Source: Pseudofrankia sp. DC12 (GTDB lineage: Bacteria; Actinomycetota; Actinomycetes; Frankiales; Frankiaceae). Taken from it: a stretch of 64,000 nt of DNA. Location of the stretch: NCBI RefSeq assembly GCF_000966285.1, contig NZ_KQ031391.1:1446378-1510377 (forward strand), given 5' to 3'. The translations under genes and the position numbers were made by a program. Positions 1 to 64,000 of this stretch are shown here, piece after piece (positions within the stretch are counted from its first letter, which is position 1; each line of letters begins with the position of its first letter). The notes under the pieces were generated by a model. That model saw only the letters and a program-made list of their open reading frames with translations. It was not told the DNA's origin and made no database searches.

Positions 1-2023
1 CGACCCGGGCCGGGATACCGATCCGGTCGGCGAGCTCCTCGGCTTGGCGGCCGCCGTGCGCGGTCGCGAACACCCGCCGCCCAGCAGCGTGCAGGAGACC
101 GGTCAGGACACGCATCGCCTCGGTCTTGCCCGTGCCCGCCGGCCCGATTGCCGGGCGGACCAGATCGCCCCCGGACAGCAGCCGGCGCACCAGCTCCACC
201 TGCTCCCCGGACAGCACCACCACCCCGCCGCCACGGTCCGCGCCCGCCGCGCCCACGCGGCTCGGCTCGGGTCCACGACCAGCCGGGCGCGACTGGCGAG
301 CCGCGGCGAGACGCGCTTTCAGGTAGGAGGGGTCGACCAGCAGGCGGGGTGGCGCGCCGGCGATGACCTGGCCGTCGCGGATCAGCGCGGCGAGGGAATC
401 CTCGGCGGCCAGCAGATCCTCGGTGGTGAAGACGAGTTCGGGCTGCTGGCGACGCCGCTGCCCGGGTGCTGTCGCCTGCACGAGGACGACCCGAGGGTCC
501 GCGAGGAAACGGTCGGTCAGCGCTTCGATCGTGTCCGCGTCGGCCCGCTCGCCCACCCATTCGGCGACCGCGCGCACCACGTCCCGGCGCAGGAACGTCG
601 AAGTCTTCTCCGTCAGCCCCACCGCGCCGGCCAGCAGATCGAACAGGTCGTCGACCTCCGGCTCGCCAAGCGGCGCCGGCCGGGCAGGCGTGGGTGCCGC
701 GAGCTGACGGACCGCCTCGACGGTGAACCCGGCAGCCCTCAGCGTCTCCAGTTGGGCGGCGTGGACAGCGGCGTCGGCGAGGACCTTCTTGGCCTTACGC
801 GAGCCGCGCTGCGCCGCGGCCTTCGTCGCCCCCGACGGCTCCAGCCCCTGGGCGACCAGCTGCGCGAACTCCGCCTCCACCTCGGAATGCCGCGTCGAGA
901 ACGCCGCCAGCAACTCGGCCGGGAACCCGGCCAGCTCCGCCACCCCGTTACGCACCGGCTCCCACCCCAGACCCCGCCGCGCTGACAGCTCACGGCGCAG
1001 CACCGCCGCACCGACAAAGCCGGCGGTCCGGATGTGCGCGAGCAGCATCTCCCCGTCGATCGCCCGCCAGTCCCAGCCCGTCGCCCCCACCCCTTCGCCG
1101 GCCGGCTCGCCGTCGGCCGGGACAGCGACGGCGTTGATAATGATGTTGTGAACATGCAGGTGCGCCTCGGTGTTGCGGGACACGTCATGCAGATAGGACG
1201 CGACCGCCAGACCGAGCGAGTGCCGGTTGCGGCCGGCGACCAGGCCGAACGCCGCGTGCCGTTCCAGATACGCGATCGTCGCCTCCACCGCCGCGTCGAA
1301 CGCGGCGCCGACGTCCGCGCGCAGCGCCTCGTTGCCGAATGCCCACAGCAGGCTCACCGACTTCGGCGCCGCGCACACCACGTCGTAGCCCAACACCGTC
1401 GCCGGGGGCACCCGGCCCGCGTTCCACCGCTCCAGGTCGGCCCGGCGCACCCGCCACCGGCCATCCGATCCCCGCACACCGGCCAACTGCTCGCCCGGCT
1501 TCCCGGCCGCCGCCGCGGCCTCGGCGCCAGTCGAGCCGCCCGACACCGCGGCATCGCCGCCGGACTCGTCGAGATCACCAGTCCGGGCGGCTGACACGAC
1601 GGCGCCTGCCATGGCCGTGCGTTTGACGAGCCGGCGCAGATAGTCCGCGCTCACCTGGGCGATCTGCGCGGCCTCCGCCAACGTCAACCACTCCGCGTCC
1701 GCGGCGCCGGCCTGCTGCCTGGTAATGGCGGCCCGGGACATCCGGCTCGCCGGACCCGGCCCACCCAGCAACGGCAGACCGGTCACCGCGTGCCGGCCAC
1801 GCAGGAGCCGCTCCAACCCGGCACCCGAGACCTCCCCACGCAGCCCGACCAGCCCCGCCAGCCGACCCCGGGCCCGGCCACACGCCTGACCCCGGCCGTA
1901 GTAGCCAGCCAGTGCATCCTCCGGCTGGCCACCCTGCACATAGGCCACCACCGCCCCCGCCGCCTGATCGACGTCCTGCGCCCGACGCGCCCGGACCCGC
2001 AGCACCTTCACCGTCGCGATCAC
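1..2023 (-). CDS. MobF-type conjugative relaxase (TrwC/TraA-like), 3' end outside window
   Basis: This is the first 674 codons of a relaxase-helicase; the reading frame runs off the left edge. MobF proteins nick plasmid or ICE DNA at oriT through a tyrosine and unwind it with a RecD-like helicase. Visible marks are a Tyr-Tyr pair near residue 41 (LAGYYGRG), the segment VVCAAPKSVSLLWAFG near residue 215, the metal-binding histidines in HLHVHNIIIN near residue 288, and a Walker A motif GPAGTGKT near residue 624 that starts the helicase part. An HTH-like stretch (TLAEAAQIAQVSADYL) near residue 110 is unusual for the TrwC core. The start is the GTG at 2021-2023, followed by VIATVKVLRV; an in-frame TGA lies about 60 bases upstream. 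The toxin-antitoxin loci that follow fit a mobile element. The relaxase call is firm and the exact start is not. Confidence 0.85.
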   Translation of the reverse strand, partial: MIATVKVLRVRARRAQDVDQAAGAVVAYVQGGQPEDALAGYYGRGQACGRARGRLAGLVGLRGEVSGAGLERLLRGRHAVTGLPLLGGPGPASRMSRAAITRQQAGAADAEWLTLAEAAQIAQVSADYLRRLVKRTAMAGAVVSAARTGDLDESGGDAAVSGGSTGAEAAAAAGKPGEQLAGVRGSDGRWRVRRADLERWNAGRVPPATVLGYDVVCAAPKSVSLLWAFGNEALRADVGAAFDAAVEATIAYLERHAAFGLVAGRNRHSLGLAVASYLHDVSRNTEAHLHVHNIIINAVAVPADGEPAGEGVGATGWDWRAIDGEMLLAHIRTAGFVGAAVLRRELSARRGLGWEPVRNGVAELAGFPAELLAAFSTRHSEVEAEFAQLVAQGLEPSGATKAAAQRGSRKAKKVLADAAVHAAQLETLRAAGFTVEAVRQLAAPTPARPAPLGEPEVDDLFDLLAGAVGLTEKTSTFLRRDVVRAVAEWVGERADADTIEALTDRFLADPRVVLVQATAPGQRRRQQPELVFTTEDLLAAEDSLAALIRDGQVIAGAPPRLLVDPSYLKARLAAARQSRPAGRGPEPSRVGAAGADRGGGVVVLSGEQVELVRRLLSGGDLVRPAIGPAGTGKTEAMRVLTGLLHAAGRRVFATAHGGRQAEELADRIGIPARV

Positions 2024-2173
2024 CGGCGACCACCGAAAGCCACACCGCGCGGACCGCGACGGCGCCGAGCGCCGTCAGGAGGAAAAGACCCAAGGGGACA
2101 CGGCATCGACTGCTCCAGGCGCCGCAGGACGACGGCCCCGAACCAGCCGGGACACGCCCCAACAGCACCCGAG

Positions 2174-2487
2174 CCTGACGACGCACGTCACCGCGAAAGC
2201 CCTCGCGAACATCACCGCCACCCTCACCGCGACAAACCCAATCCTCGTGGCGGCCCTCGTGAACGCCCTCGTGACGGCCCTCGCCTCCAAGACCCCGGCC
2301 CCATGGCACGACAGGCCTCACCGACATCACCACGGAAGTCACCGCCAACATCACCGCCACCGTCACCGGGACAAGGCCAGTCATTGCGGAGGCCCTCGTG
2401 AACGACCGGCCCTCGCCACCCAGGTCGCGTGGATCCGACCGGCATTGCCGACGTCACCGCGAAAGCCATCACCGAATGACATCGCCA
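2174..2487. repeat. Imperfect ~110 bp repeats upstream of the relaxase
   Basis: Three diverged units can be aligned by eye. They begin near 2174, 2317 and 2435, and each contains GTCACC(G)CGAAAGCC-like and ACATCACCGCCACC-like blocks. Read on the plus strand in shifting frames, the units encode similar peptides (VTAKALANITATLTA, ITTEVTANITATVTG, GIADVTAKAITE), so this may be a decayed repetitive coding region. A related copy lies at 12171-12233. There is no intact gene between 2024 and 2737 and I see no other structure there. Confidence 0.5.
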
Positions 2488-2737
2488 CGAACGCGGTCCC
2501 CCCGCGGATGCCCACTGCGTCCGGTCGGGCCCGGTGACATTCACACCCGACATGACACGGTCGCCGCGGATACCCGCTGCGGTGCTCTCGCAGCGGGGTC
2601 GCCGACCTCCCGGCGTCCGTCCGTGGACAGGAAGTAGTGGTTCACCGACAACCGACGGTCACGGCGGGGACCAGCGCGCCGCCGTATCATGAGCCAGTCC
2701 GTAGCGAGACGGAGACACCAGCCAGGAGGCCATCGTC

Positions 2738-2935
2738 ATGAGCACTCCGGAAGCCGACCGTCCGCTCTACCCGCCGGTGCGCCCCCAGGTCACCGCCGAG
2801 GAGCTCTTGGCCGCCAAGGGCACCCAGCCCATCCGGTCCCTCGACGACCTGGCCGCTGACACCTTCGACTCCGACGAGGAGCTTGACGAGTTCCTCGCCT
2901 TCACCTACGCCGAGCGCCGACGCGACGTCGCCTAA
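2738..2935 (+). CDS. Antitoxin of a VapBC-like pair
   Basis: A 65-residue acidic protein lies 9 bases upstream of a PIN toxin gene. It has no obvious DNA-binding fold. The C-terminal half (SLDDLAADTFDSDEELDEFL) is strongly acidic, as expected of a toxin-neutralising tail, and ends in the basic helix AYERRR-like segment TYAERRRDVA. A clear ribosome binding site, AGGAGG, sits at 2723-2728 ahead of the ATG. By known VapBC behaviour it would bind the toxin and repress the operon. The antitoxin role is inferred from size, charge and position, as the sequence does not match a named antitoxin fold that I can recognise. Confidence 0.7.
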   Translation: MSTPEADRPLYPPVRPQVTAEELLAAKGTQPIRSLDDLAADTFDSDEELDEFLAFTYAERRRDVA

Positions 2936-2944
2936 GCCGCCGTC

Positions 2945-3349
2945 ATGCAGCCCGTCGTCCTTGACACCGACGTCGCCTCCCTGAGCCACAAACGCAGGCT
3001 CACTGGGCCCGTCGAGACCCGCCTGATCGGCCGCCGACCACTGATCACCTTCGTCACCTTCGGCGAGCTCACCAAATGGACCGATCTGAGAGCCTGGGGC
3101 AACCACCGACGCCAGGAACTCGCCGACTGGCTGTCGGGTATCCCAGTCCTGCCCGGCGACGAGGCCGTCGCCGCCACCTGGGGCCGGCTCTCCGCGGCCG
3201 CGACCAGGGCAGGACAACCCCGCCCGGTCAACGACATGTGGATCGCGGCCTGCTGCCTCACCCACAACCTGCCGCTCGCCACCTTGAACCTCAAGGACTA
3301 CGTCTACTTCAAGGACCACCACGGCCTACGGATCCTCGGCGAGGAATAG
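2945..3349 (+). CDS. VapC-like PIN-domain ribonuclease toxin
   Basis: This 134-residue PIN protein is of normal length for VapC. The acidic metal-binding set is visible: Asp7 and Asp9 in VVLDTDVAS, Glu41 in TFGELTKW, Asp97 in NDMWIAAC, and Asp118 in LNLKDY. Such toxins cleave RNA (tRNA or rRNA) with Mg2+ when the antitoxin is degraded. The ATG follows the antitoxin stop by nine bases and the two genes form one operon. Nothing appears truncated, so the toxin is probably active. The RNA target cannot be told from sequence. Confidence 0.85.
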   Translation: MQPVVLDTDVASLSHKRRLTGPVETRLIGRRPLITFVTFGELTKWTDLRAWGNHRRQELADWLSGIPVLPGDEAVAATWGRLSAAATRAGQPRPVNDMWIAACCLTHNLPLATLNLKDYVYFKDHHGLRILGEE

Positions 3350-3553
3350 CCACCGCTCGCCCGCGGACCGTATGCGAGGCCTTGATGCGCCGCAGCCCGA
3401 TCAAGACCATGGCTGGCGCGGCGCAACGGCCACTCTGCCACCGCAGCCGCATGCGCGCGGCCAGGCCCACCAGCAGCGCCTCGGCCTGGAGTGTCTGGGA
3501 CCACGCCATGGTCCTTGGTCGGCCCGGATGGCGCAGTCCCTACGATCAGGCAC

Positions 3554-4873
3554 ATGTCGCCGGTGTCGCGTGGGCGTAAGCCGAAGAAGGCCAAGAACAG
3601 ATCGTCCGCCCGTCCCGATAGTGGTTCGTCGCCAGCGGGCAGGAGGCAGCCGGCCTCAGCGGCGAAGGCGTCGCGGGTGGGCCTGTTCGCGGGTCCTCGG
3701 GAGGAGCCGGCCTGGTTCGGCCCGGCGGTCGCGGCGGTCCTCGACGGCACCGAGTCGCTCCTGGCCGCCGACGGACCCCGCGCACTCGACGCGGCCACGG
3801 TCGAGCTGGTCGGCCGGCAGATCCGCCACGCCGTGCGCGACATTCGCCGGGGGCTGTGGGTCGAACGCTGGTTCGCCCAGCTCACCGACGCGACCGCCGC
3901 CCGGGTCCGTGACGGGCTCGACGGCGCAGGCGCCGGCTGGGTAGGGCCGTGGCGGCTGCTGCACGGCCTGGCCGCGATCGGCGTGGCCCCGCTCGCCGCC
4001 GACGCGACCACCGCGGCCCGACGCCTCGCCGCCGAGGTCGCCCGCGCCGACGGGCCGGGCCAGCCCCGCTGGCTGACGGCGATGCGCCGCCAGTCCGCCA
4101 CCGGCGAGGTCTTCCACCTGCGCGATGCCTACGGCAGCCGGTTCGGCGTGATCGCCGGCTTCACCTACCCGGACGGGATCGACCCGTCGGTGTTCCTGTT
4201 CGACGTCGACGCCTGCGATCTGGCCACCGTCGTCAACGCCGGAATCTATGACGACGTCGCCCAGGCCGCCGCCGCGTGGCGGGCCTTCGTCGGCGAATCC
4301 GCGAGCAACGCCGAACCCGTCGCGGCGCGCAGCGGCGACGCGCTGGCCTTCCTGGCGTACGCCGACCACGGGGGCGAGGTCTTCCAGGGCAGCGAGTCGG
4401 ACTCGGCGCTGGACAACTGGTTCCGCGTCAGTCGCCGCCTCGACGACCTCGCCGACTCGCTACGCCGACGCGGCACCCCACTCCCGCGCGAGACCAACCT
4501 CTTCCGCGACCTCGACCCAGACCCGCTCGCCAGCGCGTTCACCACCTGGTACACCGACCGCCACGGCAACCAGCCCGATCCGGAGGCTGTCAACGCCCTC
4601 ACTGACGAGTGGATCGAAGTCCAGCTGCCGGGCACCTTCCACGCGGTCTCACCCCACCGGGTCCGCCATATCCGCGCCCTGATCAGCGACTGGATCGACG
4701 ACCCCGTCACCAAGGAGACCAGCGCCCTCCTGCCCGACTGGATCCGCTGGCACGCCGAACAGACAGACCTCCCCGAACCCCTCCTCGCAGCGTCCCTCGC
4801 CGCCACCGAAGGCAGTTTCGACCGGCCCGACCTCGGCGCCCCCTGCCTGCCCTCACCCTCTCAGCCAGCCTGA
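3554..4873 (+). CDS. Hypothetical protein, 439 aa
   Basis: I do not recognise this family. The protein has a basic, disordered N-terminus (SRGRKPKKAKN, then a Ser/Pro/Ala-rich stretch to about residue 50) followed by a long, mostly helical, Ala- and Asp-rich body without membrane segments. Residues around 190-260 contain a beta-rich stretch (FGVIAGFTYPDGIDPSVFLFDVD) and the C-terminal third has a Trp-rich helical part (LISDWIDDP, LLPDWIRWHAEQ). I chose the ATG at 3554 because the basic RGRKPKK start is a typical N-terminus and the upstream in-frame extension from 3491 has poor codon use. It lies between a VapBC-like pair and a relic of an abiE promoter, so it is probably accessory. Confidence 0.6.
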   Translation: MSPVSRGRKPKKAKNRSSARPDSGSSPAGRRQPASAAKASRVGLFAGPREEPAWFGPAVAAVLDGTESLLAADGPRALDAATVELVGRQIRHAVRDIRRGLWVERWFAQLTDATAARVRDGLDGAGAGWVGPWRLLHGLAAIGVAPLAADATTAARRLAAEVARADGPGQPRWLTAMRRQSATGEVFHLRDAYGSRFGVIAGFTYPDGIDPSVFLFDVDACDLATVVNAGIYDDVAQAAAAWRAFVGESASNAEPVAARSGDALAFLAYADHGGEVFQGSESDSALDNWFRVSRRLDDLADSLRRRGTPLPRETNLFRDLDPDPLASAFTTWYTDRHGNQPDPEAVNALTDEWIEVQLPGTFHAVSPHRVRHIRALISDWIDDPVTKETSALLPDWIRWHAEQTDLPEPLLAASLAATEGSFDRPDLGAPCLPSPSQPA

Positions 4874-5002
4874 CGCAGCACCTACGCCGTCGCGACCACC
4901 GACGACTGCGAAAGGTCGCCTCACGCGGACCTTGGAGCGGCACGATGGGCCCGCCGATGAGGAGAAGCCGGCCGACGGTCAGACTGGTCAGCACACACGG
5001 GT

Positions 5003-5106
5003 GGCACTAACTGTCCATAGCTACGGTGGTGCTGGCAACAGTGAGGAACAGGCTGCGAGCCTGGACGCCTTGCTCGCCGTCTTCCGCCTCGATCAGGCCC
5101 GGCGAC
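5003..5106 (+). pseudogene. Relic of an abiEi promoter and first codons
   Basis: This stretch matches the intact abiEi locus at 16295-16400 almost base for base: GGCACTAACTGT, CATAGCTA, GGTGCTGGCAACAGT, then a start region reading SLDALLAVFRLDQA against SLDALPAVFRLDQA. After about 20 codons the similarity stops and the left end of an IS4-type element follows at 5148. It is a truncated second copy of the antitoxin gene with its operator. The TATGAT-like -10 of the intact copy is degraded here to TACGGT. Confidence 0.7.
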
Positions 5107-5147
5107 GGCGACGGGACCTGTAAGGAGGGCTACGGTCGGTAGCCATG

Positions 5148-6897
5148 CAATGCCACTTCCGCTAGTTCGATCATGATTTGTGGCGCTGCCGAGCACGGCG
5201 GTTGAAGATCCGGCCAGTGGGCGGCTGGGAGGCCCCCGTGCGGCGGCGGGGCCCGCGGAGCGCGGCGCCACGCGGGTCGGCGCGCACCCGCCGCACGGCG
5301 GTGGCGGGTCGGCGGCGTGTCCGGGTCCGTTCCCGCTGCTGCGGCGCGGGTCCGCTCGTTCTGGCGAGCCTGATCGTGGCCGGCGCGTCGTAGCGGATCC
5401 CGTGCTGCCCAGGGCTTTTGACCTTGTAGTGGTTGTGGCGGGCGCGGCGCACGACCCGGGGGTAGCCGCGCTCGCGGCGCTCGTTGAGCTTCTCGGGCCG
5501 GGTGATGTCCGCGTGGACGCGGGCGAGGGCCCGCGCCTCGTGGTCAGGGGGAAGAAGACGGGTCACCGGCCCGTCGACGAACGAGGCGCATGGTGCGCGT
5601 GTAGCGGACTCTGTCCGGGTCGATCCCGGCCGCGGTGGCCCCCTGGCAGATCAGCGCCGCGATCGTGAAGTGGGTCAGCAGGTAGCCCCAGATCTCCTGG
5701 TAGACGAGGTCTGGGGACCGCGAGCGCAAGATCTTCCCCGGCCCGCGCAGGTAGGTCTTGATCTGCTTGTTGCCGATCTCGTGTTCCCAGCGCCACACGT
5801 ACAGGCCGGCGAGCGCGCGGGCGTCGGCGTCCGCGGGGTCGAGGATGTTGGTGATCAGGGCGAACAGCTCGTGCGAGCCGGAGCCCTCCCGGTCGGGGAC
5901 GTCGTACTCGACGACCCGCACGTAGCGGGCCCTTGCCCGGTCCAGCGGCTCGCCCGCCCGCGCCGCGGCCAGCAGCGCCTCGCGGGCCTTACCGCGGGCC
6001 TTCGGGTCGATCACGACGGACTCGTAGGAGCCGTCGGTGAACTCGCGCAGCACGGGAAGGCGCAGGTCCGCGCCGACCCGCCACAGCAGCGCCGCCCCGG
6101 TGTCGTCGGCCGTGCACCAGTCGGCGAAGCTGTAGAACCCCCGGTCCGCGAGCAGGATCCAGTCGGGGTCGAGCTGGGAGAGCAGCGGCCGGGCCAGGGT
6201 GCGCTCGCCGGTGCCCTTGCCGGAGCCGGCCGGGCCGAGCGCGGCCCGCAGCGGCGCGTGCGACGCGCACTCACAGATCGTGACGGCCCGGACCTGGGTC
6301 ACCCCCGCCCGGCCCTCGGCACTGCCCGGCAGGCCGAACTCCTCGACGTTCGCCTTCGACACCTCCGCGTCGAAGATCAACCCGTCGATGCTCACCGCCC
6401 GCCACTGGCCGAAGAACGCCCCGGCGGTCTCCTCCTCGGCGACCGGCCGCGCGACCTTCGAGAACAGCAGTTGCAGCGGGCGGGCGCCGAGTCGCTGGCG
6501 GGCTTTGGTCAGCCCGCCCGAGGTCGGGTCGAAGCCCGCGCCCCAGTCGGCGAGGCATCCCGCCATCTGCTGCGTGACCTCCTCGTAGTCGTCGTGCGCG
6601 AACAGCGCGAGCGCCATCACGAAGTAGACGACGAACGACGGGGTGAGCTTCACGTCCGAGCGCTGCGCGGCCTTGCCGGCCTCCTCGACGGCCTCGTCGA
6701 CCACGTCACGCGAGACGTAGTTCGCGAGAACTCCCAGTGAGATCAGGTTGGCGATGGGGCCCGGCGGTGGGGCGGGGACATACGACTCCACAGGCCCCGA
6801 TCATGGCCATAGGCGGGCCGAACACCCCGAACCGACACACCGAGACATCAAGATCTGCGCCCTGCGATCCAAGATCGAACTAGCGTCAGTGGCATTG
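5148..6897 (-). mobile_element. IS4-family insertion sequence, 1750 bp
   Basis: The ends are matching inverted repeats. From 5148 inward the sequence reads CAATGCCACTTCCGCTAGTT, and from 6897 inward on the other strand it reads CAATGCCACTGACGCTAGTT, with the match continuing through CGATC. The element carries one transposase gene on the minus strand. The flanks (GGTAGCCATG left, GGCGCTAGCG right) show no target duplication, so the insertion is old or one flank has been rearranged. The outermost bases CAATGCCA are shared with the 2.1 kb elements at 19, 31 and 51 kb, which points to the same IS4 subgroup. Confidence 0.85.
5171..6791 (-). pseudogene. IS4-family DDE transposase, split by a +1 frameshift
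   Basis: The 415-residue first frame (GTG start at 6791) holds the whole catalytic core: first Asp in SIDGLIFD, second Asp in LLADRGFYSF, and the Y-(2)-R-(3)-E-(6)-K signature in YVWRWEHEIGNKQIK. It stops at 5544 (SSSP, TGA). The normal IS4 C-terminus (RRYPRVV-like: RGYPRVVRRARHN and VKSPGQHGIRY) continues in the +1 frame to 5171. The junction reads TCC CCC TGA C. A lost C in the run is the simplest reading. CCC-TGA is also a plausible programmed +1 slip site, because the Pro tRNA can re-pair on CCT and read on into GAC. Activity is uncertain. Confidence 0.8.
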
Positions 6898-7095
6898 GGC
6901 GCTAGCGTGCCTGCGGTACGGGTCGGCTTGCCAACGAAAATCTGTGTGGTGATCGTGCACTGTCGGTCGCGACGACGGGTTGAGCGTATACCGGCGGTCT
7001 AATAAGCGGCGGGCAGTGTGCCGTGCGGCCTGTGTAGGTAGTGGCCAAACTAGCGGACATGATCGAACTAGCCTGGAGACCCTGCGGCACACCTC

Positions 7096-7437
7096 TCATG
7101 CCAGCGGCAGTAGCTCTGGAACGACGAGACCGGACAAAACTCTGCTGTTTGTAGTAAGCCCGGATGACAGGCCGTAGGTCACCCGATTATAGGTTTGGAC
7201 CGGAGCGACGCTTTCGCTCGCCGCTGCGAGAGATGCGCGACGTATGAACTCGGATACGGTCAGGCCGTGCCTTGCCGCCGCGGCGCGGACCTCGGCAACT
7301 TCTGAGGGTGCCAAGCGGACCGAGATCATAGAGTCCAAGCGGCGGCGGCGGCCCCCGGCCGGACGCTTCGCCTGCTCCCATTCTCCCATTTCGTCGATGT
7401 CAGGCTGGTTGGGGTCGGCGTCATCACTAATCTTCAT
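7096..7437 (-). CDS. Ribbon-helix-helix antitoxin, BrnA-like
   Basis: This 113-residue protein has a basic stretch (KRPAGGRRRRLD) followed by a ribbon-helix-helix fold at about residues 37-72 (SMISVRLAPSEVAEV, then HGLTVSEFIRRA). It is the second gene of a toxin-first operon. Its ATG at 7437 overlaps the toxin stop as ATGA, so the two are translationally coupled. RHH antitoxins neutralise the toxin and repress their own promoter; a perfect inverted repeat upstream of the toxin (7758-7785) is the likely operator. The C-terminal 40 residues are not recognisable. Gene order and fold fit BrnTA, though the protein differs from typical BrnA in its long N-terminal part. Confidence 0.75.
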   Translation of the reverse strand: MKISDDADPNQPDIDEMGEWEQAKRPAGGRRRRLDSMISVRLAPSEVAEVRAAAARHGLTVSEFIRRASLAAASESVAPVQTYNRVTYGLSSGLTTNSRVLSGLVVPELLPLA

Positions 7438-7730
7438 TTTTCCCCCAGATACCTTGACCGATCTCCAGCAGGAGAGTCCCATCCGGTCACTGTGCGTATA
7501 GACAACCTGGTCGGATCGTAGTTGAAGTAGATCGACAGGGTCCGTCCACCCTGGGTACGTCCGACCATCTTCCAGGCAGCCGAACGGCTCTTCTTGTTCT
7601 TCATGATCGGACTCCCGTCCTCCCAGACCTCCTCCACCTCTGTCGGTGTCACACCATGGCCGGCTAGCTCGCGCTCGTTGGCCTCGTCCCACTCCCAGTG
7701 CTCAGCATCATCGGGGTTGCCTTCACGCAT
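7434..7730 (-). CDS. BrnT-like (DUF497) ribonuclease toxin
   Basis: A 98-residue protein whose N-terminal half, HWEWDEANERELAGHGVTPTE, has the family pattern of an F/W-x-W-D start, a helix, and 'gv...ev'. It is followed by SIYFNYD and a beta strand, as in the RelE-like fold of BrnT. BrnT toxins cleave mRNA and precede their antitoxin gene, as here. I chose the ATG at 7728-7730; an earlier in-frame ATG at 7766 would start inside the predicted operator. The antitoxin gene overlaps its 3' end by four bases. Confidence 0.7.
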   Translation of the reverse strand: MREGNPDDAEHWEWDEANERELAGHGVTPTEVEEVWEDGSPIMKNKKSRSAAWKMVGRTQGGRTLSIYFNYDPTRLSIRTVTGWDSPAGDRSRYLGEK

Positions 7731-7757
7731 GACAATCCTTGGCCTCGGGAGTAGGGT

Positions 7758-7785
7758 GTATGACATGGTACCAGGTCTGTCATAC
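7758..7785. promoter_or_regulatory. 8 bp perfect inverted repeat, candidate operator
   Basis: GTATGACA at 7758-7765 and TGTCATAC at 7778-7785 form a perfect inverted repeat with a 12-base spacer. It lies in the 67-base gap between the divergent toxin gene (start 7730) and the plus-strand gene at 7798. The position fits a binding site for the RHH antitoxin that could control both directions. Binding is inferred. Confidence 0.6.
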
Positions 7786-7797
7786 GAAGGGAGTCCG

Positions 7798-8271
7798 ATG
7801 ACTGACGGCATGATCCGCGTGGACGCCGTGATCGCCGAGCACGCGGTGGTGGCCGAGAACCGGCTCTTCGTCAATGGGGGCGGCATCTGGTCGATCGGGA
7901 ACCAGGCGGGAACCTGGCCCGCTGCCGTAGTGCTCGCCGTCGCCGGCACATTCCGCGTTCCCTACACGGCGACCAATCAAAGTCACCCATTCTCGCTGGA
8001 ACTGGTGCACGAAGACGGCGAGCCACTCGAACTACCACTTGGTAACGCTGAACGGCCGGACGAAGCGGTCAGGAAGATCGAAGGAACATTCGCCGTCGGT
8101 CGCCCGGTTGAATTGCGGCCAGGGGATGAGCAACTTGTACCTTTCGCTTTCAATCTCCCCGGAATTAAGCTTCCACGGCCTGGAAAATACGCCTTCGTTA
8201 TTAAAGTGGTCGATGACGAACTGAATCGTCTAACATTTCGCTTGCAGGACGCGCCCGCTTTTCGTCACTAA
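7798..8271 (+). CDS. DUF6941-like beta-rich protein, 157 aa
   Basis: The N-terminus (VDAVIAEHAVVAENRLFVNG, then GGIWSI) follows the pattern of small bacterial proteins with an 'a..AD.a.v.ngKl.v.Gggw..i' start, which I associate with DUF6941. The rest is predicted beta-rich, with a strand-turn pattern (PYTATNQSHPFSLELV, PFAFNLPGIKLPRPG, YAFVIKVVDD). There is no signal peptide or membrane segment. A GGGAG ribosome binding site precedes the ATG at 7798. The 3' third is clearly poorer in GC than its neighbours. Function is unknown. It is divergent from, and may share an operator with, the BrnT/BrnA-like pair. Confidence 0.65.
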   Translation: MTDGMIRVDAVIAEHAVVAENRLFVNGGGIWSIGNQAGTWPAAVVLAVAGTFRVPYTATNQSHPFSLELVHEDGEPLELPLGNAERPDEAVRKIEGTFAVGRPVELRPGDEQLVPFAFNLPGIKLPRPGKYAFVIKVVDDELNRLTFRLQDAPAFRH

Positions 8272-8681
8272 GAACTCGGATCTGGGTCCGGCAGATGCAG
8301 GCGAGGTCGAGGTACGGCGAATAGCTTTCACCGGGGCCAAGCTGGCGGCTTATGTGGACCGCATATACTGTGGCTGCCGGCGGGCGCGGTTGACTTCTGC
8401 CTCAAAGTCGGCCGCGCCCGTCCACCGACGTCCGCGTCGATCCCTGGTCTCGGTATGGGGCGGACAGTCGTTCCGCCGCGTTCCGAGACCGCGCTCCCGT
8501 CCACTCGTCTGGTTACAAGGTTGGCTCCGGGCGGACGTCTCACTGAGTGAGGATGCAGGCAGGTGGGATCCGCTCAAGGCAACGTTGAGTAACCGCGACG
8601 GCTGATGCCTTGGGCACCGGCCGCATCGACGGCCGCCTGGGAGCACACGACTGATCGCCACGTGGGCCGCAGCTGGCGCCT
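8272..8681. other. Non-coding stretch, no feature seen
   Basis: This 410-base gap lies between the converging ends of the DUF6941-like gene and the glycosyltransferase gene. I see no convincing open frame, repeat or RNA gene in it. Confidence 0.4.
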
Positions 8682-9611
8682 TCAGCCCTGAAGCAGGGAA
8701 TTCAGCGTTTGGATGCTGAACCGCAAGAGCGTGGTCTCGAACTGCGTCGGGTCGTCGTCGCCTGGATGGTAGGCAGCCATACGGTCGTGAACCTGTCCGA
8801 ACCAGCTATGCACTGAGTCTTCCTGCTCGGCGCGGAGGCGGCCCGTGCCCACGGCGTGGGTAAGCAGGAACTCCAGCTCAGCACCAAGCAGGTCGGGTTT
8901 TGGCCGCTGTGGGTTGGTCCAGTCGTCGGCGAGGACGGGGCGGACTCGGGCGGAGGCGTCGTTCCAGGCCAGGTTGATCACCGTCTCGACGGTGAAGTCG
9001 TCGGGCAGGTCGATCCGCCAGAGCTCGCTGCTCGCGGCTCGTTGACCAGACCAGGGGGTGGTTCCGACCTTGGCGAGCATCTCAGGGTAGAGCCGGCCTG
9101 CAAGCGGGGCGAAGAAGCCGTAGTAATTGAGCTGCGGGTAGAGGGGTCGCCAGTAGAGGTCGGCGATGGTGGCGTCGGCGGTGCCGGCGAGGATGGGTCG
9201 TAGCAGGGTGGCGGCGATGGGTTCGGGGCCGTGGTAGCGGAAGTCCCCGTCGACCATGGCGATGATGCCGTCCTTCGCCGCAGCCAGGCCGGCTTTGAGC
9301 GCGACGCCCTTCCCGATGCCGCACTCGACGACGCGCGCGCCGGCCTGACCGGCGAGGGCGGCGGTGTCGTCAGCGCAGGCGCTGGCCACGACGATGACCT
9401 CGCCCTCAGCGCTGAGCAGGTCGAGAGCGCGTCGGCTCTCGGTGACGACCTCGGTGATGGTCTCGGCTTCGTTATGTGCCGGGATGCAGATGGTGACGGG
9501 CTGGCGGCGTGCCTGTAGTTCGCGGGTGGGCACAAGATTGAGCCCCAAGGCCGGGTCGATCTTGGGTGTCGGCGCTTGGGTGGCGGTGTTGTCAGGGAGG
9601 GTGTCAGTCAA
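8682..9611 (-). CDS. Family 2 glycosyltransferase, 309 aa
   Basis: A cytosolic GT-A fold enzyme. The nucleotide-binding start is VTICIPAHNEAETI at about residue 39, the second strand holds VIVVASACADDT, a helix with GIGKGVALKAGL follows, and the metal-binding Asp motif is VDGDFRY near residue 118. A later block (TTPWSGQRA) sits where glucosyl-3-phosphoglycerate-synthase-like enzymes have 'P.SGq.a.r'. The acceptor is unknown. It has no membrane segment. It is the last gene of a three-gene operon. The apparent start is TTG at 9611, which overlaps the preceding stop by eight bases, so translation is probably coupled. The family call is firm and the substrate is open. Confidence 0.8.
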   Translation of the reverse strand: MTDTLPDNTATQAPTPKIDPALGLNLVPTRELQARRQPVTICIPAHNEAETITEVVTESRRALDLLSAEGEVIVVASACADDTAALAGQAGARVVECGIGKGVALKAGLAAAKDGIIAMVDGDFRYHGPEPIAATLLRPILAGTADATIADLYWRPLYPQLNYYGFFAPLAGRLYPEMLAKVGTTPWSGQRAASSELWRIDLPDDFTVETVINLAWNDASARVRPVLADDWTNPQRPKPDLLGAELEFLLTHAVGTGRLRAEQEDSVHSWFGQVHDRMAAYHPGDDDPTQFETTLLRFSIQTLNSLLQG

Positions 9612-10170
9612 GGAAGGCTCCCTGCCAGAGCGGGTTGCGGTCGCGGTGCGGGCCGATGATCTGGTCCTCGTGGGGGTCGAGCGGGATCAGCCCAGGTGTT
9701 GCCCAGGCCGCCGTGGCTGGGGCGGGGGCGTCGCCGAACCAGATGCCGTCGGGGATCGGTGGGGGTGGCGCGGCGCCGACGCGGTCGAGGATGAGCTGGC
9801 GGACCTCGTAGTCCTGGCCGGCGGGCATGGCCTTGCCGGCGCTCCCGGCCGCGCCGCAGGCCGCGAGCTGGCGGCGGACGCGACCAATCCACTCACCATG
9901 CTCGGCGGCAGCGTGCTGGTATCGGATGGCGTCGCCGCCGGTGTCGCTCGGCGGGTCATAGAGCATCATCCGGCGCAGGGCAAACGGGCCGGCGGCGCCG
10001 AGCGTGCGGCGGAACAGCAGCAGGTCGAGCCGGTCGCGCACGCCGGCCCAGGCTGGGTCGATGAACCAGACCGGGTCGACCTGGATGACAAGGACGTTCG
10101 GCGCGGAGGTCACGCGGGCCAGTGCCTCCTCCCAGCGCGCGAGGGTCATGGACCCCGGCGCGGTTGTCAC
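9604..10170 (-). CDS. Unknown protein, 188 aa, middle gene of GT operon
   Basis: I do not recognise this family. The protein is soluble. An N-terminal helix (MTLARWEEALARV) leads to a strand (NVLVIQVDPVWF), then a helical part with LRRMMLYDPPSD and a Pro-rich C-terminus with PDGIWFGDAP. The GTG start overlaps the stop of the upstream membrane gene as GTGA, and its own 3' end overlaps the glycosyltransferase gene by eight bases. It was probably translated in fixed ratio with both neighbours. A role as adaptor or regulator of the membrane protein and enzyme is inference from position alone. Confidence 0.6.
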   Translation of the reverse strand: MTTAPGSMTLARWEEALARVTSAPNVLVIQVDPVWFIDPAWAGVRDRLDLLLFRRTLGAAGPFALRRMMLYDPPSDTGGDAIRYQHAAAEHGEWIGRVRRQLAACGAAGSAGKAMPAGQDYEVRQLILDRVGAAPPPPIPDGIWFGDAPAPATAAWATPGLIPLDPHEDQIIGPHRDRNPLWQGAFLD

Positions 10171-12059
10171 TGCATCACCGCTTCCAGGATGCCCAGGAGT
10201 TCGCCGACCTGGGCCTCTCGCGAACCGAGCCGCGCGTGTCCAGCCTGCGACCAGGTCAGCATCACCGGTTCGGCGGCCGGCTCGCTCGTCAGGCTGAACC
10301 GGGCGAGTTGCAGAGCGCCGCTGAGCATCGGCAGCGGCAACAGGTCAGCGAGCCGGCGGGCCTCGGCCGGCCGGTGGGTGAGCAGCCGTACGAGCGCCGT
10401 CAGAACGGCCGCGGCCGGCCGATCGGCCGGGCTGTACATTTCGAGGCTCTCGGTCAGACCCCAGCGAGCAGAGTCCGCGTGCACCAGCCGCCACAGCGAC
10501 GGCTCGGAAGGCAGGTCGGACAGCGTGCGCGCGAGCCAGTCGAACGCGGCCTCGGCGTCGGGCAGGCAGTCGTGGGTGGAGAACATCGACAGCTGGGAGT
10601 TCAGGTAGCGGCGGTCGGTGGAGAACGCCGGGTCCTGTTCGTAGCCGGGCGGCGGGGTGAACCGCCAGTTCCGCAGCCCGGCGATCACCGTCGCCGCGAG
10701 TTCGAGCGACACCGCATTCAGCCCGCCGCAGGCCCGCAGCGTCTCCTCGGCCATCGGACCGGGGCGGCGGTGCGGGCGTTCGCCGAACTGGCCGATGCGC
10801 CGCTCGATCTCGCTCAGCACACAGTCACCGTGCCAGTAGTTGCCGTAGAACTTCTCCCCGGTCAGCACCTCGGCGAGGATGTACAGCCCACTGCCGACCC
10901 AGGAGCCGCCGAACTCGCACAGCGCCGACAGCCACACCAGCAACGCCCGGGGGTCGCTGAGCCCCGCCGGCCACGGATCGCCATGGTCCCGGAAGAACCC
11001 GGGCGGGTCCGGGTCGACGAACTGCACGATCCGCTTACGGCCGGACTGGACCGATGCGACGATCTGCCGAGCACCGACGTTGTGTGCATCCTGCTGGAGA
11101 AGCTCATGCGCTGCCTGCTGCAGCCAGCCGATCACCCGACACACCTGGCCAAGACTGACCGCGGCCTCCAACTCGGTGACCCGAACTTCAGGGTCGGCCG
11201 CAGCGGCCGGCAGGGTGAGCTCGGCGAGCCGGTAGCTCGACTGCAACGTCCCATCGATCAACTGCGGCAACGCGACCCGCGCCGCGTCGCCGGTCAGGTT
11301 GTCATACAGCACCGCCCGGCCGATCCGCTCGACCAGGTACGTCAGCAGCACCAGCCGCCAGCGCACCACCCGCGGGTCCTTGTCCGCACGGCAGTACATG
11401 CCGATCTCAGTAGCCCGCTGCGAAAGGCTCGCGACGTCACCCCGGTCGATCGCCGTCTCGACCCCGGACAGGAAATCCTGAATCAGGTGCCGGTTCTTCA
11501 GCCGGACCGGACTGCCACGCCGGGCCGCGCGCCGCAGGTCCCTGGTCGCCAACGTCGCGAGGAAACGCCGCCGCCCCTCACCGCCGAGCGCCTGTAACGA
11601 CTTGAGCAACGTGTAGATCCCGAGCACCGACTGGATCACGACCAGCGCCAGCCCAGCGTTGATGACCCCGGGATTCCCCCCGATGTCACCCGCCGAGGAA
11701 ACCAGGATCGACGCGAACCCGACGACCAGCCATTCCGGCAACGCGATCGCGACGACGACATCGAGGAACGACGGCCACACCGACTCCGCGTCGGCACTCA
11801 CCGCGAACACGATCGTGTGCGCCGTCAGCACCGTCGAGAAGATGCCGAAACCCAGCTGCCACAGGACGGCGGCCTTGTCCTTCGGAACGTCCGTCCCGCG
11901 CTCCGCGAGGATGATCGCGGTAGCGGTGAGAAGCGTGACCAGCGCGGCCTGCACAGCCACCCGACGTCCAGCGCGCAGCCCGCGCACGGGCCTCCCGGGT
12001 CCAGGGGACACGAGCAGCCATCTTGACACGCTCCGACACAGACCGCTCGCCGTTCGCAC
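10167..12059 (-). CDS. Membrane protein with large cytosolic domain, 630 aa
   Basis: The N-terminal 180 residues hold four predicted membrane helices: VALVTLLTATAIILA-like, FGIFSTVLTAHTIVFAV, WLVVGFASILVSSAG, and LALVVIQSVLGIYTLL. The remaining 450 residues are soluble, helical and rich in Leu/Ala repeats reminiscent of alpha-solenoids (LVWLSALCEFGGSW, LVHADSARWGLTESLEM). No catalytic motif is seen. It heads a three-gene operon with overlapping stops and starts. The GTG at 12059 is the furthest upstream start. An internal GTG ahead of RGLRAGRRV, closer to the first helix, is equally possible. Family unknown; a sensor or effector role in a defence-like operon is conjecture. Confidence 0.6.
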   Translation of the reverse strand: MRTASGLCRSVSRWLLVSPGPGRPVRGLRAGRRVAVQAALVTLLTATAIILAERGTDVPKDKAAVLWQLGFGIFSTVLTAHTIVFAVSADAESVWPSFLDVVVAIALPEWLVVGFASILVSSAGDIGGNPGVINAGLALVVIQSVLGIYTLLKSLQALGGEGRRRFLATLATRDLRRAARRGSPVRLKNRHLIQDFLSGVETAIDRGDVASLSQRATEIGMYCRADKDPRVVRWRLVLLTYLVERIGRAVLYDNLTGDAARVALPQLIDGTLQSSYRLAELTLPAAAADPEVRVTELEAAVSLGQVCRVIGWLQQAAHELLQQDAHNVGARQIVASVQSGRKRIVQFVDPDPPGFFRDHGDPWPAGLSDPRALLVWLSALCEFGGSWVGSGLYILAEVLTGEKFYGNYWHGDCVLSEIERRIGQFGERPHRRPGPMAEETLRACGGLNAVSLELAATVIAGLRNWRFTPPPGYEQDPAFSTDRRYLNSQLSMFSTHDCLPDAEAAFDWLARTLSDLPSEPSLWRLVHADSARWGLTESLEMYSPADRPAAAVLTALVRLLTHRPAEARRLADLLPLPMLSGALQLARFSLTSEPAAEPVMLTWSQAGHARLGSREAQVGELLGILEAVMQ

Positions 12060-12170
12060 CTATGCGACGGCAACAGCCGACCGAATCAACAACCCCGCGC
12101 CCGGGCATCGCCACTCCAGACTTGCTGCCGGGCTCAGGACCTTCAGACCGTCGCGGCTGCGGTCAGGAGG

Positions 12171-12233
12171 GGGCCTGACCGGCATCGCCGACGTCACCGC
12201 GAAGGTCACCGCCGAGGACATCGCCGCAGGTCG
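12171..12233. repeat. Isolated copy of the 2.2 kb repeat unit
   Basis: GACCGGCATCGCCGACGTCA followed by CCGCGAAGGTCACCGCC closely matches the repeat units at 2174-2487 (GGCATTGCCGACGTCACCGC at 2441). It lies upstream of the HTH/PIN operon, beyond the start of the divergent membrane-protein gene. Its role is unknown. Confidence 0.5.
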
Positions 12234-12313
12234 GTCCGAGCTTCCCCCGCACCCCTGCCAGCGCGGCGACGCCCACCCATGGGCACTGAGTCCACGAATC
12301 AGCGAGGTAGAAT

Positions 12314-12346
12314 CGATCGAAACGAGCATGTCGATCGCTTCGATCG
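12314..12346. promoter_or_regulatory. Inverted repeat upstream of HTH/PIN operon
   Basis: CGATCGAA at 12314-12321 and TTCGATCG at 12339-12346 form a perfect 8 bp inverted repeat. The 17-base spacer itself holds a further TCGATCG. The site ends just before the GGAGGT ribosome binding site at 12352 of the antitoxin gene. It is a good candidate operator for the HTH antitoxin. Confidence 0.6.
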
Positions 12347-12362
12347 TCTTTGGAGGTAGCTG

Positions 12363-12887
12363 ATGACCTCACCAGCCAGAAGCGAACCGCTCCATGACGA
12401 GACCTACCTGCCGGACGAGGACCCCGGCGAGATCATCGACTTTCTCGCCGCCCTGCGGGACCGCGGCCGGCAGTCAGCCGAGCCACGTCCCCGGCTGACC
12501 AGCCCAGATGGGCTCAGCGTCGAGCTTCCCGAGCCGATGTTCGACGTGCTCGTGCAGGTCGCCGCGGCGATGCAGGCCGGCCTCGCCGTCACGGTGGCGC
12601 CACACCATCTGCTGCTGTCCACCCAGGAAGCCGCCGACCTGCTGCGCATTTCGCGCACCACCCTGGTCCGGCTGCTGGAGAACGGTGTCATCCCGTTCGA
12701 GAAGCCCAGCCGCCACCGCAGGGTCCGCCTCGATGACCTCCTCGAGTACCGCCGCCGCCAACGCAACGCCGCGGAGCTCGCCTTCGCGGACCTGGTTACC
12801 GACACCGAACGTCTCGGCCTCTATGACGTCGACCCGGACGAGGCACGCACGGCTCTCAGGGCCGCCCGCAAGAAGACCGAAGGCTGA
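12363..12887 (+). CDS. HTH (excisionase-type) antitoxin, 174 aa
   Basis: The protein has an acidic N-terminus, then an excisionase/MerR-type winged helix at about residues 88-135: LSTQEAADLLRISRTTLVRL, followed by the wing segment ENGVIPFEKPSRHRRVRLDDLLEY. The C-terminal helix is charged. This two-part architecture (variable N-terminus, HTH, C-terminal helix) is common in actinobacterial antitoxins paired with a PIN toxin of the type found directly downstream. The ATG has a strong GGAGGT site nine bases upstream. It probably represses its own operon through the inverted repeat at 12314-12346. Confidence 0.8.
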   Translation: MTSPARSEPLHDETYLPDEDPGEIIDFLAALRDRGRQSAEPRPRLTSPDGLSVELPEPMFDVLVQVAAAMQAGLAVTVAPHHLLLSTQEAADLLRISRTTLVRLLENGVIPFEKPSRHRRVRLDDLLEYRRRQRNAAELAFADLVTDTERLGLYDVDPDEARTALRAARKKTEG

Positions 12888-12893
12888 CCTCAG

Positions 12894-13424
12894 GTGTTCA
12901 GCGCGCTACTCGACACCTGCGTCCTCGTGCCCAGCAGGACACGTGACGTACTGCTCGAGATCGCGAGCACCGGCGCCTACCGGCCGCTGTGGTCCACGGA
13001 GATCCTCACCGAACTCGATCGGACACTGCGCACACTGCTGGGCAAGCGTGGAACCTCGCCGGAAGAAATCGGCGCCTACCTCACCCGCCTCTTCCGGCAG
13101 ATGACGACCACCTTCCCGGACGCGCTTGTCACGGATTGGGAGCCGCTCGTACCCACCGTCGACCTGCCCGACCCCGACGACCGGCATGTGGTCGCCGCAG
13201 CCTGGGCAGGCCGCGCCGACGTGATCGTCACCAACAACCTCGCCGACTTCCCGGCCAGCGGGCTAGGACGTCGCCGACGTGACGGCCGTCCTGCGGCAGT
13301 TGCCGACCGCGACCCGGTTCCTGGAGTCATACGGGGACATGGACACCAAGCTGGCGTTCCGCCCCGCCCCGCCGACCGCTGGTTCCGGGCCCGTGGGCGA
13401 CCGGGTCAGGTCCCGCGCCGGTGA
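12894..13424 (+). CDS. PIN-domain toxin with altered C-terminus
   Basis: The first ~122 residues are a PIN domain: Asp7 in ALLDTCVLVPS, Glu40 in STEILTELDR, Asp95/Asp96 in LPDPDDRHVVAAAW, and Asn115/Asp118 in VTNNLADFP. From ASGLGRRRRD onward (about nt 13260) the protein becomes Arg/Pro-rich and no longer resembles the family, which normally continues with an alpha-helical C-terminus of about 60 residues. A frameshift or local deletion near 13260 is likely. The GTG start is seven bases after the antitoxin stop. All acidic residues are retained, but the fold may be incomplete, so toxicity is doubtful. Confidence 0.7.
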   Translation: MFSALLDTCVLVPSRTRDVLLEIASTGAYRPLWSTEILTELDRTLRTLLGKRGTSPEEIGAYLTRLFRQMTTTFPDALVTDWEPLVPTVDLPDPDDRHVVAAAWAGRADVIVTNNLADFPASGLGRRRRDGRPAAVADRDPVPGVIRGHGHQAGVPPRPADRWFRARGRPGQVPRR

Positions 13425-13731
13425 GCGCGCCGAATATGTCATCGCCTCCGGCCATGACACGCGATCTCGATCTTGAACAACGGCTGATTCTCGTAGGAAT
13501 GCGACCCTCGCTTGGCACAGCTCCAGGATCACCGTCGGCGCTGGTGAAGCCCGTCCCGCCATCCCGCCCTTGGTATCCCAGCGTGGGATGGGCCGTCGTC
13601 GGGCCGCTGACAGGACACAGACTGCCCTGGGCGTTGGTGGCCGCTGCGGCGAGAACCGCCCTGGCAGGCGCTCAGCGGTACCCGTACGACACGTCCGATG
13701 CTTCGCCCCTGGTGGCTATAGGCTTGTGACC
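13425..13731. other. Non-coding stretch between two TA loci
   Basis: This ~307-base gap has no gene I can support. A short plus-strand frame from 13279 (ending LAFRPAPPTAGS and beyond) overlaps the odd tail of the PIN gene and may be decayed coding DNA. Confidence 0.35.
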
Positions 13732-14079
13732 ATGGCTGACTCCGGTGACGTCTCGTCGCCCCGCTACCGGCGTCCCTACGCCGTCGCGGGCAGCCTCGAG
13801 TTGCTCCGTGGCCCGGTGTCCGGCGTTGTCCGGTTGCCCGCGCACCTGGACTGGTCAGGCCATGCGGAATACGACCTGGACGCACCCGGGCGGATTGTCG
13901 ATCTCTACCGCGCGGTGCTCGTCGAAGCAGCCAGCCCCCAGGACCTTTACGCCTTCCTGAACGCCGCTGTCCTGCGTCGCCTGTGGGCAGTCCTGTGGCT
14001 ACCGGCTCAGCTCCGCCGGGCCTGGGAGCTGAAGTTCCCCGTCCTCGCCGAGATCACCCGGATCACCGCGACCGCGTAG
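13732..14079 (+). CDS. Partner of nucleotidyltransferase toxin, 115 aa
   Basis: A small, mostly helical protein with the segment RRPYAVAGSLELLRGPVSGV followed by LPAHLDWSG and EYDLDAPGRIVDLYRAVL. It is the first gene of a pair with an AbiEii/MNT-like nucleotidyltransferase that begins four bases after its stop. It has no evident wHTH of the AbiEi type, so if it is the antitoxin it belongs to a different family. The ATG at 13732 is chosen because the upstream in-frame sequence has poor coding character. I cannot name the family. The antitoxin role is inferred from gene order. Confidence 0.6.
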   Translation: MADSGDVSSPRYRRPYAVAGSLELLRGPVSGVVRLPAHLDWSGHAEYDLDAPGRIVDLYRAVLVEAASPQDLYAFLNAAVLRRLWAVLWLPAQLRRAWELKFPVLAEITRITATA

Positions 14080-14083
14080 CCAC

Positions 14084-14737
14084 ATGGACGAAGGCCACGA
14101 GCGCATAACCCGGGTCGCCCTCGCCGCCGGCGGCCCGTTCGGGCTCGCTCTCGCGGGTGGCTATGCCGTCGCGGCACACGGCATCGGCAGCCGCCCGAGC
14201 GGTGACGTCGACCTGTTCACCAGCTGGCGGCAGCGTGACAGGTTCCCCGACCTGGTCACGGCCGTCATCACCGCGTTGGAAGAAGCCGGGTACGGGACGT
14301 CGGTTGCCATGCGTGGCGAGACATTCGTCCGTTTGATGGTGACCGACCCGGTCGACGACCGGGCGGAGAAGGTCGAGATCTCCGCGGACTGGCGCGCGCA
14401 CGACCCGATCCAGCTCGACATCGGCCCGGTTCTACACGCCGACGACGCCGTCGCGAACAAGATGTGCGCCCTGTTCGGCCGGGCAATGCCACGTGACTTC
14501 CTCGACGTCGACGCCGCGATCACGAGCGGCCGGTACACCCGCGAGCACCTGCTCCACCTCGCCGCGCAGACCGACCCAGGGTTCGACCGCCAGCTGTTCG
14601 CCGACGCGCTCGGCGCGCTCACACAGATCACCGACACCGCCTTCGCCGAGTACGACTTCAAGCCAGACGCCGTCGCCGAACTGCGCCGACGTTTCGCCGA
14701 ATGGCGCCAGCTTCTCCTGGCCGACCGGCCCCAGTGA
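14084..14737 (+). CDS. Nucleotidyltransferase toxin, AbiEii/MNT superfamily
   Basis: The nucleotidyltransferase signature is clear: LAGGYAVAAHG (Gly25-Gly26) followed by RPSGDVDLFTSW with Asp41 and Asp43 as metal ligands. DAVANKMCALFGRAMPRDFLDVDAAI is the typical block where such proteins carry 'K..AL..R...RD..D'. Members transfer nucleotides to tRNA or to proteins and act as toxins in type IV or type VII systems. Length (217 residues) and motifs are intact. With the 115-residue gene just upstream it forms a two-gene unit distinct from the AbiE pair at 16.3 kb. Confidence 0.8.
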   Translation: MDEGHERITRVALAAGGPFGLALAGGYAVAAHGIGSRPSGDVDLFTSWRQRDRFPDLVTAVITALEEAGYGTSVAMRGETFVRLMVTDPVDDRAEKVEISADWRAHDPIQLDIGPVLHADDAVANKMCALFGRAMPRDFLDVDAAITSGRYTREHLLHLAAQTDPGFDRQLFADALGALTQITDTAFAEYDFKPDAVAELRRRFAEWRQLLLADRPQ

Positions 14738-14906
14738 TAGCCGGGGGCACCGCAGGGCCTCGCGAAGATCGCACTGCGTGTTGATCGGCTACGCTAGGTA
14801 GCGAGGTACTGGACGGCTCTATTACGGTCGCGGCCAATCTGCCAGGCCCGAATTCCACGCGACCGCCGCGACGGTTCCGGGCGAGCAACGGGGGCGCCGA
14901 CGGCCA

Positions 14907-15065
14907 CGGCTGACCGATAGTTGGCGGTGGGGGGCATTCTCGGCTGCGCGCTCGCAGCTGACCGAGCTTGCTGTCGCCTATGACGACCTGGTCCTAGACG
15001 TCGCGACCGGCCGGCGCCGGCTACCGCGGTGGCGGTCGCTGAAGACCTACCGGAGTTCGCGGTGA
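14907..15065 (+). pseudogene. 3' fragment of an unknown gene
   Basis: An open frame without a good start reads RLTDSWRWGAFSAARSQLTE and ends LPRWRSLKTYRSSR with a TGA at 15063-15065. Codon use is good and it overlaps the start of the kinase relic. It looks like the C-terminal end of a gene that once preceded the kinase. I cannot name it. Confidence 0.3.
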
Positions 15066-15445
15066 CCGGGCCGGCCGGCGGAGAGCTGTCTGTCTCGCTC
15101 AATGGCGTCGACAACGTCGGGAAGACGACGCAGCTAGCTTGGCTGTCCCGCGCGATGCCAGGCGCCGCTCTGGTGGGCACGATTGACGCCTGGGATGTCC
15201 GGTGGCGGCAGCTGGCGGCAGGCGATTTTGCCCACTGGTGGTTTGTCGCCTCGAGTACGGCGGAGCATGTCGGGCTCCTGCTCGGCAGCCACGTGGCCCG
15301 CCGCGCCGCGAGCGGGCCGTTCGCGCTTGAGGACCGGGGCCTGCCGATGCTGCGCGCGACCTGCGCCGCCACCGCGGCGATCAAGGAGGGCCTGTCGGTC
15401 AACGCGGTCGGCTTCAGGTCAATCAGCGCCAACGCATCGCCGTGA
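15029..15445 (+). pseudogene. Thymidylate-kinase-like protein, truncated
   Basis: The P-loop is present (LNGVDNVGKTTQLAWL, Gly26 to Thr33) and the dTMP-kinase-like layout continues with VGTIDAWDVRWRQLA and LEDRGLPMLRATCAA. The protein breaks off after about 127 residues (AIKEGLSVNA). The last ten residues and the early stop replace the rest of the domain, which usually runs beyond 200 residues. It is therefore a decayed gene, lying among other fragments in a region poor in intact genes. Confidence 0.55.
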
Positions 15446-15772
15446 AGATCAATCCGGTCCAGCTCTTACCCACCCCGAGTGGGGTCGCTGAACTCCTCAC
15501 CGCAGCGGGCCGCCTCGTCGAGCCGTCTCGCGGCTGATCCCCGCACGCTGAGAGATCTCACGACGGGTAACCAGTGGGTCGGTGGCGGCGCTCCCCTCAC
15601 TCCCACGATCCGAGGGCGCTGTGCTGTCTGAACACATGTGTGCATCCGACCCTTCGCCGGCAGGGTGCGGCCCAGGAGGCATTCCGCAGCCGAGCGAGCG
15701 CGGGAACGCCGGACGGGATCCGTCACCATCAGGTGCCCGTCGCACGCACCGGACCGGCATCGCGGCCGGGCG
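15446..15772. other. Intergenic stretch with a possible HTH relic
   Basis: There is no intact gene. On the minus strand a short frame ending at 15497 reads DPLVTRREISQRAGISRETA, which resembles the recognition part of an HTH domain without the remainder of a protein. Nothing else stands out in this 327-base gap. Confidence 0.3.
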
Positions 15773-16192
15773 TCATGAGGTTCCTCGGATGCTCTGCAGG
15801 AACCTTCCTGACCCATCGTCGAGAACCCAAAATGACCAGCCGTTGCGGTGCGGGCTGACGCTCGGCTTGTAGTGGGCCACCACGGCACGAGCCGCGCCGG
15901 TAGGCGACTTGAAGCTCTGTCCCCTCATCGGCCCAGACGTGATGTCGATCCGAGAGGTCTTCAGATCGTACCTACCCTGGGTGCGGTGCCCCTCGTAGTC
16001 GGCGTAGACCGCCACCACGTCCGCCGTCTTTGAATGCTGCTTTCCCTCCGCTTCCGTCGACGCAGGCAAGGTCGGCATGCTCGTCTCAGCTACCAGGCGA
16101 GCCACCACCTCGCCTGTCGTACAGCCACCTATGCGCGCCGCCAGGGCAAGCGAGCGGTAGGTTTGATCATCCACCTCGACCGAATACGACAC
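15773..16192 (-). CDS. RHH plus RAMA/DUF4357-like domain protein
   Basis: A 139-residue protein with two parts. Residues 1-35 (VEVDDQTYRSLALAARIGGC, then TGEVVARLV) resemble a ribbon-helix-helix DNA-binding unit. Residues 55-138 contain GRYDLKTSRIDITSG and then FKSPTGAARAVVAHYKPS, with NGWSFWVLDDGSGRFLQSIR. That is the layout of RAMA or DUF4357-type domains ('F.SPS.AA.a......NGw.fW....G..L..lR'), which are linked to restriction and modified-DNA recognition. The start is GTG at 16192 behind a GGGAGG-like site. It has no partner nuclease or methylase here. A DNA-binding reader or regulator is the best guess. Confidence 0.6.
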   Translation of the reverse strand: MSYSVEVDDQTYRSLALAARIGGCTTGEVVARLVAETSMPTLPASTEAEGKQHSKTADVVAVYADYEGHRTQGRYDLKTSRIDITSGPMRGQSFKSPTGAARAVVAHYKPSVSPHRNGWSFWVLDDGSGRFLQSIRGTS

Positions 16193-16299
16193 GAAGACCT
16201 CCCTCCCTAGAGAGAGAGATTAGAGCAATCAGAGGAGTCTAAGCAAGATGCTTAAGGGACGCTCCAGGGTCAGCTCCGGCGGCGAGCCGATCGGGCACT

Positions 16300-16334
16300 A
16301 ACTGTTCATAGCTATGATGGTGCTGGCAACAGTT
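16300..16334 (+). promoter_or_regulatory. abiE promoter and operator
   Basis: AACTGTT at 16300-16306 and AACAGTT at 16328-16334 form a perfect 7 bp inverted repeat that encloses the palindrome CATAGCTATG (16307-16316) and a TATGAT -10 hexamer (16313-16318). AbiEi antitoxins are known to repress their own promoter by binding inverted repeats, so this is the likely operator. A decayed copy is at 5003-5045. Confidence 0.7.
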
Positions 16335-16344
16335 AGGAGCAGCG

Positions 16345-16920
16345 GTGAGCCTCGACGCCCTGCCAGCCGTGTTCCGCCTCGACCAGGCCCTCGCGGCGGG
16401 CGTCTCCACGAGGACGCTCGGTCGCCTGCGTGCGACGGGTGAGGTCGACCAGCTCGGCCGAGGTATCTACGTCAAACTCGGAGCCGTCGACCCAGCACTG
16501 GCCCCGCTCGCGGGTGCGGCGGCCCGCCAACCGCGCGCCACGCTCTGCCTGGCCAGCGCGCTCGCGCGCCACGGGCTCAGCGACGACATACCCGCCTCCC
16601 ATGACATCGCACTGCCCCGCAACGTGCGGCCACCCGCAGGCTTCGCGCACGTGACCTGGCACCGCTTCACCCCGGAGACCTTCGACATCGGCCGGGTAGC
16701 GCTTGCGGTTGGCGGGGTCGACGCGGCGGTCTACTCGCCCGAGCGGACGATCGTGGATGTCTTCCGCCTGAGCCATCTCGAAGGCGAGGACGTCGCGATC
16801 GAGGCACTCAAACGCTGGCTGCGTCAGCCCGGCAACCACCCGTCAGCCCTGCTGACTGTCGCCGCGCACTTCCCCGCCACCATCCACCGGCTGCGCCGGA
16901 CCCTGGAGATCCTCGTATGA
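16345..16920 (+). CDS. abiEi: AbiEi-type antitoxin (type IV TA)
   Basis: This 191-residue protein has an N-terminal winged helix (FRLDQALAAGVSTRTLGRLR, then TGEVDQLGRGIYV) and the AbiEi C-terminal domain (ATLCLASALARHGLSDDIP, then VYSPERTIVDVFRL). AbiEi counters the AbiEii nucleotidyltransferase without stable binding and represses the operon. The GTG start at 16345 is set by the GGAG site at 16336-16339 and by the conserved first residues shared with the relic at 5 kb. The downstream toxin gene overlaps by four bases (ATGA). Confidence 0.88.
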   Translation: MSLDALPAVFRLDQALAAGVSTRTLGRLRATGEVDQLGRGIYVKLGAVDPALAPLAGAAARQPRATLCLASALARHGLSDDIPASHDIALPRNVRPPAGFAHVTWHRFTPETFDIGRVALAVGGVDAAVYSPERTIVDVFRLSHLEGEDVAIEALKRWLRQPGNHPSALLTVAAHFPATIHRLRRTLEILV

Positions 16921-17813
16921 CCCCGACCCGCCCCACCCGGGCCACCGCCGACGGCCGCGCCTACCTGGACCTGCAGAACGCCGCCCGCCGCGGCGGCCGC
17001 GACACCGCCGAGTACCTCGCCCTCTACGCACTCGAAGGCTTCCTCGCCCGGCTCGCCGCGTCCCGCTACGCCCAGGACCTCGTCCTCAAAGGCGGAGTCC
17101 TGCTCGCCGCCTACGCCGCCCGCCGACCGACCCGCGACATCGACCTACAAGCCAACCGGCTGTCCAACGAGGTCGATGAGATCGTGACAGTCGCCCGCGA
17201 AATCGCCGCGCAGCCCCGCGACGACGGCCTCGCATACGACCTCGCCACGATCACCGGACGCGACATCCGCGACGAGGACCAGTACGCCGGCGTCCGCGTC
17301 TCGATCACCGCCCACCTCGCGTCCGCGGACATCCCGTTCCACCTGGACGTCAACTTCGGCGACCCGATCTGGCCCAACCCGGTCACCATCGCCTTACCAC
17401 TCCTGCTCGGCGGCCACATGACCGTCCTCGGCTACCCGGCACACATGATCCTCGCCGAGAAGATCGCCACCGCCCTCGAACGCGGCACCGTCAACACCCG
17501 CTGGCGCGACTTCGTCGACATCGCCACCATCACCACCCACACCACGATCATCGGGACCGACCTCGCCCAGGCCCTCCAGATCGTCGCCGACCACCGCCGC
17601 CTCACCCTCACCCCGCTGGCCCCGCTGCTCGCTGGCTTCGGCGCCTACGCCCAGCCGAAATGGCGAGCCTGGCGACGCCGCCAGCGACTCGAAGCCACCA
17701 CCCCAGAACTCTTCGACGACCTTGTCACCACCTGCTGCGCACTCGCCGACCCCATCATCCGCGGCGAAGCCACCCACCACCTCTGGCGCGACGGCGCCTG
17801 GCAACCAGCCTGA
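16917..17813 (+). CDS. abiEii: AbiEii nucleotidyltransferase toxin
   Basis: A 298-residue protein of the usual AbiEii length. The nucleotidyltransferase signature is LVLKGGVLLAAYAARRPTRD with Gly59-Gly60, followed by Asp74 and Asp76 in RDIDL. A later block, HMILAEKIATALERGTVNTR then WRDFVDI, carries the Lys and Arg/Asp positions typical of the family. Such proteins bind GTP and cause growth arrest and phage abortive infection. The gene is intact and coupled to abiEi. Confidence 0.88.
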   Translation: MTPTRPTRATADGRAYLDLQNAARRGGRDTAEYLALYALEGFLARLAASRYAQDLVLKGGVLLAAYAARRPTRDIDLQANRLSNEVDEIVTVAREIAAQPRDDGLAYDLATITGRDIRDEDQYAGVRVSITAHLASADIPFHLDVNFGDPIWPNPVTIALPLLLGGHMTVLGYPAHMILAEKIATALERGTVNTRWRDFVDIATITTHTTIIGTDLAQALQIVADHRRLTLTPLAPLLAGFGAYAQPKWRAWRRRQRLEATTPELFDDLVTTCCALADPIIRGEATHHLWRDGAWQPA

Positions 17814-18589
17814 TGTGAGGCTCGTCGGCCGTTCGCCGGCCTCCGCCGGGTCGGACTGCGCGACGGCGGCCTTGCGCGGTGTGGTCCGGTCGGACGCAGT
17901 ACCGCGGCGCAGGCCCGCCAGTCGCCGGCGCGGCCGGTTCATCACAGCCGGGTCGGCACAGACGGTCCGCCGATCCACCGCATTCGTTCGTTCATAGCAT
18001 CGCGATATGTACGAATGGCTGGGATCGCGTTCGGTTGTCCACAGACTCCCCTCGCCGACGTCCCGTTGCTCGACCGAAACTGTCGAGGCGGCCGTGCGGG
18101 ACCATCGCTCAGCAACGCCGCCCACCCAGCGAGCTCTCTCGCGCCTAAAGATCATGAATGCGCCACGATTTTGATCTTTATAGTCGAAGTCGAGACGAGT
18201 AACAGCGGGCACCCGCCGACCCGATTTGCGGCATCGCACCGCCGGAACGTGGCGGCAGAAAGCGTTTGCCGGGCATGGTGCGTTCCGGGAAGGTGAACGT
18301 ATGACGCTCTGACCGACGGCAACAGGTCCTTTCCAGTCTTCACGGGGCTGATCCCGCGCCGTGACGCTGTCGGTCACCCTCCGCCCCAGAGGAAGTAGAG
18401 CGTTCTTCGTGTCTCAGCTACCCGCAGGCCAGGAAGCTGGTCAGGATTCCGCCAAGGCCAAGGCCACGACGGCGTTGGCGTCGGTTGCCGTGTTCGCGTC
18501 TGACGCGAGTTGGATGGAGCCCGAGGCCCTGGTGCAGTGTCGCCAGGTCGCCGTCCTCGACGGCATGGTCCACGTCGCCGCGATGCCGG
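17814..18589. other. Non-coding stretch after abiE
   Basis: There is no gene that I can support. Plus- and minus-strand frames here have poor codon structure. The AT-richer patch near 18150-18220 is the only compositional change. This is probably decayed mobile-element DNA. Confidence 0.35.
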
Positions 18590-18724
18590 ACCCACATCCT
18601 GGCAAGGGGCGCCCCTATCGGCGCGGACCGGCGCGGGCCGTCCCCGCTGTTCTGGTCCCACGTCGGCCCGTACGGGAGATTTCACCTCGATATGGACAGC
18701 AGGCTCGACATCACCAGGAGGTAG
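18590..18724 (+). pseudogene. C-terminal relic resembling a Tn3-type transposase
   Basis: The frame ends SPLFWSHVGPYGRFHLDMDS, then RLDITRR and stop at 18722-18724. The pattern 'LSPL...H+..yGrf.ld' resembles the C-terminal end of Tn3-family transposases. Upstream of about codon 45 no matching sequence is seen in any frame. This is a weak call that rests on about 25 residues. Confidence 0.3.
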
Positions 18725-19025
18725 GCCTACCTCGCATGGCCTCGGTGCCGCATACTGCCGGTCGCCGTGATGCGGCGACGGGCCCTTCCACAGCTGGTGC
18801 TCTCCTGGTCTGCGTTCAGCGTGAAGTGCGGTGAGTAGTGCCGCCGGCCTTGTCCTCGTCCGGCCAGAAGAGAAGTCGTATTGCTCACCCGTCCCCTCTA
18901 GCCATGGAACTCCGATCCCCAGCAAGGAAGACCCGCACCGCGCTAGAGCAGCACAGTGTCTACACGCAGGAAATCACTGGCAGGGATGCCGAACGACTGA
19001 GCGGCCAGGATCCAGCGAATCGTCC

Positions 19026-19175
19026 TCACTCCCCGCTCGTGCGCAGTTCCCAGGGCCGATCGCCGACCCGCAGCGTGTCGTAGCCAAGGTCGTAGATACC
19101 GCGGCAGAACGCGCTCAGGCCAGCGGCGCTGCTGACGGCGGGCCCGACTATGGGAAGTGTGAAACCAAGCTTCAT
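19026..19175 (-). pseudogene. 5' fragment of an LLM-class F420-dependent oxidoreductase
   Basis: The frame from the ATG at 19175 reads MKLGFTLPIVGPAVSSAAGL, then FCRGIYDLGYDTLRVGDRPW, and stops 49 codons in. That is the start of a luciferase-like F420-dependent oxidoreductase (beta strand 1, helix 1, strand 2 with 'lWvgDr'). The rest of the ~300-residue barrel is missing. It lies 34 bases downstream of the reductase tail at 19210, so the two probably formed one operon before the region was damaged. Confidence 0.65.
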
Positions 19176-19209
19176 TGGCGCGTCTTTCGGTGATCCGTCA
19201 ACCGTTTGC

Positions 19210-19273
19210 TCAGACGGGAAGTTCGGTGATGCTGAGGGCGAAGTCCAAGTTCCCCACCCCGTGGTTGGCGAGG
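19210..19273 (-). pseudogene. 3' end of the reductase gene cut by the composite transposon
   Basis: Reading leftward from the IS boundary, this gives LANHGVGNLDFALSITELPV and a TGA at 19210-19212. It is the missing C-terminus of the reductase whose first 190 codons lie at 33042-33612. Compare [16 protein letters not shown] in the intact paralogue at 35592. Joined through one copy of the 11-base duplication, the gene is 624 bases, the same length as the paralogue. Confidence 0.9.
19263..19273. repeat. Target-site duplication, left copy (11 bp)
   Basis: GGTTGGCGAGG directly abuts the outer end of IS copy 1 and is repeated exactly at 33042-33052 outside IS copy 2. No such duplication joins the inner ends, which marks the whole 13.8 kb as one transposed unit. 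Confidence 0.9.
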
Positions 19274-21372
19274 CAATGCCAGTGAGCGGAGCTTGATCGC
19301 GTTTGCGGAGTGGTCTGGCTGGGTCTTGACCGGCGGTCACGGTGGGTGACGGTCGAGGGGTGGGGTGGCCGCGGGTGGCCGGGTGGTGTGACACGCCCGG
19401 CTGAACGGGGAACGTCCGGGTTGCGGCGATGTGGGTGGATCTCCGGGTAGAGATCGGGTGTCGAATCCATTTTCCCTGGCCCGGAGTCCGCTGTGTCTTT
19501 CTACTCTGTCGTGGCGTCGGTCGTGCTGCCTGGGGTGGCTGGCGGGCTTGCCGGTGCGGGGCTGGTCGCGTTGCGTGCCGGGGACGTGGCGGTGGGGCGG
19601 GCGCGGACGGCGGGGCGGCGCGGGGGTGGGCAGGCGCCGGTGGCGGAGCGGCGGTCGTTGCTGACGCTGGCGGACGGGGCGCGGCCGGTCGGGCAGGGCG
19701 ATGACATCGTCATCTACCGGCCTGTGCTGCGCGGTGTCGCGAGGACGTATGACGACGGCCAGATCCGGGTGGTCGGCCGGGCGGCGGACTTCGTGCGTCT
19801 CGGGCTGCTGGAGGCCGAGATCGACCGGCTGCTCGGTCCTGACGCGATCAACAGGCTGGTCGGTGAGCTCGCCGCGGGGAACGACGCCCCGGCGGCCGGC
19901 CCGGCCCTGGCCGCCGACGAGGTGGCCGGTGGGCAGGAGGGGGATACGGCGCGGGTGTTGACCCGGCCGGTGCTCGCGCGGGCGCTGATTCTGGGGATGG
20001 TCATGGCGGACACGTCGTGGGATGACGTGCTGGCGGCCCTGTTCGGTGAGCTGGCGGAGGTGCCGTTCACCGCGTGTGGTGCGGTCCCGGCGGGGTCGGG
20101 GTTCTCGAGGGCGCGGCGCGCCCTGCCCGGCGCGGTGCTCGACGAGCTGTGTGCCCGGCTGCTCGCCGCGGTGCGTGGCGAGTTGTCCGGCACCGACGGC
20201 GCGCAGGCGCTGACGGCGGGGAGCTTCCGCCTCGCCGGGTTCGACGGGACACTGGTCCGGCTGCCCGACACCGCGGACAACCGGGCGTTGTTCGGGGCGG
20301 GCACCGACCCGGCGCCGTACCCGCATGTGCGGCTCCTGCTCGACAACGATGCCGGGACGAAGGCGCCGCTCGCCTACGCCTACGGCCCGTCGAGCGGGGC
20401 GAAGGACGTCGGCGAGCAGGCCCTGCTCGAGCAGGTCGCCGAGGCGCCCGGGCTGCGCCGGCCTGACCTGCTGCATATCGGTGATCGCAACTTTCCCGGC
20501 GCCGACCGGCTGGAGCGCCTCGCCGCGGACGGGATGAAGCTGCTCGTGCGGCTGCCCGGCGGGATCACCGTGCGCCGGGTCGGGGACTGGCTGCCCGACG
20601 GGTCGTTCCTCGCTGACCTCGGTGCCGAGAAGGTCCTGGCCGGCTGGCGGGTCGTGGAGTACGACGTGTTCGCGGGCGGGGTCCACACCGGTGAGACGTT
20701 CGCGGTGGCCACCAACGTCACCGACCCCGCCGCGCTGTCCGCCGCGCAGGCCGCCGACGCCTACCACGCCCGCTGGGGCGCCACGGAGACCCCGCTGCGC
20801 GAGCAGAAAGCGGCCCTCCACCGCTCCGGGCCGGGCAGCGGCCCGATGCTGCGCGCGACCGACCCGTTCGAGGCCGCCCAGGAGATCCCCGCCTGGATCC
20901 TCGCCACCAGCCTCATCCGGGCCCTACAGCGCACCGTCGCCGCCCAGGCCACCCCCGCGGCCCGTGGCGCCCACGCCGGCCAGCCCGTCCTCGTGCGCGC
21001 GCTGTCCTACAAGGCGGCCCGGCACGCGGCCCTCCGCCACCTCGGCTGCGCGACCGCGGGCCTCCCCGACGAGATCATCCAGACCCGGCAGCGGCAGGCC
21101 CTCCACACCCTCGGTCGCCGCCGCCACACCCTCGGCCGCGGCCGCACCCGCGACCGCGCCGCCAAGAGCGCCTCCGACTTCCCGACCGCCCGCCCCGGCA
21201 TCACCACCCGCAAGGTCACCTACACGGTCCGGATCTGCGGGCCGATCCGCAACCAGACGCCCGCCACGCTCTCACTGATCACCAACGGTGATCACATCAC
21301 CGACAGCGACCACATGCCGGAACAAGCCAAGGCCGCCTGACAGACGCGATCAAGCACCAGTCACTGGCATTG
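19274..21372 (+). mobile_element. IS4-type element, copy 1 (2099 bp)
   Basis: Inverted ends: from the left CAATGCCAGTGAGCGGAGCT, and from the right on the other strand CAATGCCAGTGACTGGTGCT, with the match continuing through TGATCGCGT. The element carries one transposase gene behind a 219-base leader. Copy 3 at 50814 is nearly identical; copy 2 has one extra base. Confidence 0.9.
19493..21340 (+). CDS. IS4-type DDE transposase, 615 aa (copy 1)
   Basis: Catalytic residues in order: first Asp in LAGFDGTLVRLPDT (about residue 245), second Asp in LLHIGDRNFPGADRL (about 330), and the Glu region YHARWGATETPLREQK (about 428). The last fits the IS4 Y-R-E-K signature with one extra residue between R and E. 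The N-terminus has the insertion-element-4 domain (VLARALILGMVMADTSWDDV). At 615 residues it is longer than most IS4 transposases because of a long N-terminal extension and a basic C-terminal tail (RRRHTLGRGRTRDRAAKSA). The start is the GTG at 19493. This copy appears intact. Confidence 0.88.
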   Translation: MSFYSVVASVVLPGVAGGLAGAGLVALRAGDVAVGRARTAGRRGGGQAPVAERRSLLTLADGARPVGQGDDIVIYRPVLRGVARTYDDGQIRVVGRAADFVRLGLLEAEIDRLLGPDAINRLVGELAAGNDAPAAGPALAADEVAGGQEGDTARVLTRPVLARALILGMVMADTSWDDVLAALFGELAEVPFTACGAVPAGSGFSRARRALPGAVLDELCARLLAAVRGELSGTDGAQALTAGSFRLAGFDGTLVRLPDTADNRALFGAGTDPAPYPHVRLLLDNDAGTKAPLAYAYGPSSGAKDVGEQALLEQVAEAPGLRRPDLLHIGDRNFPGADRLERLAADGMKLLVRLPGGITVRRVGDWLPDGSFLADLGAEKVLAGWRVVEYDVFAGGVHTGETFAVATNVTDPAALSAAQAADAYHARWGATETPLREQKAALHRSGPGSGPMLRATDPFEAAQEIPAWILATSLIRALQRTVAAQATPAARGAHAGQPVLVRALSYKAARHAALRHLGCATAGLPDEIIQTRQRQALHTLGRRRHTLGRGRTRDRAAKSASDFPTARPGITTRKVTYTVRICGPIRNQTPATLSLITNGDHITDSDHMPEQAKAA

Positions 21373-21969
21373 CCGCGACGGCCCGGACGGCGGCTGATTC
21401 GGAGGTATGACTGGCGCGTATACGGAGGACGCGCGCGACGGCAGCGGCCCGAAATGACGGCGGGTGGCGGATCGAGGGACTCATTGTTGGGTCTCCAAGA
21501 GAGTAGCTGTCGCGCTCTCACTTTCGTTGCTGGTACCGCCCCCCCGCTTGACCCCGTTTCTGCTGGGTCGCCTGCCGGCGGCTTCCTACCGCTGGCGATG
21601 TCGGTGGTTAGGAAATTTGTTCGCGGGCGACAGCAGTACCACACCTTCTCTGCTCCGCGCTAGATGCTTCGTCACGGATGACGTCTATCTACTCGGTAGT
21701 AGATAACTCGGGCGCGTGCCGCCGGGGGGCTATGTGACGGCCACGTTAACAGAAATTGTGTGACGTGGATCATATTATGTACGGATAGTGACCGCAGGAA
21801 GGCCTCACGTCGCGACAGAGTGCCGGTTCTAATGGCGCACGGGCCGTCGGAGACCTGCGTGTTTGGTCCGGGGTTGGTGGTGGTTGGGTTGCTGGCCATC
21901 GTTCGGCTTCTACTTTCCGTGGCGAGCTAGTTGATCATTTGGTGGGGCTCGTCCTTGCGCTGACTCCTA
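21373..21969. other. Leader region of the Rhs gene
   Basis: This 597-base stretch between IS copy 1 and the Rhs gene is poorer in GC than its surroundings around 21700-21800 and has no convincing gene. It probably holds the Rhs promoter. I could not identify a canonical -35/-10 pair. Confidence 0.4.
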
Positions 21970-24900
21970 TTGGTCCTTCATTTTCGGTGGTCCCATCGCG
22001 GTCACCGGAGTTCGCGTCTGGTTTCCGTGCTGGCTTTGTCCTGTGCCCTTCTTGCTGGTTTCGGGATCGGAGTCGGTGTGTTGGCGACCCTGTTGGTGCG
22101 TCGGGTGTGGTCCGTGCGCGTTCTGGTGGTGCTGCTGGCGACCGCTCTGGTGTCGACGGCGGTCGCGTCCGTACCGGCGCTGCGGTCCCCGGCGCGGGCG
22201 GTCACGCCGCCGGCCGCCGACCAGGGGCCGGCGGAGCGGCCGGACCTGGTCTCGGCGCAGCTGACGGCGCGAGCGCAGAAACGCCGCATCGAGGTGACCG
22301 GCCTGCGGACCGAGTCGACGACGGCGTACGTGAACCCCGACGGGACGATGACCGTCGACTCCTACTCGGGCATCCGGCGCGTGCGAGCTGGGGACGGCTG
22401 GGCGGACGTCGACACGACCCTGGTGGTCGCCGACGGCAAGGTGACGCCGAAGGTGACCAAGGCGGGCATCGTCCTGTCGGCGGGCAGCCAGTCCGCCGGT
22501 GACGTCGCGACGCTCATCGACGGAGACCGGACCGTCGCCTTCGGCTGGGCGTCGGCGTTGCCGGCGCCGGTGCTGAAGGACAACACCGCCACGTACAAGG
22601 GCGTCGCCGCGGACACTGACCTGGTCGTGACGGTGACCGCGACCGGTTACGACCTGCAGATCGTCGCCTACACGCCCGCCGCCGCCCAGGCCGCGTTGCG
22701 GGTGCCGATGCGGCTGCACGGGGTCACGGCGTCACGGACCCCGGGTGGGGAGACGCAGCTGTCCGCGGGCGGGAAGGTGACGGCCCGGTCGCCGGCGCCG
22801 CTGATGTGGGACGCGCACGTCGACCCGACGAGCAGGCAGCCGACGGCGACGAGGACGGTGGACGCGACCCTGGACACCGCCAAGGCGGACGCGCCGACGC
22901 TGACGCTGAAGCCCGACAAGACGTGGCTGACGGACAAGGCGCGGCAGTACCCGGTGACGATCGACCCAGCGGCGACGCTCGCGGACAACCTCGACACCGA
23001 CGTGAACAGCGCCAACCCGACGACGAACTACGACACGTATTCGCAGCTGCGCCTGGGCAACCTCAACGGCAACTCGGTGAACCGCTCGTTCCTGCGTTTC
23101 GACGACTCGGCGATCAAGGGCAAGCACGTCACGTCGGCGGTGCTGAACCTGTGGCAGGGCGGCTCGCAGACGTGCACGGTCGAGCCGATGGTCGTCGAGG
23201 GCTCCGGCCTGATGGGCCCCGGCACGACCTGGAACAGCCAGCCGACCGCCGACGGCGTCGTCTGGGGCTCGGGGACGTTCAACAACGGCGGCTCGTGCAC
23301 CGGCTCGGGCGGGACGAACATCGACATCACCGGGCTGGTTTCGGCGTGGTCGAGCAACGGCTTCGCCTCGCCGGAGGCGCTGACGATGCGGGCGTCGAAC
23401 GAGTCGGACACCAACCAGTTCAAGTGGTTCTACTCGGGCGACACGATTCTCGCGCCGCACATCTCCGTCACCTACAACTCCTACCCGGCGACGGTCTCGG
23501 GCCGGTCGACGGCGCCCTGTCTGGCGCCGTGCGCCGTCAGCCCGTCCCCGGTGCTGACGAACACGACGACGCCCACGCTCTACGGCGGGTCGTACGACCC
23601 CGACGGCACGGCGGTCCGGGTCGACTTCGAGGTCTGGAACGCGAACGCCACCACCGACATCGCGAACGGATCCGTCTCCAACATCGCGGCGAACAGCACC
23701 GGCGCGTGGACCGTGCCATCGGGCCTGCTCGCGAACGGCGGGTCGTATGAGTGGCGGGCCCGCGGGTTCGACGGGACGGACTACTCGAAGGCCTGGTCGA
23801 CGTGGATCCCGTTCGCCGTCGACACGACCGCCCCGGCCGCGCCGTCGGCCGTCAGCTCGACGGTCTGGCCGTCCGGCGGCTGGGGCTCGGCGACGTCCGG
23901 CACCTTCACCTGGACCTCACCCGGCGGCGACACCAAGTCGTTCCTGTATGGCCTGGACCAGCCGTCGCCGTCCACCGAGACGACCTCGACCACCACGGCC
24001 ACCCTCGGGCCGACACCCGGTCTGCACAAGTTCTACGTGCGTACCAAGGACACGTCGGGCAACCTGTCGTCGGTCGTCTCGTACAGCTTCGGCGTGGGCA
24101 CCGGCGCGCTAGCGCAGCCGGACGAAGGCGCGCGGATCCAGCGGTACACCACGCTCGAGGGCCAGGCACCGTCGAGCCAGGTGTCGGTGCGCTACCAGTA
24201 CCACTGGGGCTCCAACACGTCGACCACCTGGGTGGACATCCCGACCTCCGACGTCGTCATCGCGGGGACCTCGACGCACCCCACGGCCTGGCCGGTGGCC
24301 CGCAACGGCTCGGCCCTGTTCGACAAGCTGACGTGGGACCTCGGCACCACGATGGCGAACTACTCGGTCCCGGACGGCGCGGACCAGATCCGCGCCTGCT
24401 TCACGGACTCGTCCTCGACGGTGTCGTGCACCCCGGCCCGCACGGTGCAGTACTCCCGCCGCGCGTTCGCCGACGCGGACGCGACCGCACCGGTCGGCCC
24501 CGGGACGGTGGCGCTGCTGACCGGTGACTTCGCGGTCTCCGCCACCGACGTGTCCATGCCCACCTACACCGGCAGCCTGACCGTCGGCCGTACGGACACG
24601 ACACTGTCGAGTGCCGGTGGACTGGTTGTCGACCCGTCGTCGCCGGCGGCGGTCGGCTGGGCCGGCAACGGCTGCACCGCGGCCGGCAACGCGGTGACGG
24701 CGTCGTTCACCGCGCCGGCGAACGCGCTGCTGCTCGCGTTCGGTGACACCGCGTCCAACGCCTCGGGCGCGAGCAACGGGCCGTCGCTCTCGGACTCCGG
24801 TGGCCTGACCTGGACCCAGATCGGCAGCTCCGGCGCGAGCGCGACCAAGGACGAGGCCGTCGCCTGGTGGGCGAAGACGACCGGGTCCTCGGCGCGCACG

Positions 24901-27900
24901 GTGACGCTGCACGCGTCGAACAACGTGTGCACGAAGTTCCTCAAGGTCATCGTGCTGACCGGCGCCAACCTGATCAACCCGATCGCCGCGACGAACATCG
25001 GTCCCGCGACGACGGCGGAGGGCGTGCTCAACCAGTCCGTCACGTCGACGACGGCCGGGTCGATGGCGTTCGCGGCCGTGGCCGACTGGAACGCCGCGGG
25101 CACCCCGACACCTGGCACCGGCGTCACGCTGGCCGGTAGCTACTCCCAGTTCGACGCGACCGGGGCGGCCCTGTACCGGACCGCGCCGTCGACGACGTTC
25201 GGCCAGACGATGACGATCTCCACCACGGCGCCGACGACGGCGACGAACTCGTGGGTCATGTTCGAGGTCCGGCCCGCCGTCGCCGCGACGACACCCGCCG
25301 CGACCGGGGTGTTCGGCCCCGGCTGGACGGCGTCCATGCCGGGCCCGGACGCCGGCCGCGCCGACGAGTCCCTGGCCGACTTCACCGACTCCCAGGGCTA
25401 CGTGACCCTGACCGACGAGACCGGGGTCCAGGACGTCTACCTCCGGTCCGGCACCGGCGCCTACCCGTACGCCTACACCGGTGTCGGTGACTCCGGGTCG
25501 GACGGGTCGAAGCTGGTCAAGAACTCGGCGACCCAGTTCACCGCGACCGACGACGACGGCACCCAGACGGTCTACCAGGCGGTGACCGTCAACGGCGCCA
25601 CGACCTGGCCGGTCGCCAGCGTGGTCGAGCCCGGTTCGGGTACCACCTCGTCCTTCACCACGGACTCCGCCGGCCGGACCACGCGTATCCTCGCGCCGGT
25701 CCCGGCCGGCATCACGTGCATCACTCTGGTCGCCGGGTGCCGCGCACTGACGCTGACCTACGCGTCCTCGACGACCGCGACCGGCACCACCCAGGCGACC
25801 TGGGGCGACTACGTCGGCCGGCTGACCGCGATAGCGATGTCGCTCAACGGCAACCCGGCGGTCACGGTCGCCCAGTACGCCTACGACTCGAACGGCCTGC
25901 TGCGTTCCGCCAAGGATCCCCGGACCGGGCTCGCGACCACCTACGGCTACGACAGCCTGAACCGCCTGACGACGGTCACACCGCCCGGCCAGGCGACCTG
26001 GACCATGGCCTACGACGGCAGCGGTCGGCTGCTGACGGCGTCCCGGCCGACCCCGGTCGGCGCGACCGCGACCCAGACGGTCGCTTACGACATCCCCGTC
26101 ACCGGCACCGGCGCGCCCATCGACCTGTCCTCCGGCCAGGCCGCGAACTGGGCCCAGACCGACCTGCCGATCTACGGCGCGGGCGTCTTCGCGGCCGACC
26201 ACGTGCCCGCCTCGCCGCCCACCGCCACGGACTGGCCCTACGCGTCCCTGACCTACCTGGACACGGACGGCCGAGCGGTCAACGCGGCGAGCTACGGCAA
26301 CAACGCCTGGCAGATCAGCACGACGGAACACGACGCCAACGGCAACGTCGTCCGCTCTCTGTCCGCGGAGAACCGCGACCAGGCGCTGAGCCCCACCGCC
26401 GACACGGACCCGTCGGTAGCCGCGCTCACGACCTCGGCCGCCCGCTCGCAGTTGGTGGACGACCAGACGGTCTACTCGTCGGACGGCGTGCTCGTCACCG
26501 ACACCTACGGCCCGACGCACCCGATCATCGACAACAGCGGCGGCCGGTACTCCGCCCGCGAGCATGTCCACACCGACTACGACCAGGGCGCCCCGTCCGC
26601 ACCCGACCCCTACCGCCTGCCTACCACGGTCACGACGACAGCCCGGACGCTCACCGGAACGGACGTCGACCCCCGCAAGACCGTGAACGGCTATGAGGCC
26701 AAGACCGGGGCCGACCCGTCGACCTCCGGCTGGACCCTGCGCAAGCCCACCACCGTGACGACCTGGATGGGCGGCGGCACCACCCCCGACATCGTCAAGA
26801 CGACCTACTACAACGCCGCCGGCAACGTCGTCGAGAGCCGCCAGCCCAAGGCGAACAACACCGGCACCGACGCCTACACCACCCTCACCACGTACTACAC
26901 GGCGACTGGGACGGGTAGCTGCGTCAACGCCTCGTGGACCGGCCTGGCCTGCACCTCCGGTCCGGCCGCCCAGCCCAGCACCGGCAACCCGCTGCCCGTG
27001 ACCACCAACACTTACAACGATCTCGCCGAGCCGCTGACGTCGACCGACAGCGTCACCGTCTCGGGCACGACGACGACTCGGACGACGACCGACACCTACG
27101 ACAGCGCGGGCCGAAAGACCTCCGAGGCGATCGCCGCGAGCCCCGCGGCCAACGGCGGTACTGCCCTTCCGACCGCCACTTACGGCTTCGATCCCGCGAC
27201 CGGTCTGGCAACGACCACAACCGCCAGCGGAATCACGCTGACCACGGGCTATGACTCCTGGGGTCGGGTCACGTCGCAAACGGATGCCGATGGCAACTCG
27301 GCCTCGAGTAGCTATGACATCGACGGTCGGGTGGCGACCTCGTCCGACGGGAAGGGTACCTACACTTACACGTATGACGGAGTCGCGGGAGAACACCGCG
27401 GCCTGGTCACCTCCCTCAACGTCGGCGCCGGCTCCGCCCCGTCCACCTTCTCCGCCACCTACAACGGCGACGGAAGCATGACGACGGAGACCTATCCAAG
27501 CGGTCTGGTCGCGAAGACCCGGTACGACAACTCCGGCGATGCCAACGCGCTGACCTACACCATGGGCACCACTCCTTGGATGACGTTCGCGCAGGCCAAC
27601 TCGATCTACGGCCAGGTTCGGCTCGACAGCACGCCACAGGGTGGCAGAACTCTTGGCTATGACCCCTCCGGCCGGCTGGCGTCGGTCGCGGATACCGCCA
27701 GCTTCGGCAGCGGGACGGCCCTGTGCAGCACTCGTGTCTATGCCTACGACGCCGAGTCCAACCGCGCCTCGCTGACGAGCTACCCCGACGCAGGGGGCAG
27801 TGACACCGGCACCTGCTCGACCAGCACGTCACCCACCGGTTTCGGTTTCGGCTACGACCAGGCCGACCGCCTCACCAACAGCGGCTACACCTACGACCTG

Positions 27901-28953
27901 TTCGGCCGGACCACCACCGACCCCTACCCACCCAACGGCACGTCGGCCACGATTGGCTACTACGTCAACGACCAGGTCGCGTCCGAGACAGTGGGCTCCA
28001 CGACCCGCACCTACGCGACCGACCCGGCCCGGCGCATCCGCTCCTGGACCGACGGCAGCTCGACCTCGATCAACCACTACACATCTTCGTCCGGGGACGA
28101 TCCCGCCTGGATCGGGACCGGGACCGCCTGGACCCGCAACATTGTCGGCATCGACGGCAGCCTGGCCGCCAGCCAGGACAACGCCGGCACCGTCACCCTG
28201 CAGCTGGCCAACCTGCACGGCGACATCGTCGCCACGGTGGCGGACTCGACCAGCGCGACGTCACTGGCCAGCTACGCGGACAACACCGAGTTCGGGCTGC
28301 CGTACTTCACCTCCGCGGCCTACCCCACCTACGGCTGGCTCGGCGGCAAGCAGCGCTCCCGCAACACCCTCTCCGGCCTCACCCTCATGGGCGTCCGCCT
28401 CTACGACCCCGACCTCGGCCGCTTCCTCCAGACCGACCCCGTCCCCGGCGGCTCCGCCAACGCCTACGACTACTGCAACGCCGACCCCATCAACTGCACC
28501 GACGTAGACGGACAATGGCCCCACCTTCGGAAGATGTGGAAGAAGCTTCAAAAGGCCGGCCTAAATCTTGCGAACAATAAGCTGATCACGCTCTGCACGA
28601 ACTTTGCACCAGGGCAGCTTGGCATGGCGTGCGGATTGACGCAGGTCATCGGCTACTCACTTAACGGTCAGTTTAGGAACGCTGCTGGCGTCGGTTTGGG
28701 AATGGCGGTTGGAGCGGGGGTCGGTGCGGCCATCGATCGTTATGGAATGGCTGTCCTCGCGCGTCGGGTAGTTCGACCTCGGAGCGTCCGAGCTCCCAGG
28801 CTCAGTCGTGTGGAAAGGTTTGCGGTGGCGGCCTACCGGCGGACCAAGGGCAGGCCGTGGTCGTATCCTAAGTACGTGGCGGGCGTCTCATCGGCCAACA
28901 CAACGGCGACCTACGTCAGTGGAAGCCGTGCCTCGTGGGATCCGTATTGGTGA
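21970..28953 (+). CDS. Rhs/YD-repeat polymorphic toxin, 2327 aa
   Basis: A giant secreted protein. It has an N-terminal hydrophobic export region (LVVLLATALVSTAVASVPA), a beta-rich part, and a DNRLRE-type module around residues 330-500 (YSQLRLGNLNGNSVNRSFLR, WNSQPTADGVVWGSG). Then follow Ig/Fn3-like segments and many YD repeats from about residue 1290 (YGYDSLNRLTTVTPPG, TGYDSWGRVTSQTDADGN). The conserved Rhs core ends at about residue 2180 with GVRLYDPDLGRFLQTDP and YDYCNADPINCTDVDG. The remaining ~147 residues are a variable toxin tip with a glycine-zipper helix (VGLGMAVGAGVGAAID); this part is markedly lower in GC. Start is the TTG at 21970; a later GTG is possible. The toxin activity is not identifiable. 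Confidence 0.88.
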   Translation: MVLHFRWSHRGHRSSRLVSVLALSCALLAGFGIGVGVLATLLVRRVWSVRVLVVLLATALVSTAVASVPALRSPARAVTPPAADQGPAERPDLVSAQLTARAQKRRIEVTGLRTESTTAYVNPDGTMTVDSYSGIRRVRAGDGWADVDTTLVVADGKVTPKVTKAGIVLSAGSQSAGDVATLIDGDRTVAFGWASALPAPVLKDNTATYKGVAADTDLVVTVTATGYDLQIVAYTPAAAQAALRVPMRLHGVTASRTPGGETQLSAGGKVTARSPAPLMWDAHVDPTSRQPTATRTVDATLDTAKADAPTLTLKPDKTWLTDKARQYPVTIDPAATLADNLDTDVNSANPTTNYDTYSQLRLGNLNGNSVNRSFLRFDDSAIKGKHVTSAVLNLWQGGSQTCTVEPMVVEGSGLMGPGTTWNSQPTADGVVWGSGTFNNGGSCTGSGGTNIDITGLVSAWSSNGFASPEALTMRASNESDTNQFKWFYSGDTILAPHISVTYNSYPATVSGRSTAPCLAPCAVSPSPVLTNTTTPTLYGGSYDPDGTAVRVDFEVWNANATTDIANGSVSNIAANSTGAWTVPSGLLANGGSYEWRARGFDGTDYSKAWSTWIPFAVDTTAPAAPSAVSSTVWPSGGWGSATSGTFTWTSPGGDTKSFLYGLDQPSPSTETTSTTTATLGPTPGLHKFYVRTKDTSGNLSSVVSYSFGVGTGALAQPDEGARIQRYTTLEGQAPSSQVSVRYQYHWGSNTSTTWVDIPTSDVVIAGTSTHPTAWPVARNGSALFDKLTWDLGTTMANYSVPDGADQIRACFTDSSSTVSCTPARTVQYSRRAFADADATAPVGPGTVALLTGDFAVSATDVSMPTYTGSLTVGRTDTTLSSAGGLVVDPSSPAAVGWAGNGCTAAGNAVTASFTAPANALLLAFGDTASNASGASNGPSLSDSGGLTWTQIGSSGASATKDEAVAWWAKTTGSSARTVTLHASNNVCTKFLKVIVLTGANLINPIAATNIGPATTAEGVLNQSVTSTTAGSMAFAAVADWNAAGTPTPGTGVTLAGSYSQFDATGAALYRTAPSTTFGQTMTISTTAPTTATNSWVMFEVRPAVAATTPAATGVFGPGWTASMPGPDAGRADESLADFTDSQGYVTLTDETGVQDVYLRSGTGAYPYAYTGVGDSGSDGSKLVKNSATQFTATDDDGTQTVYQAVTVNGATTWPVASVVEPGSGTTSSFTTDSAGRTTRILAPVPAGITCITLVAGCRALTLTYASSTTATGTTQATWGDYVGRLTAIAMSLNGNPAVTVAQYAYDSNGLLRSAKDPRTGLATTYGYDSLNRLTTVTPPGQATWTMAYDGSGRLLTASRPTPVGATATQTVAYDIPVTGTGAPIDLSSGQAANWAQTDLPIYGAGVFAADHVPASPPTATDWPYASLTYLDTDGRAVNAASYGNNAWQISTTEHDANGNVVRSLSAENRDQALSPTADTDPSVAALTTSAARSQLVDDQTVYSSDGVLVTDTYGPTHPIIDNSGGRYSAREHVHTDYDQGAPSAPDPYRLPTTVTTTARTLTGTDVDPRKTVNGYEAKTGADPSTSGWTLRKPTTVTTWMGGGTTPDIVKTTYYNAAGNVVESRQPKANNTGTDAYTTLTTYYTATGTGSCVNASWTGLACTSGPAAQPSTGNPLPVTTNTYNDLAEPLTSTDSVTVSGTTTTRTTTDTYDSAGRKTSEAIAASPAANGGTALPTATYGFDPATGLATTTTASGITLTTGYDSWGRVTSQTDADGNSASSSYDIDGRVATSSDGKGTYTYTYDGVAGEHRGLVTSLNVGAGSAPSTFSATYNGDGSMTTETYPSGLVAKTRYDNSGDANALTYTMGTTPWMTFAQANSIYGQVRLDSTPQGGRTLGYDPSGRLASVADTASFGSGTALCSTRVYAYDAESNRASLTSYPDAGGSDTGTCSTSTSPTGFGFGYDQADRLTNSGYTYDLFGRTTTDPYPPNGTSATIGYYVNDQVASETVGSTTRTYATDPARRIRSWTDGSSTSINHYTSSSGDDPAWIGTGTAWTRNIVGIDGSLAASQDNAGTVTLQLANLHGDIVATVADSTSATSLASYADNTEFGLPYFTSAAYPTYGWLGGKQRSRNTLSGLTLMGVRLYDPDLGRFLQTDPVPGGSANAYDYCNADPINCTDVDGQWPHLRKMWKKLQKAGLNLANNKLITLCTNFAPGQLGMACGLTQVIGYSLNGQFRNAAGVGLGMAVGAGVGAAIDRYGMAVLARRVVRPRSVRAPRLSRVERFAVAAYRRTKGRPWSYPKYVAGVSSANTTATYVSGSRASWDPYW

Positions 28954-29092
28954 CCATGGGTTCCTGCGATGCACGAAGGAAATTTAATCCAGCAAACCCC
29001 AATTGCAGCCGTCGCGACGAGGATCTCCTAAATGCCAATTGATACCCCAGCCGCTGCTCCCCGTTTTGTGCGACCGTGATCGGAGGGGTTCG

Positions 29093-30091
29093 GTGATCAA
29101 GTCGCCTGTTCGCGCCACGAACCTGTCCGATGGTAGGCGCCTCCTGCTCGGTGTGCTCGTGGCCGTGGGAGGTCTTGGGCTGGCGCTGGGGTGGCTGCGG
29201 TCCGACTACGTCTTCGCGCACAGAGGCGTTTCGACGATCGCTGAGGTCGTCAAACCCGGCGTGGGGCGTGGTCCGAGCACTGTTCGTTTCACGACGGGCG
29301 ACGGTCGAGTGATCGTGACGGAGCTCGATGCGCCAACGGACGTTCCGGTCGGCGGTCGGCTACGGATCGTGTACAACCGAGGCAACCCCTATGCGGTACA
29401 TGGCGGGAACAACGTTCCTTACTACGTTGGGCCTGCGGCAGCCGGTGCTGCCGCGCTCGGGATCGGGGCCTTCTTCGTCGGGACCTTCGTGCGACGGCGT
29501 CGGCGGTTCCCCGGCTGGAGCCCGATGTCCCTCGCCGAAGCCACGGAGCTGTTCACCAGGTGGCCGGGACCGTGGTGGATCGCGGGTGACCGCGCTGTCG
29601 ACCGCGGGCTGGCCCGCGCTGCGGCCGGGCCGGACATGACCATCCTCGTGACCGTGCCCAAGGCAGGGATGTTGCAGGCACTACTGCCAGGCTGGGAGAT
29701 CTGGTCCTACAGCAGCTGGCCGCGCCGGCACCGGCCGACCGACGACCTCAGCCGTACAGGGACTGACGAACTGTGGGCCCGGCAGGCCGACCGGCAGCCG
29801 TGGCAGCTGCGCATCCTGCTCGCCGACGTCGACCAGGATGCTTGGAAGCCTCGTTGGGACGCCCAGTCACCTATCCCACTCGCCGATCTGAGCCAGGCCG
29901 GCACGGACCCGGTCAAATTCCTGATCCCTGAACTGGCGCTCTACTGGCAGGTCGTCGCCGCCCGCCGACCGTGGACCTCCCAGAAGATCATCGACGCGGT
30001 CGCCTTGTTGAGCAAGTCGCAGCGGGAAAAGCTACGTCAGACCCTGAACGACGGCGGCCATGCCGACGCCGCGCGCCGCGTCCTCGGCTGA
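29093..30091 (+). CDS. Two-TM DUF3592-like protein, candidate Rhs immunity
   Basis: A 332-residue protein. It has a first membrane helix (LLLGVLVAVGGLGLALGWL), a short extracytoplasmic beta domain of the DUF3592 type (RFTTGDGRVIVTELDAPTDV, RLRIVYNRGNPY), a second helix (AAGAAALGIGAFFVGTFV), and a cytosolic part with Trp-rich motifs (FTRWPGPWWIAGD). The GTG at 29093 is chosen for its GGAGGGG site at 29082-29088. It directly follows the Rhs toxin tip, where immunity genes normally lie. The immunity role is inferred from position. The membrane topology would fit protection against an envelope-acting or membrane-crossing toxin. Confidence 0.65.
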   Translation: MIKSPVRATNLSDGRRLLLGVLVAVGGLGLALGWLRSDYVFAHRGVSTIAEVVKPGVGRGPSTVRFTTGDGRVIVTELDAPTDVPVGGRLRIVYNRGNPYAVHGGNNVPYYVGPAAAGAAALGIGAFFVGTFVRRRRRFPGWSPMSLAEATELFTRWPGPWWIAGDRAVDRGLARAAAGPDMTILVTVPKAGMLQALLPGWEIWSYSSWPRRHRPTDDLSRTGTDELWARQADRQPWQLRILLADVDQDAWKPRWDAQSPIPLADLSQAGTDPVKFLIPELALYWQVVAARRPWTSQKIIDAVALLSKSQREKLRQTLNDGGHADAARRVLG

Positions 30092-30519
30092 GGCAGCGCG
30101 TCACCCGCCCCCTGCCGGCGAGTAGTTCTCGGCCGGTCAGGTAGCTGGTGCCGTTGTCGTGAAGCTGATCGTCGGCGGCGGCCAGCCCCGCACAACAGAG
30201 CCCGCGCATGTCCGATCGGTGTGATAGGAACAGAACAGTTGCATACAACCTACACTGATCTTCTGGTAGCGCCCGTCAGCGGACCCGCTGATCGTTGTTT
30301 TCGGCCTGTGGTGGCCGTGAATCGGTCCTGATGGGCCAAGACTCCTCTCCGCCATCGAGCGAGAGCGGCGGGGAGTGGGACGAGCCGGGGACATCGAGGC
30401 CCTCAATGTTGCGCTGGACCCAGCCTGGCCCCTCGTCGGAGTCTCGGTCCTGATCGTCGTGATCGGCGTTTATCTGCTGTCGGTCGTGGCGCTGGGCAGT
30501 CACACGGCGGCACCGATAG
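30092..30519. other. Non-coding or decayed stretch before orphan Rhs tip
   Basis: I see no intact gene. A plus-strand frame from 30375 (SVLIVVIGVYLLSVVALG) is hydrophobic and runs into the Rhs-tip relic, but it has no ribosome binding site or family match. Confidence 0.35.
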
Positions 30520-30941
30520 GGCCAGTGGAAATGGCGCAAGCACATCACCTGGAAGAGAGTGGCGTTCGCGGCAGGTATCGCCTCGTTCGGGGTCTGCGTC
30601 GTCGCATCCGCGGGTGCCTGCGCCGGCGTCGGGATCATCGCGGCCGGTCTGTCGGCGACAGCAAAACCAATGGGAAGCTCAACAAGACCTGGGTCAAGAG
30701 CTTCGCGCTCAACGCCACGATAAACACCGCAGGGGCGGCAGCCGGATGGGCGCTTGGTGCCGGGAGACTGGGCGGAGTCGGTGTGAGGGCTTCGGCGCAT
30801 GGTCGTGCCACGCTCCTTTTCAAGTTCCTCGGCCACACTAGCGGAGGCAGGTTGATGCGCGCGAACCCCAAGATCATATATCAGCGGTCTGCGCAGGCCG
30901 CGGCGGGATTGGGGTACTGCTGGGAGACGCGGTCCTGCCCC
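30520..30941 (+). pseudogene. Orphan Rhs C-terminal toxin-tip relic
   Basis: Two overlapping frames encode the parts of a typical Rhs tip. The first (from 30520) reads WKWRKHITWKRVAFAAGIAS, then FGVCVVASAGACAGVGIIAA, a pretoxin membrane helix. The second (from about 30650) continues SKTNGKLNKTWVKSFALNAT, then INTAGAAAGWALGAG. A frameshift near 30655 separates them and IS copy 2 truncates the 3' end. There is no start and no Rhs core. Silent tips of this kind are known downstream of rhs genes as reservoirs for tip exchange. Confidence 0.65.
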
Positions 30942-33041
30942 CAATGCCAGTGAGCGGAGCTTGATCGCGTTTGCGGAGTGGTCTGGCTGGGTCTTGACCG
31001 GCGGTCACGGTGGGTGACGGTCGAGGGGTGGGGTGGCCGCGGGTGGCCGGGTGGTGTGACACGCCCGGCTGAACGGGGAACGTCCGGGTTGCGGCGATGT
31101 GGGTGGATCTCCGGGTAGAGATCGGGTGTCGAATCCATTTTCCCTGGCCCGGAGTCCGCTGTGTCTTTCTACTCTGTCGTGGCGTCGGTCGTGCTGCCTG
31201 GGGTGGCTGGCGGGCTTGCCGGTGCGGGGCTGGTCGCGTTGCGTGCCGGGGACGTGGCGGTGGGGCGGGCGCGGACGGCGGGGCGGCGCGGGGGTGGGCA
31301 GGCGCCGGTGGCGGAGCGGCGGTCGTTGCTGACGCTGGCGGACGGGGCGCGGCCGGTCGGGCAGGGCGATGACATCGTCATCTACCGGCCTGTGCTGCGC
31401 GGTGTCGCGAGGACGTATGACGACGGCCAGATCCGGCTGGTCGAGCCGGGCGGCGGACTTCGTGCGTCTCGGGCTGCTGGAGGCCGAGATCGACCGGCTG
31501 CTCGGTCCTGACGCGATCAACAGGCTGGTCGGTGAGCTCGCCGCGGGGAACGACGCCCCGGCGGCCGGCCCGGCCCTGGCCGCCGACGAGGTGGCCGGTG
31601 GGCAGGAGGGGGATACGGCGCGGGTGTTGACCCGGCCGGTGCTCGCGCGGGCGCTGATTCTGGGGATGGTCATGGCGGACACGTCGTGGGATGACGTGCT
31701 GGCGGCCCTGTTCGGTGAGCTGGCGGAGGTGCCGTTCACCGCGTGTGGTGCGGTCCCGGCGGGGTCGGGGTTCTCGAGGGCGCGGCGCGCCCTGCCCGGC
31801 GCGGTGCTCGACGAGCTGTGTGCCCGGCTGCTCGCCGCGGTGCGTGGCGAGTTGTCCGGCACCGACGGCGCGCAGGCGCTGACGGCGGGGAGCTTCCGCC
31901 TCGCCGGGTTCGACGGGACACTGGTCCGGCTGCCCGACACCGCGGACAACCGGGCGTTGTTCGGGGCGGGCACCGACCCGGCGCCGTACCCGCATGTGCG
32001 GCTCCTGCTCGACAACGATGCCGGGACGAAGGCGCCGCTCGCCTACGCCTACGGCCCGTCGAGCGGGGCGAAGGACGTCGGCGAGCAGGCCCTGCTCGAG
32101 CAGGTCGCCGAGGCGCCCGGGCTGCGCCGGCCTGGCCTGCTGCATATCGGTGATCGCAACTTTCCCGGCGCCGACCGGCTGGAGCGCCTCGCCGCGGACG
32201 GGATGAAGCTGCTCGTGCGGCTGCCCGGCGGGATCACCGTGCGCCGGGTCGGGGACTGGCTGCCCGACGGGTCGTTCCTCGCTGACCTCGGTGCCGAGAA
32301 GGTCCTGGCCGGCTGGCGGGTCGTGGAGTACGACGTGTTCGCGGGCGGGGTCCACACCGGTGAGACGTTCGCGGTGGCCACCAACGTCACCGACCCCGCC
32401 GCGCTGTCCGCCGCGCAGGCCGCCGACGCCTACCACGCCCGCTGGGGCGCCACGGAGACCCCGCTGCGCGAGCAGAAAGCGGCCCTCCACCGCTCCGGGC
32501 CGGGCAGCGGCCCGATGCTGCGCGCGACCGACCCGTTCGAGGCCGCCCAGGAGATCCCCGCCTGGATCCTCGCCACCAGCCTCATCCGGGCCCTACAGCG
32601 CACCGTCGCCGCCCAGGCCACCCCCGCGGCCCGTGGCGCCCACGCCGGCCAGCCCGTCCTCGTGCGCGCGCTGTCCTACAAGGCGGCCCGGCACGCGGCC
32701 CTCCGCCACCTCGGCTGCGCGACCGCGGGCCTCCCCGACGAGATCATCCAGACCCGGCAGCGGCAGGCCCTCCACACCCTCGGTCGCCGCCGCCACACCC
32801 TCGGCCGCGGCCGCACCCGCGACCGCGCCGCCAAGAGCGCCTCCGACTTCCCGACCGCCCGCCCCGGCATCACCACCCGCAAGGTCACCTACACGGTCCG
32901 GATCTGCGGGCCGATCCGCAACCAGACGCCCGCCACGCTCTCACTGATCACCAACGGTGATCACATCACCGACAGCGACCACATGCCGGAACAAGCCAAG
33001 GCCGCCTGACAGACGCGATCAAGCACCAGTCACTGGCATTG
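30942..33041 (+). mobile_element. IS4-type element, copy 2 (2100 bp)
   Basis: It has the same inverted ends as copy 1 and the same orientation. One base longer, because of an insertion near 31440. It forms the right arm of the composite transposon: the reductase gene continues directly at 33042. Confidence 0.9.
31161..33009 (+). pseudogene. IS4-type transposase, copy 2, frameshifted
   Basis: It is identical to copies 1 and 3 over almost the entire length. At about 31437-31450 the sequence reads CGGCTGGTCGAGCCGGG where copy 1 reads CGGGTGGTCGGCCGGG: one substitution and one inserted base. The frame is lost after about residue 95, so the catalytic domain is only reachable from internal starts. 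A second change turns LRRPDLLHIGD into LRRPGLLHIGD. This copy is probably inactive but can be moved by transposase from copy 1 or 3. Confidence 0.85.
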
Positions 33042-33052
33042 GGTTGGCGAGG
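33042..33052. repeat. Target-site duplication, right copy (11 bp)
   Basis: GGTTGGCGAGG, identical to 19263-19273, abuts the outer end of IS copy 2. Confidence 0.9.
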
Positions 33053-33612
33053 CCCACCGTGACCACGCCCGCTCCTTCCAGCCAGTGCGCCATTTTCAGG
33101 CCGCCGACGTCCAGCGGGCGCAGCCCGAGGCTCTCGATGAACGCCTCCACACTTGCCTTGGCCTGCGCATTATCGCCAGCGAGGAAGACGTCGGGCTGGC
33201 CCTTCTCCAGGACATGACGGAAGATGGTGTTGAACGCCTTCACCACGCTGGCGCTGGCCGGGGCCGCCTTGGCGACTGCCTGCGCGATCGAGGTCTCCTC
33301 GCGGTGGGCTAGCCCGTCGAACGTGGAATTGAAGGGATTGCTGATGTCGACGATAACCTTGCCCGCGAGAGCGTCTCCGTACTGGGCGACGACCGGCACG
33401 ACGCCGTCGTACAACAGGGCCACGATGACGATGTCCCCGGCCGGGGCGGTTCCCCATTCTCCCGTCGTGGCGCCGCCGCCGAGAGCCTTGGCCAGGTCAG
33501 CGGCCTTGGACTGATCGCGGCCCATGACCTCGACCGTGTTGCCGCCCGCTACCGCCCGCGCACCGATGGTGCGGGCCATGTTCCCGGTGCCGATGATGCT
33601 GATGCTGCTCAT
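33042..33612 (-). pseudogene. NADPH-dependent F420 reductase-like gene, 5' part
   Basis: The first 190 codons of a Rossmann oxidoreductase: SISIIGTGNMARTIGARAVA is the nucleotide-binding GxGxxA loop, followed by GDIVIVALLYDGVV, VIVDISNPFN and VVKAFNTIF. That is the layout of NADPH:F420 oxidoreductase/NAD-binding-2-type enzymes. The ATG at 33612 begins MSSISII, as in the intact paralogue at 36215. The frame is cut at LAN by IS copy 2, and its last 17 residues are at 19210-19262. With the insertion removed, the gene reads through in frame to 207 residues. Confidence 0.9.
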
Positions 33613-33645
33613 CAGATGTCCTGCCACGGTTGTGTGTTGTTCGGT

Positions 33646-34380
33646 TCAGATGGCGGTGGTGCCGCCGTCGGCGACAAGTTCCATGCCGTTGACGTAGCTG
33701 GAGTCGTCGGAGGCGAGGAAGAGGGCGGCGGTGGCGATTTCGTCAGGGCGGCCCATCTGGCCGCGGGGTATGAGGGACTCGAACTGGCGCTTGGTGGCCT
33801 CGTCGAAGAGTTCTTCCTGCTTGGCGGTGGCGACCTGGCCGGGGGTCAGGACGTTGACGCGGATGCGGCGGTCCTTGAGCTCGTTGAGCCAGACGCGGGC
33901 CCAGGCCTGCTGGACGGCCTTGCTGCCGGCGTAGACGCTCCAGCCGGGGAAGGCGCCGAGGGAGGCGTTGGAGCCGGTCATGAGGATGGAGCCGCCGTCG
34001 TTGAAGAGCGGGAGGGCCTTCTGGACGGTGAACAGGGTGCCGCGGGCGTTGAGCCAGAATGCCGCGTGGAAGTGGGCCTCGGTGATCTCGCCGAGCGGGG
34101 CGGGCTCGCCGCCGCCGGCGCTGGCCCACAGCACGTCGAGACTGCCCTTCTCCCGCTTGACGGTGTCGTACAGGCGGTCCAGGTCATCCAGGTCGGCGGC
34201 GTCGCCCTGGACGCCGGTGACGTTGCGGCCGATCTGCTTCACGGCCTCGTCCAGGGCGTCCTGGCGGCGGCCGGTGATGAAGACGTGCGCTCCCTCGTCG
34301 ACGAACAGCTTCGCGCCGGCCAGCGCCAGGCCGGTCGTGCCGCCGGTGATGACCGCCACCTTGCCGTCAAGCTTTCCCAT
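33646..34380 (-). CDS. Short-chain dehydrogenase/reductase
   Basis: A classical SDR of 244 residues. The cofactor loop is AVITGGTTGLALAGAKLF (TGxxxGxG variant), NADP preference is suggested by FITGRRQ, and the active site is Ser in LMTGSNASLGAFPG with Tyr-x3-Lys in YAGSKAVQQ. The C-terminal GRPDEIATAALFLASDDSSY and VNGMELVADGG are typical. Substrate unknown. The ATG at 34380 has an AAGGAG site. It is transcribed divergently from the TetR gene, with operator-like repeats between them, so it is probably the TetR target. Confidence 0.85.
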   Translation of the reverse strand: MGKLDGKVAVITGGTTGLALAGAKLFVDEGAHVFITGRRQDALDEAVKQIGRNVTGVQGDAADLDDLDRLYDTVKREKGSLDVLWASAGGGEPAPLGEITEAHFHAAFWLNARGTLFTVQKALPLFNDGGSILMTGSNASLGAFPGWSVYAGSKAVQQAWARVWLNELKDRRIRVNVLTPGQVATAKQEELFDEATKRQFESLIPRGQMGRPDEIATAALFLASDDSSYVNGMELVADGGTTAI

Positions 34381-34428
34381 AGTCGCTCCTTGGTCGGTGG
34401 TGCCGTATGCACATGGAGTGACGGTGTT

Positions 34429-34492
34429 ATGTACACCGCTCGGTGTGCTTACCGTACCGGGAGGGCGAGCGGGACGCAAACTATGTACACCG
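34429..34492. promoter_or_regulatory. Operator-like repeats between SDR and tetR
   Basis: ACACCG-CT-CGGTGT (34433-34446) is a perfect inverted repeat. The 10-mer ATGTACACCG occurs at 34429-34438 and again at 34483-34492, the second directly upstream of the TetR gene. Two copies in a divergent gap fit a TetR repressor that controls both genes. Binding is inferred. Confidence 0.65.
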
Positions 34493-34522
34493 ATCGTTAC
34501 CCGACCGGGGTATCGTGGCCCC

Positions 34523-35134
34523 ATGACGGAGTTGGAGAAGGGCCCCAACGGCCGCCGCCGGGGCCGGGGCGCCCGCGAGCGCATCCTGGGCGCGTCCCAG
34601 CAACTGTTCCGCGAGCAGGGCATCAACCGCACCGGCATGGACCAGCTGTGCGCGGCGGCCCAGGTGTCCAAGCGCACGGCCTACCAGCACTTCACCGGCA
34701 AGGACGAACTCGTCGCCGAGTATCTGCGCCGGTTCGACCCCTCCGTTCTGTCCGGCGTGTTCGACCGCACCGACCTCACGCCCCGCGAACGGCTCCTCGC
34801 CGCCTTCGACATCCCCCCCACCACCCCCCTGTGCCCCTACATCGCCGCCGCCGTCGAACTCCACGACCCCCAGCACCCCGCATCCCAGTACGCACACGAC
34901 TACAAGAAAGCCGTCGCCGCGCGGCTCGCCGACACCGCCCGCGAGGCCGGCGCCGCCGACCCTGAACAGCTCGGCGAGCAGCTCGCGCTGCTCATCGACG
35001 GCGCCGCGGCCCGCACCCGGGTCCTCAACGCCGACGCCTTCCCGACCGCCGCCGCCATCGCCGCCGTCCTCATCGACAACGCCATCCCCGCCACAGCCAG
35101 CGACGACCAACGACGGGAGGAAATGTCAAGTTGA
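34523..35134 (+). CDS. TetR-family regulator
   Basis: A 203-residue regulator. The HTH lies at about residues 17-62 ([50 protein letters not shown]). The ligand domain is helical and includes [20 protein letters not shown]. The ATG at 34523 lies right after the second operator-like repeat, which points to autoregulation. It is divergent from the SDR gene. Confidence 0.88.
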
Positions 35135-35539
35135 CTTGGCACTCCGCGGCCCGGCCGGACGCGCTGCCGGTCGGGCGGCTGCACCCGCCGGTACACGACA
35201 CCAGCCACACCCGGCACCTGGGCTGGCTTTTACGGAACTGGCTGCCCGCCTGCTGAAGGCAGCAGCAGGCCCCGCCGGGGAGACCGGCGACCCCCCGAGG
35301 ACCCAGGTACCACATGCCCTGTGCGCGACGTGGATAACGCCGTCGGAGTCCGCGGCCGCCTCCTTGAGCCCGTCGAGATCCTCGAGGTCGCCGCGACGCA
35401 CCTTCGCGCCATGCGCGGACAGCGCCGCCGCGGCCGTGTCCGACCGGGCCAGGCCGGTGACCTCGTGCCCGGCGGCGATGAGCTCGGGGATGATGTACGA
35501 ACCGGAATGGCCGGTCCCGCCAGTGACGAAAACGCGCAT
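35126..35539 (-). pseudogene. Extended SDR / NAD-epimerase-like gene, 5' fragment
   Basis: The start [20 protein letters not shown] carries the GxxGxxG loop, followed by [28 protein letters not shown] and DGVIHVAHR, as in atypical SDRs of the NmrA/epimerase type. After about residue 73 the sequence turns into Ala/Pro/Arg-rich text with no family character, and the gene ends at 35126 instead of running to ~290 residues. A deletion removed the C-terminal two thirds. The ATG is at 35539. Confidence 0.7.
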
Positions 35540-35591
35540 GCTGCTGCTCCTTGTCAGTGATGTGGCGCGAGAAGTGGTGGTGCGGGTGTGA

Positions 35592-36215
35592 TCAGCTGAG
35601 ACTGCTGACGCCGAGGGAGAAGTTGAAGTCCCCCACGCCGTGGCGGGCCAGGCTGATCATCAGCAGGCCCGCCCCTTCCAGCCAGTGCGCCATCTCCAGG
35701 CCTCCGGCATCCAGGGGTCGCAACCCAAGGCTCTCGATGAACGCCGATACGCTCGCCTTGGCCCACGCGTCGTCGCCGGCGAAGAGCACGTCCAGCGGGC
35801 GGCCCGGGGCCAGTACGTGGCCGAAGACGGTGTTGAACGCCTTCACGACGTGCGCGCTCGCCGGGGCGGCCTTGGCGATCTCCTGCGCGGCGGAAGTGCC
35901 GTCGGGGCTAACCAGCCCGGTGGCGTCGGCGTTAATGGGGTTGGTGATGTCGATGATGACCTTGCCGACGAGCGCGTTCCCGTACTGGGCGACGACCGGC
36001 ACGGCGCTGGCGTTCGGCACGGCGAGGATGACGATGTCGCCGGCTGGGGCAGTGCCGAACGTCCCGACCGTGGCGCCGCCACCGAGCGCGGCGGCCAAGT
36101 CCTTGGCCTTGGCCGCGTCGCGACCGACGACCTCGACGGCATTGCCGCCCTCGACCGCGCGGGCGCCTATGGCGCGGGCCATGCCCCCCAGGCCGATAAT
36201 GCTGATGCTGCTCAT
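35592..36215 (-). CDS. NADPH-dependent F420 reductase-like protein (intact paralogue)
   Basis: A 207-residue Rossmann enzyme with [20 protein letters not shown] (GxGxxA), [31 protein letters not shown] and [16 protein letters not shown]. The C-terminus is [12 protein letters not shown] followed by [16 protein letters not shown]. It is paralogous along its whole length to the broken gene at 33042-33612/19210. Family members pass hydride between NADPH and F420 or act on other small substrates. Divergent from the LysR gene at 36414, which may regulate it. Confidence 0.85.
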
Positions 36216-36413
36216 CGAGTGCCTGCTTTCTGGAGCTGGATAGCTGGACAGAACGCCACGCCCATCCGGTTGTTGTAACGGTGGTGTCGTCGACGCCCTT
36301 GAATGACGCAATGAACGGCGCTCAATTCCACGGTGCCACTGGCCTAAGCAGGTGTCCAAGACCTCTTTCAGCCGTTGCGATACCCTGAAGGCATCGCCGG
36401 ACCGGGAGGCTCC

Positions 36414-37325
36414 ATGGATCTGGACCTGCGCAAGTTGCGCTACTTCGTCGCCGTCGCCGACACGCTGCACTTCGGCCGCGCCGCCGATGAGCTGCACATC
36501 GCGCAGCCGGTGCTCAGTCGGCAGATCCGCGCGCTGGAACAGGATCTCGGCACTCCGCTGTTCACGAGGGACAGCCACGGCGTGGTGCTGACCGACGCCG
36601 GCAGGCAGTTGCTGACCGACGCTGGCCCGCTGCTGGCCTCCGCGCACGCGGTCCGCCGCCGGGTGACCGTGGCCGCACGCGGCAGCCAGCGCCTGACGGT
36701 CGGTTTCCGGGCCGGCATCCCGGTCATCCCGGCGGCGCGGGCGTTCGAGGCCCGGCACCCGGACGTGGTCGTGGACGTGCAGCGGATCGAATGGGACGAC
36801 CAGGCCCCGATGCTGCTCGACGGCCGCATTGACGTCGGCTATGTGCGGCTGCCCATCGACGAGACCGGCCTGCGCGTCACCCCGCTGTACACCGAGCCGC
36901 GGGTGGCGGTGCTGCCCGCCGGCCACCGGTTGGCCGGCAAGGAGGAGATCACTGAGGCCGACCTGGCCGGCGAGCCGCTGGTCTGGCATGCCGACCCGAG
37001 CACGCAGCCCACCAGGCGCCCGCACCCTAACGCCGGGTACCTGGTGCGCGGGGTGGACGAGACGCTCGAGCATGTTGCGGCCGGCCGGGGCATCTCGTTC
37101 CTGGCCCGTTCGGCGACCGTGTTCTACTCACATCCGGACGTCGTCTATGTGCCCATCCCGGATCTGGCGCCCGACCAGGTGTGCCTCGCGGTGGCAGCAT
37201 CGCACATCTCGCCTGTGGTCGACGACTTCTTCACCGCGGCTCAGGCGACAGCCGAGATCACGGCGGAATGTGGTAACTATGAAATGTGGCAGCTTGGAAG
37301 CGGTGCCGTTTCAAAGAACGCTTGA
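36414..37325 (+). CDS. LysR-family transcriptional regulator
   Basis: A 303-residue protein. Its N-terminal HTH is LRKLRYFVAVADTLHFGRAA, DELHIAQPVLSRQIRALEQD, LGTPLFTRDSHGVVLTDAG. The effector domain begins about residue 90 (LTVGFRAGIPVIPAARAFEA) and includes a typical RIDVGYVRLPID. The ATG at 36414 is set by the GGGAGG site at 36404. The 198-base gap to the divergent reductase probably contains the LysR sites; I saw no clear T-N11-A palindrome. The C-terminus overlaps the decayed PIN region on the other strand. Confidence 0.85.
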   Translation: MDLDLRKLRYFVAVADTLHFGRAADELHIAQPVLSRQIRALEQDLGTPLFTRDSHGVVLTDAGRQLLTDAGPLLASAHAVRRRVTVAARGSQRLTVGFRAGIPVIPAARAFEARHPDVVVDVQRIEWDDQAPMLLDGRIDVGYVRLPIDETGLRVTPLYTEPRVAVLPAGHRLAGKEEITEADLAGEPLVWHADPSTQPTRRPHPNAGYLVRGVDETLEHVAAGRGISFLARSATVFYSHPDVVYVPIPDLAPDQVCLAVAASHISPVVDDFFTAAQATAEITAECGNYEMWQLGSGAVSKNA

Positions 37326-37487
37326 GCAGCCCGGCTGACAACAGCAGCGCCAACAGAGGGCACGCGGCCACAGCAATGGCGAGGCATTGAGCTCCAAGAA
37401 CTCGAAGTACACGGCCAGCGCCGCCGCCTGCCCCGTGTCATCCGCGTCGGCGGCGGCGAGGAGAGGTCCGGTGTCCCGGACGATCAC
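37311..37487 (-). pseudogene. PIN-domain toxin, 5' fragment
   Basis: The GTG at 37487 starts VIVRDTGPLLAAADADDTGQ, the first strand of a PIN domain with its Asp, and continues AAALAVYFEFLE before the similarity is lost and a TGA follows at 37311. The start overlaps the antitoxin stop (GTGA). The domain is therefore reduced to about 35 recognisable residues and cannot be active. Confidence 0.65.
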
Positions 37488-37705
37488 TGGGGGTCGCGTC
37501 CCAGCTCGTCGCGGAGGATCTCGCTCGAACGCGCGGCAAGATCACCTTTACCGCTGGACAGTGCTCCCACGAAGTCGGGTAGCGGCCACTCGTCGCCACC
37601 GTCCTCGGTCGGCGCGCTCTCGCGCACGATCGCGAGGATCGGCGCGACCTGTGACTCAGGCAACTGGTCGATCAGTCTGCGGAGCTCGTCGCGCTCGATG
37701 CTCAC
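37484..37705 (-). CDS. Orphaned antitoxin, 73 aa
   Basis: A small acidic protein starting GTG at 37705: MSIERDELRRLIDQLPESQV, then ILAIVRES, a linker, and DEWPLPDFVGALSSGKGDLA with a C-terminal helix. The two-helix start followed by an acidic 'w..P.f.G.l.sg..dla' tail is the pattern of VapB-like antitoxins that precede a PIN toxin. Its partner downstream is truncated, so it is a leftover antitoxin. Confidence 0.65.
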   Translation of the reverse strand: MSIERDELRRLIDQLPESQVAPILAIVRESAPTEDGGDEWPLPDFVGALSSGKGDLAARSSEILRDELGRDPQ

Positions 37706-37831
37706 AGACCACAGGATACGACCAGTGCCATCGACCCTGTTGAGATCCGCTACGCCGCGAAACGTTCCGCCGTCCCTGCGTGAGCAGGTCCTGGTCGGAC
37801 AGACCGACGGTCCGACCAGGACCGCGACCGA

Positions 37832-37975
37832 TCAGTCGAAGGCCAGCATGGAGAGGGTTTCGGCGGCGCCCGGGTTGGAGACCTTGCGGCCGATGTAGGT
37901 GCTCAGCGTCATCGACGGGTTGCCGTGACCGAGGACGTCGGCGATCTGGCGAGGAGAGTGGCCCTCTACGGATTG
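37832..37975 (-). pseudogene. C-terminal tail of a tyrosine recombinase
   Basis: On the minus strand, GHSPRQIADVLGHGNPSMTL then STYIGRKVSNPGA resembles the end of a phage-type integrase: LGH box and catalytic Tyr in 'T...Y'. The N-terminal and core domains are absent; upstream sequence is unrelated. It is a relic of an integrative element next to the broken PIN pair. Confidence 0.6.
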
Positions 37976-38089
37976 ACTGACCCCCCGCCTTGATGCCACT
38001 GCGGGCGGAGGCGCATGCGGAGTGGACAACCGGCCGGCGCGGCGCTTCCCCGAAGGGCGCACCGGGAGCACCTGAGCGCGGGCCGCGGG

Positions 38090-39004
38090 CTAGACGCTGG
38101 CCGACGTCGCTGGCCGACGGGCCTGCGCCAACAGGTGCGCGAGCAGGTCGCGGACCACGACGGAAACTCTGGCCTGGCGCCGGTGGAGCGCGACCATCGT
38201 GACCGTCGTCGGCTCGTCCGCGATCGGTCTGGCCGTGATGAGCCCCGCGCGCTCCAAGGGGTCGCCGATGACGCTGTAGTCAGGCAGGACCGTGAGGCCG
38301 ATCCCTTCGGCGACCATCATCTTGCCCATCTCCGCCCCGTCGGTGGAGTGCCACTCGGCCGGCAGCCGGGATCCGAAGAGCCTGTGCGCGAACCGATACA
38401 TGATGTAGCCGGCGCGCATCGCGACGAAGCGTTCGCCCCTCAGATCGTCGACGGTCACCTCGTCTGCCTGGGCGAGCGAATGCCCAGCTGGGATCACCGC
38501 GATCGGCCTGCCGCTGAGCAGGTGCGTGAACTCCAGCCCCGGCGGGACGTCGTCACCGTCGAGGAGGTTCACAAGACCCAGGTCGAGCACGCCGTCCGCA
38601 AGGCTGGTCTCGATCTCGTCCTGCCGCAGGCTCAGGATCTCCACCGTCGATCCCGGATGCTGCGACTGGAAGGCACGGACCGCCGGCAGCAACAGCGACG
38701 CGGTGCCCGCATTCACGGTCCCGATCCTGAGCAGGCGGCGGGTGGCGAGCTGGTCACCGGCCGCGGCCCTGAGCCGGTCGACCGACTCCAGCACGTCGAC
38801 GATCGGCGCCAGGAGCTCCCGCCCGGCGACGCTGATCCGGGAACCCGAACGGCGCCGGTCGAGCAAGGTGACGCCGAGCTCGCGCTCCAGTTTGCTGATC
38901 GCCTCACTGAGCGCGGGTTGCGAGACATGCAGCTGCTCGCTCGCGCGCCGCAGCGAGCCGAACCTGGTAACGGCGGCGATGTACTCGAGCTGCTCGATAC
39001 GCAC
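38090..39004 (-). CDS. LysR-family regulator of the sulfur operon
   Basis: A 304-residue LysR protein. The HTH is EQLEYIAAVTRFGSLRRASE, QLHVSQPALSEAISKLEREL, LGVTLLDRRRSGSRIS. The effector domain starts near residue 91 (LLRIGTVNAGTASLLLPAVR), with VLDLGLVNL and IAVIPAGHSL. The GTG start at 39004 lies 143 bases from the leader peptide of the divergent organosulfur operon, the usual arrangement for a LysR activator and its target. The effector is unknown. Confidence 0.85.
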   Translation of the reverse strand: MRIEQLEYIAAVTRFGSLRRASEQLHVSQPALSEAISKLERELGVTLLDRRRSGSRISVAGRELLAPIVDVLESVDRLRAAAGDQLATRRLLRIGTVNAGTASLLLPAVRAFQSQHPGSTVEILSLRQDEIETSLADGVLDLGLVNLLDGDDVPPGLEFTHLLSGRPIAVIPAGHSLAQADEVTVDDLRGERFVAMRAGYIMYRFAHRLFGSRLPAEWHSTDGAEMGKMMVAEGIGLTVLPDYSVIGDPLERAGLITARPIADEPTTVTMVALHRRQARVSVVVRDLLAHLLAQARRPATSASV

Positions 39005-39147
39005 GTGCTACTCCTGATCGGGGAAGCCGAGGGTGCGATAGCCAACTCCTGCCAGCGGACACCTGCCAACGCGGGGCGACTAAGTCTATCGTCTTGGTTG
39101 ACAACGCGTCGCGACAGCGCGCGCCGCAGTGCGGAGAGGAGATCGCC
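39005..39147 (+). promoter_or_regulatory. Divergent promoter region of LysR and sulfur operon
   Basis: The gap between the LysR start and the leader peptide contains a TTGACA hexamer at 39098-39103 directed toward the operon. No clear -10 follows at normal distance. LysR sites are expected here by position. Confidence 0.45.
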
Positions 39148-39219
39148 ATGGGCTTGACCGAGCTGGCCACCCGTCGGCACGTCGATCTTCTCCGTACTGC
39201 CAGCTGTCTGTGTCGGTGA
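39148..39219 (+). CDS. 23-aa sulfur-operon leader peptide
   Basis: A strong site (GGAGAGGAG, 39133-39141) precedes ATG at 39148, which opens MGLTELATRRHVDLLRTASC and then LCR-stop. The core RRHVDLLR-x-AS-C/L-C is the pattern of short actinobacterial leader peptides found ahead of sulfur-metabolism operons. Two Cys codons (TGT CTG TGT) come just before the end. Leader ORFs with Cys codons are known to sense cysteine supply through ribosome stalling. The 225 bases to the first structural gene include a small hairpin, CGCCA-CGTA-TGGCG (39280-39293), and leave room for an attenuator. The peptide call is strong and the mechanism is inferred. Confidence 0.8.
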   Translation: MGLTELATRRHVDLLRTASCLCR

Positions 39220-39444
39220 CCTGACCGGCGATTCCGGGACCTCGCCAAGATCCCCTCTGTTTCCGCTGCGCCATCCGTCCGCCACGTATGGCGCGCGACG
39301 AACGGCCAGGGTCACACCGCCCAGCTGACTGCTCGGCCCAGCCCACCTTCTCGGTCGCTCAGCGTCACCCCTGACGCCTGAGGCCTTGCGCCCGGCCGCC
39401 CGCCGAAGCCTCATGTCTCCGGCACCCTTCCCGTGGAGAGCTGC

Positions 39445-40824
39445 ATGTCACACGCGCCCCGTCCGCTGCACTTCGCGGCTTTTGTGATGAACACGACCGG
39501 CCACATCATCCAGGGCACCTGGCGTAGACCAACCGCCCGGCAGACCGACTTCAACAGCCTCGACCACTGGGTCGATCTGGCCAGGACCCTGGAACGCGGC
39601 ACGTTCGACGCGATCTTCTTCGCGGACGTGGTCGGCCTCTACGCCCCCTACCGCGGCGACGAGCGCAAGTACGTCGAGGCCGGGCTTCAGGTGCCCAGCA
39701 ACGATCCCTCCGTCCTGGCCAGCGCGATCGCCTATGCCACCGAGCACCTCGGCATCGCTTTCACCGCGTCGATCCTCCAGGAGCACCCGTTCAACTTCGC
39801 CCGCCGGATTTCCACGCTTGATCACGCGAGCAAGGGCCGTATCGCGTGGAACATCGTCACCAACTACCTTCCCAACGCCTCTCGCAACTTCGGGCTCGAG
39901 GGACTCACCAAGCACGACGAGCGGTACGCGTGGGCGGACGAGTACGTCGACGTCACCTACAAGCTCTGGGAGGGGTCCTGGGAGGACGACGCGCTCATCC
40001 AGGACCGCCAGACCGGCGTCCACGCCGACTTCAACAAGGTTCACAAGATCAACCACAGGGGCCCGCGCTACCAGGTCGAGGGCCCGCACCTGACCAGTCC
40101 GTCGCCGCAGCGGACGCCGCTGCTGTTCCAGGCCGGCGCCTCCGAGGCGGGCCGGACGTTCGCGGCGAAGAATGCCGAGGCCGTCTTCATCGCGTCGCCC
40201 AGCCTCGACGCCGCGGCCCGTGACACAGCCGATATCCGCGCCCGTGCGGTCACCTACGGACGGCGCGCGGACGACCTCAAGTTCTTCCAGGGGCTGTATG
40301 TCGTGCCGGCCGCCACCGAGGAGGAAGCCAGGCGCAAGGCCGCTGAGCTCGACGAATGGATCGACTACGACGCCCAGCTCGCGCACATGTCCGGGGCGGT
40401 CGGCATCGACTTCGGTTTCGAGGACCTGGACACCCCGGTCGGCGAGCTGAAGACCGAGGGCGTGCAGAGCATCGTCGGCTGGATCAAGGACCTGGTAACG
40501 GACCGGCAGCCGACACTGCGCGATGTCGCCCATTACACGGCGACTAACAGCCGCATCGTCGGAACTCCCGAGCAGATCGCCGGCCAGCTCGCGCTCTGGC
40601 AGGCGGCCGGTGTCGACGGCATCAACCTCGTCAACGCCGAGATTCCCGGCACGTACGAGGAGTTCGTCGACCACGTGATCCCCGTCCTGCGGGACCGCGG
40701 GCTCGCGCAGCGCGAATACGCGGACGGAACGCTGCGCCACAAGCTGTTCAGCCAGGGGAACCGGCTGCCCGAGCGCCATCCCGCCACTCGCTACCGCGGC
40801 GCGTTCGCGCCCCAGCCCGCCTGA
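39445..40824 (+). CDS. NtaA/DszA-type FMN-dependent monooxygenase 1
   Basis: A 459-residue bacterial-luciferase-fold flavin monooxygenase of the NtaA/SnaA/DszA group. Marks: an N-terminal HFAAFVMNTTGHIIQGTWRR, FDAIFFADVVGLYA, PSNDPSVLASAIAYATEHLG, ISTLDHASKGRIAWNIVTNY and YKLWEGSWEDDAL. These enzymes use FMNH2 from a partner reductase to oxidise organosulfur or aminocarboxylate compounds. No reductase is encoded in this operon. Start ATG at 39445 with a GGAGAG site; an upstream GTG at 39433 is less likely. First structural gene of the organosulfur operon, ten bases before the second monooxygenase. Confidence 0.85.
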   Translation: MSHAPRPLHFAAFVMNTTGHIIQGTWRRPTARQTDFNSLDHWVDLARTLERGTFDAIFFADVVGLYAPYRGDERKYVEAGLQVPSNDPSVLASAIAYATEHLGIAFTASILQEHPFNFARRISTLDHASKGRIAWNIVTNYLPNASRNFGLEGLTKHDERYAWADEYVDVTYKLWEGSWEDDALIQDRQTGVHADFNKVHKINHRGPRYQVEGPHLTSPSPQRTPLLFQAGASEAGRTFAAKNAEAVFIASPSLDAAARDTADIRARAVTYGRRADDLKFFQGLYVVPAATEEEARRKAAELDEWIDYDAQLAHMSGAVGIDFGFEDLDTPVGELKTEGVQSIVGWIKDLVTDRQPTLRDVAHYTATNSRIVGTPEQIAGQLALWQAAGVDGINLVNAEIPGTYEEFVDHVIPVLRDRGLAQREYADGTLRHKLFSQGNRLPERHPATRYRGAFAPQPA

Positions 40825-40833
40825 GCGCCGGCG

Positions 40834-42279
40834 ATGGCCGAGAAGAAGCGCCTCATTCTCAACCTCTTCGAGATGAACTGCGTCAGCCACATCACACACG
40901 GTCTGTGGCGGCTTCCGGACAACAACCGGGAACGGTTCAACGACATCGAGTATTGGACCGAGCTGGCGAAACTGCTGGAGTCCGGCGGCTTCGACGCCGT
41001 GTTCCTCGCCGACGTCATCGGCACCTACGACGTCTTCCGGGGCGGCGCGGGCACCTCCGTCCGCGAAGGCCTGCATATCCCGAACAACGATCCATCGCTC
41101 GTGGTCCCGGCCATGGCGGCCGTGACCAGGCACCTGGGCTTCGGCATCACGTTCTCGACGACGTACGAGCCGCCTTTCGCGTGGGCTCGCCGGCTGAGCA
41201 CCCTCGATCACCTCACCAAGGGCCGGGTCGGCTGGAACATCGTGACCTCATACCTCCCGAACGCGGCCCGCAACTTCGGGCTGGACGGGGAGATCGACCA
41301 CGACACCCGCTTCGAGATCGCCGACGAGTACCTCGACGTGCTCTACAAGCTGTGGGAGGGCTCCTGGGATGACGACGCGATCGTCTCGGACCGGGAGAAC
41401 GGCACCTTCGCGGATCCGGAGAAGATCCGGCCGATCGATCACGACGGGAAGTACTTCAAGGTCGAGGGCCCGCAGCTGCCCGCCCCAAGCCGGCAGCGGA
41501 CCCCGGTCCTGTTCACCGCGACCGCGTCGGCGGCGGGCACCGCGTTCGCCGGCAAGCACGCCGAGCTCGTCTTCACCGGCGGTCCGAGCGCGGACTTCGT
41601 CCGGACGACCATCGAGAACGTCCGCGCCGCCGCGGTCGCGGCGGGCCGCAAGGCGGACGACGTCCGTTTCGTCGCGATCGGTGCAGTGATCGTCGGACGG
41701 ACAGACGATGAGGCCCAGGCCAAGCTCGCCGCGTACGAGCGGCTCACCAGCGTCGAGGGGTATCTCGCGCACGCCAGCCTTCCGTTCGACCCGACGGCGT
41801 ACCCGCCGGAGACCAAGATCAAGGACGTCGCCGACGGCGACGGGGGCATCGGGCGCTGGCGGGCGTTCGACCCGGAGCAGAGCGTCGGGGAGCTGCTCGC
41901 CGGTTTCAGCGACATCGGCCGCGGGCCGTTCTTCACCGTCGGCACCCCCGAGAAGGTCGCGGACGCGATCGAGTCGTGGCTCGACGACGTCGGCATCGAC
42001 GGCATCAACCTGCTCCAGTACCACTCGTACGACACCGCCAGGGACTTCATCGAGCTCGTCGTACCCGTGCTGCGCGCCCGCGGCCGGCTGCGGGCCAGCT
42101 ACGACGAGGACGAGTCCCTGCGCGACCGGATCTTCGGCGACGGGGACCGGCTTCCCGACCGCCACTTCGGCGCCCGCTATCGCGGTGGCGCGCACCTTCC
42201 GATCACCGAGCGGCGCGCCGCGCCGACCGGGCCCACCATCCCAACCGACAACTCCACCGCAAGGAAGAGACAGCGATGA
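40834..42279 (+). CDS. NtaA/DszA-type FMN-dependent monooxygenase 2
   Basis: This 481-residue paralogue of the preceding enzyme shows the same blocks: LNLFEMNCVSHITHGLWRL, FDAVFLADVIGTYDVF, STLDHLTKGRVGWNIVTSYL and YKLWEGSWDDDAI. The two differ enough to act on different substrates or to form a pair. It has a longer basic C-terminal tail. Its stop overlaps the start of the lipoprotein gene as ATGA, showing coupling to the transporter genes. Confidence 0.85.
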   Translation: MAEKKRLILNLFEMNCVSHITHGLWRLPDNNRERFNDIEYWTELAKLLESGGFDAVFLADVIGTYDVFRGGAGTSVREGLHIPNNDPSLVVPAMAAVTRHLGFGITFSTTYEPPFAWARRLSTLDHLTKGRVGWNIVTSYLPNAARNFGLDGEIDHDTRFEIADEYLDVLYKLWEGSWDDDAIVSDRENGTFADPEKIRPIDHDGKYFKVEGPQLPAPSRQRTPVLFTATASAAGTAFAGKHAELVFTGGPSADFVRTTIENVRAAAVAAGRKADDVRFVAIGAVIVGRTDDEAQAKLAAYERLTSVEGYLAHASLPFDPTAYPPETKIKDVADGDGGIGRWRAFDPEQSVGELLAGFSDIGRGPFFTVGTPEKVADAIESWLDDVGIDGINLLQYHSYDTARDFIELVVPVLRARGRLRASYDEDESLRDRIFGDGDRLPDRHFGARYRGGAHLPITERRAAPTGPTIPTDNSTARKRQR

Positions 42280-43913
42280 ATCGAATCTGGCGAGCACGAC
42301 GCGCCGCGCTGCCAGCGGCCAGTGCCGCCCTGTTGGGCGCAGTGATCGCGGGCTGCGGCGGCAGCGCGGCCACGTCCGCGGGTGGGTCCCCCGTCAAGGG
42401 CGGAACGATCGTCTACGGTCACGAGCAGGAGCCGCCGTGCCTGGCCGGCGGGTGGGTCCAGCAGGCCTACCTCGACCGCAACATCCTCGACTCGATCGTC
42501 ACCGAGGCCGACGACGGCTCGATCAAGCCCTGGCTGGCGGACAGCTGGACGATCTCCGCGGACCGGCTGACCTACACCTTCACCCTCAAGCCCGGGGTCA
42601 AGTTCACCGACGGGACACCGCTGGACGCCCAGGCCATCGCCGACAACTTCGCCTACTGGGAGAAGGGTGGCAACAGCACCGCCCAGGTCTCCATCGACCC
42701 GTATTTCAAGTCGGCCACGGCGATCGACGCCACGCACCTCGCGGTGACGCTCAACAAGCCGTACCTGCCGCTCCTCACGATGCTGTCGCAGGCCTACTTC
42801 GGTATTCAGTCGCCGACCGCGCTCAAGCGCGGCGACGCCGTGAACTGCGATGACCCGATCGGCTCGGGCGCGTTCAAGGTCAAGGAATGGAAGCACGGCC
42901 AGGAGGTCATCCTCGTCAAGAACCCGAACTACACGTCCTGGCCGGCGACCGCGAAGCACAAGGGACCGGCCATCGTCGACGAGGTCGACTGGAAGTTCCT
43001 GCCGGACCCGGTGCAGCGCTACGCCGCCCTGACGACCGGCGAGGCCAACGTCATCTACGACGTTCCAACGGTGAACTGGAAGGCTGCCCAGGCGCAGTTC
43101 GGCGTGCAGCAGTACATCACGCCCGGCAAGCCCGTCTCGGTCTATCTCAACACCAGCAGAGGCGTGTTCACCGACAAGCTCGTGCGGCAGGCGTTCGCCT
43201 ACGGCGCCGACCGCAAGTCCGCGGTGCAGGCCGGGTTCCACGGCGTGATCCCGTACGAGGGCAACCCGTCGGTCAGCCAGGCGACTCCCGGGTACGACGC
43301 CGAAACGGCCACGCAGTACGCCTACGACCCGGCGAAGGCCGGGCAGCTGCTGGACCAGGCCGGCTGGACCCAGCGCAACGGCCAGGGCTACCGGACCAAG
43401 GACGGCAAGGAGCTCGACGTTACCTTCGCCTACCCGGCGGGCTCGGTGTTCACCAGCGAGGGCGCCACGGTGCTGCAGGACCTGCAGCAGGAGTGGAAGC
43501 AGGTCGGGTTCAACGTCAAGCTCGTCCCGGAAACCCAGGCCGAGACGTTCGCCGGCAAGTTCAGCAAGCCGGACAGCTACGACGCCCAGCCCTGGTACTG
43601 GACCAGCCCGAGCCCGGCGATCCTCTGGATCGTCTGGCGGCCCAGCACGGCCGACAACCCGAACTACAACAACTCCTCCTTCTACAACAACGACCAGCTG
43701 TCGACCGTGATCCAGCAGGGCAACAGCGCGCCCGACACCTCGACCGCCAACGGGTACTACGCCCAGGCCCAGGGGATCATCCAGGACAACGCGGCCGCGG
43801 TCGGCCTCTACACCCAGACCACCTCGATCGCGGCCGCGAAGAACCTGCGGGACGTCTGGCTCGAGAAGAGCCAGGGCGAGCCGGTCTTCGAGGACGCCTA
43901 CTTCACGAAGTGA
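42276..43913 (+). CDS. ABC transporter substrate-binding lipoprotein (family 5)
   Basis: A 545-residue extracytoplasmic solute-binding protein. Signal and lipobox: RRAALPAASAALLGAVIAGC with lipid Cys27, then GGSAATSAGG. The SBP_bac_5 fold is seen in WLADSWTISADRLTYTFTLK, VKFTDGTPLDAQAIADNFAY, DDPIGSGAFKVKEWK and VRQAFAYGADRK. Family 5 proteins normally bind oligopeptides or nickel chelates. In this operon the ligand is more likely an organosulfur compound, which is inference. Overlaps the upstream gene by four bases. Confidence 0.88.
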   Translation: MNRIWRARRAALPAASAALLGAVIAGCGGSAATSAGGSPVKGGTIVYGHEQEPPCLAGGWVQQAYLDRNILDSIVTEADDGSIKPWLADSWTISADRLTYTFTLKPGVKFTDGTPLDAQAIADNFAYWEKGGNSTAQVSIDPYFKSATAIDATHLAVTLNKPYLPLLTMLSQAYFGIQSPTALKRGDAVNCDDPIGSGAFKVKEWKHGQEVILVKNPNYTSWPATAKHKGPAIVDEVDWKFLPDPVQRYAALTTGEANVIYDVPTVNWKAAQAQFGVQQYITPGKPVSVYLNTSRGVFTDKLVRQAFAYGADRKSAVQAGFHGVIPYEGNPSVSQATPGYDAETATQYAYDPAKAGQLLDQAGWTQRNGQGYRTKDGKELDVTFAYPAGSVFTSEGATVLQDLQQEWKQVGFNVKLVPETQAETFAGKFSKPDSYDAQPWYWTSPSPAILWIVWRPSTADNPNYNNSSFYNNDQLSTVIQQGNSAPDTSTANGYYAQAQGIIQDNAAAVGLYTQTTSIAAAKNLRDVWLEKSQGEPVFEDAYFTK

Positions 43914-43920
43914 GGCCGTC

Positions 43921-44925
43921 GTGACCACTGTCGTGGAAGTCGCGACGGCAGCTCAGTCCCGGAGGCCGTCCGCGCGCTGGAACGCGCGGACGGCCCGCCG
44001 GGCCGCGGTCAAGGCCGTGACGGCGGTCGGAGTGCTGGTGGCGGCGGCCTCGGTCACCTTCTTCGCCCAACTGCTGGTGCCGGGCGACCGCGCCACCGCG
44101 ATCCTCAACCAGCGGAACGGGCGGGCCCAGCGCTGGACGCCGGCCGAACTCGCGCCGATCAACCACAAGCTGGGCTTCGACAAGCCCCTGATCGTCCAGT
44201 ATCTGCGCTACGTCGGCGGGCTGCTGCACGGTGATCTCGGAACGTCCTACACCCAGTACAGGCCGGTAACCCAGGTCATCAGCGCCGAGCTGATGCCCAG
44301 CGTGGTGCTGACCGCCGCCGCGCTGGTCGTGGCGTGGGCGCTCGCCCTCGGGGTCACGCTGCTCACCGTCAAGCGAGGCCGGTTCGTGACGGCGCTCGGC
44401 TCGACCTGGGAGGCCTTCACGGCGAGCCTGCCGCCGTACTGGGTCGGCGTCGTCCTGCTGGTCGTGTTCGCCGCGAAGCTGCGGATCTTCCCGGTGATCG
44501 GCGGGACGAGCGTGCGGGGAACCATCCTCCCGGTGGTGACGCTGGCCATCCCGCTGGCGGGCTTCCTCGGCCAGGTGACCCGCGACGAGTTCGAGAAGGT
44601 GCTCGACCAGCCGTTCATCACCACCGCCAGGACCCGCGGCATGACCGACGCGGGCGTGCGGCTCAAGCACGCGCTGCGGCACTCGGTCATCCCGGGCATC
44701 ACGCTGTCAGGGTGGGCGCTCGGCGCACTGCTGTCCGGCGCCGTGATCACGGAGAGCGTCTACGGCCGCCCCGGCATCGGCCAGGTCCTCGTCGCCGCCG
44801 TCAACAGCCGGGACGTGCCCGTCGTCTCCGGGGTCGTCCTCGTGGTCGCCGCCGTCTACATCCTGGCCAACCTGTTGGTGGACCTGGCCTACGGCCTGGT
44901 CGACCCGCGGCTGGTGGCGTCATGA
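43921..44925 (+). CDS. ABC transporter permease, DppB type
   Basis: A 334-residue inner-membrane permease with about six helices, for example TAVGVLVAAASVTFFAQLL-like at the start, VVLTAAALVVAWALALGVTL, and VVSGVVLVVAAVYILANLLV. It has the large loop after helix 1 typical of DppB/OppB (LNQRNGRAQRWTPAE, LGFDKPLIVQYLRYVGGLLH). The EAA loop is TTARTRGMTDAGVRLKHAL. GTG start at 43921, eight bases after the lipoprotein stop. Pairs with the next permease. Confidence 0.88.
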   Translation: MTTVVEVATAAQSRRPSARWNARTARRAAVKAVTAVGVLVAAASVTFFAQLLVPGDRATAILNQRNGRAQRWTPAELAPINHKLGFDKPLIVQYLRYVGGLLHGDLGTSYTQYRPVTQVISAELMPSVVLTAAALVVAWALALGVTLLTVKRGRFVTALGSTWEAFTASLPPYWVGVVLLVVFAAKLRIFPVIGGTSVRGTILPVVTLAIPLAGFLGQVTRDEFEKVLDQPFITTARTRGMTDAGVRLKHALRHSVIPGITLSGWALGALLSGAVITESVYGRPGIGQVLVAAVNSRDVPVVSGVVLVVAAVYILANLLVDLAYGLVDPRLVAS

Positions 44926-45785
44926 CGACCCTCACGGCACCTCCGGTGAGCGTCCTCGCCCGGCTGGGCAAGGTGAGGCTCGGTGCCCGCCCCGGCACCC
45001 TCGTGGCGTCGCTCATCCTGCTGTTCGCGCTGATCGCGGTCGTCGCGCCCGGGCTGCTCACCCACGGCAGCCCGACCGCCATCGACCTGCGTCACCCGCT
45101 GGGCGCGCCGTCCTGGCATCACCCGTTCGGCACCGACGACTCGGGGCGCGACCTCTACACCCGAGTCGTCTACGGCGCGCGCGAGTCGTTCGGGATCGGC
45201 CTGGGCGCGACGGGGCTGGCGATGGCGGCCGCCGTCCTGCTCGGCTTCGCCGCCGGGCTCGCCGGCGGTGCGGTCGACGTCGTCATCAGCCGGGTCCTGG
45301 AGGTCGCGTTCGCCTTCCCGGTCCTGCTGCTCGCGCTGCTGCTGATCTCGATCTTCGGGCCGTCGCTGACGACGGAACTCGTCGCGGTCGGGATCGGCTC
45401 GGCGCCCGGCTACGCCCGCATGGTGCGCGGCCAGGTCCGAAGCGTCCGCCAGGCCGGCTACGTCGAGGCCGCCGGCGCGCTGGGGCACAGCCGCTGGGCG
45501 GTCATCCGCCAGCACCTGTTCCCGAACGCCATGCGGCCACTCGTCGCCGTGCTCACCCTCGGGATCGGGCAGTCCATCGTCTGGGCGTCAGGGCTCGCCT
45601 TCCTCGGGCTGGGCGTCGCGCCGCCAAGCCCGGAGTGGGGCGCGTTGCTGGACGCCGGCCGCCTCTACATCACCACCTCGTGGTGGTTGGAAGTCCTGCC
45701 CGGTCTGGTGATCGTCCTTGTGACGCTCGCGGTGACCTCCCTGGGCCGGACGCTGCAGCGCCGACTGGAAGGGGCCGCGCGGTGA
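44922..45785 (+). CDS. ABC transporter permease, DppC type
   Basis: A 287-residue permease. It has the DppC hallmarks HPFGTDDSGRDLYTRVVYGA after helix 1 and the EAA loop YVEAAGALGHSRWAVIRQHL. Further helices are seen in FAFPVLLLALLLISIFG and WLEVLPGLVIVLVTLAVTSL. The ATG overlaps the previous stop (ATGA) and its own stop overlaps the ATPase start (GTGA), so the subunits are translated together. Confidence 0.88.
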   Translation: MTTLTAPPVSVLARLGKVRLGARPGTLVASLILLFALIAVVAPGLLTHGSPTAIDLRHPLGAPSWHHPFGTDDSGRDLYTRVVYGARESFGIGLGATGLAMAAAVLLGFAAGLAGGAVDVVISRVLEVAFAFPVLLLALLLISIFGPSLTTELVAVGIGSAPGYARMVRGQVRSVRQAGYVEAAGALGHSRWAVIRQHLFPNAMRPLVAVLTLGIGQSIVWASGLAFLGLGVAPPSPEWGALLDAGRLYITTSWWLEVLPGLVIVLVTLAVTSLGRTLQRRLEGAAR

Positions 45786-47557
45786 CGACGGTTACATCAG
45801 CCGAGCAGGTCGCCGTGGCTGCCGAACAGCGGCAAGCCCTCCTGACCGTGGACAACCTGCGGGTCTCCTTCGGTGACGCCGAGGTCGTCAAGGGCATCTC
45901 GTTCGTCGCCCGGCCGGGCCGCTGCCTGGCCATCGTCGGCGAGTCCGGGTCCGGCAAGAGCGTCACGGCCCGCACCCTGGTCGGTCTCCCCGGCCCGCAG
46001 GCCCGGGTGGCGGCCGACCGGATCGAGCTGGCGGGCACCGACCTGACCCGGCAGTCAGAACGCTCCTGGCGCGCGATCCGCGGCCGCGACATCGGGTTCG
46101 TGCTCCAGGACGCGCTCGTGTCGCTCGACCAGCTGCGTCGCGTCGGTCACGAGGTGGCCGAGCCGCTGCGGCTGCACGGCTGGGGCGACCGCCGCCGGCG
46201 GGCACGGCGAGCCGTCGAGCTGCTCGGCGCGGTGGGCGTCCCGGAGCCGGAGGTCCGGGCGCGGCAGCGGCCGTACGAGCTTTCCGGCGGCCTGCGGCAG
46301 CGCGCCCTGATCGCCTCGGCGATCGCGCTGGATCCGAAGCTCGTCATCGCGGACGAGCCGACCACGGCCCTCGACGTGACGGTGCAGGCACAGGTCCTCG
46401 ACCTGTTGGCCGCGTCGAAGGAACGTGGCACATCGATCATCCTGATCAGCCACGACCTGTCCGTCGTGGCCCGCCTGGCGGACGAGGTGGCCGTCATGCG
46501 CGCCGGCGAGATCGTCGAGCACGGGCCCGCGCACCAGGTCCTGCATGAACCGAAGCACGAGTACACGAAGGCTCTGCTGGACGCGATCCCGTCGGAGCAC
46601 ACCCGGGGGACCCGGCTGGTCCGGCCACCGGGCTCCCCACAGGCCGCGCGGACCGCCGGCCAGGCGGATCGCCAACCGAACGGGCCGCCGACCCAGCGGA
46701 CCGGATTCGCCGAGCCGGCCGGGACCCCGGCGCGGCCGGCCGTCGTGCCGCGAGCCCGCCAGCCGGTCGGCTCCGGCCGCCCGGTGCTGGCGGCGCGCGG
46801 ACTGACGAAGGTGTACCGGGGTCCCGACAGGATCGAGCGGACCGTGGTCGACGACGTGTCCTTCACGCTGTTGGGCGGCGAGACGCTCGGCATCGTCGGC
46901 GAGTCCGGGTCGGGCAAGACGACGACGGCCCGGATCGCGCTCGCGCTGCTCGCGCCGACCTCCGGCGAGGTCCTCCTGCACGGCGAGGCCTGGACGGCCG
47001 CGTCGGCCGCCGCGCGGCGTCCGCTGCGCAAGGACATCGGCGTGATCTACCAGGACCCGCTGAGCTCCTTCGACCCGCGCTGGCCGGTGGGACGCCTGCT
47101 CGTCGACGCGCTGCGCACCGGCAGGCGGCCACCGTCGTCCAAGGCCGAGGCCCGGGGCCGCGCCGTCCGCCTGCTCAACCAGGTGGGCCTGGGTGAGCAG
47201 CATCTCGGCGCGGCGCCACTGCGGCTGTCTGGCGGGCAGCGGCAGCGGGTCGCGATCGCCCGCGCGCTGGCTCCCGAGCCCAGCCTCCTCGTGTGCGACG
47301 AGCCGGTCTCGGCGCTCGACGTGTCCGTGCAGGCCCAGGTGCTGGACCTGCTCACCGACCTGCAGGACGAGCTCGGGGTCAGCTACCTGTTCATCTCCCA
47401 CGACCTGGGCGTGATCCACCACGTCTCGGACCGGATCCTGGTGATGAAGGGTGGCCGCGTCGTTGAGCAGGGACCGGCCGGTGACGTCTTCGACAACCCC
47501 CAGGACCCTTACACCCAGCGGCTGCTGACCGCGCTGCCCCGCCTGGCGCAGGCATGA
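45782..47557 (+). CDS. Fused double ABC ATPase (DppD-DppF type)
   Basis: A 591-residue protein with two nucleotide-binding domains in one chain. Domain 1: Walker A GESGSGKSVT (about residue 59), signature LSGGLRQRALIASAIA, Walker B LVIADEPTTALD. Domain 2: Walker A GESGSGKTTT (about residue 377), signature LSGGQRQRVAIARALA, Walker B LLVCDEPVSALD. A Pro/Ala/Arg-rich linker of about 75 residues joins them. In most Dpp/Opp systems these are separate proteins. GTG start overlapping the permease stop. It would power both permeases. Confidence 0.88.
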   Translation: MTTVTSAEQVAVAAEQRQALLTVDNLRVSFGDAEVVKGISFVARPGRCLAIVGESGSGKSVTARTLVGLPGPQARVAADRIELAGTDLTRQSERSWRAIRGRDIGFVLQDALVSLDQLRRVGHEVAEPLRLHGWGDRRRRARRAVELLGAVGVPEPEVRARQRPYELSGGLRQRALIASAIALDPKLVIADEPTTALDVTVQAQVLDLLAASKERGTSIILISHDLSVVARLADEVAVMRAGEIVEHGPAHQVLHEPKHEYTKALLDAIPSEHTRGTRLVRPPGSPQAARTAGQADRQPNGPPTQRTGFAEPAGTPARPAVVPRARQPVGSGRPVLAARGLTKVYRGPDRIERTVVDDVSFTLLGGETLGIVGESGSGKTTTARIALALLAPTSGEVLLHGEAWTAASAAARRPLRKDIGVIYQDPLSSFDPRWPVGRLLVDALRTGRRPPSSKAEARGRAVRLLNQVGLGEQHLGAAPLRLSGGQRQRVAIARALAPEPSLLVCDEPVSALDVSVQAQVLDLLTDLQDELGVSYLFISHDLGVIHHVSDRILVMKGGRVVEQGPAGDVFDNPQDPYTQRLLTALPRLAQA

Positions 47558-47736
47558 CCGGCGGCGTCGACGGCGCCGGCGGCTGGGACAGCTTCGGCCA
47601 GCGGCTCACGGGCAGCGGGACCACGGTCGTCGAGGGCGTGGAGATCCCGCGCCGGCGGCTCCCTCCTGCACGCCACCAGCCCCAGCGCCGCGTACCCGCG
47701 CGGACGGGAGCCCACCGGAAGAAGGGCACGCTATGA
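47554..47736 (+). pseudogene. Relic of an SfnB/acyl-CoA-dehydrogenase-like gene, 60 codons
   Basis: The ATG overlaps the ATPase stop and the TGA overlaps the next start, so the frame is coupled on both sides. Its text, GWDSFGQRLTGSGTTVVEGV then EIP, matches the middle domain of SfnB-type flavoproteins (compare DWDGLGQRTTASGSVVLSDA in the next gene) but nothing before or after that domain remains. It appears to be a deletion remnant of a second SfnB-like gene. It could still be translated as a short peptide. Confidence 0.6.
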
Positions 47737-48938
47737 GCCAGCTCGTGCAGACCCCGCCGGTACCGGTTCTCTCGGACCGGGCGGCGCTCGCCGTCGCGGA
47801 CGAGCTCGCGCGCGACTTCGCCGCCGGCGCGGTCCGTCGCGACGCCGAGCGGATTCTCCCGGTCGCGGAGCTCGACAGGCTCAGCGCCTCGGGACTGCTG
47901 GCGATCACGGTTCCAGCCGCGCACGGGGGCGCCGAGGTCTCGGTCCCCACCGTCGCGGAGGTGTTCCGGCTGCTGTCGGCGGCCGACCCGAACATCGGCC
48001 AGATCCCGCAGAGCCACTTCGTCTACGTCAACCAGCTTCGTCACCAGGGCAGGACCGACCAGCAGGCGCGGCTGTTCGCCGAGGTGCTCGCCGGCAGGCG
48101 GTTCGGCAACGCCCAGTCGGAGGCGGGGACCCGGCACGCCCGCGAGTTCCGGACGACGCTGCATCCCGGCGGGGACGGGCGGTGGCTGCTGCGTGGACGC
48201 AAGTTCTACGCGACCGGGGCGCTGCTGGCCGACTGGATCCCCGTCGTGGCCCACCTGGGTGTCGACGGCCCGCTGCACGTCGCGTGGGTGGCCCGGGAGG
48301 CGCCCGGTGTCGAGGTCATCGACGACTGGGACGGGCTCGGCCAGCGGACCACGGCGAGCGGCAGCGTCGTCCTGTCCGACGCGGCGGTGACCGACGACTG
48401 GATCACGCCCTACTCGGCGACCTTCGAGGGGCCGCAGACCTATGGCGCGTTCGCCCAGCTCCTGCACGCGGCGATCGACGCCGGCATCGCCCGGGCGGCC
48501 GTCACCGAGGCCGCCGTGTTCGTGCGCACCAAGAGCAGGCCGCACCCTGACGCGGGTGTCGAGCGGGCCGCCGACGACCCACTGGTCGTGCGGGCCTTCG
48601 GCGAGGTCGAGCTCGCCGTCCGCGCGGCCGAGGCGCTGCTGGAGGCCGCGGCCCGAAGCATCGAGGCCGCGGACGCGAACCTGACCGCGGGCACGGCCGC
48701 GGCGGCCAGCCTGGCGGTCGCGGCCGCCCGCGCCGCGACGGCCCGCGCCGCGCTGGAGGCGAGCAATCGCCTGTTCGAGGTCGCGGGCACCCGCTCGGCC
48801 GCCGCCGGCCTCGGGCTCGACCGGCACTGGCGCAACGCGCGCACCCATACCCTGCACGACGCCGCCGCGTGGAAGGTCCAGCATCTCGGCCGTTGGGCCA
48901 TCGACGGGACCACACCACCGAACCACGGGCAGCTGTGA
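47733..48938 (+). CDS. sfnB: SfnB-type sulfur-acquisition flavin oxidoreductase
   Basis: A 401-residue acyl-CoA-dehydrogenase-fold protein. The N-terminal helical domain has LSASGLLAITVPAAHGGAEV and LLSAADPNIGQIPQSHFVYV. The beta domain has GNAQSEAGTRHAREF and LRGRKFYATGALLADWIPVV. The C-terminal helical domain has EASNRLFEVAGTRSAAAGLG and RHWRNARTHTLHDAAAWK. The acyl-CoA catalytic Glu region is absent, as in SfnB and DszC-like enzymes that use reduced flavin for sulfone or sulfide oxidation. ATG start coupled to the upstream relic. Confidence 0.8.
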   Translation: MSQLVQTPPVPVLSDRAALAVADELARDFAAGAVRRDAERILPVAELDRLSASGLLAITVPAAHGGAEVSVPTVAEVFRLLSAADPNIGQIPQSHFVYVNQLRHQGRTDQQARLFAEVLAGRRFGNAQSEAGTRHAREFRTTLHPGGDGRWLLRGRKFYATGALLADWIPVVAHLGVDGPLHVAWVAREAPGVEVIDDWDGLGQRTTASGSVVLSDAAVTDDWITPYSATFEGPQTYGAFAQLLHAAIDAGIARAAVTEAAVFVRTKSRPHPDAGVERAADDPLVVRAFGEVELAVRAAEALLEAAARSIEAADANLTAGTAAAASLAVAAARAATARAALEASNRLFEVAGTRSAAAGLGLDRHWRNARTHTLHDAAAWKVQHLGRWAIDGTTPPNHGQL

Positions 48939-48972
48939 CGGACAACGACGTCTCTCGGAACGAAGGTCGACG

Positions 48973-50118
48973 ATGAGCGAGCTGAACTTCCACTGGTTCC
49001 TTCCCACCAACGGCGGGGACGGCCGACACATCGTCGGTGGCGGGCACGGCACGGTCGTGGAGAGCGCCGGAGGGCGGCCAGCCTCGGTGCCCTACCTCGG
49101 CCAGGTCGCGCGCGCCGCCGAGCAGCTCGGCTTCGACGCGGCTCTCACCCCGGCCGGCGCCTGGTGCGAGGACGCCTGGATCACGACCGCGATGCTCAGC
49201 CAGGTCTCGGAGCGGCTGAAGTTCCTGGTGGCGTTCCGGCCTGGGCTGCTGGCACCGTTCCTGGCGGCGCAGATGGCGGGCTCGTTCCAGAACCTCTCCG
49301 GCGGGCGGCTGCTGCTCAACGTTGTCACCGGTGGCGAGAGCCATGAGCAGCGGATGTATGGCGACTTCCTCGACAAGGACGCCCGCTACGACCGGTGCGC
49401 CGAGTTCCTGGAGATCGTTCGCGGGCTGTGGACCGGGCTCCCGGTCAGCTACGCCGGCAAGCACTATGAGGTCGAGAACGCCTCGCTCACCCAGCTCCCC
49501 CACCCCGTGCCGCGGATCTACTTCGGTGGTTCCTCCCCGGCCGCGCTGCGGGTCGCCGCGCGCCACGTCGACGTGTACCTGACCTGGGGCGAACCGCCCG
49601 CGGCGGTGGCCGAGAAGGTCAGCCGGCTGCGCGAGCTGGCGGCGAGGGAAGGCCGTGACCTGACCTTTGGCATCCGGCTGCACAGCATCGCGCGCGACAC
49701 CGCCGAGGCGGCGTGGGCGGAAGCCGGCCGGCTGCTGGCCGGGACATCCGACGACCAGATCAGGCGGGTCCAGGACGGTCTTCGCAAAAGCGAGTCGGAG
49801 GGGCAGAAGCGCATGCTCGCCCTCAACGGCGGGACCAGGGACGACCTGGAGATCTATCCGAACCTGTGGGCCGGCGTCGGCCTGGTCCGTGGTGGCGCCG
49901 GAACAGCGCTCGTCGGCAGCTTCGAACAGGTCGCCGACCTGATCGAGCGGTACGCGGCTGCCGGGATCTCCGAGTTCGTGATGTCGGGCTACCCCCATCT
50001 CGAGGAGGCGTACTGGTTCGGGGAGGGTGTCCTGCCCGAGCTCAGCCGGCGCGGCCTGTGGCAGCACCCGGCGCCCGCCGGACCGACGGCCGCCGCCGTA
50101 CCGTTCGGAGCGTCCTGA
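48973..50118 (+). CDS. ssuD: SsuD-type alkanesulfonate monooxygenase
   Basis: A 381-residue luciferase-fold enzyme that uses FMNH2 and O2 to release sulfite from sulfonates. Family blocks: FHWFLPTNGGDGRHI, FDAALTPAGAWCEDAWITTA, LVAFRPGLLAPFLAAQMAGS, GGRLLLNVVTGGESHEQRMY, HEYEV-like KHYEVENASL, and IYFGGSSPAALRVAA. The C-terminus has FVMSGYPHLEEAYWFGEGVL. Length is normal. ATG at 48973 behind an AAGG-type site. Last main gene of the operon; its product would deliver sulfur for cysteine synthesis. Confidence 0.88.
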   Translation: MSELNFHWFLPTNGGDGRHIVGGGHGTVVESAGGRPASVPYLGQVARAAEQLGFDAALTPAGAWCEDAWITTAMLSQVSERLKFLVAFRPGLLAPFLAAQMAGSFQNLSGGRLLLNVVTGGESHEQRMYGDFLDKDARYDRCAEFLEIVRGLWTGLPVSYAGKHYEVENASLTQLPHPVPRIYFGGSSPAALRVAARHVDVYLTWGEPPAAVAEKVSRLRELAAREGRDLTFGIRLHSIARDTAEAAWAEAGRLLAGTSDDQIRRVQDGLRKSESEGQKRMLALNGGTRDDLEIYPNLWAGVGLVRGGAGTALVGSFEQVADLIERYAAAGISEFVMSGYPHLEEAYWFGEGVLPELSRRGLWQHPAPAGPTAAAVPFGAS

Positions 50119-50120
50119 CG

Positions 50121-50240
50121 ATGTCCATACCCGTGCGGCCCGCACCCCTCGACGCCGCCCGCCTGCGCCAACACGTCTTCGGCCGTCCGCCGTACCTCGT
50201 CGACGGTCAGGGCCAGCAGACCGGGATCCGGGCTCGCTGA
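50121..50240 (+). CDS. Small ORF after ssuD, 39 codons, uncertain
   Basis: The ATG lies two bases after the ssuD stop. The peptide MSIPVRPAPLDAARLRQHVF then GRPPYLVDGQGQQ has good codon use but I know no match. It may be a coupled small protein or the truncated start of a lost gene, since the following 230 bases have no gene. Confidence 0.3.
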   Translation: MSIPVRPAPLDAARLRQHVFGRPPYLVDGQGQQTGIRAR

Positions 50241-50478
50241 GCGGGGGTCGCCGAGGCGTCCCGACCAGAGGCAACGGTGCGCCGGCCGCACCAGCTGGCG
50301 CCCTCGGTCCCCGTCGGAATGGTCGGTGTCTGGACACTGCCCGGCCGGCTCAACGCGTCGGTAAGAGAGCGCTGTTCGGCGGCGAGGTCAGCGGTCGGCT
50401 GTGTGGCGAGGTGGTTGATCTCGGCGGCGCGCACGAGGTGGAACAGGTCGTTCCATTCCTGTTCAACTGGGCGGCGGC

Positions 50479-50813
50479 TCAGCTCTCGGCGGGGGGGATG
50501 TTGGGGTTGAGCCGGAAGCGGTTTTCCGGGTCGTAGGTGCGCTTGACCTGCCGAAGGCGTTCGACATTGCGCCCCCAGGCCCGTGCCCGGTCGGCGTCGT
50601 TCAGATCGGCGTCGCCGCCGAAGCTGAGGTAGGTGCCCGACGTGGCCCGCAAGGTGACGGCCTCGCTGTAGGTATCGCGCACCCAGCGGACGTTCGCGTC
50701 GTTGTCGGCTGGGTCCAGCCAGTTTCCGTCAATGCTCAGGATGTACCGTGCGCTGCGATCACCGAACGCGGTTTCGGCCGCCCCGACTCTCGACATGGCA
50801 CCACCCAGGAGAG
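50479..50813 (-). pseudogene. FAD-linked oxidase gene, 3' part (BBE domain)
   Basis: The frame after the IS reads LLGGAMSRVGAAETAFGDRS, then YILSIDGNWLDP and ends TYDPENRFRLNPNIPPAES. That is the C-terminal berberine-bridge-enzyme region ('kYDP.N.F...q.I'). It is the missing end of the gene at 52913-54024. Joined through one copy of the 10-base duplication the reading frame is continuous (1437 bases, 478 residues). Confidence 0.9.
50804..50813. repeat. Target-site duplication of IS copy 3, left
   Basis: CCCAGGAGAG immediately left of the IS end at 50814; the same ten bases follow the right end at 52913-52922. Confidence 0.92.
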
Positions 50814-52912
50814 CAATGCCAGTGAGCGGAGCTTGATCGCGTTTGCGGAGTGGTCTGGCTGGGTCTTGACCGGCGGTCACGGTGGGTGACGGTCGAGGGG
50901 TGGGGTGGCCGCGGGTGGCCGGGTGGTGTGACACGCCCGGCTGAACGGGGAACGTCCGGGTTGCGGCGATGTGGGCGGATCTCCGGGTAGAGATCGGGTG
51001 TCGAATCCATTTTCCCTGGCCCGGAGTCCGCTGTGTCTTTCTACTCTGTCGTGCCGTCGGTCGTGCTGCCTGGGGTGGCTGGCGGGCTTGCCGGTGCGGG
51101 GCTGGTCGCGTTGCGTGCCGGGGACGTGGCGGTGGGGCGGGCGCGGACGGCGGGGCGGCGCGGGGGTGGGCAGGCGCCGGTGGCGGAGCGGCGGTCGTTG
51201 CTGACGCTGGCGGACGGGGCGCGGCCGGTCGGGCAGGGCGATGACATCGTCATCTACCGGCCTGTGCTGCGCGGTGTCGCGAGGACGTATGACGACGGCC
51301 AGATCCGGGTGGTCGGCCGGGCGGCGGACTTCGTGCGTCTCGGGCTGCTGGAGGCCGAGATCGACCGGCTGCTCGGTCCTGACGCGATCAACAGGCTGGT
51401 CGGTGAGCTCGCCGCGGGGAACGACGCCCCGGCGGCCGGCCCGGCCCTGGCCGCCGACGAGGTGGCCGGTGGGCAGGAGGGGGATACGGCGCGGGTGTTG
51501 ACCCGGCCGGTGCTCGCGCGGGCGCTGATTCTGGGGATGGTCATGGCGGACACGTCGTGGGATGACGTGCTGGCGGCCCTGTTCGGTGAGCTGGCGGAGG
51601 TGCCGTTCACCGCGTGTGGTGCGGTCCCGGCGGGGTCGGGGTTCTCGAGGGCGCGGCGCGCCCTGCCCGGCGCGGTGCTCGACGAGCTGTGTGCCCGGCT
51701 GCTCGCCGCGGTGCGTGGCGAGTTGTCCGGCACCGACGGCGCGCAGGCGCTGACGGCGGGGAGCTTCCGCCTCGCCGGGTTCGACGGGACACTGGTCCGG
51801 CTGCCCGACACCGCGGACAACCGGGCGTTGTTCGGGGCGGGCACCGACCCGGCGCCGTACCCGCATGTGCGGCTCCTGCTCGACAACGATGCCGGGACGA
51901 AGGCGCCGCTCGCCTACGCCTACGGCCCGTCGAGCGGGGCGAAGGACGTCGGCGAGCAGGCCCTGCTCGAGCAGGTCGCCGAGGCGCCCGGGCTGCGCCG
52001 GCCTGACCTGCTGCATATCGGTGATCGCAACTTTCCCGGCGCCGACCGGCTGGAGCGCCTCGCCGCGGACGGGATGAAGCTGCTCGTGCGGCTGCCCGGC
52101 GGGATCACCGTGCGCCGGGTCGGGGACTGGCTGCCCGACGGGTCGTTCCTCGCTGACCTCGGTGCCGAGAAGGTCCTGGCCGGCTGGCGGGTCGTGGAGT
52201 ACGACGTGTTCGCGGGCGGGGTCCACACCGGTGAGACGTTCGCGGTGGCCACCAACGTCACCGACCCCGCCGCGCTGTCCGCCGCGCAGGCCGCCGACGC
52301 CTACCACGCCCGCTGGGGCGCCACGGAGACCCCGCTGCGCGAGCAGAAAGCGGCCCTCCACCGCTCCGGGCCGGGCAGCGGCCCGATGCTGCGCGCGACC
52401 GACCCGTTCGAGGCCGCCCAGGAGATCCCCGCCTGGATCCTCGCCACCAGCCTCATCCGGGCCCTACAGCGCACCGTCGCCGCCCAGGCCACCCCCGCGG
52501 CCCGTGGCGCCCACGCCGGCCAGCCCGTCCTCGTGCGCGCGCTGTCCTACAAGGCGGCCCGGCACGCGGCCCTCCGCCACCTCGGCTGCGCGACCGCGGG
52601 CCTCCCCGACGAGATCATCCAGACCCGGCAGCGGCAGGCCCTCCACACCCTCGGTCGCCGCCGCCACACCCTCGGCCGCGGCCGCACCCGCGACCGCGCC
52701 GCCAAGAGCGCCTCCGACTTCCCGACCGCCCGCCCCGGCATCACCACCCGCAAGGTCACCTACACGGTCCGGATCTGCGGGCCGATCCGCAACCAGACGC
52801 CCGCCACGCTCTCACTGATCACCAACGGTGATCACATCACCGACAGCGACCACATGCCGGAACAAGCCAAGGCCGCCTGACAGACGCGATCAAGCACCAG
52901 TCACTGGCATTG
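50814..52912 (+). mobile_element. IS4-type element, copy 3 (2099 bp)
   Basis: Same inverted ends and length as copy 1, with only a few base differences (for example one in the leader and GCC to CCG near codon 8). A perfect 10 bp target duplication shows a simple, fairly recent insertion into the FAD-linked oxidase gene. Confidence 0.92.
51033..52880 (+). CDS. IS4-type DDE transposase, 615 aa (copy 3)
   Basis: Full-length frame with all catalytic blocks: FDGTLVRLPDT, LLHIGDRNFPGADRL and YHARWGATETPLREQK. It differs from copy 1 by Ala to Pro in SVVPSVVLPG near the N-terminus. It is therefore one of two apparently functional transposase genes in the window and a possible source of transposase for the frameshifted copy 2. 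Confidence 0.88.
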   Translation: MSFYSVVPSVVLPGVAGGLAGAGLVALRAGDVAVGRARTAGRRGGGQAPVAERRSLLTLADGARPVGQGDDIVIYRPVLRGVARTYDDGQIRVVGRAADFVRLGLLEAEIDRLLGPDAINRLVGELAAGNDAPAAGPALAADEVAGGQEGDTARVLTRPVLARALILGMVMADTSWDDVLAALFGELAEVPFTACGAVPAGSGFSRARRALPGAVLDELCARLLAAVRGELSGTDGAQALTAGSFRLAGFDGTLVRLPDTADNRALFGAGTDPAPYPHVRLLLDNDAGTKAPLAYAYGPSSGAKDVGEQALLEQVAEAPGLRRPDLLHIGDRNFPGADRLERLAADGMKLLVRLPGGITVRRVGDWLPDGSFLADLGAEKVLAGWRVVEYDVFAGGVHTGETFAVATNVTDPAALSAAQAADAYHARWGATETPLREQKAALHRSGPGSGPMLRATDPFEAAQEIPAWILATSLIRALQRTVAAQATPAARGAHAGQPVLVRALSYKAARHAALRHLGCATAGLPDEIIQTRQRQALHTLGRRRHTLGRGRTRDRAAKSASDFPTARPGITTRKVTYTVRICGPIRNQTPATLSLITNGDHITDSDHMPEQAKAA

Positions 52913-52922
52913 CCCAGGAGAG
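52913..52922. repeat. Target-site duplication of IS copy 3, right
   Basis: CCCAGGAGAG, identical to 50804-50813. Confidence 0.92.
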
Positions 52923-54024
52923 GCGCATGCACCAACGTCTTCGGGTCCGGGCGGTTCTGGCCGACGCGAACCACGAACGCGGCCGCTTCCTCGTCGAACT
53001 GGTCCAGGTAGACGGACTTCCAGTAGCTCTGCAGCTCACCCTTCGGGAAGAGGGGGTCGAGGGCGGACTGCGCCGTCCGGTACGGCACCGCCCTGCTCAT
53101 GTCTGCGAGCGGCCTGCCGAGCTCGGCGAGCTCCCGACACGCCAGTCGGCCCTCGTCCGGGTCGCCCGCGTACAAGGCGGCCGTGATGAACACATCGCGG
53201 TTGTGTACGGAGGGCGGGAATGCCGGCATCGCTGGCAACGACCAGAACATGGCCCGGCTGGTGACTTCGTCGGGGACATTGGACGCCCAGTCCCGCCATC
53301 TCGGCAGCACCTCGGCGGCAGCGTCGGCCGGGTAGACCACCAAGCCGTTCCAGACGACCTGGCCGAGCGGATAGGCCTCGAACTCGAACGACACCACCAC
53401 GCCGAAGTTACCGCCGCCGCCGCGCAGCGCCCAGAACAGGTCCTCGCGCTCGGACGCGCTGCATCGCACGATGTCGCCACGTGCCGTCACGACTTCGGCC
53501 GCGCGCAGTGCATCGCAGGCCAGCCCGTACTTGCGGTGCAGCCAGCCGATTCCGCCCCCGAGCGTCAGGCCAGCCACACCCGTGGTCGACACGACCCCGC
53601 CAGGTACCGCGAGCCCGTGCAGCTGCGTCTCGCGGTCCACGTCGCCCCAGGTCGCACCCCCCGCAACCCGCGCACGCCGCCGATCCGGGTCCACCCAGAC
53701 ACCCCGCATCGCAGACAGATCGATCATCAAACCGTCGTCGGTCGTGCAGGTCCCCGCGATGCTGTGGCCGCCGCCCCGGACCGCGACGAGGAGGTCGCGG
53801 TCCGTGGCAAGCTTGACGGCGTCGACGACGTCGGCTGCGCCGGTACACCGGACGATGAGACCTGGTCTGCGGTCGAGCATGGCATTCTGGATGATCCGCG
53901 CTTCGTCGTACCCGACATCGTCCGAGGTCAGAACCGTCCCCCGGAAGATCTCGCGGATCTCCTCCACCGTCTCATCCGACAGTGTCTGCCGCTCGCCTCC
54001 CAGCGTGAGCACCTGTACCGACAT
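52913..54024 (-). pseudogene. FAD-linked oxidase (BBE-like) gene, 5' part, cut by IS
   Basis: The first 370 codons of a PCMH-type FAD-binding oxidoreductase. It has the FAD segment LLVAVRGGGHSIAGTCTTDD with the His expected to carry covalent FAD, then GVAGLTLGGGIGWLHRKYGL, DIVRCSASEREDLFWALRGG and GGNFGVVVSFEFE. The second (Cys) flavin link of berberine bridge enzymes is replaced by Trp-Leu-His in GGGIGWLHR. The frame breaks at HAPLLG at the IS; the BBE end lies at 50479. Start ATG at 54024 with a GGGGGAGGGG site. Enzymes of this type oxidise sugars, alkaloids or antibiotic intermediates. Confidence 0.9.
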
Positions 54025-54520
54025 GGCGCGCCCCTCCCCCTCGTGCTCGCCGATGTCCCCCGGTCTGCACAGCTCTTCCTCCAGGGTCGCGCTAGGACCG
54101 GATTGTCGCAAGGCGTACCGGGACGGCAACCATGGGTCGCCATGATGGTGGGTCTGATGCTGGAGGCGAGGATCTGCCCGTCAGGATGACGGCGACCTGA
54201 CCGGAGGGGAGGGCAGGCCCACACGACGACCCCAGTGACGGCAACAGCGCCAGACACCGCCGAGCCGCTGGCGTGCTGGTGCTGCGCTACCACTCTCGCC
54301 CACGAGGTCCCTGTCGCCAGACCCGTGTGCCGATCCGGCAAAACCGCCCGCAGGCGGTGCTGGCAGCGCCGTGTGCGCACCCCGAGCGGGGTCTGCCAGA
54401 CCCACGGTGTACGCCTCCCGACCCACCAATCCGAGGCGTTCCGGCCGGGGTAGGCTCGCAACGAAGATCCGGCACGGTGGAAGCCCCGGCGCCGCGTCGG
54501 CCCAGCCTCGGGAGGCAATC
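54025..54520. other. Intergenic region between oxidase and haemoglobin genes
   Basis: No gene is well supported. A Cys-rich plus-strand frame (54235-54453, with LACWCCATTLAH) is open but lacks a clear ribosome binding site and family. The GTAGGCT at about 54449 could be part of the haemoglobin promoter. Confidence 0.35.
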
Positions 54521-54970
54521 GTGGGTTCCACGCTCTACGACGAGGTGGGCGGTCTCGACGGCCTGCGGCGCCTGTCCGCGGCGTTCTACGACCGGGTGCT
54601 CGCCGACGAGGTGCTCGCGCCCGTGTTCGCGCACTTCACCCCTACCCACCTCGATCACGTCGCCGTGTGGCTGGCGGAGGTGTTCGGCGGCCCTGCGGAC
54701 TTCTCGGCCCGCCTCGGCGGCCATCAGGCGCTGCTGCGCAGCCACCTCGGGCTCGGCATCCGCGACGAACACCGCCAGCGCTGGCTCGAGCTCATGGCCG
54801 CCGCGATCAACGAGGTACTCCCAGGCCGGCCGGAGCTGGCTGCGGTGCTCATGGACTACTTCGGCTGGGGCACCGCCATAGCCCAGGTCGTCTCGCAGGA
54901 CCCGGTCGGCACCGATCTCGGCGACCCCGGCCCTACTCCCCGATGGGGACACGAGGGTCTCCTCGGCTGA
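54521..54970 (+). CDS. Truncated haemoglobin, group II (TrHbO-like)
   Basis: A 149-residue 2-over-2 globin. Marks: LYDEVGGLDGLRRLSAAFYD, VLADEVLAPVFAHFTPTHLD, VAVWLAEVFGGPADFSARLG and GHQALLRSHLGLGI with the proximal His, then QRWLELMAAAI with the Trp (G8) that is characteristic of group II. Such proteins bind O2 or NO and are linked to oxidative-stress handling. GTG start at 54521 with a GGAGG site; a GTG start is common here. The C-terminal 20 residues are disordered. Confidence 0.88.
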   Translation: MGSTLYDEVGGLDGLRRLSAAFYDRVLADEVLAPVFAHFTPTHLDHVAVWLAEVFGGPADFSARLGGHQALLRSHLGLGIRDEHRQRWLELMAAAINEVLPGRPELAAVLMDYFGWGTAIAQVVSQDPVGTDLGDPGPTPRWGHEGLLG

Positions 54971-55084
54971 CCCGCTCGGTCCCCGCAGGGTGTGATCGGC
55001 TGCGGGCCCGGTTTGCCAAACGCAGGCCTGCGACCCCGGTCCGTCGCGATCAGCATGTCGGCGTCCGTGCTGGCGGGGTAGGCG

Positions 55085-55335
55085 TCAGAACGCCTCGTCC
55101 TCGGCGCGGGTCAGGTCGACCAGCCTGCCGGTGGTGAGATCGGTGACGAGGGTGGCGACGGTGCCGTGGTGGCGGGTCAGCGTGTGGCTGACGCGGAGAG
55201 TCCGGCGGTAGGAGGTGCCCGGCGTGGTCGAAGACCTCACCGGCGAGCGTGGCGTTCGCCGCCGCGAGCAGCCTGGCCTGGGTGTCCTGATCGCACCGGG
55301 CGAGTCCCGGGGATCGTTCTACGGTGGGCTCCCAC
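55085..55335 (-). pseudogene. Frameshifted gene relic of unknown family
   Basis: Two frames join into one apparent protein end: ARCDQDTQARLLAAANATLA then GEVFDHAG in the first, continuing TSYRRTLRVSHTLTRHHGTV then TDLTTGRLVDLTRAEDEAF and a stop at 55085 in the second. A one-base shift near 55222 separates them. The text looks genuine (charged, good codons) but I cannot name the family. Confidence 0.35.
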
Positions 55336-55362
55336 GGTGGCGGGCGTGGAGGAGGATCACGA

Positions 55363-56544
55363 TTGGAGATTGACTTCGCCGATCCGGGGTTCCTGCGGGA
55401 CCCGTACCCGACGCTCGCTCGGCTGCGGGAGCACGCTCCGGTGAGCTGGCACGCCGGTACGGGCCGGTGGCTGGCGGCGAGCCACGCCGCGGCCGGCGCG
55501 GTGCTGCGCGACCGCAGCCTCGGCCGGCTCTGGCAGGACAAGGAGCCCGCGGCCTTCTTCGCGCCCTTCAACCTGCTGCACCGCAACCAGATGATGGAGA
55601 ACGAACCGCCGGCGCATACCCGGCTGCGGTCGCTGGTCGCGCAGGCGTTCAGCCGCGGCCACGTTGAGCGCCTGCGCCCGGCGGTGGCGGCCGAGGCCAC
55701 GGCGCTGCTGGCCGCGGCCGGGCCGGACTTCGACCTGCTCGCCGACGTCGCCGAGCCGCTCGCCGTCACGGTCATCGCCGAACTGCTCGGCGTGCCCCGC
55801 GAGGACCGGCACCGGCTGCGGCCGTGGTCGGCCGCGATCGTGCGGATGTACGAGGTGGCGCCGTCGCCCGCTACCGAGGCCGCGGCGGTCACGGCCGCCG
55901 GCGAGTTCGCCGGCTACCTGCGCCGGCTTGCCGCGCGCCGCCGCGACGACCCGCGCGACGACCTGATCAGCCATCTGGTGGCCGCGCGCGACGGCACCGA
56001 CCGTCTGTCCGCCGACGAGCTGGTCGCCTCGGCGATCCTGCTGCTCAACGCCGGCCATGAGGCCTCGGTGAACGCGCTCGGCGGCGGGGTGGTGGCCCTG
56101 CTGCGGCAGCCGGACCAGCTGGCCCGGCTGCGCGCCGACCGTACGCTCATCCCGGCCGCGGTCGAGGAGATGATCCGCTACGACCCGCCGCTGCACCTGT
56201 TCATCCGCACCGCCACCGCGGACGTCACGGTCGCCGGCGTCACGATCCCGGCCGGGGCCGAGGTGGCCGCGTTACTCGGCGCCGCCAACCGCGACCCGGC
56301 GGTCTTCGCCGACCCGGACTCCTTCGACGCGGGCCGCGACCCCAATCCCCATGTGGGCTTCGGTGCCGGCCTGCACTTCTGCCTCGGCGCGCCGCTGGCC
56401 CGCATCGAGCTGCAGGCAGCCCTGGCCGCGCTCCTCGACCACGCCCCGACCTGGGCGCTGGCCGCCGAACCGGTCCAACGCCCCACCTTCGTCCTGCGCG
56501 GCTACACCGCCGTCCTGTTGACCCAGCCACCACCACATGCCTGA
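55363..56544 (+). CDS. Cytochrome P450, 393 aa
   Basis: A soluble bacterial P450 monooxygenase. The heme-binding loop FGAGLHFCLGAPLAR has its Cys ligand near residue 340, the ExxR motif is EEMIRYDPP, and the I-helix oxygen-binding segment is LLLNAGHEASVNALG, with Ser in place of the usual Thr. The N-terminus reads LEIDFADPGFLRDPYPTLAR and has no membrane anchor. I chose the TTG at 55363 because GGAGGAGG at 55347-55354 sits at the right distance and there is no nearer ATG or GTG. No ferredoxin gene is adjacent. The substrate is unknown. Confidence 0.88.
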   Translation: MEIDFADPGFLRDPYPTLARLREHAPVSWHAGTGRWLAASHAAAGAVLRDRSLGRLWQDKEPAAFFAPFNLLHRNQMMENEPPAHTRLRSLVAQAFSRGHVERLRPAVAAEATALLAAAGPDFDLLADVAEPLAVTVIAELLGVPREDRHRLRPWSAAIVRMYEVAPSPATEAAAVTAAGEFAGYLRRLAARRRDDPRDDLISHLVAARDGTDRLSADELVASAILLLNAGHEASVNALGGGVVALLRQPDQLARLRADRTLIPAAVEEMIRYDPPLHLFIRTATADVTVAGVTIPAGAEVAALLGAANRDPAVFADPDSFDAGRDPNPHVGFGAGLHFCLGAPLARIELQAALAALLDHAPTWALAAEPVQRPTFVLRGYTAVLLTQPPPHA

Positions 56545-56778
56545 ACCGTTTGGCTGGGGAATGGCGCGGCCGACCGACCCGCCTCCGGGCGGGGTCGCTG
56601 GGCGTAAGCTCACAGGCGGTTTAAGTGAATGCGAAGGGTCCGTCTGATGAACGGCGAAGGGATGGGCCGTGTCGGCGGAAGAAACCTGGAGACCTGGCGG
56701 TCAACCGCGCGTCGTCTCGCTCGGGCCGGCCTGCCTCCTGCGACGGGCGCGCCTACCGGCGCTGTCCTCGGTCACCCG

Positions 56779-57696
56779 ATGAGCAGGCGCATGAAGACGA
56801 CGACCGGCCGACGTTCGCACGGTGGGGGCCGACGGTCATCAGGGCCGCTGCGGGCCGCGCAGACGTTCTGGCAGTTGCCAGACGACGACCTCGACCAGCT
56901 TCTGCGGCTGGCGCCCCACACCGATCAGGTGGAGCTGAAGCTGCTCGTGCCCAGCGGCGCCCACGAGCAGACCTGCGCGGCCCTCGGCGTCCAGTTCGCC
57001 CACGCTCCCGGCCAGCGGGTCTACTACCTCGACACACCCGACCGGCAACTGCACCGCCACGGCGTCATCGCCCGTGTCCGCAGCATCCGCCACCGCAGCG
57101 ACGACTCCGTGGTCAAACTGCGCCCGATCGCCCCCGCTGACATCCCCGACTCGCTGCGCCGGTCCAAGAACTGCGTCGTCGAGATCGACGGGATGCCCGG
57201 AAACTACGTCTGCTCCGCGGCGCTCAAGACCCGACTCGATACCCAGGACGTAGCGGCAGCCATCGCGCAGGGCCGTCCCCTGCGTGCCCTGTTCTCCCCC
57301 CGGCAGCGTGCCGTGCTCACCCCGCGCCTGCCTCGCCACCTGTCGATCGATGACCTGACCGCGTTCGGCCCCGTCGACGCCCGCCGCCACAAACTCACCC
57401 CGGCCGGCTTCGACCGGACCCTGCTCGCCGAACAATGGACCTTCCCCGACCAGACCCAGCTGCTCGAACTGTCGACCCGCTGCGCACCCGACCACACCCT
57501 GGACACCGCCGCGCACACCGCCGCGATGCTGCGCGCGCACGGCGTCGACCTCAACGGCCCGCAACAGACCAAGACCTCGGCGACCCTCGAATTCTTCACC
57601 ACCCTGGCCACCGGTGGCGATCATCCGGGCGGCACCCGCCGCGCGGGCGAGGCCGGCAGACGTGAGCGCACCGCCAGGGCCGCCCGCCGTCGATGA
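56779..57696 (+). CDS. CYTH-like domain protein
   Basis: The central part, HTDQVELKLLVPSGA, then VYYLDTPDRQLHRHGVIARV and RHRSDDSVVKLRPI, is the pattern of CYTH/triphosphate-tunnel proteins: 'E.K..v', a DTpd..L...g..lR.R block and K-rich strands. Residues after about 150 (CVVEIDGMPGNYVCSAALK, PLRALFSPRQRAVL) continue the barrel. Such domains act on nucleoside or inorganic triphosphates. The start is uncertain: ATG at 56779 gives 305 residues, while an upstream ATG at 56629 would add 50 poorly conserved residues. The C-terminus is Arg-rich. Confidence 0.65.
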   Translation: MSRRMKTTTGRRSHGGGRRSSGPLRAAQTFWQLPDDDLDQLLRLAPHTDQVELKLLVPSGAHEQTCAALGVQFAHAPGQRVYYLDTPDRQLHRHGVIARVRSIRHRSDDSVVKLRPIAPADIPDSLRRSKNCVVEIDGMPGNYVCSAALKTRLDTQDVAAAIAQGRPLRALFSPRQRAVLTPRLPRHLSIDDLTAFGPVDARRHKLTPAGFDRTLLAEQWTFPDQTQLLELSTRCAPDHTLDTAAHTAAMLRAHGVDLNGPQQTKTSATLEFFTTLATGGDHPGGTRRAGEAGRRERTARAARRR

Positions 57697-57721
57697 CGAA
57701 TCCGCCGATGACGAATCCGCC
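57692..57721. repeat. 15 bp tandem duplication at convergent gene ends
   Basis: GATGACGAATCCGCC occurs twice in a row, 57692-57706 and 57707-57721, spanning the stop of the CYTH gene and the last bases before the stop of the convergent PBP gene. It may be a slippage product; I saw no hairpin. Confidence 0.6.
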
Positions 57722-57724
57722 GGC

Positions 57725-59587
57725 CTAGTAGCTGGACAGGAAGTGCTGGACTTCGGGGGCGGCGAACTGCGCACCGTAGCCGGCGTTGAGGACGAGGCAG
57801 GCGACCGCGATGTCCTGGGCCGGGTCGAAAGCCACGAACCAGCTGTTGGGCTGCCCCTGGTTGTCGACGTCCGCGGTTCCTGTCTTGGCGTAGACGGTCG
57901 GGCCGAACCCGAGGCCGGCGGCCGTGCCCTCGGTGACCACATCGCGCATCATGGTTTTCAGCTGTGAGTCGACACCGGCGGGCAGGGGCGTCGCAGTGGT
58001 CTGCGCGGCACCGGGCAGCAGGATGGGCTGTTCGAAGGTCCCGGCTGCGACAGTGGCCGCGACCGAGGCCATCGCGAGCGGAGACGCGGTGATGTGGCCC
58101 TGGCCGAACATGTTCTGGGCCAGCTCGGAGCCACTGGCACTCGCCGGCTGGTTGTAATAGGTGCCCGGTTTGCCGAGACCGATGTCCCAGGGCTGGTTGA
58201 GGCCGAAGTATTCCTTGGCGACCGCGGCGAGGCGGCCGTCGCTCTCGTTCTGCCACCACTGGCTGAAGGCGTTGTTGCAGGACTGGGCGAAGTCGTAGGA
58301 CAGCGGCGTCGACGCCGGCTCGGACTCGTTCTTGTCGTTGTGGTAGCTGATGCCCTGCACCGTGTAGACGGCGGGGCAGGCGACCGGGGTGCTCGCGGTA
58401 AGGACCCCCTGGCTGATCAGCGCGGCCGCGGTGATGATTTTTCCGGTCGAACCTGGTGCCACCGCGGCGGTAAGCGCGAAGTCGTTGTAACCGGCGTTGT
58501 TGGCGATCGCCAGGATCTGGCCGGTCGACGGCTGGATGGCGACGAGCGAACTCTGCGGGTGCTCCGCGACGGCGCTGCGGGCGGCCTGCTCCGCCTTGGC
58601 GCTGATGGTGGTGGCCAGGGTGGCGTCGACCGGCGCGGAGATCGTTGCCTGGCTGTCCTTGACCGGCGTGCCGTCCGCGGACTGGATCTCGACGGCGAGT
58701 CCCGGCTGCCCGAGGTCCTTGGGCGGGCTGGCCTTCAGTACTCCCGCGATCGTGTTCAGGCCCGCGTCCTGATAAGAGGTTAGGTTGTTGCCAGTGGAGT
58801 CGAGGATGGACGTCGCCTTCGGAGCCATCGGTACGGCGGCGAGGTGGGTGGTCGCGGTGAGGTTCGGTGCGAGGTCGTCAGGTGCCCACGCGATGGACCA
58901 CGCTGGCGAGTCTGGCTTCTGATAGGCGACCAACGACGAGTGGTAGCTCCAGGTACCGCTGATCGTCGCGGTACCTGCCGGGGCCGCGACCTGGGCGGTC
59001 ACTGCGATGGCGACCTTGACCCGCGGCGTCGACACGGTCGCGGTCGGCGTACTTTCGGTCAGCGCGGTGGCGCCCGTGGGCGAGCCGCTCAGCGTCCCGA
59101 GATGGAGGCCCTGGCGGTACGCGGCGAGCGCCGTCTCGGCGGCCCGCGGGCTGTCGGTGTAGCCGGCCGCCAACCCGAGGTTCCCGGCCCCCCACGCGCT
59201 CAGGAACGCGGTGGTGATCTGCTCGCCGTCCTGTTCCGGGGTGGTTCCCGTCGGCACGAACCCGACGACAGGATGGCTCTTCTTGCCCGGCGCGATCACA
59301 GTCACGATGGTCGCGGCGACGCCGACCACGACGACCGCTGCCACGGCCGTCACGAGCGTCATGAACTTCCACGACCTGCGGGCCCTGTGGCGTCTGCCCG
59401 GGTGAGCCGCGTCCTGCCCTTCACGCCCCGTGCCCGGGTGAGGCGGGTCCTGCCACCCACGTCCCGGGTCCGGGCGAGGCGGGTCCTGCCTGTAGTACTC
59501 CGCGTCCAAGTCGGCGGAGTTCTCCGACTCGTACTCCCTGTCTACCCAGCGGCGGTCTTCGCTCGGATCCGGCGCCCACGGGTCCAT
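57725..59587 (-). CDS. Penicillin-binding protein (class B-like transpeptidase)
   Basis: A 620-residue bitopic protein. It has a charged cytosolic N-terminus, one membrane helix (LVTAVAAVVVVGVAATIVTV, residues 78-97), an NTF2-like MecA_N-type domain (about 110-240) and a transpeptidase domain. The catalytic motifs are SxxK as Ser380-Thr-Gly-Lys383 in VAPGSTGKIITA, SxN as Ser436-Cys-Asn438 in FAQSCNNAFS, and KTG at 568-570 in YAKTGTADVD. It cross-links peptidoglycan outside the membrane. The ATG at 59587 is chosen because the upstream extension is low-complexity (Met/Gly/Pro). Confidence 0.85.
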   Translation of the reverse strand: MDPWAPDPSEDRRWVDREYESENSADLDAEYYRQDPPRPDPGRGWQDPPHPGTGREGQDAAHPGRRHRARRSWKFMTLVTAVAAVVVVGVAATIVTVIAPGKKSHPVVGFVPTGTTPEQDGEQITTAFLSAWGAGNLGLAAGYTDSPRAAETALAAYRQGLHLGTLSGSPTGATALTESTPTATVSTPRVKVAIAVTAQVAAPAGTATISGTWSYHSSLVAYQKPDSPAWSIAWAPDDLAPNLTATTHLAAVPMAPKATSILDSTGNNLTSYQDAGLNTIAGVLKASPPKDLGQPGLAVEIQSADGTPVKDSQATISAPVDATLATTISAKAEQAARSAVAEHPQSSLVAIQPSTGQILAIANNAGYNDFALTAAVAPGSTGKIITAAALISQGVLTASTPVACPAVYTVQGISYHNDKNESEPASTPLSYDFAQSCNNAFSQWWQNESDGRLAAVAKEYFGLNQPWDIGLGKPGTYYNQPASASGSELAQNMFGQGHITASPLAMASVAATVAAGTFEQPILLPGAAQTTATPLPAGVDSQLKTMMRDVVTEGTAAGLGFGPTVYAKTGTADVDNQGQPNSWFVAFDPAQDIAVACLVLNAGYGAQFAAPEVQHFLSSY

Positions 59588-60262
59588 ACCGCGCACGCTA
59601 CGGGCGGCGCTACATGCCGTCAAAGGCGGACACAAGCCCCCGTTGACGATCAGCGCGAAGCCCAGGGCACGAGCGTGGCCCGCGGGCTGCTCACAGCCGC
59701 TCTGCGGCATCTTCATGCCCGGCTTCATGCCCGGCCCCATCCGCATGCCGGGGTCCGGGCATGGCGACGGGGCCTGCGGGCGAGTCTGTGGTGGCCGTCG
59801 CGGCGGCGTTGGGCATGGCGGGCTGCTTTCCTCGCGACGAGTGGACGGCCAGTCCGACCGCCCGAAGGACGTCAGCGGCGGCGGAGCCCGGACCGGGGGA
59901 CGCTCCCCCACCGACACCGGGCAGCGCCCTCCGGCGAACCGGATCGGCTGGCACGCCAGCAGCCTGGCAACACCCCGGCCGGAGCGTCAGCCATGGTTGT
60001 CATTCCGAGCCTGATCCTGACGAGATCCCGCCCGGACCGGGCTTGATCCTGGCGTCGCGCACATTGAACGGACGTTGGAGGCCCGGCGCTTCACCTATGA
60101 CCCCATTTGGTTGATGCGCGGCCTGACCGAACTGCACCTGGAGTTCACTCCAGTTCCGCAGCACCGTTGACTGGTCCGAAGCAGGGCCGCGCCGCCAGCT
60201 GACGGCGACCGCGATCGCCATCGCTGCCGTGAACGTCGCTCGCCGCCGCGAGACGAGGCCCG
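59588..60262. other. Intergenic region with a short P450-like tail relic
   Basis: There is no complete gene. On the plus strand, 60051-60170 reads HIERTLEARRFTYDPIWLMR, then GLTELHLEFTPVPQHR and stop, which resembles the C-terminal end of some cytochrome P450s. The rest is low-complexity sequence with Met/Gly/Pro-rich readings on the minus strand. Confidence 0.35.
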
Positions 60263-62881
60263 TTACCTCGGGCGGCCGCGGGGAGCGACGCGGCGGGTCG
60301 GGGGCGCCGTGGTCGGGTCATCCGGCCAGGGGTGACGCGGGTAGCGCCCCCGCAGTTCCGAGCGGACCCGCGGGTAGCCGGACCGCCAGAACGACGCCAG
60401 GTCGCCTGTGACGGCCACCGGGCGGCCCGCCGGCGAGAGCAGGTGCAGGACGACGGGAACGCGACCGTCCGCGACGGCCGGCACCCGTTCCCAGCCGAAC
60501 ACCTCGGCGATCTTCACGGCCAGGACCGGACCGCCGGTATCGCCGTAGTCGAGCCGCACCCGCGATCCACTCGGCACCTCCACCCGCTCCGGCGCCAGCT
60601 CGTCCAACCGGCCCGCCTGCGGCCAGGGCAGCAGGCGTCGCAGCGCCGCCCCGGCGTCGACGCGTTCCAGGTCCGCGCGACGCCGCGCGTCCCGTAGCTC
60701 CGCCCCGAGCCAGGCAGGCGCTGCCTCCAGCAGCGCCGCGTCGCTCACGTCCGGCCAGGGATCACCCAGGACGCGGTGGCAGAAGGCGAGCCGTTCCCGC
60801 AGCCCGACCGCGTCGCGGGTCCACCGCAGCACCGCGAGCCCCTCCCGGCGCAGCCCGTCGAGGACCGCGGCTTCCAGGAGTGACCGATCGGGCTGGGCCA
60901 GCGGGCGTTCGGCCAGGACGATCGCGCCGAGGCGGTCGACCCGGCGGGCGACGACGTCACCGCCGGACCAGCCGACCTCGTCGACGCTGCCCAGGAGGGC
61001 CGCGCCCGCTTCGCGTGCGGTCGCCGCGTCGAGCGTGACGGCCAGGCGCACGCGGGCCGAGGTTCGCCCGGCGCCGCGGTCCGCGACCGCGATGGCCAGC
61101 CACTCCGCGCCGGTGAGGGCCGAGCCGCCGGTCAGCTCCGCGGCTGTTCCACCGGCCATCAGGTAAGTTGCCCCGCCCTGGTCGCGCGCCCGGGCGAGCC
61201 GCTCCGGGAAGGCGAGCCCGACGACGAGCCCCGCCGCGAGGTCGTCGGTGACCCCGTCATCAGGCGCTTTGCCGGCGGGGGCGGCCGGCTCGGCGGCCGG
61301 GCGCAACCGCCGGGCTTCGTCCCGCCACCGGGCGGACGCGGCCCGGTCGGCGTTCGCGCGCAGGCGGCGCCAGGCCGCCACGAGGTCGTCGGACGGCCCC
61401 GCGCCCGCCGGTCCCTCCCCCGACAGGATCGCCACCACCTCGGCCGCGCGCCGGGCGCCGACGGCAGGAGTGCCGTCGATCAGCGCCCTCGCCAGCCGGG
61501 GGTGCGCCCCCACCGCGGCGATCGCCCGTCCCCGCGGCGTCACGCGCCCGGCGGCGTCCACCGCTCCGAGCGCGCGCAGGGTTGCCCCAGCAGCCTCCAT
61601 CGCGCCCGCCGGCGGGTCGCTGAGCAGCTCGAGCCCGGCTCCGCCGGGACTGCCCCAGACCGCGAGGTCCAGAGCGAAGCCGGTCAGGTCGGCGACGGCG
61701 ATCTCCGGTTCGGCCTGGGCGGGCAGCCGGTCGTGCTCGGCGGCGGACCAGCAGCGGTACACCCGGCCCGGCGCCTCCCGACCGGCGCGGCCGGCCCGCT
61801 GGCTGGCGGACGACCGCGATACCCGCACGGTCACGAGGGAACCCAGCCCACGGGCGTGATCCATCCGAGGCGAGCGGGCCAGGCCCGCGTCGACCACGAC
61901 CCGGACCCCGGGCACGGTGACGCTGCTCTCCGCCACCGCGGTCGCCAGCACGACCCGGCGGCGTGGTCCGGCCCGCAACGCGGCGTCCTGGGTCTGGCCG
62001 GACTGCTGGCCGTGCAGGGTGACGACGTCCACCGAGTCCCGGTGGCCCGCGATCCGGCCGGCGACCGCGGCGATCTCGCCGGCCCCGGGCAGGAAGACGA
62101 GCACGTCCCCGGACGTCTCCCGCAGGGCCCGCCCGATGGTCGCGGCGACGTGGTCGAGCAGCCGCGGGTCGACCCGCAGGCCGTGCGCCGCCGTGATCGC
62201 AACCGGTGCCGGGGCCCAGACCACGTCGACGTCGAACAGCGGGGCATCCGTGCCCACGACGGGCGCCGCCGGCCCGGAGCCGCCGAGCAGGCCGGCGAGC
62301 CGCCGTGTGTCGGCGGTCGCCGAGGTCGCGAGCACCATCAGGTCAGGGCGCAACGTCGCGCGGACGTCGAGCAGGAACGCGAGGCCCAGGTCGGCGTCGA
62401 GGTGCCGCTCATGGCACTCGTCAAGGATCACGACGCCGGTCCCGGGCAGCTCCGGGTCGCGCTGCAACCGCCGGACGAGCACCCCCGTCGTCACCACCTC
62501 GACCCGGGTGGACGGCCCCACTCGGCGGTCGCCGCGGATCGTGTAGCCGACCGCCCCACCGACCTCACCGCCGGCGTCGCCGCCGGCGTCGCCGCCGGCG
62601 AGGGAAGCCATCCGCCGCGCCGCCGCCCGGACGGCGACGCGCCGCGGTTCCGCGACCAGGACCCGGCCGCTGACCTCGTCCGCCAGCGCCAGCGGGACCA
62701 GCGTCGTCTTGCCCGTGCCGGGCGGCGCCACCAGCACGGCGGCCCCGCCCGCATCGGCTCCGTCCGGGGCGGCGCCGGGGCCGCGAGTAGAACGCCCGTC
62801 GCCGGTCAGCGCGGCGATGAGCGCGGGCAGGACGTCCCGGACGGGCAGGTCCACCCCGGTGGCCGCGCGGTCGGGCAACAT
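60263..62881 (-). CDS. hrpB: ATP-dependent RNA helicase HrpB
   Basis: An 872-residue DExH-box helicase. Motif I is VAPPGTGKTTLVPLAL (residues 52-60), motif II is DECHERH, motif III is SATADT, and motif VI is QRAGRAGREAPGRVYR. The HA2 and HrpB C-terminal regions follow (AEPEIAVADLTGFALDLAVW, then RVRLDYGDTGGPVLAVKIAE and EVFGWERVPAVADGRVPVVL). HrpB acts on RNA; its exact substrate is poorly known. A Gly/Asp-rich insert (GGDAGGDAGGEVGGAVG) lies between motif I and Ib. Start ATG at 62881; an ATG 15 codons upstream is also possible. Confidence 0.88.
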   Translation of the reverse strand: MLPDRAATGVDLPVRDVLPALIAALTGDGRSTRGPGAAPDGADAGGAAVLVAPPGTGKTTLVPLALADEVSGRVLVAEPRRVAVRAAARRMASLAGGDAGGDAGGEVGGAVGYTIRGDRRVGPSTRVEVVTTGVLVRRLQRDPELPGTGVVILDECHERHLDADLGLAFLLDVRATLRPDLMVLATSATADTRRLAGLLGGSGPAAPVVGTDAPLFDVDVVWAPAPVAITAAHGLRVDPRLLDHVAATIGRALRETSGDVLVFLPGAGEIAAVAGRIAGHRDSVDVVTLHGQQSGQTQDAALRAGPRRRVVLATAVAESSVTVPGVRVVVDAGLARSPRMDHARGLGSLVTVRVSRSSASQRAGRAGREAPGRVYRCWSAAEHDRLPAQAEPEIAVADLTGFALDLAVWGSPGGAGLELLSDPPAGAMEAAGATLRALGAVDAAGRVTPRGRAIAAVGAHPRLARALIDGTPAVGARRAAEVVAILSGEGPAGAGPSDDLVAAWRRLRANADRAASARWRDEARRLRPAAEPAAPAGKAPDDGVTDDLAAGLVVGLAFPERLARARDQGGATYLMAGGTAAELTGGSALTGAEWLAIAVADRGAGRTSARVRLAVTLDAATAREAGAALLGSVDEVGWSGGDVVARRVDRLGAIVLAERPLAQPDRSLLEAAVLDGLRREGLAVLRWTRDAVGLRERLAFCHRVLGDPWPDVSDAALLEAAPAWLGAELRDARRRADLERVDAGAALRRLLPWPQAGRLDELAPERVEVPSGSRVRLDYGDTGGPVLAVKIAEVFGWERVPAVADGRVPVVLHLLSPAGRPVAVTGDLASFWRSGYPRVRSELRGRYPRHPWPDDPTTAPPTRRVAPRGRPR

Positions 62882-62983
62882 GCGGCCAGTGTCCCATCGA
62901 CGATCACGCATCGCGACCCACGGCCGTCGTTCGGGCGGCGGTGGGAAGCTCGGCCCGTAGACACGCGCCGGCGGGCCGAGCGG

Positions 62984-63406
62984 ATGGCGCAGGCCCGCCG
63001 GCTGGTCGGCCAGGCCGGACAGGACCGCACTGTGCCCTGGTACCTCGCGTTCGGCTGTGCCGCGGCCGGGGCCGGCGCGTCCTTCGACGCGTTCGGCGAC
63101 ACCATCGGTTTCTTCTACGCCCTCGGGCTGTCCGTCGCGTTCGCCGGGCTGTCCTGGGGGACGCTGCGGCTGGTCCCGGCCATGCTGGCGGACCTGAGCC
63201 AGGAAGGATACGGCGCGCCGAGGACGTGGCTGACGCTGCTGCGGGCTCCGGTGACGGCCCGGGGATCTCTCGTCCTGGCGGCCGCCGTCCCGGTCGCGGT
63301 GGCGCTGGCGAAGACGGTCGGGTTCTTCTTTCTCGGCGGGGTTGCGCTGGTTCTGGTCGCCACGGGCCTGGCCCTGGCCGCCGCGTGGGCGCTCAACCGG
63401 TCCTGA
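62984..63406 (+). CDS. Small membrane protein, 140 aa
   Basis: Divergent from hrpB. Predicted helices: WYLAFGCAAAGAGASFDAF, GFFYALGLSVAFAGLSW, LVLAAAVPVAVALAKTV and GFFFLGGVALVLVATGLALA. The N-terminus (AQARRLVGQAGQDRT) is cytosolic and basic. Family unknown. Start ATG at 62984 follows a GAGCGG site. Confidence 0.6.
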   Translation: MAQARRLVGQAGQDRTVPWYLAFGCAAAGAGASFDAFGDTIGFFYALGLSVAFAGLSWGTLRLVPAMLADLSQEGYGAPRTWLTLLRAPVTARGSLVLAAAVPVAVALAKTVGFFFLGGVALVLVATGLALAAAWALNRS

Positions 63407-63552
63407 CCGCGGCGCCCGGCGAAGACCGCGGAGCCGCAGGTGCTGGGCGGCGGACATCGCGAACCGCCATGGACTCCGGTCAGCCTGTGTACGGATTCCG
63501 CAGGCTCACCGAAGCCAACCGGTCGAACAGGGCGACCTGGTCGGGGCCGGCA

Positions 63553-64000
63553 TTAGGCCGCACCGAGACGGTTGATGATCTTGTCGAGGTTCTGGAGCTC
63601 GGCGTCGGCGGATGAGCCGTAGGCCAGGGCCAGGGCCGCGCGAAGGCCGGTGAAGGCGGCCAGCGCCGCCTGCGCCTGGCCGGTGGCGGCGAGCATGAAC
63701 GCCGCGGTACGGCGAGCTTCGAGGAGGCGCAGGGGTCCTCCGCGGCCGGGTCGACATGGTCGAGGTAGGCGCGAAGACGGTCGAGGGCTGCCTGCGGATC
63801 CGCCTGGACCGACGGCGGCGCGGCCTGGACGTGCAGTGAGCGCAGCGACTCACCGCTCCCAGTGCCGTAGAAGACCCGTTCGCCGGTGAGAAGACCGAAA
63901 AGCAGGCAGCCAAGCGAGTAGATGTCGGAAGCGGTGGTGATGACGCTGCCGAGGTGTTGCTCGGGCGACATGTAGTCCGGGGTGCCGATGGTGTGATCGA
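63553..64000 (-). pseudogene. Ser/Thr protein kinase, 3' end, frameshifted
   Basis: The kinase C-lobe enters at the right edge: DHTIGTPDYMSPEQHLGSVI (activation loop and APE-equivalent SPE) and TASDIYSLGCLLFGLLTGER (subdomain IX). At about 63731-63736 the frame shifts by one base in a run of Cs. The downstream text LRLLEARRTAAFMLAATGQA and QAALAAFTGLRAALALAYGS ends properly with a TAA at 63553. Without the shift the frame would continue out to 63480 as Arg/Pro-rich text. Either a real mutation or a sequencing error. The TPR-like tail suggests an AfsK/Pkn-type kinase with a C-terminal helical domain. Confidence 0.7.

Follow-up and report, generated by a model that had tools for sequence, protein, structure and literature searches.

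An Rhs locus bounded by two IS4-like elements interrupts a reductase gene in Frankia sp. DC12

The insertion sequences and their genomic copies

The window analysed here comprises 64,000 nucleotides (positions 1,446,378-1,510,377) of the single-contig genome of Frankia sp. DC12, which has a total length of 6,884,336 bp. Within it, a 13.8-kb unit consisting of an Rhs locus segment between two IS4-like insertion sequences lies inside a gene for an F420-dependent NADP reductase-like protein (Table 1). The two insertion sequences have the same orientation and show three differences, namely two substitutions and a 1-bp insertion. Their terminal repeats are CAATGCCAGTGA and TCACTGGCATTG.

Table 1 Features of the IS-bounded unit and its surroundings in the window.
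Feature	Position	Strand	Remarks
AbiEii-like gene	16917-17813		Part of ~17 kb of seemingly additional DNA
Reductase 3' end, F420-dependent NADP reductase-like, interrupted	19210..19273	-	Includes the left 11-mer
Target-site duplication GGTTGGCGAGG, left copy	19263..19273	none	Abuts outer end of IS copy 1
IS4-like insertion sequence, copy 1 (left)	19274..21372	+	2099 bp
Transposase of IS copy 1	19493..21340	+	615 aa, open frame
Cargo, Rhs locus segment	21373..30941	+	9,569 bp, ends cut at the IS ends
Rhs gene	21970..28953	+	Up to 2,327 aa from longest possible start; DNRLRE domain, RHS/YD repeats, Rhs_assc_core
Variable C-terminal end, putative toxin domain	28495..28953	+	3' of the Rhs core
Candidate cognate immunity gene	29003..30091	+	Up to 362 aa, start uncertain; candidate by position only
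Remnants resembling downstream Rhs orphan cassettes	30325..30941	+	Cut short by IS copy 2
IS4-like insertion sequence, copy 2 (right)	30942..33041	+	2100 bp; transposase frameshifted by 1-bp insertion
Target-site duplication GGTTGGCGAGG, right copy	33042..33052	none	Abuts outer end of IS copy 2
Reductase 5' part, interrupted	33053..33612	-	Joins the left part; contiguous in G005 and G001

The transposase of copy 1 matched the NCBIfam model NF033592 (transpos_IS4_1) with E=3.4e-21 and 75.7 bits, which is below the curated cut-off of 115 bits, and we therefore use the wording IS4-like. No Pfam family was matched at a threshold of 0.001. Members of the IS4 family encode DDE transposases with the signature Y-(2)-R-(3)-E-(6)-K and generate target duplications of about 9-13 bp. 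In the transposase studied here, the candidate motifs are GFDGT, IGDRNF, and YHARWGATETPLREQK, and the R-to-E spacing was read by eye as 4, compared with 3 in the IS4 signature.

The DC12 genome contains five near-identical copies of this element, as well as nine full-length copies of a sister element that is 73% identical to it. A third direct copy in the window (50814-52912) is a simple insertion that duplicated 10 bp of its target, CCCAGGAGAG, and duplications of 10-11 bp, read by eye, flank 8 of the 9 full copies of the sister element. Duplications of the size found in the reductase gene (11 bp) are thus normal for this type of element, and all of these sizes fall inside the range of the IS4 family.

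The element was not found in the 34 other genomes of the family (35 searched including DC12, E<=1e-200), and among 394 genomes of the class at E<=1e-60 the sole other relative of the transposase was 48% identical and contained stops. A GTDB scan with the transposase, from which the records of DC12 itself were possibly excluded, found no relative, and in 83 plasmid records all matches were partial and had less than 60% identity.

The interrupted reductase gene and the empty site in relatives

The outer ends of the two direct IS copies are abutted by the same 11-mer, as an earlier note on this DNA had stated. GGTTGGCGAGG occurs exactly twice in the window, while 0.07 matches would be expected by chance and none of 100 shuffled sequences contained two copies. 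At the inner ends, the sequence preceding IS copy 2 (GGTCCTGCCCC) and that following IS copy 1 (CCGCGACGGCC) have at most 3 bp in common, in agreement with the earlier statement that these ends share no duplication. When the outer flanks are joined over one copy of the 11-mer, a 624-bp open reading frame encoding an F420-type reductase is restored. Its length is the same as that of the paralogue at 35592-36215, as had also been stated. An alignment of the two proteins shows 141 identical residues in 208 aligned positions and a single 1-aa gap, so this equality of length is partly luck.

The strongest evidence for an insertion is the empty site in relatives. We queried the right flank across the genus and found matches of 95% in two genomes, G005 and G001, starting at the first base after the duplication. 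The joined flanks aligned to both without a break across the junction, at ~95% identity. Both genomes carry an uninterrupted reductase gene with a single GGTTGGCGAGG in matching context. On the left side, homology extends for ~100 bp from the insertion site in G005 and for 66 bp in G001. IS-bounded DNA has therefore entered the intact reductase gene at this position and duplicated 11 bp of its target. The flanks had been described as two halves of one gene, and the contiguous gene in these relatives confirms this; an origin of the halves from two different genes is ruled out. A chance match of the 11-mer is likewise ruled out by the shuffles, the restored frame, and the empty site. In the relatives examined, the Rhs locus does not lie at the reductase position.

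In G005, sequence matching positions 1-1965 of the window lies only ~900 bp from the reductase gene. This suggests that ~17 kb in the window (about 1965-19170), including the AbiEii-like gene, is additional DNA.

Two further copies of the element lie elsewhere in the genome in duplication-free flanks. The copy at 105.8 kb is followed by GGTTGGCGAGGCCCA (genome 105758-105772), beside a peptidase S51-like gene for which only distant homologues (48-54%) were found. These 15 bp are the same as those on the side of IS copy 2 that faces the reductase and occur only twice in the whole genome; the opposite flank of the 105.8-kb copy shows no such identity. The 15-bp match may reflect rearrangement, assembly mis-joining, or coincidence. 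The copy at 2.459 Mb (2459409-2461507) has no target duplication; on its left lies a repeated element that recurs at other places in the genome, and on its right lies unrelated sequence. The DC12 assembly was made from Illumina reads, with other methods used to close gaps (PMC4541282), and taken together with these two sets of flanks this makes rearrangement or mis-joining around the element possible.

The Rhs cargo and its source-type loci

The RHS/YD repeats, the Rhs core, and the variable C-terminal end of the cargo gene fit a putative polymorphic toxin, a function that we infer from its domain architecture. The putative toxin end has no family match above the cut-off. The downstream gene, which has no family match, is a candidate for the immunity gene by its position.

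Versions of the same Rhs locus free of the insertion sequence were found in shared context at 6.107 Mb of the DC12 genome, in Frankia sp. AgB1.9 (G006), and in G002. In all three, the common sequence runs upstream through the point at which the cargo starts, indicating that the copy in the window is cut exactly at the edge of the left IS. From 21373 to 25145 (3,773 bp) the cargo matches the resident copy at 6.107 Mb without a single difference. The first mismatch is at 25146, after which differences are scattered, divergence climbs from about 26000, and the C-terminal end and next gene, beyond the Rhs core, are not alignable. The 3' core, the C-terminal end, and the next gene are instead ~90-97% identical to AgB1.9 in most 300-bp bins (99.7% in one bin). 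The DNA of the toxin end is about 96-97% identical to AgB1.9 and could not be aligned to the resident copy or to G002, and the candidate immunity gene is conserved at 90-96% in AgB1.9, behind the same toxin end. Among the downstream remnants, 30325-30521 is 90% like the resident locus and 30520-30695 is 91% like AgB1.9, where it is located after an Rhs-core fragment.

The identity of the 5' part to the resident copy, combined with the AgB1.9-like 3' part, indicates that the cargo is a relocated, mosaic second copy of the Rhs locus. Its composition would fit a donor of the same lineage carrying another toxin allele, a local duplication whose 3' part was later exchanged, or an imported copy converted by the resident 5' part. 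The donor copy itself was not detected, as the resident locus shows neither an insertion sequence nor a scar. A more distant Rhs locus (74%) is located at 1287272-1293873 of the genome, near a copy of the sister element at 1280838.

Origin of the unit and comparison with known systems

The simplest account, and probably the correct one, is that the IS-Rhs-IS unit entered the reductase gene by composite transposition in one step. The source would have been an Rhs locus sharing its lineage with the resident one at 6.107 Mb, in which one IS entered just upstream of the Rhs gene and another entered a downstream orphan cassette. The two direct copies, together with the Rhs locus between them, would then have inserted into the reductase as a single unit through the outer IS ends, with duplication of 11 bp of target sequence. 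Separate entry of each IS into the source locus would account for the differing inner flanks. This would leave the genome with a second Rhs locus that differs in its toxin end and in the gene that follows. The open transposase frame kept in IS copy 1 favours this account. The observation of the unit at one site only, the missing donor copy, and the possible rearrangement or mis-joining around the element count against it.

A rather unlikely alternative involves two steps: a single IS inserted into the reductase with the 11-bp duplication, and a circle carrying an IS and the Rhs locus was later integrated by RecA within that IS. This would yield identical outer and inner junctions, and the five near-identical IS copies offer ample substrate. 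For a contact-dependent inhibition (CDI) element with IS2-like repeats, a circle has been described that inserts next to an IS already in place (PMC6350997). Recombination by RecA between near-identical insertion sequences is reported to duplicate that region (PMC12124856). However, this route requires two events where one suffices, and the intermediate with a single IS was seen in no genome examined, this gene having been seen only in G001 and G005, where the site is empty. We infer one-step transposition rather than recombination. The earlier proposal that a composite transposon moved the Rhs locus is borne out as regards the IS-bounded 13.8-kb unit, the 11-bp duplication, and the empty site, and its move as a single unit is probable.

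It is very improbable that the arrangement is an assembly artefact in which a lone IS in the reductase and an Rhs segment located elsewhere were mis-joined through identical insertion sequences. The assembly was built from short reads as 12 contigs in one scaffold with gaps closed by PCR, Sanger, and PacBio sequencing (PMC4541282), and two IS copies have the duplication-free flanks described above, but the mate-pair library, at 6.5 kb, is long enough to bridge a 2.1-kb IS (PMC4541282) and the window contains no N. A target preference of the element, expressed at two independent insertions, would be in line with the GGTTGGCGAGGCCCA that also follows the 105.8-kb copy beside the peptidase S51-like gene, but it can practically be dismissed, as the left and right flanks belong to a single gene, which G001 and G005 carry unbroken with just one 11-mer, and the other targets of the element and its sister are dissimilar.

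A further and more tentative suggestion, which we consider possible but somewhat doubtful, is that the composite transposon captured the Rhs allele of another strain and installed it as a second locus beside a different native allele. If this is true, one cell holds two toxin/immunity sets, and IS-mediated capture would offer polymorphic toxin alleles a way around the limit of one allele per locus.

The idea that this vehicle explains the horizontal spread of the toxin locus found no support. The element was not found in the 34 other family genomes, the first 3.77 kb of the cargo are identical to the resident locus, and no second IS-Rhs-IS unit was seen; the other Rhs loci examined lack this IS. 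The DC12 unit documents clearly, for an actinobacterium, the movement of a polymorphic toxin locus by insertion sequences. It illustrates how a second toxin/immunity allele can be acquired by a genome and gives a testable prediction of excision and a circle.

In the composite transposons of the IS4 family, such as Tn10/IS10 and Tn5/IS50, a pair of inverted IS copies brackets drug-resistance genes. The DC12 unit resembles them in carrying its cargo between two insertion sequences, in the use of the outer ends, in the short target duplication, and in the impairment of one IS copy (here the frameshifted copy 2). It differs in that its insertion sequences are direct, its cargo is an Rhs locus, and it is known from its sequence alone.

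Toxin clusters located between IS copies are already known, including one of the Rhs type in Ralstonia (PMC11481896), and the description of the DC12 arrangement as an unusual vehicle was overstated given the published IS-flanked Rhs and CDI loci (PMC11481896, PMC6350997). For Frankia, our literature search, of partial coverage, found no relevant paper tying Rhs loci to insertion sequences. The bcpAIOB CDI element of Burkholderia thailandensis (~210 kb, IS2-like) is likewise a polymorphic toxin locus between IS copies and has been described as a composite transposon. Its circular intermediate was demonstrated experimentally (PMC6350997), whereas the DC12 unit has been read from a genome sequence only. 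In Ralstonia, the aux12 (Rhs toxin with an HNH nuclease domain) and aux8 clusters are flanked by IS1021 and were interpreted by the authors as a composite transposon (PMC11481896). As in DC12, a toxin/immunity cluster lies between IS copies. The Ralstonia clusters encode T6SS effectors and involve another IS, whereas the DC12 unit carries an actinobacterial Rhs locus for which the empty site, the target duplication, and an IS-free locus of the source type are all visible together.

Follow-up and report, generated by a model that had tools for sequence, protein, structure and literature searches.

A cysteine-codon leader peptide before a putative organosulfur operon of Pseudofrankia, and a near-invariant UGU codon in its family

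The short ORF that precedes a monooxygenase and importer operon in Pseudofrankia sp. DC12 is, as judged by sequence comparison, a further member of a known and widespread family of cysteine-sensing leader peptides, and this assignment is well supported. The specialist interest of the find is a near-invariant UGU at one fixed position of the family, which suggests that ribosomes may read cysteine supply at this single codon. The leader lies in a 64,000-nucleotide stretch of contig NZ_KQ031391.1 (the window, meaning the whole of the DNA analysed) from a genome of 6.88 Mb.

A sequence-only reading of the window had described a 23-codon ORF with a very strong ribosome binding site, 225 bases before the operon and downstream of the divergent promoter region of a LysR gene. 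All of these elements are in place (Table 1); the 225 nt separate the leader stop from the start codon (ATG) of the first operon gene. The reading had also recognised the pattern of actinobacterial sulfur leader peptides, and the profile search agrees: the peptide scores 35.9 bits against NCBIfam NF042934 (cis_reg_atten, 'putative leader peptide', Actinobacteria), above the curated cut-off of 27 bits, and 33.4 bits in a genome-wide search with the same model. It carries the motif H[VI]DLxRxxSxxC with its fixed spacing, as HVDLLRTASCLC, and is a short ORF on the same strand upstream of sulfur genes, which is a feature of the NF042934 family. Scores against the Ms5788A and Ms4527A equivalogs (23.1 and 22.5 bits) fall below their 45-bit cut-off. 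A Pfam search of the peptide gave no match, and an Rfam search of 38900-39700 returned no RNA family (one chance miRNA match lay below threshold).

Table 1 Features of the leader region and operon in the window
Feature	Position	Strand	Basis or remark
LysR-family regulator, divergent	38090..39004	-	Pfam HTH_1 and LysR_substrate
Conserved box ACTAAGTCTATCGT	39079..39093	+	Probable promoter or LysR-operator element; kept at orthologous loci
Leader Shine-Dalgarno GGAGAGGAG	39133..39141	+	Strong; read from sequence
Leader peptide ORF	39148..39219	+	NF042934; 23 codons, ATG 39148, TGA 39217-39219, MGLTELATRRHVDLLRTASCLCR then stop
Conserved peptide motif HVDLLRTAS, codons H11-S19	39178..39204	+	Comparison of leaders
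Cys20 codon TGT	39205..39207	+	Orthologue comparison
Cys22 codon TGT (Cys12 of motif)	39211..39213	+	Invariant, probably regulatory
C-rich, G-poor untranslated spacer	39220..39434	+	Candidate Rho-loading region; C 0.44, G 0.27
Shine-Dalgarno GGAGAG of first operon gene	39435..39440	+	Not predicted sequestered
NtaA/DmoA-family FMN-dependent monooxygenase 1	39445..40824	+	TIGR03860, 513.8 bits
NtaA/DmoA-family FMN-dependent monooxygenase 2	40834..42279	+	TIGR03860, 467.9 bits
Substrate-binding protein (family 5)	42276..43913	+	SBP_bac_5
ABC permease, first	43921..44925	+	Profile matches
ABC permease, second	44922..45785	+	Profile matches
Fused double ABC ATPase	45779..47557	+	Profile matches; exact start uncertain
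SfnB-family sulfur acquisition oxidoreductase	47733..48938	+	TIGR04022, 510.3 bits (cut-off 430.9)
SsuD-like FMNH2-dependent alkanesulfonate monooxygenase	48973..50118	+	TIGR03565, 432.1 bits, below equivalog cut-off 518.2

The orthologous LysR/monooxygenase arrangement was located in other actinobacteria, and the leader is present at six such loci including its own; the others belong to Frankia relatives (L034, L038), Marmoricola (L035, L037) and Nocardioides (L036), and an AGGAG-like site precedes all five. Across a 14-codon core, third positions vary in 12 of the 14 codons, first positions in only 2 and second positions in only 4 (p = 1e-4), although these counts stem from related lineages and represent fewer evolutionary events than sequences. 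Since variation falls mostly at third codon positions, the peptide is under selection. This synonymous pattern, the NF042934 score and the five orthologous loci elsewhere argue that the ORF is not a chance one. The Marmoricola leaders have diverged within the motif (HVDLLL in L035, HVDVLR in L037) and score 20.7 and 20.3 bits, below the cut-off. No leader was found at the orthologous loci of Dactylosporangium (L075) and Paractinoplanes (L039) or at a Gordonia locus (L084). The upstream box ACTAAGTCTATCGT is kept where the leader is present and also in leaderless Dactylosporangium, and is degenerate in Paractinoplanes; its retention with and without the leader fits a constant LysR layer to which the leader has been added or from which it has been lost. 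The double control by LysR and leader that had been put forward earlier is thus compatible with two layers, as far as sequence comparison can indicate, the box near the LysR gene being kept in a leaderless orthologous operon.

The sequence-only reading had called the operon an organosulfur one, and profile searches point the same way: the SfnB-family protein scores above its cut-off, an SsuD-like protein accompanies it, and among the structurally characterised relatives of both NtaA/DmoA-family monooxygenases are dimethyl-sulfide monooxygenase, an alkane monooxygenase and DszA. From this gene company we infer that the operon substrate carries sulfur. Among named organisms, the closest relatives in a search with the monooxygenase include Frankia. 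The genes in 39445-47557 are separated by gaps of at most 9 nt. A 175-nt gap precedes the SfnB/SsuD-like pair (47733-50118), which reads in the same direction and may belong to the same operon or have its own promoter. Downstream of the operon, a long ORF (51033-52880, plus strand) has a transposase-like reading.

Both Cys codons that the sequence-only reading placed before the stop are present and both are TGT, but they are not equivalent. With the His of H[V/I]DLxRxxSxxC numbered 1, Cys22 of the window leader is Cys12 of the motif; it is invariantly TGT in the family and is separated from the stop by a single Arg codon. Cys20 occurs in five of the six orthologues, as TGT or TGC, and is not general in the family. 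Among 53 distinct leaders gathered without any spacing requirement, and from related genomes that do not count as independent events, Cys12 is found in all 53 and is encoded by TGT in every one. The other Cys codons of these leaders are TGC in 14 cases and TGT in 6, and the motif His and Asp codons end in C in 40/53 and 38/53. These genomes are GC-rich and elsewhere favour TGC: ordinary genes at 20 actinobacterial loci use it 275 times against 46 for TGT (about 6:1), and the 18 window genes hold 58 TGC and 17 TGT. When at most one locus per genome is allowed, Cys12 is TGT in 29/29 leaders, and in this set the only other conserved bases near its codon are those of the Ala codon two positions upstream. 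When 296 genomes of the class were scanned by pattern, 188 had the motif ending in TGY and 2 had it ending in TGC; the two TGC matches resemble real leaders. Drift is an unlikely cause of the TGT, since it is spread over many genera.

The mycobacterial leaders conform to this picture. Relatives of Ms4527A and Ms5788A have TGT at the aligned position in 8/8 and 6/6 genomes (the Ms5788A core, AVDLCR, was aligned by hand in this analysis), and the Cys codons beside it in the runs are variable. Only one tRNA-Cys gene, with anticodon GCA, was found in the set of tRNA genes read, and UGU would therefore be wobble-read. A tentative generalisation, which we think somewhat more apt to fail than to hold, is that actinobacterial sulfur leaders read cysteine supply at a single codon and are codon-specific arrest peptides, not ordinary poly-codon attenuators; one wobble-decoded UGU would sit at a fixed distance behind the conserved HVDLxRxxS, the mycobacterial poly-Cys form being an elaboration of this single-codon core. 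A near-invariant synonymous codon across many genera raises the question of whether attenuation depends on codon decoding and not just on the amino acid. A change from UGU to UGC would leave the peptide unaltered, which makes for a sharp and cheap prediction requiring one silent mutation. The literature searched held no mention of the invariance of the Cys12 UGU; priority is uncertain, the main mycobacterial leader study (Canestrari 2020) lying outside that search.

The window leader has sisters. An NF042934 search of the same genome gave four matches above the cut-off and one just below it (26.6 bits). The three to four further leaders are followed by genes for a nitrite/sulfite reductase, for a sulfurtransferase of the rhodanese type, for CysO and CysM, and for a winged-helix protein paired with a flavin reductase; the sulfurtransferase and flavin reductase were named by eye only. 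The proteins downstream of L003 and L005 belong to a profile-scanned set in which NIR_SIR and PALP are among the families tallied. The winged-helix and flavin-reductase pair stands behind the sub-threshold match (L006, C1:3536915-3536965), and its flavin-reductase-like gene is a possible supplier of FMNH2 to the monooxygenases. Leaders of the NF042934 kind occur in 53 of 58 genomes searched, the present one included, and in none of 14 control genomes. The genes downstream of leaders in relatives (n = 38) include 11 SBP_bac_5 proteins, 10 sulfite/nitrite reductases (NIR_SIR), 3 PALP proteins, 3 luciferase-like monooxygenases and 2 PAPS reductases. Two leaders precede genes with no obvious sulfur role: L163 stands before an apparent 2-oxoacid:ferredoxin oxidoreductase and L181 before an apparent short-chain dehydrogenase.

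We propose that the leader senses cysteine and gates a sulfur-scavenging operon, a ribosome pause at the Cys22 UGU raising expression; we consider this quite probable, the pausing and its direction being drawn by analogy from mycobacterial precedent. Once the operon is transcribed, a ribosome would start on the leader. When Cys-tRNA is scarce the ribosome would pause with the Cys22 UGU in the A site, probably aided by the nascent HVDLLRTAS in the exit tunnel, and expression of the downstream operon would rise. With ample cysteine the ribosome would reach the stop and leave, and expression would drop. LysR would thus set transcription initiation, and the leader would gate its outcome by cysteine supply. 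Mycobacterial Cys short ORFs are reported to respond to cysteine (Canestrari 2020, cited in PMC9031893). Cysteine-dependent control by such ORFs is documented for M. smegmatis, as cited in PMC9031893 and PMC13236596, and by analogy we infer that cysteine controls the present operon. The leader would then place the monooxygenase/importer operon in the cysteine-limitation response and mark it as a sulfur-scavenging system. Against this explanation stand the orthologous operons of Dactylosporangium and Paractinoplanes, which manage without a leader.

Strict nascent-chain arrest would differ in the signal. HVDLxRxxS in the tunnel would itself halt the ribosome at UGU; the ribosome or the chain would sense cysteine or a related metabolite, and plain tRNA shortage would not be the signal. 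In favour of an arrest peptide, the distance between motif and Cys is fixed in all 53 leaders while that from Cys12 onward to the stop ranges between 1 and 12 codons, and most members (36/53) make do with one Cys codon; the poly-Cys forms of mycobacterial-type genomes, however, suggest that tRNA shortage is what is sensed, and we regard strict arrest as unlikely, if still a serious contender. A leader that is translated to no regulatory end, aiding ribosome loading only or acting through its peptide in trans, seems very improbable: reinitiation at leaders has been described (PMC4833913), but nothing specific speaks for such a role here. A gap of 225 nt exceeds what coupling could bridge, and both the invariant Cys codon and the link of these leaders to sulfur genes tell against it.

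How a pause is converted into expression was considered at the level of the spacer, whose sequence and length (77-263 nt) are not conserved across orthologues and in which no conserved secondary structure was found. Classical transcription attenuation would place an intrinsic terminator and antiterminator there, and several hairpins can indeed be drawn in 39220-39444. The search of that interval suggested by the sequence-only reading nonetheless yielded neither element; no stem followed by a T-run is present in the spacer of the window locus, and with the lack of spacer conservation this leaves the classical mechanism scarcely credible. Hairpins near the spacer end and directly behind the leader stop were seen by eye only and are not consistently conserved. 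A further hairpin, pairing the leader Shine-Dalgarno with the DLLRTA codons (39126-39140/39186-39200), is striking by eye and unexceptional against synonymous recoding: 32/500 recodings match its strength at the window locus and 183-388/500 at other loci, and at five of six loci it is no stronger than recoding gives.

In translational attenuation, the mRNA would fold in the unpaused state to mask the Shine-Dalgarno of the first gene, and a stall at Cys22 would break the fold and free it. Mycobacterial leaders have been proposed to act in this way (PMC13236596, PMC9031893). Accessibility was assessed by partition-function folding with 50 spacer shuffles per locus and a modelled stall. The Marmoricola loci lend the idea some substance, the stall freeing the site in L035 to a greater extent than in any of the 50 shuffles and L037 having a Shine-Dalgarno more paired than in 49/50. 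At the window locus, by contrast, the region from Shine-Dalgarno to AUG is less paired than in 48/50 shuffles (50/50 at the nearest orthologue), and a ribosome modelled at the first Cys codon fails to free it. There is no clear release at five of six loci, the 225-nt spacer is long, and masking is on this evidence rather doubtful. For the window locus, Rho-dependent termination within the C-rich spacer is the better fit, though the indication is suggestive only. Rho had been put forward earlier for cys leaders of actinobacteria (Seliverstov 2005, PMC1262725). The C-G skew of the spacer stands at the 96th percentile within the window; over the 75 nt behind the stops of the 53 leaders the skew is 0.171, compared with 0.001 in random windows and 0.040 in regions upstream of other genes (p = 6e-8 against these upstream regions), base composition being a weak proxy for Rho sites. 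In 94% of the 53 leaders this 75-nt stretch is rich in C and poor in G. A difficulty for Rho is that a paused ribosome would cover just the first few bases of the spacer, and how it would shield the rest is not obvious.

Several known systems resemble the present leader in part. The uORFC-8-2 motif before cysS in Rhodobacterales (PMC8632094) is likewise a short ORF upstream of a gene, with conserved Cys codons; it differs in its tandem Cys codons, predominant UGC and intrinsic terminator, and no sign of a related peptide was seen in that system. The candidate Cys leaders described for cys operons of Mycobacterium, Propionibacterium and Bifidobacterium (Seliverstov 2005, PMC1262725) have Cys codons near the stop, no terminator was found for them and Rho was suggested, all as here. 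They carry Cys runs and precede biosynthetic operons, whereas the present leader stands before putative genes for organosulfur scavenging. The mycobacterial Ms5788A and Ms4527A (Shell 2015, PMC4633059) have an RR-H/A-V-D-x-x-R core that aligns with that of the window leader, and have the Cys12 TGT in common with it. Their Cys codons form contiguous runs where the window leader reads C-L-C. They are leaderless; the strong Shine-Dalgarno at 39133-39141 and a probable 5' UTR speak against a leaderless start here. With the NF042934 family as a whole the leader shares a score above the cut-off and a place before sulfur genes; this member carries C-L-C and stands ahead of an NtaA/DmoA-SfnB-SsuD type operon with an oligopeptide/nickel-type importer.

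What the first reader, a model, noticed from the sequence alone, without database searches (positions are those of the whole stretch)
50804..52922. Third IS copy interrupts an FAD-linked oxidase with a perfect 10 bp duplication
CCCAGGAGAG is repeated at both ends. Removing the IS and one repeat joins HAPLLG to LLGGAMSRVG in frame to give a complete 478-residue enzyme with its BBE end. It shows recent transposition and defines the true IS ends (CAATGCC).
Basis: seen in the sequence. Interest (0 to 1): 0.6.

Follow-up and report, generated by a model that had tools for sequence, protein, structure and literature searches.

The report
Jumping gene splits an oxidase gene
A recently moved, ordinary mobile DNA element has cut an oxidase gene in two in a Frankia-like bacterium, leaving the expected short repeat at each end; two sister copies nearby appear to have carried a large toxin-like gene into another gene as one unit.

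Summary
A 2,099-bp insertion sequence (50814-52912) is flanked by the direct repeat CCCAGGAGAG (50804-50813, 52913-52922). It splits a berberine-bridge-type FAD-linked oxidase. With the insert and one repeat left out, the frame encodes 478 residues, and ten orthologous loci from other Frankiaceae genomes run uninterrupted through the site at 83-90% nucleotide identity. The element is IS4-type, with an intact 615-aa DDE transposase and 29-bp imperfect terminal repeats; five near-identical copies in the genome indicate recent movement. This part is ordinary.

The other two window copies (19274-21372, 30942-33041) lack duplications of their own. They share one 11-bp duplication at their outer ends, and relatives keep the empty site. 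They therefore bound a 13.8-kb composite transposon carrying an RHS/YD-repeat (polymorphic-toxin-like) gene. That gene duplicates the RHS locus at 6.1 Mb but has a different C-terminal tip, which a sister genome also carries. Only one of the five copies is a plain insertion with its own duplication. One copy outside the window carries 15 bp of the composite's target beside its end; I could not explain this.

The parts
50804..50813 (+). left copy of the 10-bp target duplication CCCAGGAGAG
   Evidence: read directly
50814..52912 (+). IS copy 3, 2,099 bp, IS4-type, ends CAATGCCAGTGA, imperfect terminal inverted repeats (26 of 29 positions)
51033..52880 (+). transposase, 615 aa, DDE residues D251/D331/E432 conserved
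52913..52922 (+). right copy of the 10-bp target duplication CCCAGGAGAG
   Evidence: read directly
52913..54129 (-). 5' part of the interrupted FAD-linked oxidase (FAD_binding_4); the 478-aa frame starts inside this stretch, the ORF start 54129 is the mechanical one
   Evidence: PF01565 116.2 bits, cut-off 26.4; orthologs; frame
50479..50813 (-). 3' part of the interrupted oxidase with BBE domain
   Evidence: PF08031 42.6 bits, cut-off 20.6
19274..21372 (+). IS copy 1, left end of the composite transposon, intact transposase
30942..33041 (+). IS copy 2, right end of the composite transposon, 1-bp insertion stops its transposase after 116 codons
21373..30941 (+). cargo of the composite transposon: RHS/YD-repeat gene 21970-28953 and smaller ORFs
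19263..19273 (+). left copy of the composite's 11-bp target duplication GGTTGGCGAGG
33042..33052 (+). right copy of the composite's 11-bp target duplication GGTTGGCGAGG
33043..33627 (-). 5' part of the F420-reductase-like gene split by the composite; its 3' end lies left of 19273
   Evidence: PF03807; joined frame and empty sites

Best explanation
The feature is a recent simple insertion of an IS4-type insertion sequence into a berberine-bridge-type FAD oxidase gene. From family knowledge, the transposase cuts the element out at its CAATGCC ends and joins it to target strands cut 10 bp apart; gap repair then leaves the 10-bp duplication (inferred, not observed here). The gene is split before its C-terminal BBE region and is most likely non-functional (inferred). 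In the same window, copies 1 and 2 bound a 13.8-kb composite transposon that entered an F420-reductase-like gene as one unit, or was completed there by recombination. It carries an extra RHS gene whose tip differs from that of the RHS locus at 6.1 Mb.
For: Copy 3: exact 10-bp duplication and element ends; 1 of 61,880 control segments flanked by identical 10-mers; gap-free empty site in 10 of 10 ortholog loci; 10-11 bp duplications in 8 of 9 copies of the related IS; DDE and YREK residues; family duplication lengths from PMC2266710. Composite: shared 11-bp duplication at outer ends only; uninterrupted gene in relatives, the closest at 96.7% and 95.1% nucleotide identity with the 11 bp present once; the cargo is homologous to an RHS locus elsewhere in the genome and in sisters.
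Against: The NCBIfam IS4 match is below the curated cut-off (75.7 against 115) and Pfam gives none. Only 1 of the 5 copies shows its own duplication. No reads, strain comparison or transposition assay were available. The flanks of L002 and L004 are not explained by simple insertion.
Confidence: 0.93

Rival explanations
1. Assembly artefact: the IS was placed into the oxidase gene wrongly because near-identical copies collapse or swap in assembly.
For: Five near-identical 2.1-kb copies exist, and four of them lack a duplication of their own. No reads were available.
Against: A swap between copies would not create a perfect 10-bp duplication whose single copy fits the uninterrupted gene in ten relatives. 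The genome is one contig.
Confidence: 0.03
2. The oxidase was already a decaying pseudogene and the IS landed in it without consequence.
For: Insertions in dead genes are tolerated (general knowledge).
Against: Apart from the insert the frame is open over 478 codons, and the 5' piece is 79-89% identical in protein to ten orthologs.
Confidence: 0.05
3. For copies 1 and 2: a lone IS entered the F420-reductase-like gene first, and a circle of IS plus cargo later recombined into it, so the pair never transposed as one unit.
For: This gives the same shared outer duplication (reasoning). Copy 2 has private differences that copy 1 lacks.
Against: Nothing in the sequence excludes it; it needs one step more.
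Confidence: 0.35

Closest known systems
IS4 family of insertion sequences (De Palmenaer et al. 2008, PMC2266710; passages seen)
   Same: DDE transposase with Y, R, E and K residues; duplication of 10-11 bp; end CAATG fits the -AATR end of subgroup IS4.
   Different: 2,099 bp against 1,400-1,650 for subgroup IS4; 615-aa transposase; four residues between R and E where 14 of 17 aligned sequences have three; below the NCBIfam cut-off.
IS4-annotated (ISAs1) insertions in Frankia casuarinae CcI3 pyrF (PMC11946415; passages seen)
   Same: Insertion into a coding gene of a Frankia with a 10-bp direct repeat.
   Different: Observed as new laboratory mutants; inverted repeats of 19 bp. That element was not compared with this one here.
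Composite transposon (general kind, recalled)
   Same: Two IS copies of one type flank passenger genes, with one target duplication at the outer ends.
   Different: The passenger is an RHS/YD-repeat gene; movement not tested.
Polymorphic toxin / RHS systems (PMC3482391, PMC3150448; start of abstracts seen in the listing)
   Same: Large YD-repeat protein with RHS core and a variable C-terminal tip.
   Different: Here an extra copy sits between two IS copies; toxicity, immunity and delivery were not tested.

Membership tests
IS4 family | target duplication of about 10 bp (7-13 across its subgroups) | tested here: met
   10 bp at copy 3 and 11 bp at the composite; related IS 10-11 bp in 8 of 9 copies; range
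IS4 family | DDE catalytic triad | tested here: met
   D251 15/16, D331 15/16, E432 17/17 rows of the alignment
IS4 family | YREK motif | tested here: inconclusive
   Y424 17/17, R427 17/17, E432 17/17, K439 14/16, but R-(4)-E spacing instead of R-(3)-E
IS4 family | match to the curated NCBIfam IS4 model above its cut-off | tested here: not met
   75.7 bits against 115
IS4 subgroup IS4 | -AATR ends and 1,400-1,650 bp | tested here: not met
   end CAATG fits, 2,099 bp does not, so not filed in this subgroup
composite transposon | two copies of one IS flanking other genes | tested here: met
composite transposon | single target duplication at the outer ends and an empty site in relatives | tested here: met
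   11 bp; L063 and L064 keep the 11 bp once
composite transposon | moves as a unit | not testable with these tools
   needs strains or an assay
berberine-bridge-type FAD-linked oxidase | FAD_binding_4 plus C-terminal BBE domain | tested here: met
   on the two pieces separately
RHS polymorphic toxin | RHS/YD repeats, RHS core, variable tip | tested here: met
   tip differs from the 6.1-Mb copy after 7.1 kb
RHS polymorphic toxin | toxic tip and immunity gene | tested here: inconclusive
   no family match for the downstream ORFs in Pfam, NCBIfam or PADLOC; activity not tested

The most novel reading that the evidence does not exclude
This IS lineage moves RHS/YD-repeat genes between Frankiaceae as composite transposons, bringing a second RHS copy with a different C-terminal tip into a genome that keeps its own. 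The copy at 106 kb, with 15 bp of the composite's target attached to its right end, would record an aberrant event that carried flanking DNA along.
Probability: 0.3. Interest if true: 0.45.

Novelty: new member of a known kind. Interest (0 to 1): 0.2.

Why it matters
The insertion itself is a textbook event that inactivates one oxidase in one genome. It shows that the element was recently active and fixes its ends. The nearby composite transposon is more useful: it offers a concrete route by which an extra RHS allele with another tip can enter a genome, and this can be tested by comparing strains.

Tried and rejected
Rejected: chance repeat; an assembly swap as the cause of copy 3's duplication; copies 1 and 2 as independent simple insertions (neither has its own duplication); an inversion between IS copies as the cause of the mismatched flanks of L002 and L004 (no reciprocal match among the ten flanks other than the GGTTGGCGAGG one). 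For the 15 bp at L004 I considered target preference alone and find it unlikely but not excluded. The 15-mer occurs at only 2 places in the genome, both beside an IS end; the 11-mer occurs at 17 places, of which 3 abut IS ends. The relatives' peptidase genes were too distant (54-55% aa) to tell whether those bases belong to that gene.

Led nowhere: genome-contig scan with the transposase (55 stretches, none confirmed); solved structures (0 hits); plasmids (83 records, none covering 80% of the query, all under 60% identity); phylum-wide transposase search (1 of 396 genomes, the own one, at E 1e-20; only 3 candidates scored per genome, so misses are possible); PADLOC on the cargo (no hit for the three cargo ORFs). 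Structure prediction was not run.

Full report
What was checked. The window is bases 1446378-1510377 of a 6.88-Mb single-contig genome. The closest named records holding this oxidase are Pseudofrankia, Frankia and Parafrankia. CCCAGGAGAG lies at 50804-50813 and 52913-52922, exactly against the ends CAATGCCAGTGA and TCACTGGCATTG. The element is 50814-52912, 2,099 bp, and its terminal inverted repeats match at 26 of the first 29 positions. Sliding a 2,099-bp segment over the window gives identical flanking 10-mers in 1 of 61,880 positions.

The interrupted gene. On the minus strand, the pieces on either side of the element carry FAD_binding_4 and BBE domains, each above the Pfam cut-off. With insert and one repeat left out, the frame is open for 478 codons and reads HAPLLGGAMSRVG over the site. 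In 58 genomes searched (own included), ten others hold an ortholog 79-89% identical over the 405-aa piece. All ten of those loci align with the joined sequence at 83-90% nucleotide identity, without a gap in the 90 nt around the site. Four of the ten (L031, L033, L034, L035) show one or two stop codons somewhere in the stretch matched by the 405-aa query, which begins upstream of the 478-aa start; I did not place those stops. Because the insert separates the C-terminal part, the product is probably inactive; this is inference.

The element. The 615-aa transposase has no Pfam hit at E 0.001 and a sub-threshold match to NCBIfam's IS4 model, 75.7 bits against 115. In an alignment of 17 sequences the residues D251, D331, E432, Y424, R427 and K439 are conserved (counts in the membership table). 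This transposase, its 61-63% identical relative in the same genome and the G017 remnant have four residues between R and E; the other 14 have three. By the published table (PMC2266710, passages) the duplication length and the AATR end fit subgroup IS4, while the length does not. I call it IS4-type and leave the subgroup open.

Copies. The genome holds five copies of this IS and nine of a relative 73% identical in DNA, plus remnants. Of the nine, eight have their own duplication, six of 10 bp and two of 11 bp; L012 has none. Of the five main copies only copy 3 has its own. Compared with copy 3, L002 differs at one base, copy 1 and L004 at two, and copy 2 at four bases plus a 1-bp insertion that stops its transposase after 116 codons. 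In 57 relatives a DNA search found no long match except in G017, a 66% stretch of about 1.3 kb with a 213-bp piece near it; the other listed matches are short (list cut by the tool). With the protein, 11 of 35 family genomes, own included, match at E 1e-5; the best outside the own genome is 48% identical with stops inside, and the rest are at most 40%.

The composite transposon. Copy 1's left flank and copy 2's right flank share GGTTGGCGAGG. These outer flanks are two parts of one gene with an F420_oxidored domain. Of 13 ortholog loci given, 12 gave alignments; eight run at least 29 nt past the site uninterrupted, a ninth runs 11 nt past it, and three end before it. L063 and L064, at 96.7% and 95.1% nucleotide identity, keep the same 11 bp once; the others differ within it. 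So 19274-33041 behaves as one inserted unit. The cargo (21373-30941) holds a 2,327-aa ORF with DNRLRE, YD-repeat and RHS core domains (RHS_repeat). Its first 7.1 kb are 97% identical to a locus at 6.107 Mb of the same genome. Sequence upstream of that locus also lies beside the RHS gene in G001 and G002, so I take it as the native copy. After 7.1 kb the two differ, whereas the sister G002 matches the cargo over 8.7 kb at 95%. The cargo is therefore an extra RHS allele with another tip. Tip exchange in such systems is known (PMC3482391, PMC3150448; start of abstracts seen in the listing). Whether the unit transposed whole or was completed by recombination cannot be told from sequence.

Unexplained. 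The copy at 105773-107871 has GGTTGGCGAGGCCCA at its right end, the same 15 bp as beside copy 2; this 15-mer occurs nowhere else in the genome. It sits at the start of a truncated peptidase S51 gene, and its left flank does not match. At this base composition a 15-bp match has a chance of about 1e-8 per comparison. Either flanking DNA was carried along by an aberrant event, or two rearranged insertions used the same target. I could not decide.

Literature. A paper on Frankia IS content (PMC2770080, passages) reports many IS4 transposases; the words 'composite transposon' do not occur in its held text. A search for 'Frankia' with 'composite transposon' listed three papers, none with Frankia in its title. 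A search for composite transposon, Rhs and insertion sequence found 18 papers; of the 12 listed, none has RHS cargo in its title. I make no claim beyond these searches.

Verdict. The finding is correct and ordinary: a recent simple IS insertion. The composite transposon beside it is a modest addition.

Noticed in passing
window 19263-33052: IS copies 1 and 2 share one 11-bp duplication at their outer ends and bound a 13.8-kb composite transposon with an RHS/YD-repeat gene, inserted in an F420-reductase-like gene.
   Followed up: yes
L024 9759-11872 (G000:C1:105758-107871): IS copy whose right flank repeats 15 bp of the composite's target site next to a truncated peptidase S51 gene, with an unmatched left flank.
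   Followed up: partly
L025 8910-11008 (G000:C1:2459409-2461507): IS copy without any duplication of its own; the right flank reads like the end of a tyrosine recombinase gene (motif recalled, no call).
   Followed up: no
L006-L014 (G000): Nine copies of a second IS, 2,085 bp and 73% identical to this one; 8 of 9 have 10-11 bp duplications, L012 has none.
   Followed up: partly
L084 and L085 (G000:C1:6104500-6122500 and 1284500-1296500): Two further RHS loci in the genome, 97% and about 75% identical to the cargo's core, each with a different tip. The second lies between two copies of the 73% IS (L006, L013), each of which has its own duplication.
   Followed up: partly
window 16917-17813 +: AbiEii-type nucleotidyltransferase gene (type IV toxin-antitoxin / abortive infection family) just left of the composite transposon.
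   Followed up: no
window about 35592-36404 -: Paralog of the F420-reductase-like gene that the composite interrupts.
   Followed up: no
window 30375-30941 +: ORF cut short by IS copy 2 at the right edge of the cargo; no Pfam, NCBIfam or PADLOC match, perhaps an orphan RHS tip.
   Followed up: no
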